Part shown: one piece after another, positions 1 to 64,000 of the stretch
Layout: each line of letters begins with the position of its first letter
How positions within the stretch are numbered: the stretch's first letter is position 1
Position numbers and translations under genes: made by a program
NCBI GenBank assembly: GCA_021018995.1
Contig: CM037598.1
Coordinates: forward strand, 75,410,671 to 75,474,670
Direction of reading: 5' to 3'
Source: Chloranthus sessilifolius
Lineage: Eukaryota; Streptophyta; Magnoliopsida; Chloranthales; Chloranthaceae
Length of the DNA stretch: 64,000 nt
The notes under the pieces: generated by a model
Seen by the model: only the letters and a program-made list of their open reading frames with translations
Databases searched by the model: none
Told to the model about the DNA's origin: nothing

Positions 1-1420
1 AGAAGTGGAAATTGAATGAATGGCTAAAGCATTTAACGATTTGACGAATCTAAATGACGATATTGATGAACTGCTCGAAGGAGTCAAACCTTTGTTTGAC
101 ACTAAGGAGCTTACAGAAGAGAGAAAGGGAGAACCTTTCGAACTCGAGCCGCAAGTAGAAGATTTGGAATCCACTGACAATGAAGATTTCCACATAGTTG
201 CCTTACAAGATAGTGAAGAGTACTTACACCTAACATGGGAAGAGGATGACACCCTGCAAGGGATCTTAACTCGCATAGCATCCGTCTCGACCTTGGCCTT
301 GGAGGATGGGAAAGCCCGTGGGACTCCCCGTGTATCGCTCACCCATATCAACCCCGCTGTAGGGCATGCACCAGCATATTGGAACGCTTTGCTAGCTGGG
401 TCTGACATTCTGCAATTGTTGAATTAAACGACTCTAACATCATAACAACGAAAGCAAGTAACGATCCACCAACTCGGTTCCTGACACAAGAAAAAGAAAA
501 TTCCAACAGCCAGCTGGTTGACCCAGGGGGAAACATCCCCATCACCCTCATTGAGTTCGAAGAGGAACTTGAACTAGACACTCCTTCATGCCCAGAGATG
601 CAACAACTCCAATATTTTGGAAATCTCTCGAGGAAGAATGGCAACCCCCTTCAAGCGATGACGAGGACTACTGGATAGACCTCCTTATACTTGAGCTAGC
701 AGAGCAGGCCAACCTAGGACTTCAAGCATTGTCGGATCAAGAAGATGAGTTCGATGCCACCCTCGACTCTAACTTAGAAGGATGAGAATGCCCTTAGGGA
801 TCTCCCTGCATTTCTCACCATTATCAGCCTTGCTGCCGAGCATGCGCGCTTATCTTAGCATATTACAAAGAGCTCTCTACCCCTGAGGATCCCTTAGGAG
901 ATCACCCTCAACAAGAAGAGCAACCATACTATAACTTAAAGGATGACAGCTCGACCGATTATGATCTTCAGAGCTTCTTCCAAGATGAGGCAATCAATAT
1001 GATAGAGGAAATCCGAACGCCGATATCTCCGCCACCGACATCACTTATTCAAAAGATCTTATTAGATAAGGACTCTAAAAAAAATATATCAAATTCATAA
1101 CAAATCCATATTTCTCGAAGGATCGCTCGTACGGCTCCAGCAGCTGTCTCGCTCCCTCAATTAGAGGAAGCAATTCTTCCGGTGCCTCTTGAGGCGATCG
1201 ACCTTGTACCATATCTACTATCGAAAATAAAAAAAAATAGAAAAAGAAGAAAATCCTAAAAATTTAGAAATATAAAATCTAAAAAAATTAGAAAACCCCA
1301 AAAAAGAAAAGGAACCCTTCGTCCCTAACCACTTTTACGGCCAACAAGGAGACTTCTCTCCTGAGACTTCTACCCCATCTCCCGCATGAAGACGCAAGAC
1401 ATTCAGGCTAAACAACAAGC
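1..1420 (+). pseudogene. Acidic linker upstream of RT in Tat polyprotein
   Basis: The translated segments here are rich in Glu and Asp (for example around 20-427 and 588-785) and match no catalytic domain I recognise. In Tat-lineage elements a long acidic spacer lies between the protease and the reverse transcriptase. Position and composition fit that. I see no zinc knuckle and no clear protease motif, so gag and protease probably lie upstream of the window. Part of the stretch (about 1,060-1,330) is A-rich and apparently non-coding. Old and broken. Confidence 0.5.
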
Positions 1421-1422
1421 CG

Positions 1423-2700
1423 GTGATCATACCAGGTGAGATACTTCGTGACTTTGAAAAAATGATCAATAGCCTTGACCTTCATCGTACTAAAGATCTC
1501 TCAGTCATAAATTATGTCGATGAAGGGTTACCTTTCATAAAATTGAATCCCCAGTGTAGCAATTTTGTAGTATATGAGCTTGCCGAGGATGAAGAACAAA
1601 CACCGGTCACCGAAGAGGAGCCAGACTTCCAACGGGTTATCAAGCATTTCGAAGAGCAAACTCAAGCTGTCGTGGAACCCACAGAAGAAATCAACTTTGG
1701 CACTGAAGAGAAACCCAAGAGGTTACTAATTAGCGCAATGCTTAATTCTAAGGAACGTCAACGTATCGCACAAGTCTTACAAGAGCACCTCGACTCCTTT
1801 ACATGGTCCTATGAGAACATGCCTGGTTTAGACTCAAGTTTAGTAGAGCATCGCCTCGTCTTAGAACCCGATGTGAAATCTGTTAGGCAAAAACTTCGTA
1901 GGATGCACCTACAAACCGCCCTTCAAGTCAAAGAGGAAGTTGACAAATTGCACAAAACTAAATTCATCCGATTCGTCCTCTATCCCAAGTGGGTTGCCAA
2001 TATAGTACCTGTCGCTAAGAAAGACGGTAAAGTGCGGGGTTTGCATTGACTTCTGAAATCTTAATCAGGCATGCCGAAAAGACGACTTCCCACTTCCGTA
2101 CATTGACACTCTAGTTGACAACACTGCTAGACATGAGATGTTATCCTTTATGGATGGTTTCTCTGGGTATAATCAGATCAAATTAGCAGAGTTTGACCAA
2201 GAGAAGAATTCTTTCACCACACTATGGGAAACTTACTGTTACATCGTCATACCTTTTGAGCTCAAGAATGCAAGAGCCACGTATCAACACGCCATGATGG
2301 CTATTTTTCTTGACATGATGCATAAATGTGTAGAAGTCTATGTTAATGACATATTAGTAAAGTCCCAAATGCAGGCAGGACATGTTGAGCACTTCGACTG
2401 GTGTTACAAAGAGCTGAGAAATATCATCTAAAAATGAACCCAAAGAAATGTGTCTTCGGAGTCACCTTTGGAAAATTACTCGGTTTCATAGTCAGCAAGC
2501 GAGGGATAGAAGTTGATCCTGCTAAAGTCAGAGCCATCCTTGAGATGCCACCTCTCAGCAATATCAAAGAATTACGAGGCCTGATAGGAAGATTGCAATT
2601 CATCAGGAGATTTATCTCCCAACATTCAGATAAGTGCGATCCTTTCTACAGACTACTTAGAGGAGGAGCTGAGCCCAAATAGGATGACCAGTGCCAGCAA
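1423..2700 (+). pseudogene. Tat reverse transcriptase region (fossil)
   Basis: The first part has the conserved lead-in of Tat RTs: CSNFVVYELAEDEEQ, then FTWSYENMPGLD, the RQKLRRM basic stretch, and WVANIVPVAKKDGK. About 2,138-2,430 carries SFMDGFSGYNQIK and the region around the YxDD box followed by ILVKS. About 2,430-2,680 carries the thumb/connection segment (KCVFGV, LLGFIVSKRGIEVDP, ELRGLIGRLQFIRRFI). Together these cover the usual RT core. It is a broken fossil; domain order and wording assign it firmly to the Tat branch of plant Ty3/gypsy elements. Confidence 0.85.
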
Positions 2701-3070
2701 GCCTTCGACAACATAAAAAAGTATCTCCTTAACCCGCCAATACTATCACCACTAGTTCTCGGTAGACGCTTAATCCTATACCTCTCAGTGAATGACAAAG
2801 CTATGGGAGTGATTCTAGGACAATACAAAGAAGATGGCAAGAGAGAGAAGGCTATCTACTACCTCAGTAGGACGATGGTCGAGTACGAACAGAAATACAC
2901 TCTAATGGAGAAGACCTGTCTCATGCTGGTGTGGGCATCAACCAAATTATGGCACTACTGTGGAGCACATAAGATACTAGTATTAGCCCGAATGGACCCT
3001 CTGAAGTATGTATTCGAAAAGCCCACCATATCAGAAAAGATCGCTCGCTGGCATATGCTACTGTAAGAAT
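2690..3070 (+). pseudogene. Tat RNase H (first) region (fossil)
   Basis: It directly follows the RT thumb. Recognisable segments are MGVILGQYKEDGKREKAIYY, the YLSRTM strand, YTLMEKTCLMLVWA and WHYCGAHKI, the typical retroelement RNase H sequence of plant Ty3/gypsy pol. It would degrade the RNA strand of the RNA-DNA hybrid during reverse transcription. It is part of the same broken polyprotein as the RT. Confidence 0.8.
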
Positions 3071-3229
3071 TCGATATCACTTACGTCACACAGAAGTCTA
3101 TCAAAGGACAAGCAATAGCCGATTGCCTCACAGACCTCCCACTCCTGGGTGACGAGCCCATACATGCGAATTTCCCCGATGAAAACCTACTCACGATTCA
3201 TAACGAAGAGCCCGATAAGACATTGTGGA

Positions 3230-3640
3230 CCCTTTTTTTTATGGTGCTCTAAATCACAAAGAAAAAGGCATCAGGATAGTCCTGCTAAGCCCAGAAGGAG
3301 TTGTCATACCTAAGACTTTTTAACTAGATTTCCCTGTCACTAATAATATCACAAAATATAAAGCTTTCATAGCTGGACTGCGAGCAGTACTACAATTAGG
3401 TGTTAAACAGTTGAAAACCATTGGCAACTCCAAGCTAGTAATCTCACAAGTTATAGGAGAATGGAAAACCAAGGAAAGGAGACTAATGGCATATCTAAAA
3501 ACTGCTTAATATTTAGTAAAGAAATTTGAACGAATCTCTTTTACACAGGTCCCTAGATTAGAAAACAAGCTCGCAGATTCCCTAGCCATATTTGCATCGG
3601 TCATCCAAATACCTATTGGACAAAGTACCAAGACCTTCTT
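3230..3640 (+). pseudogene. Second, archaeal-type RNase H region (fossil)
   Basis: After the first RNase H the translation shows a second RNase H fold: an alanine-leucine-asparagine segment with GIRIVLLSPEGVVIP, then TKYKAFIAGLRAVLQLGVKQ, a segment with SKLVISQVIGEW, and PRLENKLADSLA. An additional RNase H of this type between RT-RNase H and integrase is characteristic of the Tat lineage and is the best single marker for classifying this element. It is broken, as are its neighbours. Confidence 0.75.
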
Positions 3641-3959
3641 CATAAAAAAATTAACAGTACCCGCCCACGAGGTAGCATGGATCGTCAAGAGAGAATTACC
3701 AATCCTCCCCACCGGCACAGGACCAGATGAAGCAATCACCCCGAAAAAATACGTCAAGTTAGGCACTGAAGTCGCTATGTTCAGATTTGAGAAATCACCA
3801 ACTGACGACGGACAGCCATTGTATTTCTACATCTGGAACTTCCTGAAGCATCAACACGTCCCCCCATATGCCACAAAGATTGAATGGGAGACTATAAGGA
3901 ATCGATGCGTCCGATTCTGCATACTCGGTAAAACATTATACAAAGAAGCTTTTACCAAA

Positions 3960-5024
3960 CGAGTACTGCTATGATGCGACACAACTGCCGAAGGACAATA
4001 CATCATCCGAGAAGCACATGCTAGTGCCTATGGCACCCACGCCGATAGACAGAGACTCACCGATCAAATTACACGACAAGGCTACTTCTGGCCGACAATG
4101 ATAAGAGATTGCCACCTCTACATCCAATGTTGCAAGAAATGCCAAGAACATGCCGCACTTATCAAAGCTCCATCAGTCTCATTGAACACTATGACCTCGT
4201 CGTGGTTGTTTTCGATGTGGGCCTTCGACGTCATCTAACCTTTCATAGGCATAGTTGGGAACACTTACAAGCACACGTTCATACTTACAGCAACCGAATA
4301 CTACACCAAATGGGCAGAAGCTGAATCCTACGTCAGAATCACCACTTCAACACTCGTAAGGTTTATTGTTCAGAATATCATCACCAGGTTTGGAGTACCC
4401 AGAATGTTCGTTACCCACAACGGTCTGCAGTTCATCGCAGAGAAGATGAAAAAATTATGCAAGAAGTTCAGCATCGATCTACACCACTCATCACCGTTCT
4501 ATCCCCAAGGTAATGGACAAGCAGAAGCTACAAACAAAATGTTGATTCAAATTTTGAAGCGCACAGTAGAAACAAGCAATGGAGCCAACTGGTCAAACTC
4601 CCTACCTCCTTACCTATGGGATGGAGGCAGTCTTACCATACGAGATACAAGTACCGTCCTTATATATTTAACTCGATTTTGAGCTATCCTTAGACGAGAG
4701 GAGAATTATCCCATTCACGCAGCTAGAGCAACTTGATGAAACACGTTTAAGGGCAGCTGATCACGCTCAGGTATATCAGAGGAGAGTAGTAAGAGCTTAT
4801 GATAAAAAAGTCCTTGAACGAACCTTTAATATTAGAGAATTAGTCTTGAAGAAGATCATGCCTTCCAAGCACGCCCATCCGAAAGAAAAATTGAAACCGA
4901 TCTAGGAAGGCCCTTATGTTATAACAGTCGCATACCCTGAAAATGCATACAAACTTGGGAACCAAGATCGGGAAGAACTCCCTAGCCCTTGGAACGCCAT
5001 GTATCTTAGAAAATACTACCCTTA
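3960..5024 (+). pseudogene. Tat integrase region (fossil)
   Basis: The HHCC zinc-binding part is visible near 3,990-4,150 (an H-H pair, then CCKKCQEHA). The catalytic core follows, with FGVPRMFVTHNGLQF and the SSPFYPQGNGQAEATNK segment that holds the last acidic residue of the DDE triad. Near 4,780-5,024 is the C-terminal part ending in SPWNAMYLRKYYP, the usual end of Tat integrases. There is no chromodomain, as expected for Tat. It marks the end of pol; no LTR follows directly. Confidence 0.8.
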
Positions 5025-5336
5025 GCCCTGTGATCGTCACAACCCATGATTAAATACTTATACTTATCGCCCCTGTAGTCGTCACGACCCATTCATTGGT
5101 CGTACGTCATCAATTCTCAGAATATCCTTTAGACTCTTAGTTTACTGCCCACTTGCTCACTCGGGCAATCTGATTGAAAGACTAGTGACCCATCTAACCT
5201 CTTTCAAAAGTATAAGTAACACCCAATTCTCATTTCCCCTTCCCCCGCTATTAGAGGAGATGTTAAAGCAAAAAAATGAAGATGCTAGGTTCAATCAAAA
5301 CTCATTATTCTTGCGCTAGCAGGATGCTTTCAAAAA

Positions 5337-5367
<31 letters not shown>

Positions 5368-6520
5368 GAGTGAGAGTATTACGACGAATGAATAAGTCAA
5401 TGAGAGCTCAGGGAAGCATAAGCAGGCCGTGAGGACATCTCTGGTACTTTACTAGAAGTGTATAAGCAAGCTACGTGGGCATCCCTAATGTTCCCATACT
5501 ACTAAATATCGTCGCAAGGTGGTGGGAGGAGGACAAAACCTTGCTAATCATAGAATGTGAGATTTTGATGGTACCGAAACATGACGAAGAGCTCGATCAT
5601 GGCACCCCATATCCCTCTGGAAAAAAGATTGTTACTCACCCCTTTTGAAAAGCTTTAGATACAAACTATTCCCCACATCACTAAGCCTTACCCTCATCTT
5701 CTATTTTTATTTAAGACGATAAATCAAAAGCCTTGCGGAATATTCCTAGAAATGAAACTGAAAACAGATGAATGATGACTGATGCAATCATCCACTATGC
5801 CTACCGTACTTCTCCCTAATAACCACGGAATAGGATGACCACCACCCTAAGGTAGACCCCGTTATATAACTGACATAATCAAAGCAACCTGCTCTGGTTC
5901 GATGTCAGTACTGATGAACTTCTCTTCAAAACTAACTCACCAAATACCCATGACTTCTTATAGACCCAAAGCGCAGACCTGAAACTCGAAAAAGCTCCAT
6001 TGCATCTAGACACTGGGGCATTTTTTGGGTCAGAAAGAGAATCACATTAGAAGCGCTGACTCGTCCACAAGGAAAATGCGAAATAATGAAGTCACCATCC
6101 GGAAAATGCTACCGAAGATACTATACTGCCAACCCTACCACGCTCCTACACTGGGGAATTTATTTATTTCTATCCTAGTTATTTGCTTTCCTTGTTGCAT
6201 TATATTTATTTCAAAAAAAAAAAAAGGAGCGTATATTCATCTTTTACTACCAGGCTCCGGTCTGAGACACTCACCCCCTTGACAACTAGCAAGGGGGAGA
6301 ACAAAAATTACTGATAGTATTACCTTTATATGCGCAGATACGAAGCAACCTTCAACCATCACCGGGCCAGCTCAGGAAGCATCCAAATCCCAATGACGAT
6401 TGGCGACGCTAAAGAAACTAAAATCAAAAGTAGATGCAAGAGGTAACTAAAAGAAAGAGCAGCCGATCAGGTACATCCAAAACCAAAATCTCCATATATA
6501 TATATAAAAGTTTTCTTTTC
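5025..6520 (+). other. Non-coding region between Tat pol and the antisense PMD gene
   Basis: I see no convincing gene here. The stretch contains a (TA)n microsatellite at 5,339-5,364, a short A-run near 6,211-6,224, and short G-runs such as the one near 6,286. It is the beginning of the long 3' untranslated internal region typical of Tat elements. Small open frames (for example 6,025-6,282) have no recognisable content. Confidence 0.5.
5339..5364. repeat. (TA)n microsatellite
   Basis: Thirteen TA dinucleotides without interruption, in the 3' internal region of the Tat element. Confidence 0.95.
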
Positions 6521-6524
6521 TTTT

Positions 6525-6560
6525 TTTACATTTGTCACCGACAGCATACCTCCTGTATAT
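6525..6560 (-). other. Likely 3' end block of the antisense PMD gene
   Basis: The block around CACCGACAGCATACCTCC and the following TATACAA resembles three other blocks in the window (11,371-11,405, 12,591-12,620, and inverted 32,477-32,506). It lies just beyond the last exon-like block, so it probably marks the transcript end. Here the stem of the block's hairpin is degraded. Confidence 0.4.
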
Positions 6561-6699
6561 ACAATGCACACACACACATCAAAAAATAATAATAAACACA
6601 CACACACCCCTACTCCCTACGTTGTCGCTGGGATTGACGAGCACCGCTGTCCCCAGTATCATCAGCTCGGAGGTCCGTGGACTGATCCTCCGAAAATAC

Positions 6700-7204
6700 A
6701 ATCTTGGAACCCAGAGTCGGTGGGACCTCTAGACGACGTGGCCCCGCTATAGAACCCCCCTCGCTCATCTGGCTAATAGATCACCTCGATCACGAATGAG
6801 GAGCATACCCAACGAGAATCTCATGAACAACAAAATCCTCACGAGCATCACACCTGACACGATTAAGTGACGTGTGACGAAACTGCCCAGTCGAGGAACC
6901 CGTAGCCCTCGACTCCAATTCATCAAGCTAACTAGGCAGCCTATGCACCCCTCGCTCACTCCTCATCAGACGATACTGCAGCCGATCCAGGGACACATGC
7001 ATCTCTGCCCACGTCGTCCGACGCGCTGCCTCTGACGTCTCAGTCTGAGTCCTCTGTGTGACCATCATCTCAATAAATAGGTCCTCATGACTCTGCGTCT
7101 CCCAAGGATTTGTCTCGCCTCAGGATTTATGCGCGCTTGCGCCGCCTCTAGATGCGCCTCCTCAAGCTGACGAACCTGCATAACCAAACCAAGTCAAAGA
7201 AAAC

Positions 7205-7247
<43 letters not shown>

Positions 7248-10200
7248 TATAGAAAAAGCTTCCAGAAGGCGCTTAACAATCACAGCAGTCACTGGATTAG
7301 CAGGAGGTGCGAAAGGGATAGCAAATGTAGGTGGTTGCAACAAGAACAAACAAATATATCAGAAAATACTATAATGATAAATAAACTACAAACACAATAA
7401 CTAAAATATACCTGAGAAGAAATAGGAATAGACTCCTGAGGGGGAGCCTCGGGAGTAGAGTCTGGAACTGCCTGCGCAGAGAACCAAACAAGCCAACATA
7501 AAATATGTCAGAACAAATAGAATGAAATAATCTAAACTAAAGAACACCACACCAGAAACTATACCTGACTCTTTGGGCGCAGAGAGGCAGCAGTTGCCTC
7601 CCTCGTCTGAAAGTCCTCGACAACCCGATGCTGAAAGACCATGTAATGTTAGTAAACTATTAAGAAAGCGAAACAATAACAGCAAACTAATGTAATGACA
7701 CAAACAAGATAAAAGATTGAATGGAACTTACCCAATGCTCTAGCTCAGCCCGAAGCTGAGCCATCGCTGGATCCTCCCGACTAGAGGAAGCAACTGAAGA
7801 TGGATTAAATGCCGGAACGGGACCTCCAGTAGCGAGCTCGGCTCTCTACGAATTACAATAGACGCATTAGTTGGCAAACTCACAACAATTATCAAAACCA
7901 AGTTCATATAGACACTTAATAATCATCAATCTCAGATCGCAAACCGACCTCCACCTCTCGACTGGCCTGCTGCTGACCGCGTAACAACTCGATCAACGTC
8001 ACGTGACTGGCAACCTCGGCCTCCCTCTCAGACTGTCTAAAATAAAATGAGACACCACAACAACCAGAAGACCAAGTCCACATAATTAAAAAAAATCAAT
8101 AAATTAATTCACCAGGAGCCGTCGAGTCTCCGCTAGCCGAGCCCCCAACTCATCCTCCGCTGCCCTAGCCTGAGCCACTGAGAGGGCCAAGGAGTGAAGC
8201 ATCTCCTCATCCGGACGAGGAGCATACCCCACACTCGCCGTGAGGTGGCCCTGCTCCAATGCAGCCAACCTCTCCCTTAATGCCAACCTTGACTCCGGCC
8301 CACCGATAGCAAAAGAAACTCTCCCATGGAAGGGACGTGTGAAGAGGTGCCCACCACCCAATGCACTGAACCATCTCCTATACTCTCGGACATCCGCCTT
8401 GTCATGCGCCCCTGTGACCTTGCTCCCCCCAGCTCTAAAATCTGCTATTTGAAGCGGCATCCGCTCTGTAAAGTTTTGGCCAGGGGGGCCGGTCATCCTC
8501 TTTGCCACCCTGTGGCCAATCTCCGAAGGGACTCCCTGAGTGAGCCCCAGCTATCGCACCACCTGAGATAGGTGGATCCTCTGCACCTTCTCAAAATAAT
8601 AGGCCCATATGTCCACGTCAAAGAAGGGCTGACCAGACTGGATCACTGGCGCACCCGCATCCTCTTCGGCCGCATACGACCTCCAAATCACCTAACCAAA
8701 TAAACAAGCCAACCCATCAATGAGGCCTTAGAGCCTAAAAACCTGAAACAAAATAAAACAAAATGTATGCATGATGACATATATACCTGCTCCACATGCA
8801 TATCCTCAAAAAGGCCTCGCACAGTTTGAAGATCTGAAGACCAGCGACGACCCCTCATTGCCTCCCTCCACACACGCATCTGCAGAAACGTGAATGTCAC
8901 CTCCAACGGAACTCTCGGACGAAGAAAAGCAAAATGATCATACACCCAGAACTAAAAAAAAATACAAAAGAGAAATGTTAAATAGATTTTACCATTAAAC
9001 CATCAAGAAAAACTAAAGACTTTATAACACCAACTAACTAAAACTCATCTGGAGGAAGGGAAGGAAACCTCCAATTGTCGCGATGCCTCATCCCCAATGA
9101 TAAAGCTGCTCATAGAGATGAGCCAATGCATAAGTAGGGACCCGATCCAAGTCCCTAAGAATCATAAAAAACAACCCGGTGACGCATCCCCGAATCGAAG
9201 AAGAAAAGAGTACTACACCGAGGAAGTGCATCAAGAACGTTCGGAGCACCCTATCTGCAGCCAACCCCGGCTCAACCACGGGCTCCTGACCCACCAACAC
9301 CACGCACCGCACCTCATAAGATGCCCTCGCCTCCGAATGACACCTCGGAGGGATGAAACCGCTAGCAAACATATCGAAGAACCAGGTGACTCGAACTACA
9401 CTCGGCCCCGACCCACTCGATCTATACGGCACACCCAAAATCTCCTCACACACCTTTAAATAATCCCCTGCCATCTGTCCCGTGATCGGCTCGCCCTCAA
9501 AATGAAAATGAGTAATGTGGACCCAATCCTCTGGAGTCGGCAACATCATACCAACTGGAAAGAGAAGCGCCTGATGTACCTCCCTCCACCTCTCCAAAAT
9601 TGCCGTAATCAGGCCATGACTGACCTGAAAGGGCTCCAACTCCAGGATTGGCCCGAATCCAAAAGACACCAATTGTGCTCGCTGGAACCCCGGTAAGGTG
9701 TGATACCAAGTATGGGACTCGGTCCACACCGAGCTGATAGCCAGCTGCGGGGGCTCCTATCAAATGAAACACAAGTAGAAGAAAATAAGACTAACACACA
9801 TACCTATGACAAAAGACGAACAAATATAGAGCTAAAAGCAAATGAAATATGCCCCCAAAACACAATAATAACTCATAACAAACACACAAAATATGATAAG
9901 AACAACTGAATAGAAACATGACCTACCTCTAGACACCGTCATGATGCATGAGTGAGCACACAATCAATAATCGATGCAGGTTTGACATAAATTAAAAGGG
10001 TTTCCAGATTTTTATAAGTCTATGTCATAACCTAAATGCCTAGAAAAGCGAAGAAACTCTTGCTCACGGGTACCTACCCGTCCTCGAGTGAAGAAATCCT
10101 CCAGCCGGAAGTGTTTGCGATCCTGACGCTCCTCACCCTGGTGCTCCTCAGCCCCCTCATCCTCAGCTCAATCCCCCTCAACCCTCTCACCCTCCTTCTC

Positions 10201-10400
10201 AACTATACCCTGCTCAATCTTGAGTATCCCCTCCCTAACCACCAATTGGTCAACCTCTGGTAACTCCCCTCCAACTATCTCCCCGACAACAGCATCGGTC
10301 CGAGCCTCAGACGTCTCACCTATTTTCCCTATCATCATCCTCTCTAACTCAGAAATAGTAATATCACACCTATTGCCACCCTCACCCTCCATCCTAAAAC
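6700..10400 (-). pseudogene. Antisense, intron-bearing plant mobile domain (PMD) gene inside the Tat element
   Basis: Read on the - strand, exon-like blocks lie at about 10,392-9,927, 9,756-9,088, 8,953-8,790, 8,693-8,105 and 8,020-7,915, then several short blocks at 7,850-7,410 and about 7,305 and 7,170-6,740. GT-AG boundaries fit short introns; the clearest is 9,926-9,757, and GTAAGT follows the block ending near 7,733. The second block resembles the PMD / aminotransferase-like plant family: LITAILERWREVHQALLFPV, then GEPITG, then DRVLRTFLMHFLG and ALAHLYEQLYHWG. Later blocks (VYDHFAFLRP, RWFSALGGGHLF) fit the PMD C-terminal half, and the tail is Ala/Glu/Arg-rich and probably coiled-coil. 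PMD proteins include MAIN and MAIL1, which act in transposon silencing, and PMDs also occur in transposons. The gene is antisense to pol, between pol and the LTR. It looks decayed in places; whether any product is made is unknown. Confidence 0.65.
7209..7244. repeat. (AT)n microsatellite in an intron of the antisense PMD gene
   Basis: About eighteen AT dinucleotides between two exon-like blocks of the antisense gene. Confidence 0.95.
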
Positions 10401-10563
10401 AAAGAGCTCGAAAAACTAGAAAGAACAGAAGAAACGGCTCCTAAAACGAACGATCGGATCGCAAGATATCACGAAAATACGAAAAATAAAGCGCAAGGAA
10501 ACAAGGAAACTAGAGAATCAAAGACCAAAATGGATAGCGCGGGAGGAATGAAACATTTTTGAA

Positions 10564-10572
10564 CTATTTATA
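10564..10572 (-). promoter_or_regulatory. TATA box of the antisense PMD gene
   Basis: On the - strand this reads TATAAATAG, a near-perfect plant TATA box, about 170 bp upstream of the first Met codon of the PMD gene (10,392). Upstream of it (about 10,580-10,720) is a cluster of CpG-rich words such as ATGCGCG and GAGCGCGCAAA, which could be regulatory. Confidence 0.55.
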
Positions 10573-10879
10573 AGACATGGCTGAATCATGCGCGTGAACT
10601 CATGCGCTCGACCGAATCACGCACCACGGTTTACATGCTTAATTCGGATCAAATGATTAGTTTCGAGCGCGCAAACGGATTGTCGCCCGCTCAAACTAAT
10701 CGAACCACCTTTTTGTGCATTGTCCACCAGGCGAGTAATCATCTCAAGCACCCGAACCCGTGCACGGGAATGCCAACAGTCATTGCAACAATGACCGGTC
10801 ACTGCCCTAATCCTGCGCCCCATGACGTGCGCTGAACTTGATTAAACGATCGGACGTCGGCGCTTAATGACCTTTCGAC

Positions 10880-11345
10880 CCTTCGAAACCCGTGCTCCCA
10901 TTTCGACGCACAATTTCCCAGAAACATAAAATATGTGCCCAGAACAACAGGTTCACAAGACCAAATTAGGAGACTTCTAACACTGATTACCAACCTAAAC
11001 TACGCCCTTGCTAAGACCAATCCGAAAACACTTTTGACTTAGGACATTTACACCCCAAAAATGAAAAAAAAATACCGCCAACATCACTTACACACTTCAA
11101 TTAAGATCAAACTAAAAAAAAAAAAAAACACAATAAAAAATGTCCCCCTTCATTCATGCACTTGAAACTAAACTAAACCAAAAAAAAATATTCCCAACAC
11201 ACCCCAGATCAAAATAAATAAATAAGAGCAAACCAAATTTAAATAATAAGCATCACACTCAAAACAAGTTGAAGCAAGCTACCAAACCAAACCAAAATTT
11301 ATTAAATAGAAATTACCACAAATGAAATATAAAAACATAATCACT
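10880..11345. other. Non-coding A-rich spacer
   Basis: An A-rich stretch on the + strand with many short A-runs between the PMD promoter and the next antisense unit. I see no gene. Weak compositional similarity to 32,530-32,800 in inverted orientation suggests it is part of the Tat 3' region. Confidence 0.4.
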
Positions 11346-11800
11346 TCATAAATAAGAAGAATGATTACAAAACACACCGAGGGCACACCCTCTGAATATA
11401 CAACTTAAAATCCGCACATTCAGGAAATGCCTGAATCTGGATTTATTCGGGAAATCAGAAATCTCGGAGAAGCTTGGAGGAGGAACGCACCCTAAACGAA
11501 TTGTGACAATGACAATCTTTCCCCATCCCGAGGTGGCAGAAAAGAAATAGTGGCTCACGTAAAGCCACCCAGGATCTGCGGGATCCACCGTTAGAAGCTC
11601 ACCTTGGAAAGTATAAAAAGGAGGAGCAGCTAACATTGAATTCGCAGAGCCTACCGAGGAAAGATAGGCATCGGTCACGAGAACTCTGACCCTGCCTTAT
11701 CCTTGGGTTTCCTTTTAACCACCTTTTTCTCCTCCACCTCTTCCCTTAGCATGGCAGCAATTCGATTGCTACCCTACATTCCCAATCTCGTTCATTCCTA
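11346..11800 (-). pseudogene. Shortened antisense unit B in Tat element
   Basis: The unit ends on the - strand in the same 3' block as the PMD gene. An open frame of 110 codons (11,346-11,678) has no domain I recognise. Upstream on the - strand the translation is basic and Glu/Lys-rich (11,690-11,760). It looks like a duplicate of an antisense gene with its middle lost. A protein function cannot be proposed. Confidence 0.35.
11374..11397 (-). other. Covarying 3'-end hairpin (GAGGG/CCCTC)
   Basis: The stem GAGGG-CACA-CCCTC sits in the block shared by the antisense units. The sister block at 12,599-12,612 has GGAGG-CATA-CCTCC and the inverted one at 32,487-32,500 has GAGGG-TATG-CCCTC. Both arms differ together between copies, so pairing is kept. 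Confidence 0.5.
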
Positions 11801-12555
11801 ATAATCCACTTAATAATCACAATCCTTCGGGTTTAATACTCGGGAAATAAAAGAGAAAGGAAGAAAATACATTAATGAACAAAAATGCCCAAAATCACAT
11901 GCCAACAAAAAAAGGCCCAAAAACTTCTAATTCTAAAACTTGAAATGAAATTTCAAAAACAATAAGAACCAAAGCCTTTAGCTCTCACACTTATAAACTA
12001 TACCTACCTAAACCACAGAATGACAAGTGTCACATCCTTAAACCCTTCCAATCTAATTAAATTTAAACCAAACACATACCCTCCTTTGAAAAACTACAAT
12101 CCATGACAACCTGGATAAACCAATAATCACGCAACACTTACCCCTAGGAAGCACAATCCCCCCAAGCCTAGATAAACCAATAGAATTACAATACCTAACA
12201 CCCATCTAGAAACTTTAAATTAAACCCTAAGTTCACATATTTCTAACAAACTCATGTTAAATCAAACCTAAGGCCAAAACAAAGTGCCTTAAACTTTAAA
12301 CAGAAAAAAAAACTCTTTAAAATGAGACCCTAACTTGCTTGGGACCAGAAAAATGCCCCCAACAAACCAAACAGAACCAAGTAAACTCTCTAAACAAACT
12401 AGATAAAGCAAATTAATTTCGGAATAATCCTTGAATAAATTCAGAATGAATTCTAAAACTTTAAGCTAAGTTAAAACTAGGTCAAACATACCAAATACTC
12501 ATTCACTAATCCATTAAATAAGTTTAAAACAAATAACTAAGCACAATAGACAAAA
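11800..12555. other. AT-rich non-coding spacer between antisense units
   Basis: AT-rich, with many short A-runs on the + strand and no coding signal. It probably corresponds to the spacer seen at 10,880-11,345, implying a duplication of about 1.2 kb. Confidence 0.35.
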
Positions 12556-13090
12556 AAACATCTCTTCATTTATAACCAAAAATTTTACAAGTACCACCGG
12601 AGGCATACCTCCTGAACTTACAACCCAAAATGAAAACCAAGAACTTAACCTACAACCCAAAACGAAAACTGGGTTTAAAACAGAGATAAAGCGAGGAGCA
12701 TATTTCGCTCGGATCCTCCAATCGGAGGCTTCAAGAAGGATTGGTTGGGAAACACATCCCCCCACTTGTTACTCCTTTTTTGCATCTTCATCTCCTCCGC
12801 CACCGCCTCCTCTACACTGCCTTCACTGCTCCCTAAAAGGGATCGATGTGAAGACCGGCACCCTCATTCCCAATACCGCCTATTCCAAGAATGATAACGC
12901 CCCCCCTGGGCGTCACCTCAAGATGAAGATCACACGAAATCACGAACATAGGAAGAAACGATATCCCAATCGAACGATTAGATCATCCGATATCACTAAC
13001 ACACGAATTTTAGAACCTAAGAGAACCATAAAAAGTAAAACTTGAGACTAAACCAGGGAATGAAAACCAAATGAAGGCTCCCTCGCTTAA
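12555..13090 (-). pseudogene. Shortened antisense unit C with PMD-like leader and 3' end
   Basis: The right part (about 12,930-13,090), read on the - strand, matches the leader of the PMD gene at 10,400-10,575 (shared wording such as GTGATATC and ATCGTTCG, and CATTCC... TTTAGTCT). The left part carries the common 3' block with its hairpin at 12,599-12,612. Between them only a short stretch remains, with Ala/Gly-rich coding-like text near 12,780-12,850. It appears to be an antisense unit whose PMD core was lost, leaving promoter and end joined. Confidence 0.45.
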
Positions 13091-14210
13091 ATGGAGTACG
13101 AACTTAATCACGCGCCAAGAAACGGGTGCTTAAATCGATCACGCACATCACACTAAGCACTCAATCCAAAACCCGCGCTCTGAATCAAGTGCGCAAATAA
13201 ACTATCGCCCACGCCGACGGTGCGACGCTCCGATCATGCGCTCATTACAGATGGCGCAACCCCATCAAACAACTCACTCACACTGCATAATATGAAAGGG
13301 CGCCCGCACAGTGACTTGGTGACTCTTCAATCATGCGCAGTTATTAAAGTGCATAACTCAATCACACGCACACGCACACACGCGTAAACAACCCTTCAAA
13401 CTAGTGATCACACGCCCATAAATAGGCGTGCAATCATATTGAGCAACCTAAACCAGGCACGTAATGCCTGACTTTGGACGGAATCTATACCTTTATATAT
13501 CTCTCTACCTCACCTTGATCAAAATCCTCCTATCCCACCGCGTAGCCTCACAGACTGTTCGGCGACAAAAAAATGAAAGAGGGGCAGCCGCTCATGCACA
13601 CCCCATCACGAGAAGACACACCCACGCATGATACCACCTCAATATCTAGTCCCATCGCAACAAATTAGCCATGCCCTCATGTTCCATCACAAAAAGCCAA
13701 AGGCAAATCCCTCGAAAACACGGGCACACCGCCAAAAATTAAGCCAATCACAATGCAACCACAACGTGATTTTCTTTCATAACCTAAGACCTGCCAAAGA
13801 AAGAAACGAGACACACTTATCACGCAAATATCCTACCAACGTCCTATCGCTAACTATGTTCAACCAATATCCCATCACAAACATCAATACCTAAAAATAA
13901 AAAAAGGGCTGAGACAACACCTGCCACGCTGTATGATGAAAAGAAAGAAAGCTCGATCGTGTCCTATCGCTAAAGCAAAGATCTCTCTCTCCCAAATTGA
14001 GCCCCACGTCCCACCAGGACTCACCCAACACACAACTAAAGAAAGAAAAGTCTCCCCAAGCCCCATCGCGACATCATTTCTCTAAGACATTACATCACTT
14101 TGGCAACAACGAAGCTCTGCCGTGGCAGACATAAAGAAAAGAGAAGAAATCTCCAAAGTCCCCTCACGACACTATGACATCACGGACTACACAAGCTACA
14201 CGCATAGTTC
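13090..14210 (+). other. Non-coding Tat 3' region with CpG-rich words and GTCCCATCGC words
   Basis: Two word classes are dispersed here. About 13,090-13,460 repeats words such as AATCACGCGC and GTGCGCAA. About 13,520-14,160 repeats forms of GTCCCATCGC (GTCCTATCGC, GCCCCATCGC, GTTCCATCAC). The inverted copy at 29,840-31,080 shows the same word as GCGATGGGAC. No gene is supported. Confidence 0.45.
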
Positions 14211-15420
14211 AAGTAAGTATCACCCCCAGGTAAGTACTACCCACTTTTCAATTACTCGATATTTCCTCCAAAATATATAATTAGCTATGATTAAGTCAAA
14301 TGTTTTCAAAACCCATCTCTCTCGACTTGCAAATCACTATAGTCCTCCCATAAGAGACAATCATCAGTATTCGTCAAGAAGGTTAGATGGAGTATTCGGC
14401 ATGCCAAGTGTCGTCTTGACAACTACATGAACAGTCGGGTCCACAAATCTCGTACCGGTAGATCTGCTCAGCGACGTCTCAAAAGCCACGTTTTCTAAAG
14501 ATTTACCACCGAATTGATCTTAAGTTAGAACTCCCAAAATTTCAAAACCCTTACTTCTAAAAAATAATCTTTTACTCTCAAACTTAAAAAAAAAATCTCT
14601 TACTTCTCACACCAAAAATCTTTTCTCCCAAACTTAAAAAAAAAAGATCTTTTACTCAAGAACCAAAAATCTTACCCCCAAAATAAATAAAAAAGAGGAA
14701 AGCAAAAAAAGAAAATAATAAATGAAGAGACTCACTTACCAAAATTCACCAAAATTCACTTACCAGCCCGAACCAGCCATTCCCCAGGGAAACTGAACAA
14801 TGAGTATATTTAATCTAAGAACATACAAGCGCCTATTAGAAAAGGAAAGCCTAACGCGCATTGGTGTGAGCAATGATGCGCCCGGTCTGACATGACTTGC
14901 AAAAGCCTTCGATATTATATTGCATTATATAATCGGTCCCTAGACCTATTTGTGGACATTTGTATGACACCCCTAGTACCTCAACTGCATCATACCCCTC
15001 TATTTGACTGCCCCTTGTAGCAGGTCGCGACATGTGGTGGGATGTCCCTTGCACCCACAGATTAGGATATGGTATATCTCCTTTCCATTTGACTGTCACT
15101 CGCAGTAGGTCGTGCCATGCGACGGGATGCCCCTTGCACCTGCGGAATAAGATACGCTGACTTCTCCCATCGACTGTCTATGACAGCGCGTCGCGATACG
15201 TGACGGGATCACCCCTGGGCATCCACAACATGGAACATGCCTTTTGACAGCTACCACTGGGCCCCCGAATGCTCCATCTTAGCTTACGCTGATAGATAGG
15301 AAAGTCAAGCATGTCATGTCAGCATCCCCAATTCACATTTGTGATTTCCCAATAGAAACAAAAAGACACCTCGAATGAGGGGTGTCTACTTTTTTGATAT
15401 GTTCTTACTTCGCAAGAGCG
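14210..15420 (+). other. Conserved non-coding segment just before the Tat 3' LTR
   Basis: It aligns by eye, inverted, with 29,578-29,800, then 26,600-27,125, then 20,700-20,791 of the second copy, with the two solo LTRs there cleanly spliced out. Examples: CACACCAACGATGCGCC in copy 2 against GCGCATTGGTGTGAGCAATG here, and the CGTACCGGTAGATCTGCTC site. Within 14,950-15,230 a word around GACTG...AGGTCGYGACATG recurs about three times at intervals of roughly 100 bp. No gene is seen. Confidence 0.6.
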
Positions 15421-15437
15421 CGCCGAAGAGGGGCATC
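15421..15437 (+). other. Polypurine tract before the Tat 3' LTR
   Basis: CGAAGAGGGGCATC lies directly before TATAGACA. The inverted copy has GAAGAAGGGCATC followed by TGTAGACACTC at the same place. A purine run ending in GGGGCATC and followed by TGTAGACA is a usual internal/3' LTR junction in Tat-type elements. Confidence 0.6.
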
Positions 15438-16470
15438 TATAGACATTCCCAATTTTACAAATCTGCTCGGTCAACCTTTGACCTTATAACCCCAATGTGA
15501 GACCATATACTGAAATAATAGTATATGTCTGGACACAGGCTGAAAAAATAGCTCAGTGGCTCAAGCCCCATAACCCTAATGTAGAGAACCATGCACTGAA
15601 ACAATAGTACATGATTGAATACAGGCTAAAACAATAGCTCTGTGGCTCAGATCCAAACTTAGGGAGACTATATATTGAAATAATAGTATATAGTCGGAAT
15701 GCAGACTGAGACAATAGTCTGACATTTCAAACCTCCTAACCCTAACTTAGGAACCATGCACTGAAACAATAGCACATGGCTGAATGCAGGCTGAAACAAT
15801 AGCTCTGCTACTCAGATCCTAACATAGGGAGACTATATACTGAAACAATAGTATATAGTCAGAATGCAGACTAAAATAATAGTCTAGCATTTCAGGCCCC
15901 ATAACCCTAACGTAGGGACCATATACTGAAACAATAGTATATGGCTAGACACAGGCTGAAATAATAGCTTTGTGGCTCAGGCCCCATGACCCTAGCTTGG
16001 GAACCATGCACTGAAATAATAGTACATGGCTAAATGCAGGCTGAAACAATACCTCTGTGGCTCAGACCCCGACGTAGGGAGACTATATACTGAAATGATA
16101 GTATATAGTCAGAATGCAAGTTGAAACAATAGTCTAGCATTTCAAACTCGACCCGAACAACCCCGAATTACGTGCCTAAAATCACACGCGCAATTTATCA
16201 CACACTAAACCACAAACATGTAATTAGTCCCTTTTCAGACCAAACTCCCTTTCGTAGACCACCATGAGACTCAATTACATGCGCCACATGGCATGCGCAA
16301 TCGAATTAAGAGCCCAACTACTGGCTTGCAATTGGCCTACGCCCGACCTAGTCTTACCGTCCTTGACTCCCAAGTTTCATCGATCAAGCACTTCGAAAGA
16401 GACTCTTAATCGAATTACGCACTCCACACTGGGCGCGCAATTAGTTCTAATGTTATTAGAACTAGGAAAC
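15438..16470 (+). mobile_element. Tat 3' LTR, partial (copy 1)
   Basis: It begins at the TGTAGACA-like end after the polypurine tract. The first 60 bp resemble the start of the inverted LTR below 20,695 (shared GTCAACCTTTGACCTTA). It then holds the stem-loop array (15,504-16,138) and a CpG-rich segment (16,170-16,450) similar to 20,390-20,480. The LTR's 3' end is not visible; other repeat sequence begins near 16,500. Confidence 0.55.
15504..16138 (+). repeat. Array of 16 stem-loops with constant loop and varying, paired stems
   Basis: Each unit has the core TGAAACAATA (small variants) flanked by arms that pair: CATATAC/GTATATG, CATGCAC/GTACATG, GACTATATAC/GTATATAGTC, GCAGACT/AGTCTGAC, ACAGGCT/AGCTCTGT. 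Units alternate between a strong hairpin and a weaker one at about 40-bp steps, forming a higher-order repeat of roughly 250-280 bp. Spacers carry CCCTAACGTAGGGA-like words. The inverted Tat copy has only one such hairpin (20,544-20,573), so amplification occurred in this copy. Confidence 0.85.
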
Positions 16471-16503
16471 TCACTGAGCAAGTCAGTCGGTCGCTCACAG
16501 AAT

Positions 16504-16830
16504 CGGTGACCGAGCTCAAACAAAACTAAGCAAAACATATACTCTGTACCTCGCTCGATTGAGCCTTTGGCCTCGCTCAAGCGAGCACAACTCGCGCTGG
16601 ATCGATTATAATTGAACCCTCTGAAACTCACGCGAGCCCTCGCGCGGGCGATCCTTATTTAACCTAAGGCCTCGCGCGAGCGAGCACAGAACAAATGTCC
16701 CCATATTTATCTCTTACGCGAGCGAGCTATAAACGTCGCGCGAGCGACAAACAGAAACGTCTCAGATCTACCATTTTTCTTTTCTCGATCCTTCTCAACT
16801 CTCTACCATCCTTCACCCACATTCACGCAT
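16504..16830. repeat. CG-rich palindrome cluster (CGCGCGAGCG / CTCGCTCAAGCGAG type)
   Basis: Palindromic words based on CGCTCNNGCGAG recur between 16,541 and 16,750 (CTCGCTCAAGCGAGC, CTCGCGCGAGCGAG, ACGCGAGCGAGC, CGCGCGAGCGAC). It resembles the block at 17,113-17,301 and may be an internal copy of the same array class. No gene is present. Confidence 0.5.
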
Positions 16831-18714
16831 AAATTGAGGTATCAAGGGTTAACTCTAATCACTAATAATATAAACCTATTTAAGCGTTTCCTCGAAAACA
16901 AGTCGAAACGGTCAAGTTGCGCCAATCCTAGAATTTGATGTAACCTTCTTATACATTGTGGACCCTCAAGACGATTGATTCACGAGTTGATCAAAACATG
17001 AAAGTTGTAGATGTTGTTGTTATCTTTCCAACGCAAAAAGAATCATCTCAATCAGAGTTTAGAGTAAATAGTTATAACTAAAATACCAAGACAGTATCAG
17101 AGTTCAACGATACCTCGCTCGAGCGATTCAAATAGCTCGCTCGAGCGAGATCCTTCAGAAATTTCTCGCTCGAGCGATGACTTAAGCTTGCTCGAGTGAG
17201 GACAGAGAATATTTTTCAAGTATATGACTTCTAAAGTCAAACCTTTGGTGCCATCTCGCTCGAGAGATTAAAATAGCTCGCTCGAGCGAGCTACAGCGAT
17301 GCGATTTCGCTCGTTTTCACCCGAATCAAATCCCATACATCACAAAACAAAAACCCAGGCCAATCCAACTACTTAAATTAATAAATTTAATTGAAACGTA
17401 CCTTTAGTCTAAGGATTCCTTGATTAGAAACAAGTCACGCGAATGGAGCTTCGGAACGAAACTAGCGGGTTTCCTCGACGATTCGCGCCGTGATCGATCC
17501 CACGAGTTCACAGAGATAACTCCAACACGTCCCCAATGATCTCAACCTCTCCCAATAGCCAACTACGAATACAAGGTTGATTTAAGTTCTTTCTAAGGTT
17601 CAAGAGTTTCCACAAAAGAGCGTTCTAGAGGAGGAGGTTTTCTAAACCGATCTCCTACGATGGTTGAAGAAGAGAGAAGACGGAGTTTCGCGCGATTGAG
17701 CGACTATCAAACGACTGCGGTTCTTCACGGCACTCACGTCTCTTTTTCTCTTAAACAAAACCTAGTATAATACGAGAATGTAATTTCTTCTTATAATAGG
17801 ATTGCCCAAAAAGTTAAGCACACACACACCTCTTGTGTTTTATACACTTCAAATTTTAACACTCACTCCCGGTATTGAGTGGCCACACCGAGGTCGGTGT
17901 ACAATTTTCGCATGAGGGTCCAAATGGGCTCTAAATCAGAATTTGTCCTCACAATCACATCTAGATAAAAATCTACAACAAATGGCGACGTCGGTCGCCG
18001 AGCCGAATACGCACACGGGATTAGTCTAACTTGGGTTCAAAATACGCACACGCGATTTGCGGATCAAAACCCATGATCTCTTCGCAAGAAGAGGGTTTCA
18101 AAACCCCCAAACAGCTCCAAAACCCACAAAACCACAACCAAACGTCAAAACCGACAGTGATCTTCCCCTTACACGATCTCACAAATGTTTTTCACATAAA
18201 TCTAAGGCCTGTCACACAACCCCACGAGTTCGTCTTCTTCTTCTTCCTCTCTTCCCTTTTCTCTCTAAACCCAAAATCCAAAACCCCTTGTGCAAATCGG
18301 GTGTTAGCTTCCAAAACAAGAAATTGCCTTCTTTAACTACATGGGATTGGTTCTCATACAAAACACATATACTTGTCTTTGGGTGTATTAGTTCTCATCT
18401 AAGGATCTAGCTCCCATGTGAAACGAACGAACCTATTTAGGTGTTATCTCAAAATAAAAAAAATGGTTTTCATTGATTAGGTGTGGGCCTACACACCCAA
18501 ACAATCCACTAATCGGACTCGGTGTTGAGCCAATACACCAAAGCTTGGTGTATAAGAAATCATCTAATGCTCAACACAATCTAAATCGGTCTTTTTCCAC
18601 TTAAGATCCAACTTGAAATAACCCACTTAATTAATTTTACAAAATCAGGCATGTGACCAGTCAGGCATGCATACCAAGGCACACTATTCAAAGTAGAAAT
18701 TTTCAGGATGTTAT
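16831..18714 (-). mobile_element. Truncated LTR remnant related to the LTR at 20,896-24,192
   Basis: From about 16,840 (CTAATAATATAAACCTATTTAAGCG) to 18,714 the sequence matches, with divergence, 22,700-24,192: the growth of words AGTTTGATGTAAC, AAAGTTGTAGAT, then the palindrome block, and the terminal part ending TTTCAGGATGTTATA. It is on the same strand as that LTR (-). The portion equivalent to 20,896-22,700 is missing, and 17,700-18,030 looks like an additional related LTR end, so this is a composite remnant. No gene. Confidence 0.55.
17113..17301. repeat. Palindrome array, CTCGCTCGAGCGAG type
   Basis: Six to seven copies of a CTCGCTCGAGCGAG-type palindrome, mostly 22 bp apart with one or two longer gaps. 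It occupies the same place in the LTR remnant as the ATCGTTCGAACGAT array does in the related LTR (23,168-23,390). Confidence 0.8.
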
Positions 18715-20340
18715 ATTTTGTAACGCTCCGACGCCACGTGCCAAGATATTATCCTCTTTGGGTGGCTCCACTTGGTCCCACTAGTAGTCCCTGGTCCCAC
18801 CAGTAGCCCTTTCCCTTTAAGGTTTTATTTTTGGCATGGGTCGACCGGATACATGGCCACCGCACCCACCCAAAACTCATCTTGCAAGTAAGAGGGGGGC
18901 CGTTACTTATGTCCCAGAGTCTGGACAACTATTTACTCGATGTGGGACTTTACATGCGACAAGCCTTTAAACCCTTAGGTGATCCCTAGTGGAGGAGTTA
19001 TAGTCTCCTAAAGGTTTTCAGTGAAGTTACTTACAAACTTCAAATATTTCTGACTTTTTAAAAAAGATTTTCAAAACTAAAGGAAACAAAAATATTTAAA
19101 ATTCTAGACTAATTCTGTACACTACCAATTTAATCATCACATGGTTGTTTGTAATTTTCTAAAGTATGATATCATCAGCCCTTGCTCTCCATCCTAACAG
19201 TTATCCTTGATCAGAACTCAACAATTTCAATTCATATTATGACAGGAGTGTGTGCATATCAGTGAATAATTTATTCATCATTGGTTTCTCTAAACTGCAG
19301 ATTTAGAAAATATTTTCATCCAAACTCTCATTGTTGGCATGCTCTAAAAAAGATATCAAAATTTTTAGGTTCTCACAATATGATGTATATAATGAATAAT
19401 TCAAAGGATAATTGATAAAAGAATGGATCTCATGGAAAAAGACAATTAATTCTATTCATATGCTTTCTTGTTTATCCATATTATCTATTATACATATCTC
19501 TACTAGGCTTATATTTTTGCAAATCATGAATCAGAAAGGTCTTTATTCAGCTTGTAATGGGGCTTTGGGTTAAGAGGGTTCCAAGAAAGGTAGAAAGGAT
19601 TCAAAAGTTCTGAGAATTCAGCTCATCTCTCTTCTATCATCTTCTCTTCTTTTTTTGCTTCAGTAAGTATCCAAAAAGCTGGATAACTTCTTCCCATATA
19701 CTTTTTCAGCAAATCCCTTTTTCTTTCTAATTGGAAGCTTTTTGATATCCTCTTGAATATTTTTCTCAGTTTTGGAAATTTTTTGCTTCTCTTTTTATAG
19801 AATTGTATTTACAATTTCTCTCTTGTTTTTCTCCCATATTATTCTTCAGGAAGTCTTTCTTTCAGCCGTACCTTTTTTTGGCATGTCCCTTATCCCTTAT
19901 CTATTTGTTGAATTTATAGATTAGTGTAACGATTTTTATTTACCATCTTCAGTTTTCTTGAGTTTGATTGACGCCCAAATTGCTAGAAGATTGTTGATTA
20001 GTATAAATTTGTGCTGAGGAAATCTAGTTTTTGATTGACGCCCAAATTCTAGAGGACTGTGATACAAAGTAACGGCATTTACTTTTGTAAGCATCTGAAA
20101 GCTGAAGGATTTTGATTGACGACCATAATCTAAAAGTAGGAGGATTTAGATTTACTTTTGTCGCAATTAGTTTACCAACCATTCTTTTATTTATATTTTT
20201 CAATCTTTAAAAGGCATAAAAATTTTTACAAGAAGAAGAAAAAAGAAAGTTTGACCCTCCATGTGGGAATGATCCTATACTAGTGCTACAATTTTCGTTG
20301 TGCACTTGTAATAGGTTAAGGCTAAGTACAATTAAAGTCA
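18715..20340. mobile_element. LARD-like non-coding LTR-element remnant(s)
   Basis: No gene is seen. The left end begins TGTAACGCTCCGACGCC and includes CGATGTGGGACTTTA, common LTR wording in plants. About 18,940-19,080 matches 50,310-50,430 (AAGCCTTTAAACC, TAGTGGAGGAGTT, TTTNCAGTGAAG). The right end (20,255-20,310) has the arrangement TGTGGGAATGATCC ... GTGCACTTG, the end wording of many large non-coding LTR derivatives. A sentence-like repeat TTGATTGACGCCCAAATT occurs near 19,970 and 20,035. Confidence 0.45.
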
Positions 20341-20543
20341 TAGCACACATCGATTAATGCACAGAATTTGGAGTTAGGGCAGTGCACGAAAGAGTGTGTG
20401 CCCAGTCCAATGGGACTGATTGCGTGCATGTATCCATGCGTACAATCGAATTAGGTGCATGGGTTTATGCGTGCAATTCGGGAGCCAACCGGGCCAAATT
20501 GGGTCCGACTGAGTCCATGGGTTGAGATTTCAATCCAAGATTC

Positions 20544-20573
20544 GACCATACACTATGTAAATAGTATATAGTC
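20544..20573 (-). other. Single stem-loop equivalent to the copy 1 array
   Basis: GACCATACAC...GTATATAGTC form a near-paired hairpin at the same LTR position as the 16-fold array in copy 1. Confidence 0.6.
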
Positions 20574-21399
20574 TCCATATTTAGGGTTTTAAGGCTTTCG
20601 GAGAGGGTCGCTCCCTTTCTGAGAGTCATGGGTAAGGTCAAAGGTTGACTTAACATGTTTGTATATTCCGAGAAGGTAAAAATAGAGTGTCTACAGATGC
20701 CCTTCTTCGGCGTGTTCTTGGGGAGCAAAGATGCGTCGAAGAAGTAGACACCCCCTTTTAGGGTGCCTTCTCATTTCTTTTAGAGATCACATGTAATATC
20801 CCAAAAAAAATTGATTGAACAGTGACCTCAGGATCCGTGCCGGACTGGTCATAGGTTTGACCAGGTGGGAGTTCACTAATTGACTGGAGAGGTGATGTGA
20901 CAGCCCGGATTTTTCAACCTAAAATTTTGAGACACATTTTTTTTTTCTCAACTTATACCAAATACCAAAAGGGAAAACCCGGACCGCCAGACCGTAGATC
21001 ACAATCTGATACAGAATACTTGGCACATCCATATGTATACAGAAATCAAAGCAAAGTTATATATATGTCATAGATAAAAACTCTAGTTCTAATACCTAAT
21101 ATGTACAGGACCAAACAAATACCAGTGATGACCAACCATCACCAATAGTCGTATACCATGCATGTATAATAGCACGAATGCACCAAGCTCAAACTTACCA
21201 AAATCCACAATGCACTAAATCTACGATCCCGAAATAAAGTACAAATCCTTATGCGGAAGCTCCTTTTTCTTCAAGTATGTAGTCTAGGCCCTCCTCAAAG
21301 CTACACCTGTGACGTATAGTCGGGGTGAGCTAACATCCAAGCTCAGTGGAGAAAACTAATACCAATATACATCTCATCACATGCATAGATTCAAAGACA

Positions 21400-21800
21400 A
21401 GATCAAAACATTTTCTTATAAAGACTAAAACTGATTTCAAAGGCATTTCTTGTCAAAATTGAAACTGAGTTCAAAGGCATTTTCTTATCCAAATTCAAAA
21501 CTAATTTCAAAGGCAAACTGATTTCGAAGATGTTTTCTTATCAAAACCGAAACTAATTTCAAAGACATTTTCTTAATAAAATTGAAACTGACTAATCTCT
21601 TATCAGAAGCATATTTCTTATTTTCGATTTACTGAGCTTGAATCACATTCATTTACATGTCTTACATATTCTTACTTTGCTTACATATATGTTTTATACA
21701 TTCTTACTTGGCTTACTCACACATCTTACACAGTCCTTACTTATCTTACTTACAAGTCTTGCACATTCTTACTTAGCTTACTTATATGTTTCACACTTTC
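21400..21800. repeat. Two degenerate tandem arrays inside the nested LTR
   Basis: About 21,400-21,590 repeats a unit of roughly 45-50 bp around TTTCAAAGGCATTTTCTTAT. About 21,650-21,810 repeats a 40-45 bp unit around CATTCTTACTTAGCTTACTT. Neither codes for protein. Confidence 0.75.
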
Positions 21801-21825
21801 TCACTTAGCTTACACAATTCGATTC

Positions 21826-22104
21826 ACAGATATCCCGCCATGCCGGTTCGATTCACGAAGACTGCCGTGTCAATTCGATTCAAACACTCACTTGCATAGC
21901 TTACACATTGTCACATAGTTTACACAATTCAATTCACGGATATCCCGCCATGCCGGTTCGATTCACGGAGACTGCCGTACCAGTTCGATTCACGGTTAGC
22001 CGCAGTGTCGGTTTGATTCGCGGATATCCCGCCGTGCCGGTTAAATTCATGGGTTTAACCGCCATGCCGGTTCGATTCACGGTTAGCCGTCGTGCCGGTT
22101 CAAT
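21826..22104. repeat. Tandem array, GATATCCCGCCATGCCGG unit
   Basis: Units of about 29-45 bp built on GATATCCCGCCATGCCGG followed by TTCGATTCACG occur seven or eight times. An open frame through this stretch is only a reading of the repeat. Confidence 0.85.
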
Positions 22105-22255
22105 TCCGCTCTAGCGGACCACAAGGTACCATATAATCCGCCCATAGCGGTCCACACATACACATATAATCCGCCCATAGCGGTCCACGATATCATATAA
22201 TCCGCCCGTAGCGGTCCACAACACACTTATAATCCGCCCATAGCGGTCCACATTA
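22105..22255. repeat. Tandem array with CCGCCCATAGCGG hairpins
   Basis: Four to five units of about 37 bp, each with ATAATCCGCCCATAGCGG. CCGC and GCGG pair around a CCATA loop, so every unit can form a short hairpin. Confidence 0.8.
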
Positions 22256-23167
22256 TGACAAGGCTTACACATTCAATTTACTTACATTGCTTACATATTC
22301 AGTTTTTCTTACATGACTTTCAGGTTCATATACATATTCAACTGTCCAATACATTCAAAAACTCAGACGAAAACAAATTCTCCATGATCAAAAGCATTTC
22401 GAAAATATAAATGTAAATAGATTCAGCAAACATAAAATTTTCATTTCTAAAAGCATAGATTCAAAGTTCTTCATGACATTCGGAGTTCAAAAGTCAAAGC
22501 TCAAAAATCATATTCAAAACTGACAGAATTTGGAATTTAAAATTTCAAATCATATTTCATTCGATCATATCAAGCATCTATGAAATCAAATAAAAATACA
22601 ATCGTGTATTGGAATTTCCCCACCTTAGCCTTGAAGTCGCGCTAAGCCAAGCTAAGCTCTATCGATGGATTCCCGCCTCAATCTACATCACAAGCATATG
22701 ATGATGTATCAAGAATCAATTCCAATAACTAATAACTTAAACCTATATAAGTGTTTTCTCAAAATGAAGCGGAAATGGACAAGTTTGTGCTACCCTAGAG
22801 TTTGATGTAACTTTCCTCTAAAATTTTGACCCGTAAAACTTTGGATTCAAGAGTTAGTTAAATCACAAAAATTGTAGATATCGATGTTTTCTTTCCAACG
22901 CCTCAAGAATCATGTGATTTCGAGTCTGGGGTAGAAAGTTACAACAAAAATACCGAAGCCGTTTCGGCATTCAGTGAAAGCATGCTAACTCGAAACTTAA
23001 CCCAACTTCTCACTCAATTTGGACCTTTAAAATAATTGATTCATAAGTTTGTCAAATCATAAAAGTTATAGATCTTTCTATCTTCTTTCCAACGCCATAA
23101 GAATTACATCAATCGGAGTTCGGGATAAAAATTTATGGCCGAAATACTAAAGCAGTATCGGTGAGCC

Positions 23168-23390
23168 TAGTCAAAATCGTTCGAACGATTTAAAATCGAT
23201 CGAACGGTTTCTAATTTCGTTCGAACGGTTTTCAAACCGATCGAATGGTTTCTAATCCGATTAGAAACCTTTAGATTTCACTCTTGACGAAATCGTTCGA
23301 TCGATTTCTAATTTCGATCGAACGGTTTCGTCAGATTTCACTCTTGATGAAATCGTTCGATCGATTTCTAATTTCGATCGAACGGTTTCG
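23168..23390. repeat. Palindrome array, ATCGTTCGAACGAT type
   Basis: About ten palindromic words (ATCGTTCGAACGAT, TTCGATCGAACGG, CGTTCGATCGATTT) at steps of about 20-21 bp. The last 120 bp are two copies of a 60-bp unit. Confidence 0.85.
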
Positions 23391-24694
23391 TCAGATTTCA
23401 CCCAAAATCGGGTTCTAACTTCTCAACCCATTTTCCTTTCAAATCTCATCTTTCTTCTTCAAATTTCTCACCCATAAACCTAAATCAAGCACAAATCAAA
23501 CTAACTCAACTTTAAATCATAATTTATTAAAATTTTCATACCTTAAATTGATCAATTTCTTGATCCACGAGCTCACATCCAAGCTAGGGTTCCCGAGTCA
23601 AAAGAGGGCTTTCTCAAGCCATTTGATCGCAATCGCGCCCAATCGGCATTCCCTTGCGGTGATTGATCAAAGAAGAAGAAGAAAACAAGGGGAAAATTGG
23701 CCGAAACCCAAGGGCTTGCTCCTTCCTCTTCCCTTTCTCTCTCTAAGCTCTCTAAAAAGCCTAAAACCTCTAAATTTTGCAACCGGTTGTAGCTTCTAAA
23801 GGAAGCTTTTGACTTTTTATAAAAAGGGGATGGTCCCTATGTAAAGCACATACACTTATCCTTGGGTATTAGTTCTTATTCAAAAAACTAGATTCTAAGT
23901 GAAACGGATATATTTATTTAGGGTGTTATCTACAATAAAATGATCTTTTAATTCGGTGTTGGGCCTGTCCACTCCAAACCACTTATCAATCGGGTTCGGT
24001 GTAGAGCTAATACGCCGAAGCTTGGTGTACACGACCATCTAATGACCCACACATAATCTAAATCAGTCTTTTTCAATTAAGACCTAGCCCAAACTAATTT
24101 ATTTAATTAATTTCACAATGTCGGGTATGTGACCAGTCAGGCACATACACCGAGGCGTACTGTTCAAAGGTTAAAATTTTCGGGATGTTACAGGTGATGA
24201 ACGGATGTGATGTAAAAATGATGTAAGTGTATGGAGTGTGAGGTTAAATGAGAATCACATACGCCTATCTTGGGTGTATGTGCTAACACAAAGAGAGTTG
24301 GGATATAAGGGTTAAAGAACCCTAAAGTCATTTATTGGATTGTTAAAGGAGGGTAAAGAAGAGAGAGAAACTAGTTAATGCAAGAGAGTTATTGTGGCTT
24401 GTTGGAAGGGAGATTGAGCAACAAAAGCCGAATTCGACGCGATTTGGAGCCGTTGGAACAAAGCTGGAACCCTAGCCTTTCCAACCTCTAGATCCAATCA
24501 AATTGAGATTTGATTGAGGTAAATTTTTGTTGAATTAAAAGCATTGATTGTAGAAGTTTAATTGTAGTCAAGAATACTTAAAATCATAGGATAAAGGCTT
24601 AGAAAAAGAAAGAAAAATAGGTTGAAGAAGATTTGGAAGATCAGCCCGAGAGGGGGTTGAATCTGACCAATTAATCAAAATTAGAGTTCGCTTA

Positions 24695-25098
24695 ATCGAT
24701 TTTGGTCTGGAAGTTGAAAAGTCAAGTGAGCCCGATTTCGATTAATCGAATTTGAATTTGATTAATCGATTTAGATTTCGATTAGTCGATTTAGAAATCA
24801 ACTAATCGACTGAGCATCTCCAGTGGCTGGAGAAACAAGACCTGGGGAAATCGACTAATCGATTTGAGAAATCGATTAAGCGATTTTGGATTTCGATTAA
24901 TCGATTTGAGATCGACTAATCGATTTCGGACTTCGACTACTCAATTTAAGAATCGACCTTGCTATGCCAGAAATTTCGATTAATCGATTTGAGATCGATT
25001 AATCGATTTTGGACTTCGATTAATCGATTTTGGGAATCAATTAATTGATTTGAGTTTCGATTAATCGATTTTGGGAATCGATTAATCGATTTTGGCAG
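24695..25098. repeat. Palindrome array, ATCGATTAATCGAT type (solo LTR)
   Basis: About seventeen copies of TCGATTAATCGA or one-base variants (TCGACTAATCGA, TCAATTAATTGA). In the final run the starts are 19, 21, 21, 20 and 21 bp apart. It lies in the downstream half of the LTR. Confidence 0.9.
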
Positions 25099-26125
25099 AC
25101 TCAGTTGACTTTTAAAATTTTCCTTAAGATTGAGGGAGGGTCTAGGACCTTCTTTATTACATCTTTAATGATGGATTGCATGTGTTATGATGTACCATAG
25201 GTGATACGTATGAGCATGAGCACACGGAGCCGCGTGGGACCTTGATGCTTGGAATTTCAAAGACTTGAGGTAGGGAACACCTTGAACATATACTTTAATT
25301 TGCAAGAGTATGTATGTAGTGATATATAATTTAAATCGGAAATTGTTTTAGCTAAGTAAAGTTTTGTGAAAAGGGTGTGTATGTGACACCAACAGTGTAA
25401 CTAAGAATAAGACATCCCCAGGGGATGAGAAAGTAACAAGATAACCAAAGGATAAGAGAAATTGGATGCATCCCAGGGATATAGACAAGATTGAGTAACA
25501 TTCGATAAGGCCTAATTGATATAAGATAACACACTTACACGGTAAACAATTATATGTAAAGCACCTGTTATTTTTGTTATTTGAGGTTTGACCAGGATAC
25601 CCCACCAACGTGGCGGGATACCCACGACTGACGCGGTAGGATATCCGTGATCGATACGGCGGCAAAACCATAAACCAGTACGGAGGTTTATCCGTACACA
25701 GTAAGTACATCCCAGGGATGTTGAGATAAGATTGAATCCCGTCGCCGATTCCCAGGAAAAAGGGGCTTGGGTAGTTTTGTATTCCCAGGGAATACGTATA
25801 ACAACTGTCTATTTAGACGACGATGAAGGGTATCTCATCGGAGCTCGATGCTATATTGCTCGGGGATTACTTAAGTTGAAGATTTAAGTTTGCCTTAGGC
25901 CTTTTCAATGTCATTCATGATCTAGTAAAAGAGATGTGAAAACTGTAAACTGTTCATTAAAAGCAAATGTACTTTACCATCTTTTCAAACTATTTTCTCA
26001 GTAATGGCATAGATCCAGCATGCTTAAAATATCATGGAATATATGTGAGATTTTAACTTATATGTTCACTGTGTTTGTTCCCTATTGAGCTAAGATGTAG
26101 CTCACCCTTTAGACTATACGTCCCA

Positions 26126-26230
26126 GGTCCAGTACTAGCAGCAGCGGAGGTATCGGGTGACGTGGATCCGGGTGAGTCGGACCGCACGCCCCTGAACGAG
26201 TTGGAGCCACCTCCAGAGGACTTCTTCTAG
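26126..26230 (+). other. LTR micro-ORF segment ending in EPPPEDFF
   Basis: After CTATACGTCCCAG the frame reads 34 codons of acidic sequence (SGDVDPGESD, then ELEPPPEDFF) and stops. Related LTRs keep the same frame and tail (29,085-29,183; - strand 34,890-34,786 and 47,498-47,394). It begins at a splice-acceptor-like CAG/GT. Confidence 0.5.
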
Positions 26231-27744
26231 AGGACTCTGCTGTGCATTTTGAGAGAGTTGTTTTGTGAGCTTATTGGGTACGACTTGGTATGTCAAGCCT
26301 TTATTTATGTTTAAACAATGTAATTAAATTCAGATAATTCTTTTGGGCGAACCATTTGGGATGATCAGTTATCATCGATGGTTTGGATCGGTTCTCCACT
26401 CATGCAGGGGCATGAGGGTAGAACTGTCTTTTGAGAGAAGGTTTAATGTCATGATGTTTTCGCTTTGAGTTATCATCTGTTTCTTTTGGTTATAAGTTGC
26501 TTGATGTACCAATGTTCTGTACTTAGTTGGGGCATGGTCTGGAGGATCGTGCTGATGGCACGGGTTTCGGGGTGCCAAAATTCGGGCTGTCACATCACAA
26601 GTGTGAATCAGGGAACTGACATGAAATGCTTGACTTTCTTACCTATCGGTGTAAGCTAAATAAAGGAGGCATTCGCAGGCCATATTGTAGTTGTTGAGAG
26701 GTGTATCCTCAATCGCGGGTACATATCACATCCCGTCACATATCGTGATCTGCTGCATATCGTAATCAGATGGAGGGAAATTGACACAAACGAGGTATGG
26801 GTGGCATCACACGAATGTCTAGAAATAAGGTCAAGTGACCAGATAATATGATGTAAATGTAATGGTGAAGGCTTTCAAAAATTATGTCAGATTGGGTGTA
26901 TCATTGCTCACACCAACGATGCGCCAGGGATGCCTTTCCAATGGACATTTGTGATTTCTCAAAACTGAGTATACTTGGTGTTCGATTTCCCAGGGGAAAG
27001 AATGGATTGGGGTGATGAGAGATAGAATTTTGATAGATTGGGATTCTGAAAATTTGGATTTCTAACTTAAGATCAATTCGGTGAAAACTGTGGAACATGT
27101 GGCTTTCAAGTCGTCACAAAGCAGATGTGACATCCCAAAATTTTTTGATTTCCTAACAGGTCCGACTCAGTGCGTGTGTCCGACAGGTCACGCACCTGAC
27201 AATATAAATTTTTTAGAGTAAGTTAAAGTGTAAGAATACATCCCGAGTGAAAAAGAATGAGTGATAATCTGAACAGTTAGATGAAGTACCGTATACTGGC
27301 GTGCGGTGTATTGGCTTAACACCCTAGACTGAGTCTTAAGTATAAAAGCAAAATGATAAAAGAATTTAATTTCTTTTGCCTTGATTGTTTGAGAAGCTTT
27401 TGCTTTGTTGGTTAGAGAAGAGAGAAAGAGAGCTCTAGACTTTCTTTCCCCCTACTACTAGAGAGTGAGGTGTTGTGTGTGCAAGCTTGAAGTTCGATGT
27501 AAAATTTGTGGATTGAGGATTGACGAAAATCCCCAAATTCTGACTTTGAAACCCTCTTTTGGGAGAGATAATGTGGATCGAGGAATCGATCACTTAAGGG
27601 TGGGCAAAGATGTGTTAAATTGTGATTCATAGTTATGCTAGGCTTTAGTTAAGTTATGAGTGAAAAATTAGAAGCAAAAGATTTAAATTTGAGAAAAAAT
27701 GAGTGAAGAAAGAAGAAACCTGTGTTTTTGAAGAATCTATCAAA

Positions 27745-28163
27745 GCCGATCGATCGAAATAAGTATCCGATCGATCGATTTTGATCGGACAAAAATGTGA
27801 AGGTTTCTGGAGAAATCGATCGATTTAAATGAAATTCGATCGATTGATTTTGGAGTTAGATCGACTAGTTTGTACACTGATCGATCGGTTTATGAAAACA
27901 GTGAGTGTGTTAGGAGTTTATGGAGAAATCGATCAATCGAAATAAAATTTGATCGATTGATTTGGGAACCGATCGATCGGATTGGGATAACAGAGATATG
28001 TGATTTTCTGAAGAAACCGACCGATAAAAATGGGTTTCGATCGATCGATTTGAAAACTGATCAATTGATTTGGGAATCGATCGATCGGATTATAACAATA
28101 AATATGTGTGGATTTTTTGGAGAAACCGATCGATTGATTTGAGAACCAATCGATCGATTTTGG
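27745..28163. repeat. Palindrome array, GATCGATCGAT type (solo LTR)
   Basis: About eighteen GATCGATCGAT-like words (CGATCGATCG and CGATCGATTGAT variants) at mostly 20-22 bp steps, with some wider gaps. The open frame across it (27,870-28,142) is only the repeat read as RSID/RSI-like text. Confidence 0.85.
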
Positions 28164-29084
28164 CAGATTCAGAGATTTTTTCTGTTTTTAGTAAGGGGAC
28201 TTAGGGGAAACTTTTGAACTTCTAGTTTCTCGTCATTTATGACTTATAGGATGTGAATTGGTGTATTCTAGGTGTGAGCATGAGTGTGCACTAAGAGGGC
28301 TAGCTCGGAATAAAGAAAGCTCCGTTTAGCTCTGCTTTGAGGTAGGGAAAACTTTGTAAGATGTGTATTTGATTACAACTAGCATGGATATTGTGATATG
28401 ATGAAAGTGTGTGATTTATAAATTTTATCATCATTTAAGTATGAATTTCATATATGGTTTCAAATATAAAAATGTGTGTGTGCACTCTGAAATATTTATA
28501 TGTTTATGTGTGTGAAATCAGATGTGTGTGTGAAATCAGAAAGATTCGCATGTGTGTGTAAGCTTTAAGATTTAAATTTCAAGTCTAGTTATAAATTACT
28601 ACATTTCATGGTGAAAAACTATATGTTAGACTTGGCACTTTGATTTAAAAATTTCTGCGAAACGAACCCCTTGTGCTCCGGTACAACGGGATATCCATTC
28701 TTTGTTTACCATTCTATGGTAAAACTTCATTCGGTATAAGTCTCCCTCATTCGAAGGGGCTTGGACATTGTGAAAATGGTTCATTGAATGACGATGGTTG
28801 GGGTTTTCATCGGTATATGTGTGGCTCTCGATGCTATATAGGTTCAGGATTGTATTTAAGTTTCTATGTTATGAGAACAAGTTTTTGAAAATCATGATTA
28901 GTGTGCTTTGAAATATGCATCAAATATCAGTTTTGCTTCAATTCAATTACTTTTACATTGTGAGTTTTTATTTGAAACACAAGTAGAATTATGTCATGAG
29001 ATATATATGTGATGTGATAATAAACATGCTATTTATATTTCCTTATTAAGCTTAGACTAGCTCATCCCTCGACTATACGTCACA

Positions 29085-29183
29085 GGTACAGGTGTAGAAG
29101 CGGGTATTGAGGACATTGATCCTGAGGACCCAGAATACATTTCAGAGGAAGAGACTGAGCCTTCTCCTGACGAGTTCTTCTAG
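29085..29183 (+). other. LTR micro-ORF segment ending in EPSPDEFF
   Basis: After ACGTCACAG the frame runs 32 codons (GIEDIDPEDPEY, SEEETEPSPDEFF) to a stop. Length differs from the 26.1-kb copy by a multiple of three, with the acidic character and FF end kept. Confidence 0.5.
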
Positions 29184-29577
29184 TGGACTGAGCTGCGAGA
29201 GTTTAGTTTTGAGATTTATCTATAAGGCTTGGTATGTCCAGCCAGTTTTGTTAGAACTCATGTAATTATGTCATGCAATATTATTTTGTGAACCATGTTT
29301 TGATGACGGTTGGTCGTCACTGGTGGTTCGGTTCGGTTCTTTTGTCCATGTGTTTTGCATGGAATTAGAACCGTCTTTTGTTATAGTCTTTGATATGATA
29401 TAGTCATATAGAATTGGAGATTTAAATTTCTTATGATGACTCTATCTACTTAGTTAGAATGTATGCTTTGTTTCCGCTTTGTGTGTGGATGTACCAAGTG
29501 TTCAGTGATTCGGGGATCGCCTTATTGGCGGTCCGACGGTCCGAGTTTTTTTGGGTTCAGAAATACGGGCTGTCACA

Positions 29578-30275
29578 ACAGATCTATCAGTACGAGATTT
29601 GGGGTCCCGGCCTTTGTTTGGTTGTCAAGACGACACTTGAAATGTCGAATACTCCTTTTAACCCTCTCACGGACACTAATGATTGTCTCTTATGAGAGGA
29701 ATACAATGATCCGTGAGTCAGGAGGGTCGAGTTTTTGAAAACGTTTGACTTAATATTAGCTAACTATATACAGAGAATATCGAGTGAAGGAAGGGTGATA
29801 CTTACTTGTTATATTGGCGGCGGAGGGCTTTTGTGTTGCTCGAGATGGGACATGATGGTTGTTGGTGTATTCGGGAGGTTTGAATCAGCTCTTCACGATG
29901 GGGTCATGATTGAGCTTCCTCTATGTTTGTATGTTGTAGCGAACTGCGATGGGACGAAAATGATCGTGTCACGATGGGACCTATTATTCATTGATGCCGC
30001 GTTGGGACATTTTGTGTTGGTTTGTTGACGGGATCATGTCGTGATGGGAATTGACTTTAGTATTGACGGTGTGGTGGGGCTTTTGATGTTGCGATGGGAC
30101 AACGGGTTTGGTTGGTTTAGTTTAGGAATTGGGATGGCGGTGATTATGTGGATTTTGTTGTGATGGGATATGTTATCATGTATTGTTATGGGTGCGTGAT
30201 GGGACATCACCAGTCCTCTCTTTTGATTGGTGTGTGAGGTTACGCGATGGGACAAGGGTGTCAGGCAAGGGCATG
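29578..30275 (-). other. Tat 3' region with dispersed GCGATGGGAC words
   Basis: It matches 13,700-14,470 of copy 1 inverted. About ten GATGGGAC-type words lie 25-60 bp apart from 29,840 to 30,255 on the + strand. No gene is supported. Confidence 0.5.
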
Positions 30276-30770
30276 GGGTTTTGTTTGTTCTGGGGGCATG
30301 TGGAATCACACAACCACCCACATCATCAACACTAGTTGACAATGTCAGTTTTTGGACTACTATGCCTCCTGCTAAATTTTTCCACATGAACTCAAGGCTT
30401 TTTTGTTGGTATTTATGTACCGTTTCTTTAATGTCAGGGACGATTTCCCATACTGTTCCGTTGGTAAGAACTTTCATCTCTTGAGTATCATCACTATTGT
30501 CTTCAAAGTCAAGTCCATCCAATGTCGGGAAGCGGTCTCCTTTTGACAGTAGAGGGGTTTAGGGATGCGGTCATGGGTGGTAAAATATATCTGATCTCCA
30601 ACTTAACAAAAGGGAAGAGTTTGCAGATCATTTGGATTTCGTTAAGAATAAATTGGTGTTTCCCTTGGTGACAACAAATAGATGGATCCATTTCGTTCTC
30701 CATTGCATTTTCTACATAAATTTCGATCTCCGAAGAGTGTCTAATTCATCCTCGGCTTTGGGTCACCTCT
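30276..30770 (-). pseudogene. Captured fragment of a CLASSY1/2-type SNF2 chromatin-remodeller gene
   Basis: On the - strand three linked pieces match CLASSY proteins. First, EDELDTL at about 30,755. Second, a zinc-binding-like stretch (about 30,560-30,690) with GKHQFILNEIQM then FVKLEIRYILPPM. Third (30,522-30,277), GTVWEIVPDIKE, EFMWKNLAGG and GGCVIPHAP followed by RTNKT, where CLASSY has the Walker A GTGKT. CLASSY proteins recruit Pol IV for siRNA production in RNA-directed DNA methylation. The match stops right after the Walker A region, so only the end of the N-terminal part and the start of the ATPase domain are here. It is not in the equivalent place of Tat copy 1, so it was acquired by this copy. 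The frame is not continuous, so no working protein is expected. A weaker extension towards 31,020 is possible. Confidence 0.82.
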
Positions 30771-31860
30771 TCTTCGAAAGAGGACTTCGATGGGAACAAT
30801 GTTTAGATTTTGGGCGTGGTTATGTCTTGGTAAGGTCTGTTTGGGAAGTTTCATTTCGTTGTTATTTCCATCTCTATCGTTGGTGTCATCTTCGTATGTG
30901 CTGGTCGGAGTGTTGGGCCATTTCCGAACTTCTTCTTGGGTATTGGTCAATGTTGGTGGGGCGCTTGTGCCTTATCAGTAGTAGAAGCAATATACTCATC
31001 ATCATCTTCAATCTGCTCCTTTCTTGGTGCAATCCTCGGGTCGCGATGGGATCGTAGGGGATGATTCTGATCGCAGTGGGGCATTATTTATGGGATAGTG
31101 AGGGAATGGTTTGTCTTGTGGCTGCTTTGTTATCATTCAGGTGTTGTCATTGTGATTTGTTATTTTTCGCTTTTGAGATTTTTATCGTTTTTTGGTCTAT
31201 AGTCTTTATTATCGTTCTTTTCGGGCCCTGATGGGTCCATTTTGGTCATGATTATTTTCTATTTTATTTTTATTTCATTTCATTATTTGTTTTATATTAT
31301 GTTTTATTTATTTATTTTATTTATTATAATTATTATTATTATTTTGCTTTGCTTTTTTTATTTTATTTTGCACATTTATCGTTGTTATCATTATTGGGTT
31401 GTGATGAGTTAGGCCTGTTACATGGAAGGTTCAGATGGTAAGGGTTGCTAGTCAATTATTTTATTTTAGGTGTTTTTTTTATTTTGGGTTATTTTTGCTA
31501 GTTATTTCGGCTTTCTTGGCATAATGGGATGGGTGTGGATTATTATTAATTTTTACTACTTTTTATTTTTTCATGGTAGGAGAGGGAATTTCATGTGTTT
31601 GTTTCATTTGAGGTTTTTATATTTGTTTTGGTTTAAGGTTTGTTTTATTTTTCTTGTTGATGGGACATTTGTCAAGCTATGTGAGTTAGGATTGGAGTTA
31701 GGTGCGTCTGCTGGGTGTCTTCTAATTATTAGCTTATCTATTTTGTTGTGGATTATTATTTTTTTCTGCGGGGTAAGTGTTTCTTGGTTATTAGCTTATC
31801 TTTGTTTATCATGGATTATATTTCTTAGAGGGGCTAGGTGTCTCCTTTTGGTTTAAATAG
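30771..31860. other. T-rich Tat 3' region right of the CLASSY fragment
   Basis: It continues the GATGGGAC word class (31,044 and 31,073) and then becomes very T-rich (31,240-31,860). The open frame at 31,470-31,856 translates as Phe/Leu/Ile-rich text of low complexity, and I do not take it as a gene. Confidence 0.4.
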
Positions 31861-32560
31861 ATGAGGGGTGTCTATAGGTTAGACACTTGTCATATTGTGG
31901 TTATGTGGTTGTGACCTATATATGGAGCCTAGGGGCTTGAGTTTTAGTTCATTTATTTTGGGTTTTATTTAGTTCATAAAAATTGTAATTATTTAATATT
32001 TTTAAGTTTTATTTTGATGTCTTTTCTCCCTTTTTATTTTGTTTCTTAGGTGCTATGTCTTAAAGGAGGCTGTGATAATGGGTTATTCCTTGGATATTGG
32101 AGGTGTTGGCAACGAAGAGTAGCAATAGGGTCATTGAAGTTAATTTGACCCGAAGTGCTACTATATTGGAGGAGGTGATGATGGAGAAGTCAACAGAGGA
32201 ATGAAAGCTAAAGAAAACCAGACCTCTTCTTCATATTCTGCTTCCTCTGATTCTCCTGTGAGCCACTCTCTTAGAGCTTTCTTAATCGGCTCATACTAAG
32301 TGTACTACCTGGCCACATGTGTCTATGAGTGTCTGTCTTGGGGAATTATACACGAGGCATCACCAGGCCACCTAGTCATCACTTCTCCTCCTGTGCATCA
32401 TCATTTGGGCGTTCTTCCCTGAGTGCTTGTGGGCTCGGGTGTCTTTGAGTGTTTGTCTTGATTTTTATTTTGGGTTTGTAAATTCAGAGGGTATGCCCTC
32501 GGTGTAATTTGTAAATGTTTATTTATGTATGAGAATGATGATTTAGTTTGGTTACATATT
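31860..32560 (+). pseudogene. Antisense unit D of the inverted Tat copy
   Basis: It is the counterpart of units B and C, antisense to this copy. It has a TATA-like CCTATATATGGAG near 31,917, a short coding-like stretch near 32,060-32,260, and ends in the shared block with GAGGG-TATG-CCCTC (32,487-32,500) followed by TGTAATTTG. No domain is recognised. The PMD core is absent. Confidence 0.4.
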
Positions 32561-32870
32561 TGACTTATTTATTAATTTTGGGCTCTCAATTTCTTTGGTT
32601 AATTTAAAGGTATTTTTCAATTCGTAGTTCGATTTTAGGCTTAATTATTTGTATTTTTCTTGGGTTAATTATTTGGGTTTAGTGTTTCACTTATTACATT
32701 TGTTAGTGTTTATTCGTTGGTGTTTGTATGTTTTTGGGTTTTCCATTTATATATTTTGGTTCATATTCTCCTCGAGTTTCTATTTTGTCCTAGCCTAATT
32801 TGTTTATTCCTCACGATATTATTTTTGCTATTATTATTATTATTATTTTTTGGTTTGCTTGTATATGTCT
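32560..32870. other. AT-rich non-coding spacer
   Basis: T-rich sequence without coding signal at the outer edge of Tat copy 2. The exact junction with the following LARD-like unit is not resolved. Confidence 0.4.
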
Positions 32871-34113
32871 ATGTGAATGGTTGATCGATTTTAAATTATA
32901 ACCTTGCAAGTGCACAAGATCTATTGAAGCACGACGAAATCAAGAGTGTCAAACCCACAAGAAAGCGTAAAATTTAATTAATTTTAGAAGTGTAAAATGA
33001 ACTTAAGGAAGTACCAAAGGTGAGATGTTTGCTACGATAAAGACTAACAACTACACAAATACAAATACAAATAAAAAATCTAAACAAAGATTAAGCAAGG
33101 AAAACAATGAATAATCAAACAACGATGAAAAGATGATCAAGGAGTCCGCTAACCCTAGATTTATAATTTTTCTACCAACAATCATCACACATTTTAATGT
33201 CAAATTATTTTTCCTCATTTAACTATAAGAAAAATGATTCGATAAAAATGTGACTATGATAATCGGCATACACTATCCTAACACTATGGCGCATTCAATC
33301 ACGACATGAACCATGTGAAGACATAACGCATCATAAGCACATAACCACAACAGAAAAACCAATCGTATGACATCCTATATCAATCTACAAGATCGATCTA
33401 GGTGAAATAACTCGTTTATTGTCGACAATTACACGATCAACGGCTATAAACAAATATTCGATGATAACAAGATATGCTCAAACTAAAAGTTATACGATTC
33501 AATAATTATGACAATGAATATAAATATTAACCCTTATTTTACTAAAAGCAACATGAATAAAAGAGAATATGATTATTGATTCGGCATACCCTATCCCAAC
33601 ACTATGACGCATCCAATCACGGCATGAATCATGCGAAAGGCATAACGTATCTCAAATGCAAAACCACAATATTAATAATCAATCGTATGACATCCTATAT
33701 TGGTCTACAAGATCGATCTAGGTGGAATGACTCTTTTATTGTCACCGATAATCAAGATCGACGGCTATAAATGAGTATTCGATGATAAATAATAGGTACA
33801 AATTATTAGTCATATGATTCAATATTTGTAAAAAGACATGATTGAATTGAAATAAATTAACTACTTATCTAGGGCTCCCTTCCTCCTTGAATGAACGATT
33901 TTAGCCGTTCATCTCCGATCCACACGCAAGGCATAAATTCGAAACCATCAAACACGTTTTTTAATTTATCAAATGTCCGAATGTTTTAGAAAAAGATCCA
34001 AAACCTTACAAAGCTTTTGTTCCTTATTACAAACTAATTATCAAAAGCTAAAACTACCACTAAAAAACTAAGAAAAAAAAACTAAGAAAAGACTAAGAAA
34101 ATCGGTCAGAAAG
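32871..34113 (-). mobile_element. LARD-like non-coding element, left part
   Basis: It opens with CTTGCAAGTGCACAAGATC and CAAACCCACAAGAAAGCG, wording typical of the ends of large non-coding plant LTR derivatives. A unit of about 316 bp is repeated (about 33,262-33,475 and 33,578-33,785), including ATCGTATGACATCCTATAT and CTACAAGATCGATCTAGGTG. No gene is found. It is cut at 34,113 by the chromovirus and resumes at 49,574. Confidence 0.5.
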
Positions 34114-34785
34114 TGTGATAGCCCGGATTTCGGCACCCCGAAACCCGTGCCATCAGCACGATCATCTTGACCGTGCCCCTTAGCTAAGCACGAAACATTG
34201 GTATATCAAGCAAAATGAAGTAGTAAATGAAACTGCGAAATTTAAATCTATATAAAAGCATTTCTCAAAAGACAGTTCTACCCTCATACCTCTGCATGAA
34301 TGGAGAACCGATCCGAACCATCGATGATAGCAATCACCACGGATGGTTCGCCCCAAAAGAATAATCCCAAAACCCAATATATACATTGTTCAACCAAAAC
34401 AAGGCTTGACATACCAAGCCTGTGACAGCCCGGATTTCGGCACCCCGAAACCCGTGCCATCAGCACGATCATCTTGACCGTGCCCTCTTTGCTAAGCACG
34501 GAACACTGGTATATCAAGCATCAAAAGTACTATAAATGAAATTGTGGAAAATAATTCTATATTAATTGGCTTCCCAAAAGACAGTTCTACCCTCATGCCT
34601 CTGCATGAATGGAGAACCGATCCGAACCATCGATGATAGCAATCATCACGGATGGTTCGCCCCAAAAGAATAATCTCATCAATGTATATATATATATACA
34701 TGGTTTAAAACAGAATCAAGGCTTGACATACCAAGCCGTACAAAAACCTCTCCAATAATCTCTCAAAGTGGCACAACGGAGTCCT

Positions 34786-34890
34786 CTAGAAGAAATCCTC
34801 TGGAGGTGGCTCCAACTCTTCGCCGGCCGCAAGGTCCGACTCGCCGGGATCAGCGTCTCCTGAAGCCGCGGCAGCTGCTAGTAGTGAACC
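34786..34890 (-). other. LTR micro-ORF segment ending in EPPPEDFF
   Basis: After TACGTCGCAG the - strand frame gives 34 codons with SGDADPGESD and ELEPPPEDFF before the stop. The frame is also open upstream to 34,992. Confidence 0.5.
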
Positions 34891-35884
34891 TGCGACGTAT
34901 AGTCTATAGGGTGAGCTACATCCTAGCTCAATAGGGAACAAACACTGTTGAACATATAAATTATAACTCACATATATTCTATGATATGCCATGCATGATG
35001 TATCTATGCAATTCAGTTTAAAAGCATTTCGTTTCTGATTACTTATATTTTCATTTTCTCAAGAATAATGCTGAAAAGGCCAAAAGCAAAACTTAAACTT
35101 TCAACTTAAGTAATCCCCGAGCAATATAGCATCGAGCCCCGATGAGATACCCTTCATCGCCATCTATATAGACAGTTTTAATGTATTCACGAATACCAAA
35201 TAGTACCCAAGCCCCTTTCCCCTGGGGATTGGTGGCGGGGTTTCACTTGTCTCAATCAACACCCCTGTGCTTACTATGTACTGGATAAGCTCCGTGACCG
35301 CCTCACGGTTTCGCGCCAGACGGGTCCACGGATATCCTGCCGTGTCGGTCGTGGATATCCCGCCACGCCGGTGGGGGTAACCTATCAAACCTCAAATAAC
35401 AAAAATATCGATTGCCTTACATATAGTTATTCACCGTAAGTGTGCTATTTTATTTAGGCCTATGGGACATGATTCAATCCTTGGATACATCCCTGGGATG
35501 TATCCATTTACTTGCATCACACCTGATGCTCTTATCTCTTTACTTCTTCATCCCCTGGGGATGGCTCATTAGTTTACTCTTATGAATGTCACACACACAC
35601 ACACTTTTCACAATCCTTTAAGCAGTAGAATATTTGAATGGAAATTCATATCACTACATACATGCTCTTGTAAAATAAGGTACATGTTCAAGGTGTTCCC
35701 TACCTTAGGTCTCTTATCGATTCAATGCATCAAGGTCCCACTCGGCTCCTTGTGCCCACTTCCATACGTATCACCTATGATACCATTAAACACACTCGAA
35801 ACATTACAAAAGATGTAATGAATAAGTCTCAAGACCCCCCCCTAGAGTCTTGAAGTAAGAATCAAAAGTCAACAAAAACTAGGT

Positions 35885-36312
35885 CAGTCGACTAGTCGAG
35901 TTCCTGGTTCGACTAGTCGAAATCCAACTCGACTAGTCGATTCTCAAAATCGATTAGTCGAGGTCCAATTTTGATTAATCGATTCTCAAAATCGATTAGT
36001 CGAAATCCCCTGTTCTAACTGTCCAATTTTCACTTAAATAATTGATCATACAAAATCGACTAATCGAGTCCAATTCGACTAGTCGAAATCCTTACTCGAC
36101 TAGTCGAAATCCAATTTCGACTGGTCGATTTCCTCCAACCCATTTTTACTCCTCACTGGAGGCTCTCAGTCGACTAGTCGACACCCAACTCGACTAGTCG
36201 AAATTCAAAGTCGACTAATCGAAATTCAATTCGATTAGTCGAATTCGTGGTCATCTGACTTTTCAACTTCTTGGTGAATTTCGATTAATCGAGTCCCAAT
36301 TTCGATTAGTCA
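35885..36312. repeat. Palindrome array, TCGACTAGTCGA type
   Basis: About twenty copies of TCGACTAGTCGA or variants (TCGATTAGTCGA, TCGACTAATCGA). The first steps are 21, 20 and 21 bp. Confidence 0.9.
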
Positions 36313-38059
36313 AAATCCCCAGATTCAGCCTTCTTTGGCTGTTCTTCCCCAATCTTTTCTCAGTTATTTTCTAAGCAATATTCCTACAATTTCCACCCAT
36401 TTTAACCACAATTTATTCTATAAATCTACACCATTTATTTACAAGAATCTCACCTTAAATCAACCTCAAATTGATTTAAATGTAGGGTTGGAGGGTTAGG
36501 GTTTCCAGCCTTTGTCTGAACAGATCCTCCGCTTCGAATCTGGTGCCTTGATCCCAAGAAATCCCCTTCCAACAACTTGCAATAATTCCTCACTAGCTCC
36601 TTTACTCCTCTCTTTCTCTCTCTCTCTCTTCTTTACTCCTCTCAACAACCAAAATATGAAAATTAGGATTTTCAACCCTTTTTATCTTATCTCTTTTCTC
36701 GGTGTGGAGCACATACACACCCGTCGGTGTATGTTACTCTACACACTCCTCTATCTCTCCACTCTTCTACACTGGTTCACACATCACATCCGCTCATCTC
36801 ACCCTAAGTTCATCAATGAACTATCTTATGGTCAAACCTAAGACCAATCGGGCACGGATCCCGAGGTCCTCATTTGACGTGATTTTTTGGGTTATTACAA
36901 AGTCGTACAAATCCCTATCAAAAAGCCCTCAAAGCGGCACAACGGAGTCCTCTAGAAGAAGTCCTCAGGAGGTGGCTACCGCAAGTCCGACTCACCGCCG
37001 GCTCCTCTCAAGCCTCCTGTTGCTAGTAGTGGACCTGCGACGTATAGTCTATAGGGTGAGCTACATCCTAGCTCAATAGGGAACAAAACACAGTTGAACA
37101 TATAAATTATTACCCACATATATTCCATGATATGCCATGCATGATGTGTCTATGCAATTACTGATGAAACAGTTAAAAAGTATTACATTTTACTGGTAGT
37201 TTACTCGTGTCTTTTATTTACTCATGAATAATACTGAAAAGGCCTAAAGCAAAACTTAAACTTTCAACTTAAGTAATCCCTGAGCAATATAGTATCGAGC
37301 CCCGATGAGATACCCATCATCGTCATCTATATAGACACTTTTAACGTATTCCCTAGGAATACAATATAGTACCCAAGCCCCTTTCCCCTGGGGATTGGTG
37401 GCGGGGTTTCACTTGTCTCAAATCAACACCCCTGGGGTGTGCTTACTGTGTACGGATAAGCCTCCGCACTGGCCTACGGTTTCGCCGCCGTATCGGTCAC
37501 GGATATCCTGCCGTGTCAGTCGTGGATATCCCGCCACGTCGGTGGGGTACCCTATCAAACCTCAAATAACAAAAATATCGGTGCCTTATATATAGTTATT
37601 CACCGTGTAAGTGTGCTATCTTATATCAGTTAGGCCCTATCAAACATGATTCAATCTTGGATACATCCCTGGGATATATCCATTCACTTGCATCACACCT
37701 GATGCTCTTATCTCTTTACTTCTTCATCCCCTGGGGATGGCTCATTATAATTACTCTTATGGATGTCACACACACACACTTTTCACAATTCTTAAACAAT
37801 AAAACATTTTGAATTTGAATTCTATATCACTACATACATGCTCTTGTAAAATAAAGTACATGTTCAAGGTGTTCCCTACCTCAAGTCTTGTTTGATCAAC
37901 GCATCAAGGTCCCACGTGGATCCTTGTGCACTAGCTCACACGTACCACCTATGGTACCACATAACATGTGAAATACATCACTAAAGATGTAATCAAGAAG
38001 GTCCAAGACCCTCCAAGAATCTTAAAGTCAAACTCAAAAGTCAACATAAATTAGCTCAG

Positions 38060-38494
38060 TCGATTAATCAAACTCCAAAATCGATTAATCGAAGGTCAAT
38101 ATCGATTAATCGATTCTCAAATCGATTAATCGAGGTTCCCATTCGATTAATCGAAACCCAATTCGATTAATCGAAATTTCCTACCTATCATGTCGATTCT
38201 CAATTCGAGTGATCGAATTTCCAAAATCGATTAATCGACCCCAAAGCGATTAATCGAAATTCTAAATCGATTAATTGAATTCCCATTTCGATTAGTCGAT
38301 TTCTCCAAACTATTTTCTTTCCTCCACTGGAGTTCACTGTAGGTTCCCAGTCGATTAATCGATATTCAAATCGATTAATCGAAATCCAAAGTCGATTAAT
38401 CGAAACTCAGTTCGATTAATCGAACTCGGGTTCCTTGACTTTTCAACTTCTTGGCGAATTTCGATTAATCGAATCTCAATTTCGATTAATCGAA
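38060..38494. repeat. Palindrome array, TCGATTAATCGA type (3' LTR)
   Basis: The counterpart of the array at 48,521-48,981 in the 5' LTR, with two units fewer near its start. Units are mostly perfect. Confidence 0.92.
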
Positions 38495-39062
38495 ATTGCC
38501 AGATATTCTTTGAAATTTCCCCAACCTTTTTCCACTCTTTTTCCTCTACTTTTCTAAACCATTATCCTATAATTTAAACCATTTTTAACTACAATTTACC
38601 CTCTACAACCTATGCATTTTATTCACAAAAATTTACCTTTAATCAATCTCAAATTGATTTCAAATCAAGTGGTTGGAAGGCTAGGGTTCCAGCTTTGGCT
38701 TGAACGGATTCTTTGCGCAGAATCGGCCTCTTTAATGCTTGAATCCCCCTTCCAATCACCCACAATAACTCCTTGCTTGATCACTCTCTTTACTCCTCTC
38801 TCTCTCTCTTCTTTACTTCTCTCTCAACAACCAAAACTATTGATTTTAGGGTTATTAAACCCTTTTATCTCCCCCTTAGCTTGTGTGTTGAGCACATGCA
38901 CCTCGATAGGTGTATGTGACTTTAGATTTACAACACACACCACATAGCCACACAACCCATCACACCCCATGCTAACTATTGGACTTTTATTTGGTCAAAC
39001 CTATGACCGATCGGGCACGGATCTCGAGGTCATAGTTTAGTGTGATTTTTCGGGCTATTACA

Positions 39063-39087
39063 TCCTCCCCACCTTGGGAATTTTCGT
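39063..39087 (-). other. Polypurine tract of the young chromovirus
   Basis: On the - strand AAGGTGGGGAGGA directly precedes the LTR start TGTAATAGCCC. Upstream it reads AAGGACGAAAATTCCC, the usual end of Tekay-type internal regions. Confidence 0.8.
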
Positions 39088-39572
39088 CCTTAAAAATAAC
39101 CCAAGGTTCGTCGGTCTGGGTGTCTCCCCCCCCCACACTCTCAGGTGAGGTGGTCTAGTAGGCTCAGACGCATACAGATAGTTATAATATACAAGCATCT
39201 AACTTAAATGTTGATGAATTAAAACAATTTACACAAAAATTTTGGATTTCTATTAATATCAGAAAATTTTTACAAGGCGCCACATGAGTTGGCATACAAA
39301 ATATACATGTATACAATCATGACTCATACAAAGAAAGAGCAGGTCGGATGGTGGAGCAGTGCTCCATCTGACGGTACACGGGTCAGTGTGGTCTGAGCTG
39401 GGTCAGGTCATGTGGTGGAGACGGTGGTGGAGTAGTCCGGTGAGAGTAGCGGCTGAGGCTGCAGTGTCTCGGTCGGCGGAGTGGAGGTAGATGTGGAAGG
39501 AGCCGGGTCTGTAGTGGCAGTGGTGGGATGGAAGACGGGTCCTCGGTGGAAGGCTGTGCGTCGGCGGTAGGA

Positions 39573-40649
39573 TCAGGTGGGTGTAGTGGGCGCGGAGTGG
39601 GCTGGCGGTGTCGGTGAGGCTGCTGTGTGAGAGGTGGCCCTCTCCACTAAAGGCTCGGCTGGGTGTGCCCCACCCACGGGTGGGTCCTGCTGTGGTGGTG
39701 GTGGCGGTGCGACTGCTGCTGGTGCTGCTGCTGCTGGAGCGGGACCCGGAGCAGGTAGGGTCTGCTTAAGCAGGTTGTAGCTACGAGTCCATGAAGACAT
39801 GGAGAACGTCTTCACGCAATCCATAGCCCTCACCTCGTGAGGTGAGATGGTGTAGGAGGGATTGTTGGAGTAGCACTCCAACATGCTCGAGATGAGGCGA
39901 GCATAGGGCATCTTCTCCTTGGGTCGGAGGTTGCCTTTCATCAGTTTGCCCTTTATGTACCTCATCCCCTCGAGGACGAGCATGGTGGCATCAAACCACC
40001 GGCCACAGAAGGCCGCGTAAAGTGCCTGTTGCACTTTTTCCACGCGCTCGGTATTGTGGCGCATAGGGTAGAGATTACACTTGATCACCGAGTCAAGCAT
40101 CCACATATAGTGGGGAAGGTCAACCCTCTTTATGGAGGATCCCGACCCCTTTTTCCCGTTTGTCATGCGGGTCATGATCTCTTCAAATCTCACTTCCTCT
40201 TCAAAGGGTGGGAAGAGGGTGGTCTCGGGTGTGAAGTCGAGGTAGCATTCAAGCACCTCGTGTATGTGACGACGAGTGATCGTGTACTTTCGACCCTCGA
40301 TGGTGGTCTTGATCACATCATCGGTCGAGCCATCCGCAAGCCCTTGGTAGAATAATCTCACCAATCTAGGGTAGTAAGAACCCCGGATTGGTTTGAGAAG
40401 GTTGCCGAGACCGGCGTTGTTGAGGTAGTTTCGAGCCCATTGGGTCTTGCCCGGTACATCAGGATTTGTGAATAGGGTTGGGTCAATAATGTATTCGACC
40501 TCAAAGGTCTTTGCAGTCCACCATTCATTTGGTTGCACCACGTTAGTGGGTGGTGGGGGCATGGGGGTCGATTCGCGTGAAGACTCGCGCGAAGATGCGC
40601 TCGTCGAACTAGAGGTGGTCTCCGATGCCGACGGTGATGGAGTCCTCAC
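39573..40649 (-). CDS. Extra sense ORF after pol; putative plant transposon protein-like domain
   Basis: An open frame of 358 codons on the element's own strand, between the palindrome array and the 3' LTR. Residues 1-35 are Ser/Pro-rich. About 40-290 form a compact domain: NEWWTAKTFEVEYIID, YYPRLVRLFYQGL, TITRRHIHEVLECYL, VIKCNLYPMRHNTE, then MPYARLISSMLE. The rest is Ala/Pro/Gln-rich and probably disordered. The layout (a retained arm/face helix pair, then NLYPMRHNTER and a helical middle) resembles the plant-specific putative plant transposon protein domain family found in many retroelements. A related but decayed copy sits at the same place in the element at 52,138-62,407 (60,233-61,486). 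The biochemical role is unknown. Coding text may start further upstream (up to about 40,745). A TATA-like box lies at 40,969-40,982. Confidence 0.7.
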   Translation of the reverse strand: MRTPSPSASETTSSSTSASSRESSRESTPMPPPPTNVVQPNEWWTAKTFEVEYIIDPTLFTNPDVPGKTQWARNYLNNAGLGNLLKPIRGSYYPRLVRLFYQGLADGSTDDVIKTTIEGRKYTITRRHIHEVLECYLDFTPETTLFPPFEEEVRFEEIMTRMTNGKKGSGSSIKRVDLPHYMWMLDSVIKCNLYPMRHNTERVEKVQQALYAAFCGRWFDATMLVLEGMRYIKGKLMKGNLRPKEKMPYARLISSMLECYSNNPSYTISPHEVRAMDCVKTFSMSSWTRSYNLLKQTLPAPGPAPAAAAPAAVAPPPPPQQDPPVGGAHPAEPLVERATSHTAASPTPPAHSAPTTPT

Positions 40650-40968
40650 CGGCGATGGTGTAGGTGGTGGTGGCGCGGCGTTCTTTCACCGAACCGGGAG
40701 CTTAGAGGTTGCCTTCTTCGAAGACAACCGGGTTTTGGGCGGCATGGTTGGTGAAATAGTAAGAATCTAGGGTTTTTATAGCTCAATTGGAAAGAAAAGG
40801 TACAATTCTAGGGTTTACCTTAGGTTTCGATCCGAAATGGGGCGATCTTGGTCAGAAATCAACGGAGAATGCTCAAAACCCTAGCTCGGATGGATGGCCG
40901 GAGAAGAAGGAGAAAAGGCGCTCGAAAACTCAAAGTGTAAATGATTCGAATGGGAAAGAAAATCCCTA

Positions 40969-40982
40969 ATTTTATATATATA
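40969..40982 (-). promoter_or_regulatory. TATA-like box between palindrome array and extra ORF
   Basis: On the - strand TATATATATAAAA lies about 10 bp downstream of the last palindrome and about 225-320 bp before the likely starts of the extra ORF. The older sister element has TTTATAATGG in the same relation to its array (59,971). Confidence 0.55.
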
Positions 40983-40991
40983 GGCTCCGCC

Positions 40992-41760
40992 TCAATTAAT
41001 CGAAATCCAGAATCGATTAATCGAGATTTCAAACTAGGTTAAGCCGCGTAAAATCGATTAATCGATTTCCCAAATCGATTAATCGAAAGTCAAATTCGAT
41101 TAATCGAAACCATTTCGATTAATCGAAATCGTATATGTTTAAAATTTTAAGTTTTTTGAGCTCACTGGCGTGAGCCAGTCGATTAATCGAAATCCATTTT
41201 GATTAATCGAAATTTCAAAATCGATTAATCGAAATTCACTTCGATTAATCGAAATCGTGTAGTAACTTCCAAAATTTTTAGGGTTCCTTAAGTTATTCGA
41301 TTAATCGAATTCCACTTCGATTAATCGAATTTTCAAATCGATTAATCGAATTTCACTTCGATAATCGAAATCGTTCCTCTGACTTCATATTTCTTCCAAG
41401 TCCCTTTAGTAATTCAATTAATTGAACTTCCAGTTCGATTAATCGAAATCCCAAATTGATTAATCGAATCCTCCTCGATTAATCAAAATTTCATTTTTTC
41501 CTTCCTAATTCCTTCTAACATTCTCAGTTTATTCAATTAATTGAATGCTCAATTCGATTAATCGAATTCCCAAAATCGATTAATCGATCCCAAATCGATT
41601 AATCAAAATTATAACTCGATCAATCAAAATTGCATTCTATGTCTGTTCTAACTCTTATTCAAATTTCCAGTCACTGGCAGGTGCCAGTCGACTAATCGAA
41701 CAAAATCGATTAATCAAAATTCCAAATCGATTAATCGATTTGAAATTCGATTAATTGGTT
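40992..41760. repeat. Internal palindrome array, TCGATTAATCGA type
   Basis: About thirty copies of TCGATTAATCGA or near variants, in runs spaced 19-21 bp. The same palindrome is used in the LTRs of this element. It lies between the end of pol (41,974) and the TATA-like box of the extra ORF. Confidence 0.92.
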
Positions 41761-41973
41761 TTGCCCAATTTCTGCAGATTTTCAAGTTCTTTGTTTCTTT
41801 GACTTCTTTTTGGTAGTTTATGACATCAAGTGGTTCATAATTCCATAGAAATACATACACTTGGTCATGTACATACTAAATCTGTTCCTTTAATCATACT
41901 TTGATCAAAACTTCCATTGAATTACAAGTATCGTAGAGATTCCACAAATATGGTTGTGGTTTACATTGGATTC

Positions 41974-43420
41974 TCACGTCCTTGGAAACAAGGTTGGATA
42001 TTGTTCTTTCACATCGGCCTCTCGTTCCCAAGTAGCCTCTTCTTTTGGATGATTGTTCCACCGAACAAGCACTAAGGGAATCACTTTAGTGCGCAGTACT
42101 TGTTCCTTTCGATCCAAGATTTCCACTGGTTCCTCTATCATGCTCATGTCCTCACACATCTCCATAGGTTGTTTTCCTAACACGTGAGATGGATCATTTA
42201 CATACTTTCTGAGCATTGATATGTGGAAAACGTTATGCACTCGATCAAACAGCGGTGGTAAACCAATGCGATATGCAACTTCACCTACGCGTCCCAAAAT
42301 TTCAAATGGTCCATCATAATGTGGGCTTAACTTCCCTCTCTTGCCAAATCTCATTACGCCTTTCATAGGTGACACTTTCACAAACACGTGCTCACCCACT
42401 TTATAGTCGACACTAGTCCGCTTCATGTCGGCGTAACTTTTCTGTCTACTCTGTGCTGACTTTAGCCTTTCTCTGATGATTCGAACGATGGTGGCGTTGT
42501 CTTCAAGTAGTTTTGGCCCTAACACAAATTTCTCACCTGTTTCCTCCCAATTGAGGGGTGATTTGCATCGTCGTCCGTACAGAGCTTCATACGGTGCCAT
42601 GCCAATGCTCGTTTGGAAACTGTTGTTGTATGCGAATTCGAGCAACGGTAGATACTCGTCCCAGTATCCTTGCATATCTAGCATGCACGCTCTGAGCATG
42701 TCTTCTATCACATGGTTCACTCGCTCTGTTTGCCCATCAGTTTGAGGATGGAAAGCTGAACTAAAGTCTAGTCGTGTTCCCATTCCTTCTTGAAATTTCT
42801 TCCAAAACTTGGACGTATATAGTGGATCACGATCTGAAACTATGCTGCTTGGAATCCCATGTAACTTTACGATCTCCTTCATGTATAAGTCTGCCAGTCT
42901 TCCTGCAGTATACATAGTATTGTACGGCAAAAAGTGCACTGATTTGGTCAATCGGTCCACGACGACCCAAATGGCATTGTGCTTCTTGGCAGTACGGGGC
43001 AATCCAACAATGAAATCCATCGAGATTGATTCTCATTTCCATTCTGGGATTGGTAAAGGCTGCATTAGTCCCGCAGGATGTCTATGATCAATCTTCACTT
43101 GCTGACAAGTCAAACACTGTGACACGTATTCAGCCACGTCTTGCTTCAGTCCTCTCCACCAGTAGTTCTTTTTCAAGTCTTGATACATTTTGGTGCTACC
43201 AGGGTGGATAGCATAATTTGACTTATGGGCCTCATCAAGAATCGTTCGTCTTAGATCGGCATTGTGCGGAATGCATAGACGACCCTTAAAAAATAAAGAA
43301 CCATCTTCTTTAACTGAGAAGTCCGACCTGATGCCTTCACTCACGTCTTGATGAATCTTTGTTAATGCCGGATCTTTCATCTGTAAATCGTGGATGTGCT
43401 CAAATATCACTGGCTTTACC
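41974..43420 (-). pseudogene. Chromovirus integrase with C-terminal chromodomain
   Basis: The - strand order is zinc-binding HHCC part (HPGSTKMYQDLKKNYWWRG, CLTCQQVK), catalytic core with [38 protein letters not shown] and SSAFHPQTDGQTERVN, then the GPY/F-like part (YDGPFEILGRVGEVAYRI) and a chromodomain-like end (VLVRWNNHPKEEATWE). The C-terminal chromodomain places it among chromoviruses, whose integrases are thought to tether to chromatin. Nearly whole, but part of a broken pol. Confidence 0.85.
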
Positions 43421-44110
43421 GATATGTGAGCCAAAAAGGATCCGGTGGCTTTTGACTCAATGTTCGCATCGTAGAATGCCAGGTCTTCCAATAATTTCCA
43501 TCGGTGCATACCCAAAACCAAACAAGCTAACTGAGCTGAACCCTTCTGACTCAATGCATCGACTACTACATTCGCCTTGCCTGGATGGTATTGTATGGAG
43601 CAATCGTAATCCTTGAGGAATTCCATCCACCTGCGCTGTCTCATGTTGAGCTCTTCCTATGTAAACAAGTATCAGAGGCTCTTATGATCGGTGAAAATTT
43701 TAAAAGTCTCACCATACAAGTAATGTCTCCAAATCTTCAGCGCAAAAATGGTTGCTGCTAGTTCCAAGTCATGAGTCGGGTAATTTTTCTCGTGTTCTTT
43801 CAGCTGTCTTGATCCGTAAGCTATCACCTTCTTGTGTTGGTTGAGTACACAACCAAGGCCATTGTATGACGCGTCGCTGTACACGGCGTATCCTCCACTG
43901 CCTGAAGGAATCGCTAACACTGGAGCCGAAGTGAGTCTCATTTTGAGTTCTTGAAAACTCTTCTCGCATGCCTCACTCCACTCAAATCTTGAATCTTTTT
44001 GTGTCAGCTTTGTGAGAGGTCCCGATATCTTTGAAAACCCCTCGACGAAACGTCGATAATAGCCTGCTAAGCCCAGAAAACTTTGGACATCGGTCACTGT
44101 CTTTGGTTGC
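43400..44110 (-). pseudogene. Chromovirus RNase H region
   Basis: Recognisable parts are [20 protein letters not shown] (thumb/connection), [36 protein letters not shown], and the end with [20 protein letters not shown]. It is part of pol between RT and integrase. Lightly damaged. Confidence 0.85.
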
Positions 44111-45430
44111 TCCCATTAAACCACTGCTTCTATCTTTGCTGGATCTATAGTGACACCATGCTTTGAGACGACATGTCCCAAAAAGCTAACCTCTTCCAAC
44201 CAAAACTCACATTTGCTGAGTTTGGCATACAATTGGTGTTCTCGTAGCGTCTGTAGAGCAATCCTCAAATGTTCTTCGTGTTCCATCTTGGATTTGGAGT
44301 ATATCAATATATCATCAACGAATACTACGACGCAGGAGTCCAAGTGTGGTTTAAACACTCGGTTCATCAGATCCATAAATGACGCCGGAGCATTCGTCAA
44401 TCCAAACGGCATCACAAGGAATTCATAGTGTCCATACCGTGTCCGGAAAGCTGTCTTCTGGATGTCCTCTGCCTTGACTCGCAACTGATGATATCCAGAT
44501 CTCAGGTCGATCTTGGAAAAATACCTTGCTCCTTGCAGTTGGTCGAATAGATCGTCAATTCTAGGCAAAGGGTAGCGGTTCTTCACAGTGAGTTTGTTCG
44601 ATTGTCTATAGTCAATGCATAGCCGCATTGACCCATCCTTCTTCTTGACAAACAAGACCGGTGCTCCCCATGGAGACACGCTCGGTCTAACAAACCCCTT
44701 GTCCATAAGCTCTTGTAGTTGTTCCTTTAACTCCTTTAACTCAGCAGGAGTCATTCTATAAGGCGCTTTCGAAATAGGCTCCGTTCCCGGTGCTAAGTCA
44801 ATGGCGAATTCCACCTCTCTCTCTGGAGGTAATCCAGGTAATTCCTCTGGAAACACGTCGGCGAAGTCTCGCACAACTGCTATCTCTGAAATGACATTCT
44901 TTTCTTCCTTGTCCTCCTTTAAGAAAGCCAAGTATCCACTGCAACCCTTTCTGATAATTTTCTCGTCCTTTATTGCTGAGATCAGTGGCACAGATGACGA
45001 CCTCACTCCTTGAAACCGAAATGATCTTCTTGTGTTGGGTTTGAAAATGACTACCTTGTTCTTGCAATTGACGGTTGCACAATGATGCGCCAACCAGTCC
45101 ATGCCAAGGATCACATCGAACCCTTGCATGTCTAACAGTATCAACTTTGCTTCCAATTCGTGCACCTCTAGGTCTCGAACTGCTACAATGATGGATTTGC
45201 AAGCTAACTCCGTGTCTACTAACTCTCCAGTCGGAATAGACAGAGATAGGACGAAGTCCAACGCCTCTGGAACAATCTTCATCTTCTTGGCGAAACGTGG
45301 AGTGACGAATGAGTGGGTAGACCCTGGGTCTATCAACACTCTAGCGTCATATCCAACAAAGCATCCTTTTTCATATATAGTTAAAGTACCTATAGTATAC
45401 ATACATACATACAATAATTTACACATCAAA
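44110..45430 (-). pseudogene. Chromovirus protease and reverse transcriptase region
   Basis: The N-terminal part has the aspartic protease wording ([35 protein letters not shown]). RT follows: [84 protein letters not shown], then [20 protein letters not shown]. This wording is characteristic of the Tekay/Del branch of chromoviruses. It reads as one long segment with few breaks. Confidence 0.9.
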
Positions 45431-45514
45431 ATACACCCTTAATTCACATATAGATTTAGTATTGAGAAAAGGAATCTATACCATTCCTAATGCATGCACC
45501 TTCTCTATCTAAAA

Positions 45515-46940
45515 TTTTAATGAAACGGGATTTTCTTTAATTTAAAAAGGGTCTCACCTTGGATGACGTCATGCACGTTCCTCCTCTCGAAAGCGGATCG
45601 CATAGGCTCTCCCCTGAACGATCGGCTTCCTTGCTTGAATGGGTCGTGGTGCTGCAACTGAAGCCGTCTTTCTTTATCCGTCTCGAGGCAATCCTTGATT
45701 AAGTGGCCCACCTTGCCACATCGGAAACAATCCCTAGTTCCCGTTCTGCAATCCACTGTCCTATGAGGCTTGCCACACTTGGCGCAAATCTCTCGAGGCG
45801 CGAAAGAAACAGTACGAGAACCCTGTGTGATAGTGGCACCAGTAGACATGGCAGGGCTCTCATAGCGTAAAGGTCTCCCCGATGCAAGTAGTGGAAACCT
45901 CTGTTGGTGTTGTTGTTGCACCGGTCTTCCAAAACCTCCCTGAAACTGTGGTCTCTGATTTTGGGCCACGAACCTCAGCTTTTTGTTCACCGGTTCATAG
46001 GTCCCCGTCCTTCCTTGTTCATTTCCTCCTCGCTGCTGCTCTCTCTGTCTATATCTATTTGTATTTTCCTCTTCCACAACCAATGCCTTACTCATGACCT
46101 CTTCATAGGTCCTCAGCTGAAATGGAGCTATGCCTCCCCTAACCTCAGGCTTCAAACCTTGCTGAAACCTCTTGGATTTCATCACTTCGGTAGCGACGTA
46201 ATCAAGAGCAAAACGGGCAAGTCGTAGAAACTCCACCCCATATTCTCTCACTGTCATTCTCCCTTGCACTAATTGTAGAAATTGTATTTCAAGCTGATTC
46301 CTCACCACTTCCGAAAAATATTGTTTGTTGAACTCCTCAACAAACTCCTCCCAAGTCCAAGGCAACTCTGGGGTCTCCTGAGCCCGAGTCCGTATCACGG
46401 ACTTCCACCAAGGCCCAGCCTCCCCATCCAACATATAAGCTGCCCATCTCACACTCTCATCTTCCGTGCATGTCAGCACGCTAAAGACTTTCTCCATCTC
46501 CATAAGTCAGTTCTCGGCGGCCATTGTGTCTGCTTGCCCAGAAAATGAAGGAGGTATCATCCTCCTAAACTCTGTAAAGGATGAGGGCACAGGGAGCGCA
46601 GGTCCTACAGGTGGAGTAAGTGGCTGTTGTTCTCTTGACGCATGAGCTGCAAAGGATGCGGCTTGTTGTGCCATGGCAGCTGCCATAGTCTCCATAGTGT
46701 GCATCATCCTTTGTCGCTCCTCTCTATCTTCTTGTCTTTCTCTCACTGTCTCTTGTTCTCTTAGATCTTGATCCTGTCGATCTCGATCCTCTTCATCATG
46801 CTGTCAACTACTACTGCCCCCTGGGGCCTCAGTACCTCCTAAAGGCACTCTATTAGTAGGAGAGATGTAATCATCTCCACTACGTAGACTCCTCTGTTAG
46901 CCTCCCCTTGGTCGGCCTCTTCCTCTAGATGACATTTGCG
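45515..46940 (-). pseudogene. Chromovirus gag region
   Basis: It begins near 46,935 (an SSRGRGRPRG-like start), has an MMHTMETMAAAMAQQAA helical part, then the retrotransposon gag domain (DGEAGPWWKSVI, WTWEEFVEEFNKQYF, QGRMTVREYGVEFLRLARFA, RFQQGLKPEVRGGI), and ends with two zinc-knuckle-like motifs, CAKCGKPHRTVDC and CFRCGKVGHLIKDC. Gag would form the particle and bind RNA. Slightly damaged. Confidence 0.85.
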
Positions 46941-47026
46941 GCTGCATTTGAAACTAAAGTTTCGTTAGCAGAAGCCCCTATGTTCTGACCAAAAGAATAA
47001 TTGTCAGAATTGTTAAAAGAAAAATG

Positions 47027-47039
47027 CTTTGATACCAAC
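47027..47039 (-). other. Primer-binding site, initiator Met tRNA type
   Basis: On the - strand TTGGTATCAAAGC follows the 5' LTR end directly. It is close to the initiator-methionine tRNA site TGGTATCAGAGC commonly used by plant Ty3/gypsy elements. Confidence 0.85.
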
Positions 47040-47393
47040 TGTGACAGCCCGAATTTTGGCACCCCGAAACCCGTGCCATCAGCACGATCATCTTGACCGT
47101 GCCCCTTAGCTAAGCACGGAACATTAGTATATCAAGCAAAATGAAGTAGTAAATGAAACTGCGGAATATAAATCTATATAAAAGCATTTCTCAAAAGACA
47201 GTTCTACCCTCATGCCTCTGCATGAATGGAGAACCGATCCGAACCATCGATGATAGCAATCACCACGGATGGTTCGCCCCAAAAGAATAATCCCAAAACC
47301 CAATATATACATTGTTCAACCAAAACAAGGCTTGACATACCAAGCCGTACAAATCCCTATCAAAAAGCCCTCAAAGCGGCACAACGGAGTCCT

Positions 47394-47498
47394 CTAGAAG
47401 AAGTCCTCAGGAGGTGGCTCCAACTCTTCGCCGGCCGCAAGGTCCGACTCACCGGGGTCAGCGTCTCCTGAAGCCTCGGCAGCTGCTAGTAGTGGACC
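47394..47498 (-). other. LTR micro-ORF segment ending in EPPPEDFF
   Basis: The 34 codons on the - strand (GPLLAAAEASGDADPGESD, then ELEPPPEDFF) are nearly identical to the 34.8-kb copy, with the frame open upstream to 47,591. Confidence 0.5.
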
Positions 47499-48520
47499 TG
47501 CGACGTATAGTCTATAGGGTGAGCTACATCCTAGCTCAATAAGGAACAAAATACAGTTGAACATATAAATTATTACCCACATATATTCCATGATATGCCA
47601 TGCATGATGTGTCTATGCAATTACTGATGAAACAGTTAAAAAGTATTACATTTTACTGGTAGTTTACTCGTGTCTTTTATTTACTCATGAATGATGCTGA
47701 AAAGGCCTAAAGCAAAACTTAAACTTTCAACTTAAGTAATCCCCGAGCAATATAGCATCGAGCCCCGATGAGATACCCACCATCGTCATCTATATAGACA
47801 CTTTTAACGTATTCCCTGGGAATACAATATAGTACCCAAGCCCCTTTCCCCTGGGGATTGGTGGCGGGGTTTCACTTGTCTCAAATCAACACCCCTGGGG
47901 TGTGCTTACTGTGTACGGATAAGCCTCCGCACTGGCCTACGGTTTCGCCGCCGTATCGGTCACGGATATCCTGCCGTGTCGGGCCGTGGGATATCCCGCC
48001 ACGCTGGGTACCCTATCAAACCTCAAATAACAAAAATATCGGTGCCTTACATATAGTTATTCACCGTGTAAGTGTGCTATCTTATATCAGTTAGGCCCTA
48101 TCAAACATGATTCAATCTTGGATACATCCCTGGGATATATCCATTCACTTGCATCACACCTGATGCTCTTATCTCTTTACTTCTTCATCCCCTGGGGATG
48201 GCTCATTATAATTACTCTTATGGATGTCACACACACACACTTTTCACAATTCTTAAACAATAAAACATTTTGAATTTGAATTCTATATCACTACATACAT
48301 GCTCTTGTAAAATAAAGTACATGTTCAAGGTGTTCCCTACCTCAAGTCTTGTTTGATCAACGCATCAAGGTCCCACATGGCTCCTTGTGCACTAGCTCAC
48401 ACGTACCACCTATGGTACCACATAACATGTGAAATACATCACTAAAGTTATAATCAAGAAGGTCCAAGACCCTCCAAGAATCTTAAAGTCAAACTTAAAA
48501 GTCAACATAAATTAGCTCAG

Positions 48521-48981
48521 TCGATTAATCGAACTCCAAAATCGATTAATCGAATCTAATTCGATTAATCGATTTCCAAAATCGATTAATCGAAGGTCAA
48601 TATCGATTAATCGATTCTCAAATCGATTAATCGAGATTCCCATTCGATTAATCGAAACCCAATTCGATTAATCGAAATTTCCTACCTATCATGTCGATTC
48701 TCAATTCGAGTGATCGAATTTCCAAAATCGATTAATCGACCCCAAATCGATTAATCGAAATTCTAAATCGATTAATCGAATTCCCATTTCGATTAGTCGA
48801 TTTCTCCAAACTATTTTCTTTCCTCCACTGGAGTTCACTGTAGGTTCCCAGTCGATTAATCGATATTCAAATCGATTAATCGAAATCCAAAGTCGATTAA
48901 TCGAAACTCAGTTCGATTAATCGAACTTTTCAACTTCTTGGCGAATTTCGATTAATCGAATCTCAATTTCGATTAATCGAA
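48521..48981. repeat. Palindrome array, TCGATTAATCGA type (5' LTR)
   Basis: Seventeen perfect copies plus variants. The first eight start at 48,521, 48,542, 48,561, 48,582, 48,603, 48,623, 48,644 and 48,664, that is 19-21 bp apart. Spacers differ in sequence, so this is not a plain tandem repeat. Confidence 0.95.
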
Positions 48982-49667
48982 ATTGCCAGATTCAGCCCCT
49001 TTTGAGCTGTTCTTCCCAACCTTTTTCCACTCTTTTTCCTCTATTTTTCTAAACCATTATCCTATAATTTAAACCATTTTTAACTACAATTTACCCTCTA
49101 CAACCTATGCATTTTATTCACAAAAATTTACCTTTAATCAATCTCAAATTGATTTCAAATCAAGTGGTTGGAAGGCTAGGGTTCCAGCTTTGGCTTGAAC
49201 GGATTCTTTGCGCAGAATCGGCCTCTTTAATGCTTGAATCCCCCTTCCAATCACCCACAATAACTCCTTGCTTGATCACTCTCTTTACTCCTCTCTCTCT
49301 CTTCTTTACTTCTCTCTCAACAACCAAAACTATTGATTTTAGGGTTATTAAACCCTTTTATCTCCCCCTTAGCTTGTGTGTTGAGCACATGCACCTCGAT
49401 AAGTGTATGTGACTTTAGATTTATAACACACACCACATAGCCACACAACCCATCACATCTCGTCCATTCATCACACCCCATGCTAACTATTGGACTTTTA
49501 TTTGGTCAAACCTATGACCGATCGGGCACGGATCCCGAGGTCATAGTTTAGTGTGATTTTTCGGGCTATTACAGAAAAAGGCTCCAAAAGAGAACCAAGC
49601 AGCTCTTAAAACCCTAAACATAACTTTATTTATATAGGGCTTGGACCAGCCATTTGTCATATATAGG

Positions 49668-49940
49668 TCAATCGATTGAATTCTAAGATTTAATCGATTG
49701 AATTTAAAATTTGAAGTTTAGTGGAATCATTGGGATTTGAAATAAATTGATTGATTTTAGGTAATTAATCAATTTGAATTTAAATTCGAATTTGAGAGGG
49801 AAATAGTTGTTATCCAACTCAATCGATTGATTTTTGAAATTTAATCGTTTGATTTTAAATTCAGATTTTGAGCGGCAGAATAGTTGTCATAGCCTTAATC
49901 GATTGATTTTCAAAATTCAATTGATTGAGTTAGACCCGTG
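49668..49940. repeat. Palindrome array, TCAATCGATTGA type
   Basis: About ten copies of TCAATCGATTGA or weakened forms (AATTGATTGATT, TAATCGTTTGATT), spaced more loosely than in the LTR arrays (first step 22 bp). On the - strand it lies just upstream of TATATAAATAAA. Confidence 0.75.
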
Positions 49941-51224
49941 ATAATTTTAATTCTCTTAGCAATGGATGGATCAATCAGCTCTTCCACGGATTTTAGTGTT
50001 TCTATTGGCTTCATGGTTCAATGCTCTCATGTTGTCCTTAATTATGCTCTTTTATGCTTCTATAAGATCCAACGGACGAAAATATTTGAAACCACTAAAA
50101 CTGTATAACAACCATCAGATAGCCTTTATTTGATAGCTAAATATCGGTATTAGGGTATAAAATATGGTCATATTTCGAAACAGATCAGACCCCTAAACCT
50201 ACACTTTGCTAGTCCTCGAGCAAAGAGAATGATAAATATGTCGGAAAAAAAAACTAACAATCCAAAGAAAATAACAAATGCCACTTTCGTAGGGAGCACG
50301 ATTGCATTTAGCATATGCAATAAGCCTTTAAACCTTTAGGAGATACATAGTGGAGGAGTTGTGTCTCTTGAGGGTTTACAGTGAAGATACCCACAAACTT
50401 CCAAAAATAGTTTTCAAAACCATCGATAAAAGAGTTTTCAAAAAATCGATTTATATAATATATATGCCTTTAAAATAAAAAATCAGTAATCATTTCAGCA
50501 TGCAAATATTCATTCTTAAATACCGATGCTATGATAATTTCACTGTTGCTTATTCCAATTAACCCATTGATCCAATTCTTAGACCAATCTTTCATTTATG
50601 CCTAGAGTGTCGTGTGTGCATGTCCTGATGCTTAAATCGTTTTATTGCCGAATTAATCCAAACAAGGAATTGTTGAATCCCAAGTTTTGACTCAATCCTC
50701 ACCTTAGGTAATACCGGCAACAAATTCGCTCCGATAACTGGTTTACTTTTTCACTCACATGTAAGATGGAGTTACAACACAAATTAAAAGATCTCATGAT
50801 ACAAGAAATACGGTGCGTTAAAATTTTTTAAAAGTAATCTCATAAAGAATGATGTTTGTATCCTAAGCATGTTATACCAAGTACCATAGTTATTGTATCA
50901 TCACTCTCCACAAGGCATTTACCAATCGAGATTGGATCACGAAGGTCTTTGCTAAGATTGTAATGAGGTTCGAGTAAAAGTTATGAAAAGAAAGGGGAAA
51001 TTGGATTCAAATTTCTCTGAGAAATCGGAAAAATAAACACATTTGATTTTCGCATTTTTCACACTTTCTTTTTCAAAATTTTTAGAACTTTTTCTTTTTG
51101 CTTTTTCTCAATTCTCTTCTTCTTTTCATTCCTTTTTTTTTTCTATTGGATATCACCTTATATTTTTCATTAATTTCTCATTTTTCTACGTCTTGCACAC
51201 ACACAAACACAGACGCACACACAC

Positions 51225-51230
<6 letters not shown>

Positions 51231-51278
<48 letters not shown>

Positions 51279-51281
51279 TTT
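51231..51281. repeat. (TA)n plus poly-T tract
   Basis: About fifteen TA dinucleotides run into 21 Ts, in the LARD-like unit. Confidence 0.95.
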
Positions 51282-52137
51282 CTCCCCTTTTTTTTCAAAT
51301 ATATTTCTGCCATATGCTCTCTGTAAGCATTATTATCATGCCTCTCTACTTTCTCTCTTGCTTTCATCTTTCTTTCTCAATTTCTCAGAGATTGAAGGGT
51401 AAGGTTTTGCATTTTTTAAATTGGTGTCGGGTATGATTAATATATCTTAATAAGAAATATTTAGGGCAAAAATTTTCAACAAGGTTCAAAGGAGTGCTAA
51501 AAGGTAAATCAGTATAAGGTGGGGGCATTTTAGGTTCAAACGAGCCAAGGATGACCTTTGATCATTTCCTTTCAAGATAATAACGATGTCTCTTTGTTTT
51601 GAGTTTAAACACAATGAGTTCTAGGACAATGATATAAAACAATACAAAATAGATAAATCGAGATAGAATTTATGAGATTATAGCAAGTAGACAGGAATTC
51701 AAAGATACTTCGAATTTATTAGCACTAATCAAGAACGAGGAAAAAGTTCTAAAAGCTTTCCAGATTTAGTCTTTCTTAGGATCCTAGAATTCCAGATTTG
51801 AACTAATCTTTTGATTTTCGGACCTAAGCATTGCAAAAGTGTAAAAACATTTCTAGGCATAAAATTCAAACTAATTTTTAAATGCTCACAATGGAATTAA
51901 TTATCCTAAACAATATTAGTTTTATCATGGCATGAATATTTACAAATTAAAATTTTCATGCATTAGTGACTGCAGTTTGAAAACTACACTAAAAATAAAC
52001 AGTGATGGTTTTATTATTTTTTTTGTTTTAAATATGGTATTGAAGGTGCATGTGGTTAAATGTATAATAAAACAAAATTAAAGATCATGAACCACACATT
52101 TGAGCACACCACCTCTAAACCTAAGTGGTGCTATGTT

Positions 52138-54509
52138 TGTGACGTCCCAAAATTTTTTTGTTTTTTGAATAGTCCACCTCGATGTGCATGTCCGATAGGT
52201 CACGCAACTGAGTATAAATTCTAAGAGTGAGTTAGAATAAATTTCGAGTGAAAAAGAAAGACATAGTAATTGTATGAACCGTTGGATGATGTACCGTACA
52301 CCGACGTGCAGTGTACCGGCTTAACACCTAAAACAAAGTTTTTAAGTATAAAAGCGAACTTTGAAGGAAGTATTCATTTCCTTTGTTTGTTGGTTTGAGA
52401 ATTGGTTGAGAAGAGAGAAAAGGAAATAGTGCTTCGTTTGTTTGCGAATTTGTTAAGAATAGAAAGAGAGCTCTAAATCTATTGTGGTGCGTGCAAGATT
52501 GAAGCTCTGTGTGAAGTCCGTGGGTTTCAGATCAACGTACTTTCCAAAATTTCAACTTTGAAACCCTTTCTTACGCGTGAGCACGTGGATCGAAGAATCG
52601 ATCACTTAAAGGTGAGAAAAATTATATTAAGTTGTGATTTATAGTTATGTTAGTCTTTAGTTAGGATATGAGTGAAAGATTAGAAGAAAAGGAGTTAAAA
52701 ATGAGAAAAAAATGAGTTTGGAAAGTTGAAACTAGTGATTTAGAAAAATCTGTCAAAATCGATCAATCGAAGTAAGTATCCGATTGATCAATTTTGACAG
52801 TAAAAAATGTGAAGGTTTTTGGATTAATCGATTGATCGAAATAAAATTTGATCGATCGATTTGTGAAATTGATCGATCGAAATGGAATTTGATCGATCGA
52901 TTGTAGAGTCCGATCGAACGATTTATGCGCTGACTGATCGAATTATGAAAACAGTAAGCGTGTTAGGAGTTTATGAAGAAAACGATCGATCGAAATGAAA
53001 TTCGATCGATTGATTTGGGAACCAATCGATTGGATTGTGGCACCAGAAGTATGTGGTTTTCTGATGAAATCGACTGATTGAAATGTATTTTGATCGATTG
53101 ATTTGGGAATTGATTGATCGATTTAGACAGATTCTGAGATTTTTCTGTTTTTAGTAGGGAGAACTTTGGGAGACTTTAGGTCTTCCCAATTCTCATTGTT
53201 TATGACTTATGGGATGTGAATTGGTGTGTTCTAGGTATGAGCATGATTGGGTACCAGGAGAGCTAGCTTGGAATAAGAGAACCTTTGTTTTAGCTATGCT
53301 TTGAGGTAGGAAAAACTCTGTAACATGTGCATTTGATTATAACAAGCATGAATTTTGTGATGTGATGGAAGTGTGTGACTTATGAATTTTTTCATCAATT
53401 AAGCATGAATTTGTATATGGTTTCAAACATGAAAACGCGCGTGTGTGCACTCAGAAAAATCAAGATTTGTGATTGTGTGAATTCAGAAAGATTCGCCTAA
53501 GTGTGTGTGAGCTTCGAGATTTAAAACTTCAAATCTATTATAAATTACCACAATTCACGGTGATAAACTAAGTTAAATTTCGCACCTTGATTTAAGAATT
53601 CATGTGAAACGAACTTTTGTGCTCCAGTTGGCGGGATATCCGTTCTTTGATTATCGATTTGCGGTAATACTTCGTTCGACACAAGTCACCTCATTCGAAT
53701 GGGCTTGGGCATTTGTGAAAATAGTTAATTGAACGATGATGGTTGGGATTCCCATCGGTATATGTGTGGTTCTCGATGCTATATATGCTCGGGATTGTGT
53801 TTAAGTAATTGATTTAAGTTTCTTTGTTATAAGAGCAAGTTTTGAAAATCATGATTAGTGTGCTTTAAAATATGCATCAAATGTATGTTTTGTGTCAATT
53901 TAGTAAGAAAAAATATGTTTTAGATTATGTCATGAGATATATGTGTGATGTGAAGATCTACATGTTATGTGTGTTTCCCTATTGAGCTTAGATGTTAGCT
54001 CATCCCTCGATTATATGTCACAGGTACGGGAGTAGATGCAGGTACTGAGGATATTGATCTTGATGACCCATAGTAGGTACCAAAGGAGACTGAGCCCCCT
54101 CCTGACGAGTTCTTCTAGTGGGCTGAGCTGCGAGTGTTTAGTTTTGTGATCTGCGTGTAAGGCTTGGTATGTCTAGCCAGTTTAATTAGAACTCATGTAA
54201 TTATGCCATATAGTATTATTTTGTGAACCATGTTTTGGGTGACAGTTGGACGTCACTGGTGGTTCGGTTATGTTTTTTTGTCCATGGGTTTTTGCATGGA
54301 GTTAGAATCGTCTTTTGTCGTGATCGTGACATTATCATTTTATAGAATTGGAGGTTTAAATTCCTTATGATGACTCTATCTGCTTAGTTAGAATATATGC
54401 TTTGCTTCCGCTTTGTGTGTGGATGTATCAAGTGTTCGTAAGCTCTGGGATTGCCTTATGGGTGATCTGACGGAACGGGTTTTCAGGTGACGAAATCCGG
54501 GCTGTCATA
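52138..54509 (+). repeat. 5' LTR of the old chromovirus
   Basis: TGTGACGTCCC ... GGGCTGTCATA, 2,372 bp. TATA-like AAGTATAAAAGCG sits near 52,350. It holds a palindrome array (52,757-53,130) and a decayed copy of the micro-ORF (54,023-54,118, ending EPPPDEFF). Closely related to the solo LTR at 27,126-29,577. Confidence 0.85.
52757..53130. repeat. Palindrome array, GATCGATCGAT type (5' LTR)
   Basis: About fifteen GATCGATCGAT-like words. In the clearest run, the starts of TGATCGATCGA are 21 and 20 bp apart. Confidence 0.88.
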
Positions 54510-54510
54510 G

Positions 54511-54523
54511 TTGGTATCAAAGC
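54511..54523 (+). other. Primer-binding site, initiator Met tRNA type
   Basis: TTGGTATCAAAGC follows the LTR end directly, the same site as in the young element. Confidence 0.85.
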
Positions 54524-54639
54524 ATATGCTTTAGAGATTTCTGACAAGCCTTAGATGTGGATTATATGTTTAAGATTTTGTCAGAATGTAGGGACATTCT
54601 GCTAATGAAACTTTTGGTTTCATGTTGCAGAACATTATT

Positions 54640-55860
54640 ATGACCACTAGAGATAGAGGAAGACCGAGAGGTAGTCATGGATGAAACTTGAGAAGTGGTG
54701 ATGAGATTCCCACTAGTTCCAATAGAGTTCCGTTGGGTAACCGAGAGGTTCCAGAAGGAAGTATTCTAGAAGAGAGAGATCAAGAAAGAGGTGAAGAAAG
54801 AAATCACAATAGAGAGGATAGACAGAAATGACGCAAGCCATGGAAGTTGTGGCTAATGACATGGCTTAGCAGATGACACTAGTGGCTACAAATAGTGCCA
54901 ATAACCATCAACAACCACCTACACCTCTGATTCCACATGCACCATCAACTTTTATTGAGTTTAGGACATTGAGATCTCCTATTTTCTATGGTCAGACGGA
55001 TCCGCTTGAAGCGGAAAAATGGCTTAATTAGATTGAGAAACTCCTCCAGAGGTTCCCATGTACTGAAGAGGAGAAAGCATGTTGGGTCTCTTTTCAGTTG
55101 GAGGGAGAAGCCGATCCGTGGTGGAAATTGGTATTGAGGATGAGAGAGCAAGACAATCCAGATGGATTGTGGACTTGGGAAGAATTTGTTGAGGTGTTCA
55201 ACAAGGAATACTTTCCAAAGCAGGTGAGGAACTAGATGGCAGCAAAATTTATGACATTGGAGCAAGGAGGAATGTTTGTACGAAAGTACGACACAGGGTT
55301 TACGAGGCTGTCTAGGTTTACTCCTCAGTATGTGGTCACGAAATTAATGAAGGTCAACAAGTTTGAAAGCGGCCTAAGGCCAATCATACGTGATAGGATC
55401 TTCATGTTAGAGTTAGAGACCTATGGAGCAGTTATGGGAAAGGCGCTGGTTGCCAAAAAGGATATCGATGATATGTATAAAAGATGGGACCAGCAAAATA
55501 GGGGCAAAGCAAGTCAAGGGAGACAGAGCAATTACGAGTTGGTGAATAAAAAGTCGAGATTTGTAGCACCAATCATGAGGCAACCTGCTCAGCCCAATTA
55601 TTATAAGCCACATATGCCCACTTCAGTGAGACTTTTCGTTACGAGGGCCCTGCGACTACTACGGGAGTATCAGTTACCCAGGGATTCTCTAGGGCAACAT
55701 CATCCACTCCGGCTGAGACGTGTGCCAGATGCGGCAAGTCTCACAAAACCTCAGATTGTAAATGGGGTATGGGTGGATGTTTCAAGTGCGAAAAGATGGG
55801 ACATATGATCAAGGATTGCCCAGAATTGAGGAAGGAGAGGACGACATCAACTGCTATGTC
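54640..55860 (+). pseudogene. Gag region of the old chromovirus (fossil)
   Basis: It starts near a TTRDRGRPRG-like beginning and contains GEADPWWKLV, WTWEEFVEVFNKEYFP, SGLRPIIRDRIFMLELETYG, and near 55,720-55,820 zinc-knuckle-like cysteines. It is clearly homologous to the gag at 45,515-46,940. Broken. Confidence 0.8.
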
Positions 55861-56079
55861 ATGACCTATACGGATAACGAGGCCTACTGTGCAGGGGCGT
55901 GCATATGCCGTTACCGCTCAGGATGCTCAGAACAGCAATGATATCATTCAAGGTGAAATTTCCTTTTAAATTCAATATATGTCATTGATTGAAATTTTAG
56001 ATGAAGGTGCATAAATTTTAAAAGTAGTCTTTAAATCCTAGTGTCAACATGCTTAATGTTTAGTGCATATATAATTGGT

Positions 56080-57530
56080 TAAATATGTATGTGATGTAGG
56101 TGCTTTACAAATATATGGTAAGAGCGATTATCTTTGTTATGAAGCAAGAGTGTTGATAGACCCAGGGCCTACTCACTCGTTAGTCACATTGCAGTTTATA
56201 AAGAAAGTGAAGGTCATTCCTGAGACGTTAGATTTTATTTTGGAAGTATCAATCCCAATGGGAAATTCAGTCAGTACCGATACAGTGTGTTGGTTAGTTA
56301 TAGTCGTCATCAGGGATTATGAAAGTCATGAATTTGTGGCAGATTTGATCCTGTTGGATATTTAAGGATTTGCTATAATCCTTGGCATGAACCGGTTATC
56401 CTCGCATGGTGCAAGTATTGATTGTCGAAGAAAGGTGGTTACTTTTTGACCAAATAGGAGTAAATCGTTCAAGTTTCTAAAAATGCGATCAACCTCCATA
56501 CCGCTTATCTCTGTAATCCGAGCAGAACATTTGATGAAAAACAGATGCAGTGGACACTTCGCTTTTCTGAAGGAGCAACGAGAAGAAAAGAACATAGTAG
56601 CAGAAATTTTGATTACTTGTGAGTTTCAAGATGTGTTTCCGGACGAATTGCCGGGATTGCTACCAGATAGAGAAGTAGAGTTCGCTATCGACTTAGAAAC
56701 GGGTACAGAGCCAGTATCTAAAGCACCATATCAAATGACTCCAACTGAGTTGAAGAAATTAAAGGACCAGTTGCAGGAACTCTTAGATAAAGGGTTCATA
56801 TGACCAAGACTGTCTCCTTGGGGAGCACCGGTCTTATTTGTGAAGAAGGACAATCAATGAGATTGTGCATCAACTATCGTCAGTTGAAAAAATTGATAAT
56901 CAAGAATCGATAGCCTTTGCCTAGGAAAGATGATATCTTTGATCAGTTGCAAGGTGCAAGATTCTTTTCCAAGATTGATTTGAGATCTGGATACCATCAG
57001 TTGAGAGTCAAAGCCGAAGATATACAAAAGACGACATTCAGAATTAGATATGGGTATTATGAGTTTCTGGTGATGCCTTTCGGCTTAACTAACGCACAAA
57101 CTTCATTCATGGATCTAATGAATCGGGTGTTCAAGTCACACCTAGATACTTGTGTAGTCGTGTTCGTAGATGACATTCTCATCTACTCGAAAATAAAGAA
57201 GGGGCATGAACAACATCTGAGGATAGCTTTACAGACACTACGTGAATACCAATTGTATGTGAAGCTCTGTAAGTGAGTTTTGGTTAGAGAAAGTGAGCTT
57301 CTTGGGACATATAGTTTCAGAGGAAGGCGTTATAGTGGATCGAACAAAGATCGAGGCAGTAGTGGAATGGGAACAACCAAAGACTGTGACTGAGATTCAC
57401 AATTTTCTCGGTCTGGCTGGGTATTACAGACGATTTGTAGAGGGATTTTCAAAGATTTCAGGGCCACTCACAAGACTCCCAAGGAAAGATATTAAATTCG
57501 AGTGGACTGAAGAGTGTGAGAAGAGTTTTT
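56080..57530 (+). pseudogene. Protease and RT region of the old chromovirus (fossil)
   Basis: Protease wording near 56,130-56,400, then [81 protein letters not shown], then [17 protein letters not shown]. Same lineage as the young element. Broken. Confidence 0.85.
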
Positions 57531-57539
57531 AATAACTCA

Positions 57540-58240
57540 AGAAGAGACTAGCTTCAGCACCAGTGTTGGCTATTCCATCAGGCAGTGGAGGGTTTATTGT
57601 GTATAGTGACGCTTCACACAGTGACTTAGGCTGTGTGCTCAACCAGAATAAGAAGGTTATTGCATATCGGTTACGACAACTTAAGGATCACGAGAAGAAT
57701 TATCCAACGCATAATTTGGAATTGGCAGTAGTTATTTTTGCGTTGAAAGTATGATGACACTACTTGTATGGAGAAACTTATGAGATCTTCACGGATCACA
57801 AGAGCCTCAGATACTTGTTTATGCAGAAGGAACTAAATATGAGGCAACGGAGATGGATAAAGTTTCTTAAGGATTACGATTGCTCTATTCAGTATCACCC
57901 GGGAAAGGTGAATGTCGTAGCAAATGTTTTGAGTCGGAAGAGTTCGGCTCTACTGTCTAGCCTTGTCATGGGGATCTATAAATGAAAACTGTTGAAAGAT
58001 CTTTCTTTGTATGGCATGAAGATCGAGGTCGAAGCTTCAGGAGCCTTATTGGCAAATATCACAATTCGACTGACGATCTTCGATCACATTTACGAGTTAC
58101 AAATTAAAGATGCAGAGTTAGTGAAGATCAGACATAGTGTGATTGATGACAGTAGACTAGATTTCTCTATCAAGGAGGATGGATCACTATTATTTAGGGG
58201 ACGTTTATGTATACCGACCGATGTCGACCTTCGGTAAACT
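57540..58240 (+). pseudogene. RNase H region of the old chromovirus (fossil)
   Basis: [53 protein letters not shown] and [20 protein letters not shown] mark a retroelement RNase H. The following stretch to 58,240 leads into the integrase. Broken. Confidence 0.82.
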
Positions 58241-59424
58241 ATTCTAGACAAAGCCCACAAGTCAAAATATGCTATTCATCCTGGTGGTACCAAGATGAAC
58301 CAGGATATGAAGAAGAGCTATTGGTGAAGAGGTTTGAAACAGGATGTTGTTGAATACATTTCTAAGTGTTTAGTATGTCCGCAAGTGAAGGTGGATAGAC
58401 ATCCATCAAGCTTATTACAGCCTCTGCGAATACAAGAGTGGAAATGGGAGTCAATCTGTATGGACTTCATTTTGGGATTACCACGGACTGTAAAGCGACA
58501 TAATTTCATTTGGGTGGTCGTTGATAGACTAACCAAATAAGCTCACTTCTTGCCATACAACATGATGTACGGCAGGTAGACTTGCAGAGTTGTATATGAA
58601 GAAAATCATCCGATTACATGATATTCCAGTAAGCATTGTATCAGATTGTAACCCATTATATACTTCGAAAGGACAAACTGAGAAGGTGAATAAGATCATT
58701 GAAGATATGCTCAGAGCATATATGCTTGATTTTTAGGGATCATGAGATCAACACTTACCATTGATCGAGTTTGTATACAATAATAGCTGTCAAACAAGTA
58801 TCAATATGACACCTTACGAAGCATTATATGGACGACGATGTAGATCACCGATTAATTGGAAAGAGGCCAGAGAAAAGTTTATATTAAATCCGAAAGTTAT
58901 TGAGATCAATGTCGAAGTCGTTCGTCTGATTCGTGAAAGGATCAAGATAACTCAAAGTAGACAAAAAATTTATGCCGATATAAAGAGGACAAGCGTCGAT
59001 TTTCAAGTTGGAGATCACGTGTTCGTTAAGAATTCACCTATGAAGGTGTGATGCGCTTCGAAAGACGTGGAAAGCTAAGTCCATGGTACATCAGACCATT
59101 TGATGTTTTGGGACGGGTTGGTGAAGTTGCATATAAGGTTGCTCTACCCTCGCAACTTGATCGGGTGCACAATGTATTTCACGTATTGATACTTAGGAAA
59201 TACGTGAGGGACCTGACTCACATCTTCGACGATCAACCGCTCAAGATTTATGAGGATTTGACTATGAGAGAAGAACCAGCTTAGATACTTGATCGGAAGG
59301 AACAAGTATTACGCACAAAATGTATTCCGTTAGTACTTGTTAAGTGACAAAATCATTCAGTGGAAGAGGCCACTTGGGAGCATGAAGCCAAGATCCGCGA
59401 TCAATACCCTCTTTTGTTTCAATG
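58241..59424 (+). pseudogene. Integrase-chromodomain region of the old chromovirus (fossil)
   Basis: It carries the HHCC part near 58,260-58,400, core pieces ([37 protein letters not shown]), the GPY/F-like part (RPFDVLGRVGEVAYKVALP) and the chromodomain-like end with EEATWE. The core appears shortened relative to the young element. Broken. Confidence 0.8.
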
Positions 59425-59593
59425 AGAGTCGAGAGAAAGTCCGAAATTGTAAATTTTGTTGAGATTATACAATCAGTGTTCTTATGTGTAAATGTGGCTA
59501 GTTAGAACTACAAAGTACAATATATTTGAAAGTTAAGAAGTTGCAATCAATTGGGAGTGAAAAAAAACTCAAATTTTGAGGTTTTCTGTCAAA

Positions 59594-59962
59594 ATCGACC
59601 GATCAAAACCTAAATCGATCGATTGATTTGACAGAACAAAGACACAGGTTTTGTCTATGAAAATCGATCGATCGATTTTGAAACCGATCGATCGAAATGC
59701 ACACTGATCTATCAAATTCATAAAACAGAGAGCAAAATGTGAACTAACAAAAACATGGAAAACCAATTGATCGAAATGAAAATTGATCGATCGATTTTGG
59801 AAATCGATCGTTCAAAATTGAAACCGATCGATCGATATTGTCAGGCGGTAAGGTTAATATGAAAACCGATCGATCGATTTTGAAAATCGATCAATTGAAA
59901 TTATCGACCGGCGTAGTTCAAAGGGAAACCGAACGATCGATTTTGAAAATCGATCGATCAAT
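59594..59962. repeat. Internal palindrome array, GATCGATCGAT type
   Basis: About sixteen GATCGATCGAT-like words between the end of pol and the extra ORF. The palindrome type equals that of this element's LTR array. TTTATAATGG follows at 59,971. Confidence 0.88.
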
Positions 59963-60232
59963 TTGGACAATTTATAATGGAATCGAGTTTTTCTTATTCG
60001 AAAATTTCAGAAAATTTTGGAGGTTTTCTTTGGGGTTTTCTTTTGCTTGTTCTTGTAGATCATCCGTTTGAATTTTCAACAATCTTTAAAGCTTTGATTC
60101 TTCATGGGATTGAATCCAAATCTCTAAAAAAAAAAAAGGTAAACTTTAACTTCTATTGAAGTTGTTTGATTATTTCAAGTTCAAGCCTAGTTTTTTCCAG
60201 TCCTAGTTTTTAGTTTATTTTCTAGAAACCCA

Positions 60233-61486
60233 ATGGCTCCTAAAATGAGGTAGTCGTCTAAACCTTCGGTGTCGAAGGAACCCACTACACGGTGGGGTTC
60301 TTCGCAACCACCACCACCACAACCACGAGAACGACCTAATGCGTGGTGGGCGGCTAAGGGTTTTGAGACGGAATATATAATTGATCAAGCACTTTTTTGA
60401 GAGCGGGGTGTACAGGGTATAACGACTTGGGCTTTGCAATACCTTGTCAAGGCCAGATTAGAGAGCCTACTCAAACATTTAATGACTATTACTACCCCCG
60501 TTTGGTAAGGCTATTTTACCAAAATATGTACATCGGTGATAAACCAAACATCGTTTGTACTAAAATCGAAGGTATAGTGTATGAGTTTAATCATGACCAT
60601 GCGGCCGACGCACTCGAGTGCTATGTCGACTATGGTACTAGGATCGATTTACTGGAACCAAACCGTAAGCCAGTTGATTTTCACATTGTCATCGAGAAAA
60701 TGACCTAGGGAAGACAGGGGTCAGGTCAGTCAATTAAGAGAGTAGATTTGCCCAATCATCTTTGGATGTTGGACACCATCTTTAAGTGCAACCTTTACTC
60801 TATGAGACACAAGACCGAGCGGGTCGGGGTTTTACAGCAAGCGCTATTTTTAGCATTTTTGGGCCAGTGGTTTAGTGCCCCAGAGGTTGTTTTTGAGGGC
60901 ATCAAGTATTCCAGAGGAAAAATGCTGGAGGGGGAAGCGAAACCTGTAGATGAGATTCCGTATGCTCGCCTTATCTCTAGTATGATTGAAAATTATCCGG
61001 GAGATGACGAGTATACGATTTCGGATGATGAGCCCAAATTGAAAGATAATGTGAAGTTATACTCTATCAAGGACTGGAATAAAACTTTTAATCAGTTAAA
61101 GAAGAGCCTATGGGCGGAAGAACAAGTACCACCTGCACCTGATGCTCCTCAAGATCAAGAGCAACCTGAACATGCTACACCAGACCAGCCAATAGCTACA
61201 GCTCCACCTCAGCGGCGTGCTCCGACTCGTGTGCCCCCACCACCTCAGCGTGCATCTATAGCTACGATTGATGATATTCTAGCCCACGTGGCTAAGAACA
61301 ATCGTCAGTTGAGCAGGCGTCTGGATTACCAAGAGGCGTTGATGACTGAGACGATGCAACTCATGTACCCTTAAGACTATCTGCAGCGCATGACGGCGGC
61401 ACGAGCCTATATCCCTGAGGCTTCTAGTTCCAGAGCGGGAGGACTTGACGATGAGGATGAGCAGTCGGGTGATGCGGAGGATTGAG
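60233..61486 (+). pseudogene. Extra ORF region of the old chromovirus (decayed)
   Basis: It is homologous along its length to the 358-codon ORF at 39,573-40,649: NAWWAAKGFETEYIID, YYPRLVRLFYQNMY, the segment HLWMLDTIFKCNLYSMRHKTE, then YARLISSMIENYPGDDEYT, a Pro/Gln-rich hinge, and an acidic C-terminal end near 61,486. It is in the same place and orientation relative to pol and array. Broken at a few places. The shared ORF implies it was present before the two subfamilies split. Confidence 0.75.
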
Positions 61487-61864
61487 CAGCGACTGTAGGG
61501 ATATTTTTTTTTATTATACAAATGATGTTTTTGTTGAAATTGTATGTAATTAATTCAGGGAAAGCATGAGTAAGCCTTAAAACTATTGTGGCAAGGCTGC
61601 CACCTGTGAATGTGTACATTTTGGATGTTGATAATGTTATTTTTTTTGCATATGAATGGGAATGGTTATTTTAGATTGTATGCAATTATGGATGGGTTTT
61701 TCATGCCAGGAGTGGACATGTCTTGAATGTGTGCGACTCGATGTGTGTAGAAATTGTCTTCACTATATGTGATTAGATTCGACTGTGTAATCTTTTAAGT
61801 CGCGTCTTGTCATCGGATACTTTAGGTTCATTTTCAAGGACAAAAATTTCAAAAGAGAGGAGAA
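61487..61864 (+). other. Non-coding 3' internal segment and polypurine tract
   Basis: T-rich sequence without a gene, ending in AAGGACAAAAATTTC and AAAAGAGAGGAGAA right before the LTR start TGTGACATCCC at 61,865. Confidence 0.75.
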
Positions 61865-62407
61865 TGTGACATCCCAAAAAAATTTCATTTTCTGAACAGT
61901 CCACCTCCGTGTGCGTGTCCGACAGGTCACGCAACTGAGTATAAATTCTAAGAGTGAGTTAGAATAAATCTCGAGTGAAAAAGAAAGACTTAGTAATTGT
62001 ATGAACCGTTGGATGATGTACTGTACACAGACGTGCAGTGTACCGACGTACCACCTAAAACAAAGCTTTTAAGTATAAATGCCAACTTTGAAGGAAGAAT
62101 TCATTTCCTTTGTTTGTTGGTTTGAGAATTGGTTGAGAAGAGAGAAAAGGAAAGAGTGCTTTGTTTGTTTGAGAATTTGTTAAGAAGAGAAAGAGAGCTC
62201 TAAATCTAGTGTGGTGTGTGCAAGATTGAAGCTCTGTGTGAAGTCCATGGTTTCGGATCAACGTGTTTCCCAAATTTTTGACTTTGAAACCCTTTCTTGG
62301 GCGTGAGCATGTGGATCGAGGAATCGATCACTTAAAGGTGAGAAAAATTATGTTAAGTTGTGATTTATGTTATGTTAGTCTTTAGTTAGGATATGAGTGA
62401 AAGATTA
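61865..62407 (+). repeat. 3' LTR of the old chromovirus, truncated
   Basis: It matches 52,138-52,685 of the 5' LTR (for example GTTAGGATATGAGTGAAAGATTA) and then stops at the junction with an inverted pol fragment, before its palindrome array. Confidence 0.8.
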
Positions 62408-64000
62408 TATCTGACTATCTTTCCCAAGTAGCCTCTTCTGGCGAATGGTTGTGATATCTCACAAGTACCAACGATATCCTTTTGGTACGCAACACCTGTT
62501 CTTTCCGATCGAGAATTTGAATCGACTCTTCTCTGACGGTCATATGTTCCTGAATCTCTATCGGTTGATAATGTAGAACGTGTATTGGGTCTTTCACGTA
62601 TTTCTTTAGCATCGATATGAGAAACACGTTGTGCATGCTCGACAGTTGCAGTGGTAGAACAATTCGATACGCAACTTTACCAACTCGACCTAAAATTTCA
62701 AACAGTCATACGTAACGTGAACTCAACTTTTCACGTTTTTCGAAGTTCATTACACCTTTGGTAGGTGGAATTTTTATGAATACGCTGTCTCCGTCATGAA
62801 ACTCAACTCTCGTTCTTCTCATATCGGTGTAACTATTCTGTCAGCTCTGTGCTACTTTCAACCTCTCACGGATTACACGTATTGCTTCGGTGGTACTCTC
62901 AATGATTTTTGGGCCCAAAATAAAATTTTCTCCAATTTCTTCCCAATTGAGCGGAGGTCTATATCTTCACTCCTATAGTGCTTCGTAAGGAGCCATGCCA
63001 ATACTCGTCTGATAGCTATTGTTATATGCGAACTCGATTAGGGGTAGGTGTTGATCCCATGATCCCTAAAAATCAAGTATATGATCTCGGAGCATGTCCT
63101 CGATGATTTGGCTTACTCTCTCTGTTTGCCCATCCGTTTGTGGTTGAAATGTTGAGCTGAAATTTAAACCTCGAATCCATTCCTTCTTAGAATCGCTACC
63201 AGAACTGCGAGGTGTACAACGGGTCTCGATCTGAAACAATGGTCGTTGGGATACCATGTAATCGAACGATCTCCTTGATATACATCTCTGCGAGCCTACT
63301 CGCTATAAACTTGGTGTTATATAACAAGAAATGTGCTAACTTGGTGAGTCGATCGACGGCTACCCAAATGGCATTATGCCCCTTCACCGTTCTTGGTAAT
63401 CCAAGGATAAAATCCATGATATTGCCTCCCATTTTTACTCGGGTATCGACAAGGTTGTAACAAATTAGAAGGATTTCTATGATCTACTTTTACCTATTGG
63501 TATACCAAGCACTTGGCTACGTACTCGGCGACATCTTTCTTCAAACCTCTCCACCAGAAGTTCTTCTTTAAATCTTGGTACATCTTGGTACCACCTAGAT
63601 GAATTGCATACCTCAACTTATGGGTTCTTCTAGAATAGTATGCCAGAAATCGATATCAGTCGGTATACATAAACATCCTCTGCATCTTTCATCTAAAGCT
63701 CATGTATGTCATCGAAGATAGTCAGTCTGATAGTGATATTTGCTAGCAAAGCTCATGAATCTTTTATCTCGATCTTTGTGTCGTATAAGGCTAGGCCTTC
63801 CAATAACTTCCATCTCTTAATTCCCATAATGAGGTTTTATAATTGAGCCGATGTTTTTCGACTCAAGACATTTGCTTTCACGTTTGCTTTATCGGGGTGA
63901 TAATGTATAGAATAATCATAATCTTTGAGAAACTCCATCCATCTTTTTTGCCTCATATTCAAGTCCTTCTGAGTAAATAGATACTTGAGGCTTTTATGAT
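62408..64000 (-). pseudogene. Chromovirus pol fragment, inverted, runs off the window
   Basis: On the - strand from the right edge: end of RNase H (near 63,850-64,000), zinc-binding part of integrase, core ([54 protein letters not shown]), GPY/F-like part, and chromodomain-like end with EEATWER at about 62,415. Nearly the same family as the 52-62 kb element. Broken, with its own LTR not visible. Confidence 0.8.

Follow-up and report, generated by a model that had tools for sequence, protein, structure and literature searches.

The window analyzed here, a stretch of 64,000 nucleotides from Chloranthus sessilifolius, carries an LTR retrotransposon, E1, in which one palindrome is repeated many times at two places, within the long terminal repeats (LTRs) and immediately before the TATA box that belongs to an extra open reading frame (ORF). 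Related families repeat this arrangement with palindromes of their own. Sequence comparison suggests that the palindromes are operators, at both promoters, of a dimeric DNA-binding protein, most likely the product of the element's own extra ORF, and we put the probability of this reading at about 0.55.

Elements and arrays in the window

E1 is a Ty3/gypsy chromovirus on the minus strand, because gag, protease/reverse transcriptase (RT) and a chromodomain integrase run leftwards from the 5′ LTR. The order of gag, protease, RT and integrase and the position of the chromodomain at the integrase C-terminus are those of a chromovirus, with domain scores of 25.3 bits for Chromo (cut-off 25.1), E 8.4e-38 for RVT_1 and E 1.7e-18 for Retrotrans_gag; the rve piece scores under its own cut-off. 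Between the two LTRs there are 56 differences in 2,444 aligned bases (K2P 2.3%), and the 3′ LTR is split into two parts by a solo LTR, here called C, with flanks AAGCC/AAGTC. The features of E1 are as follows.

47040..49573 (-): 5′ LTR, TGTAATAGCCCG...GGCTGTCACA
48521..48980 (-): putative operator array of the 5′ LTR, 17 perfect TCGATTAATCGA and one single-mismatch site by palindrome count; perfect sites start at 48521, 48542, 48561, 48582, 48603, 48623, 48644, 48664, 48728, 48747, 48768, 48852, 48872, 48893, 48913, 48948 and 48969
about 47022-47039 (-): primer-binding site TGGTATCA, adjoining the 5′ LTR
45517..46503 (-): gag (Retrotrans_gag)
44116..45429 (-): protease and RT
43033..43644 (-): zinc-binding (H2C2) part of integrase
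41974..43020 (-): integrase with chromodomain
40992..41738 (-): second array, between pol and the 3′ LTR and immediately before the extra ORF
40972..40982 (-): TATA box TATATATA, 9 bp past the last (one-mismatch) palindrome
39573..40649 (-): extra ORF, sense, between pol and the 3′ LTR; Transposase_32 (PF20167), 35.4 bits, E 1.3e-8
36900..39062 (-): 3′ LTR, part one, with an array at 38060-38493
34421..36899 (-): solo LTR C, inserted in the 3′ LTR of E1, with a TCGACTAGTCGA-type array at about 35888-36292
34114..34420 (-): 3′ LTR, part two

A second element, E2, has the same layout as E1, with arrays in the LTR and before the extra ORF, and a further LTR, D, belongs to the same group as the E1 LTR and C.

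52138..54507 (+): 5′ LTR of E2, with a GATCGATC-type array at about 52759-53045
59760..59971 (+): pre-ORF array of E2, GATCGATC type, with TTTATAA 9 bp on
60748..61374 (+): extra ORF of E2, open part
61865..62407 (+): start of the 3′ LTR of E2
24194..26594 (+): LTR D, with an array at about 24688-25089

Elsewhere in the window, a further palindrome type forms a CGTTCGAACG-type array at 23173-23401 with periods of 20, 41 and 60 bp, and TCGCTCGAGCGA occurs four times at 17120-17283 as two pairs 22 bp apart. At 15499-16132 the window has tandem repeats of about 85 and 165 bp. A minus-strand ORF at 9088-9729 encodes a plant mobile domain (PF10536, E 4.3e-16) and represents another type of TE-related gene.

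The preliminary description had reported seventeen perfect palindromes placed in LTRs. All 17 are present, together with the mismatched site at 48789, and their location in a 5′ LTR stands, although the element lies on the minus strand and a second array also exists. The window holds 80 TCGATTAATCGA matches at up to one mismatch against 0.28 expected, and none of 100 shuffles got to 80, which rules out a chance origin. Within runs of the LTR array the steps are 19-21 bp, with wider gaps of 64, 84 and 35 bp; the 84-bp gap resolves into 21 + 63 once the mismatched site is included, and the 35-bp gap fits no 10-bp lattice. Among the 19 sites called there at up to two mismatches, pairwise identity is 0.89-1.00 within the palindrome and just 0.30-0.72 in the five flanking columns on each side. 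The pre-ORF array repeats the same palindrome, with 26 sites at up to two mismatches within 40750-41974, and identity there is 0.73-1.00 inside the palindrome vs 0.26-0.66 in the flanking columns. Spacers are thus clearly less conserved than palindromes in both E1 arrays, which bears out the earlier view that what is kept is the palindrome with its spacing and not a complete repeat unit. The gag-pol of E1 contains 0 sites of its own palindrome, and so does that of E2.

The distance between the last site (up to three mismatches) and TATATA is 9 bp in 8 of 11 fetched copies, and 5, 10 and 11 bp in the rest. Read by eye, the 9-bp distance is also found in the window copies of E1 and E2 (TTTATAA in the latter) and in L046. 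At the more distant loci, TATA-like AT stretches occur close to where the array ends.

Spacing and helical phasing

Exact TCGATTAATCGA pairs were counted across the 2.17-Gb genome (32 contigs), with the reversed pattern as control. Steps of 17-24 bp account for 110,381 of the 129,894 pairs at steps 12-42, so that 85% of pairs fall in 8 of 31 step values, while the control gives 0 pairs in both step ranges; the spacing noted in the window therefore holds as an excess genome-wide.

When families are pooled, whole-turn steps that include odd numbers of turns are present. Degenerate site calling in 16 arrays gave 162 steps of 15-60 bp, with steps outside that range left out: 100 lie at 20-22, 19 at 31-33 and 13 at 52-54, against five at 23-30 and twelve at 34-51, in a pool whose counts are not independent since three of its arrays, from the L024 clade, share ancestry. 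For the 52 steps of at least 25 bp, the resultant at 10.5 bp is 0.50 against a null mean of 0.14, a value reached in 0 of 5,000 draws; the L024, L026 and L014 arrays give 0.78 (n=59). Steps of 31-32 and 52 bp, seen in families other than E1, fit helical phasing and not a plain 20-bp tandem unit. E1 itself has none at 31-33 or 52-54; its steps are 18-22, 41-42, 63-64 and 72, with 35 and 56-58 off the lattice.

When each array is compared by itself with a null that uses a simple uniform-step model, 13 of 21 have values below 0.05. The values for the others are 0.73 (F_LTR), 0.34 (E1 pre-ORF), 0.27 (L024), 0.12 (L014), 0.09 (L039), 0.058 (W17) and 0.050 (W23), and L017, with two sites only, is uninformative for phasing. 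The best-fit period is 10.3-10.55 in the E1 LTR group, the E2 pre-ORF array, L026 and the L040-L043 arrays; elsewhere it is 9.85 (L016), 10.05 (E2 LTR), 10.7 (L009) and 10.95 (L020). CTTTTCGAAAAG forms 1,340 pairs genome-wide at steps 17-47, and among those listed, 50 plus-strand rows, which are copies of few arrays, have 37 steps at 20-21, 12 at 30-31 and 1 at 40. Two arrays show particular regularities: ATCGATATCGAT sites at 9450-9650 of L020 keep strict 22-bp steps with one 32-bp step, and TCAATCGATTGA at about 2950-3250 of L009 forms pairs 22 bp apart, with 52-54 bp from pair to pair.

The original proposal that all sites face one side of the helix thus finds support in the 2-, 3- and 5-turn steps of other families with different palindromes, but less so in E1, where two-turn steps are joined by off-lattice gaps and the pre-ORF array as a whole is unphased. 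A cooperative dimeric protein, as first suggested, is a plausible reader of the E1 palindromes.

The same palindrome at both places across families

Ten palindromes were counted in pre-ORF regions and in LTR or downstream regions. The palindrome is the same at both places in all five of the families readable at both (E1/L008, the TCGACTAGTCGA family, the E2 clade, L026 and the L024 clade) and differs between families, a concordance expected in 1 of 120 permutations of this small sample; counts of the three chromovirus palindromes overlap, TCGATTAATCGA and TCGATCGATCGA being two bases apart.

E1 and L008 carry TCGATTAATCGA in both places. Within the E2 clade, TCGATCGATCGA outnumbers the other types at both places in the window E2 and in 9 of the 10 copies fetched. 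The 1,800 bp downstream in L033 contain no site, and L031 (4 sites) and L035 (3 sites) are weak. The TCGACTAGTCGA family comprises 1,611 exact pairs, and in at least four places on C1, such as 11306747-11317367, LTR arrays sharing their spacers enclose an internal array with other spacers. In L046, taken from that locus, the last two sites are followed after 9 bp by TATATATA and then by a broken ORF 46-50% identical to that of E1.

L026 has nine CTTTTCGAAAAG sites before the ORF (shuffle maximum 4) and six in 4,321 bp downstream, where a polypurine run near 7655, the probable start of the LTR, precedes the group at 7921-8065. For the L024 clade, both sides were readable in one copy, since L039, which covers the pre-ORF side, and L044, which covers the 3′ end, come from one locus. 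The presumed LTR of L044 runs from about 3415 and contains four CCTSTCGASAGG-like sites, the first at 3793; L045, which probably stops short of its LTR, has 0 sites. Before the L024 ORF, only 12-base words of CCTSTCGASAGG beat shuffles (5 vs 3), and 8- and 10-base words do not. L014 has eight CTCGCGAG before its ORF (shuffle maximum 5) and no site in 3,999 bp downstream, a stretch that, by comparison with L026 and L044, probably ends before the LTR. The pre-ORF region of L017 gave nothing above shuffles or at threshold.

The sample behind these counts is mixed. Ten stretches were hand-picked from 150 listed matches (nine without stops, over a spread of identity), and L039-L043, with long frames, are five of 138 listed matches; L005 is the window E2, L007 the window E1, and L038 the same place as L006. 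Twenty random 10-kb stretches contributed four distant relatives of the extra ORF (L014, L017, L024 and L026) and arrays of other palindromes, namely TTGATCGATCAA in L016, ATCGATATCGAT in L020 and TCAATCGATTGA in L009. The commonest perfect palindrome of the random loci (L009-L028) is ACGGACGTCCGT, found 7 times. AT-only rows aside, the scan has 12 array rows, and the palindrome contains CpG in every one of them; among 249 other perfect palindromes from the random stretches, 56 contain it. This comparison is given as scan rows, and a Fisher test of palindrome types against single sites was set aside.

A mirror-symmetric change between two related LTRs

When the E1 LTR is aligned to the solo LTR C, 15 of the 17 perfect palindromes have a counterpart, and two fall in a gap. 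Across ten palindrome columns 148 of 150 cells are identical, and across the spacers 151 of 230, against only 10 of 30 in two columns, 5 and 8 of TCGATTAATCGA, which oppose each other in the dyad. From the E1 LTR to C, column 5 goes from T to C in 11 of 15 sites and column 8 from A to G in 9 of 15; the Fisher p values are about 1e-17 and 0.001. Two mirror positions changed, the rest kept and the spacers drifted by a third is what operators tracking an altered protein would look like. Since only seven of the C sites bear both changes, six bear one and two neither, the switch in this copy would be incomplete or decaying. Deamination, considered as the source of a change from CTAG to TTAA, was rejected, as CpG should suffer at least equally and yet is almost unchanged between the two LTRs.

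The extra ORF

With E values up to 0.01, PF20167 is the sole Pfam family that the extra ORF of E1 matches, which also means that the VANC domains DUF1985 and DUF287 are not found there at that threshold. Its gathering cut-off (45 bits) lies above the scores of E1 (35.4), L014 (32.9), L024 (15.9) and L026 (14.6), and the E2 and L017 pieces have no match to it. We therefore treat the extra ORFs as distant relatives only of Transposase_32 (PF20167)/Athila ORF-1. Near the start of the E1 frame (40649-40742, minus strand) there is a stop, and many of the copies listed match without stops.

The extra ORFs of E1 and E2 are 43.6-47.4% identical, compared with 44-47% for gag, 59-84% for protease/RT and 57-81% for the integrase pieces. 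The dN/dS ratio is 0.17 between the extra ORFs of E1 and L008 and 0.09-0.49 in those 44 of the 55 E2-clade pairs for which it could be computed (39 of these at 0.10-0.30), where dS is often above 1 or saturated and the ratios are uncertain. On these comparisons the extra ORF appears to be under constraint. Searches with three extra-ORF queries returned 37,343, 52,424 and 45,155 first-look candidates, which may overlap, and at least 150, at least 114 and at least 138 were scored and matched. No protein homologue at E ≤ 0.001 was found among the 7,994 candidates scored. AlphaFold modeled the E1 extra ORF with the E2 piece at a pLDDT of 41.9, and a PDB sequence match to a respiratory-chain subunit (E 0.0052, stretch 281-337) was judged to be due to chance.

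Proposed mechanism and alternatives

The mechanism that we favor would have a dimeric, sequence-specific protein binding the palindromes of the LTR and those that precede the TATA box of the extra ORF. The extra-ORF protein would itself be the binder, each family thus holding a matched regulator and its operators, and it would act on its own promoter and on the LTR in a VANC-like manner. Activation or anti-silencing, as exerted by VANC on VANDAL elements, would be favored over repression because the operators contain CpG, and the presence of CpG in the palindromes (12 array rows) makes a link to CG methylation natural. We infer binding, dimerization, the sign of the effect and the identity of the binder, the last because the sites serve two promoters and the clade of a constrained, fast-diverging gene changes with the site.

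Several results support the operator reading, namely the concordance, the 9-bp TATA register, the whole-turn steps, the mirror change, the dN/dS ratios and the CpG of the palindromes. Others count against it: the best-fit periods of the clear arrays vary (9.85-10.95), 7 of 21 arrays are not below 0.05, L014 and L033 are without sites in the downstream stretches covered, L031 and L035 are weak and L017 is siteless. The low pLDDT and the PF20167 scores under the cut-off count against the extra-ORF protein as the binder. So does the observation that Sireviruses without ENV lack the linker copies of their repeated motifs and keep those in the LTR (PMC2829016), which speaks against ENV as their only reader.

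That observation fits the main rival, in which host transcription factors bind and each family has captured the sites of a different factor at both promoters, an explanation that we consider possible but clearly the less probable. It predicts the same two-place concordance, and Sirevirus boxes matched core sites of stress factors in PLACE, with no single factor common to all (PMC2829016). It accounts less well for sites that are unlike one another across five or more families within a single genome, or for a related pair in which two mirror positions shift and the other columns stay fixed, as a shared factor would hold all of them alike.

The binder may also be the extra-ORF protein working as a repressor, in autoregulation or copy-number control, a sub-case already counted within the probability of the operator reading and one that we hold to be unlikely. 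The sites end 9 bp before the TATA box, near enough to hinder TBP, and negative feedback is common at operators that adjoin their own gene. Up to 26 sites over about 750 bp are, however, in excess of what simple blocking needs.

It is improbable that the arrays act as RNA, through hairpins for small-RNA processing, packaging or translation; the preliminary description had also raised self-paired hairpins in a transcribed leader. The E1 LTR array does fold strongly as RNA (-193.8 kcal/mol, z -12.45, with none of 100 shuffles equally good), and small RNAs have been reported at palindromic LTR regions of Sireviruses (Bousios 2016, as cited in PMC10760457), but strong folding is expected of any repeated palindrome, the pre-ORF arrays sit upstream of their own TATA box, and whole-turn steps including odd turns, present in some families, are a property of DNA and have no reason in RNA. 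A functionless tandem repeat with a 20-bp unit (and multiples of 41, 83 and 125 bp) spread by slippage or conversion, for which Tandem Repeats Finder periods of 21, 41, 83 and 125 bp over the E1 arrays and 118 bp over the second could be cited, is very improbable given the variable and poorly conserved spacers, the frequent odd-turn steps of 31 and 52 bp in other families, the CpG kept in sites while spacers drop to 66% identity between LTRs, and the fixed distance to TATA.

Comparison with known systems

The nearest parallel to an array of operators for the extra-ORF product, as we read these sites, is found in the repeated-motif (RM) boxes of Sireviruses (Bousios et al. 2010, PMC2829016). 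Like the arrays described here, RM boxes are high-copy CpG palindromes in the LTR upstream of the TATA box, vary in motif between elements and, where an ENV gene is present, mostly lie immediately before it as well (77 of 79 linker copies). The feature by which they are recognized, palindromes both in the LTR and upstream of an extra gene, is found in the present elements too. RM boxes, however, sit in Ty1/copia Sireviruses, whereas E1 has a Ty3-type gag and a chromodomain, and their core is CGG-CCG (except in Tnd-1), whereas the cores here are mostly TCGA. That paper calls them Sirevirus-specific within the set it studied and states that the internal promoter was not conclusively identified; the passages cited contain no analysis of spacing or helical phase and name no element-encoded binder.

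Extra ORFs in sense orientation between pol and the 3′ LTR, with Transposase_32 (PF20167) or Athila ORF-1 (PF03078), are known from Athila and other Ty3/gypsy elements (PMC11728184, PMC6317226), and nuclear localization is predicted for those of sunflower. The passages cited describe them as env-like or as genes of little-known function and mention no operators, and functions other than regulation through such sites have been proposed for the Athila ORFs (PMC11728184); unlike in the Athila-type cases, the Transposase_32 match here also occurs in a chromodomain element. Gene23 of Grande and TRP28 of Retand are likewise extra genes between pol and the 3′ LTR, Grande with its own promoter and a nuclear product and Retand with tandem repeats nearby, and a regulatory role has been suggested (PMC7264820, PMC11963269). 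They differ in being antisense and having other domains, and palindromic operators are absent from the descriptions cited. SIRC cassettes of Arabidopsis (PMC10342631), which combine short repeats with varied spacers, were set aside as a match, being mostly non-palindromic and described, in the part cited, without a matched gene.

Among open-access literature titles and the beginnings of abstracts, we found no account of such arrays in Ty3/gypsy elements, which is weak evidence of novelty. New here are the Ty3/gypsy occurrence, the helical phasing, the TATA register and the symmetric switch of specificity. As a tentative generalization, to which we give somewhat less than an even chance, the extra genes of plant LTR retrotransposons labeled "envelope-like" or "function unknown" would be family-specific regulators, each reading CpG palindromes of its own at two promoters, in many cases with helical phasing. 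The elements within a genome would then form groups that do not cross-react, their specificity would move by mirror-symmetric operator shifts together with changes in the protein, and the same would hold for Ty1/copia Sireviruses as for Ty3/gypsy chromoviruses and elements of the Athila type. A catalogue of extra ORFs in plant LTR retrotransposons runs to almost 4,000 entries (PMC11728184), and the arrays would give, for each family, the DNA that its extra-ORF protein should bind. If this is true, the elements carry their own matched switches, which bears on escape from silencing and on separate bursts of families, and also on how operator-protein pairs change specificity, for which TCGATTAATCGA and TCGACTAGTCGA would be a natural experiment.

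A proven example of a TE-encoded protein with specificity for the motif clusters of its own family is VANC in the VANDAL elements of Arabidopsis (PMC5735166, PMC10398659). The VANDAL elements are DNA transposons, their motif is YAGTATTAY without CpG, and the domains of the protein are DUF1985/DUF287; binding and loss of methylation are proven there, and binding is putative here. As in the elements described here, an extra TE gene is accompanied by clusters of a motif in the non-coding parts of its own family, and in VANDAL, according to the accounts cited, the protein product is specific to those motifs and motif and protein diverge together.
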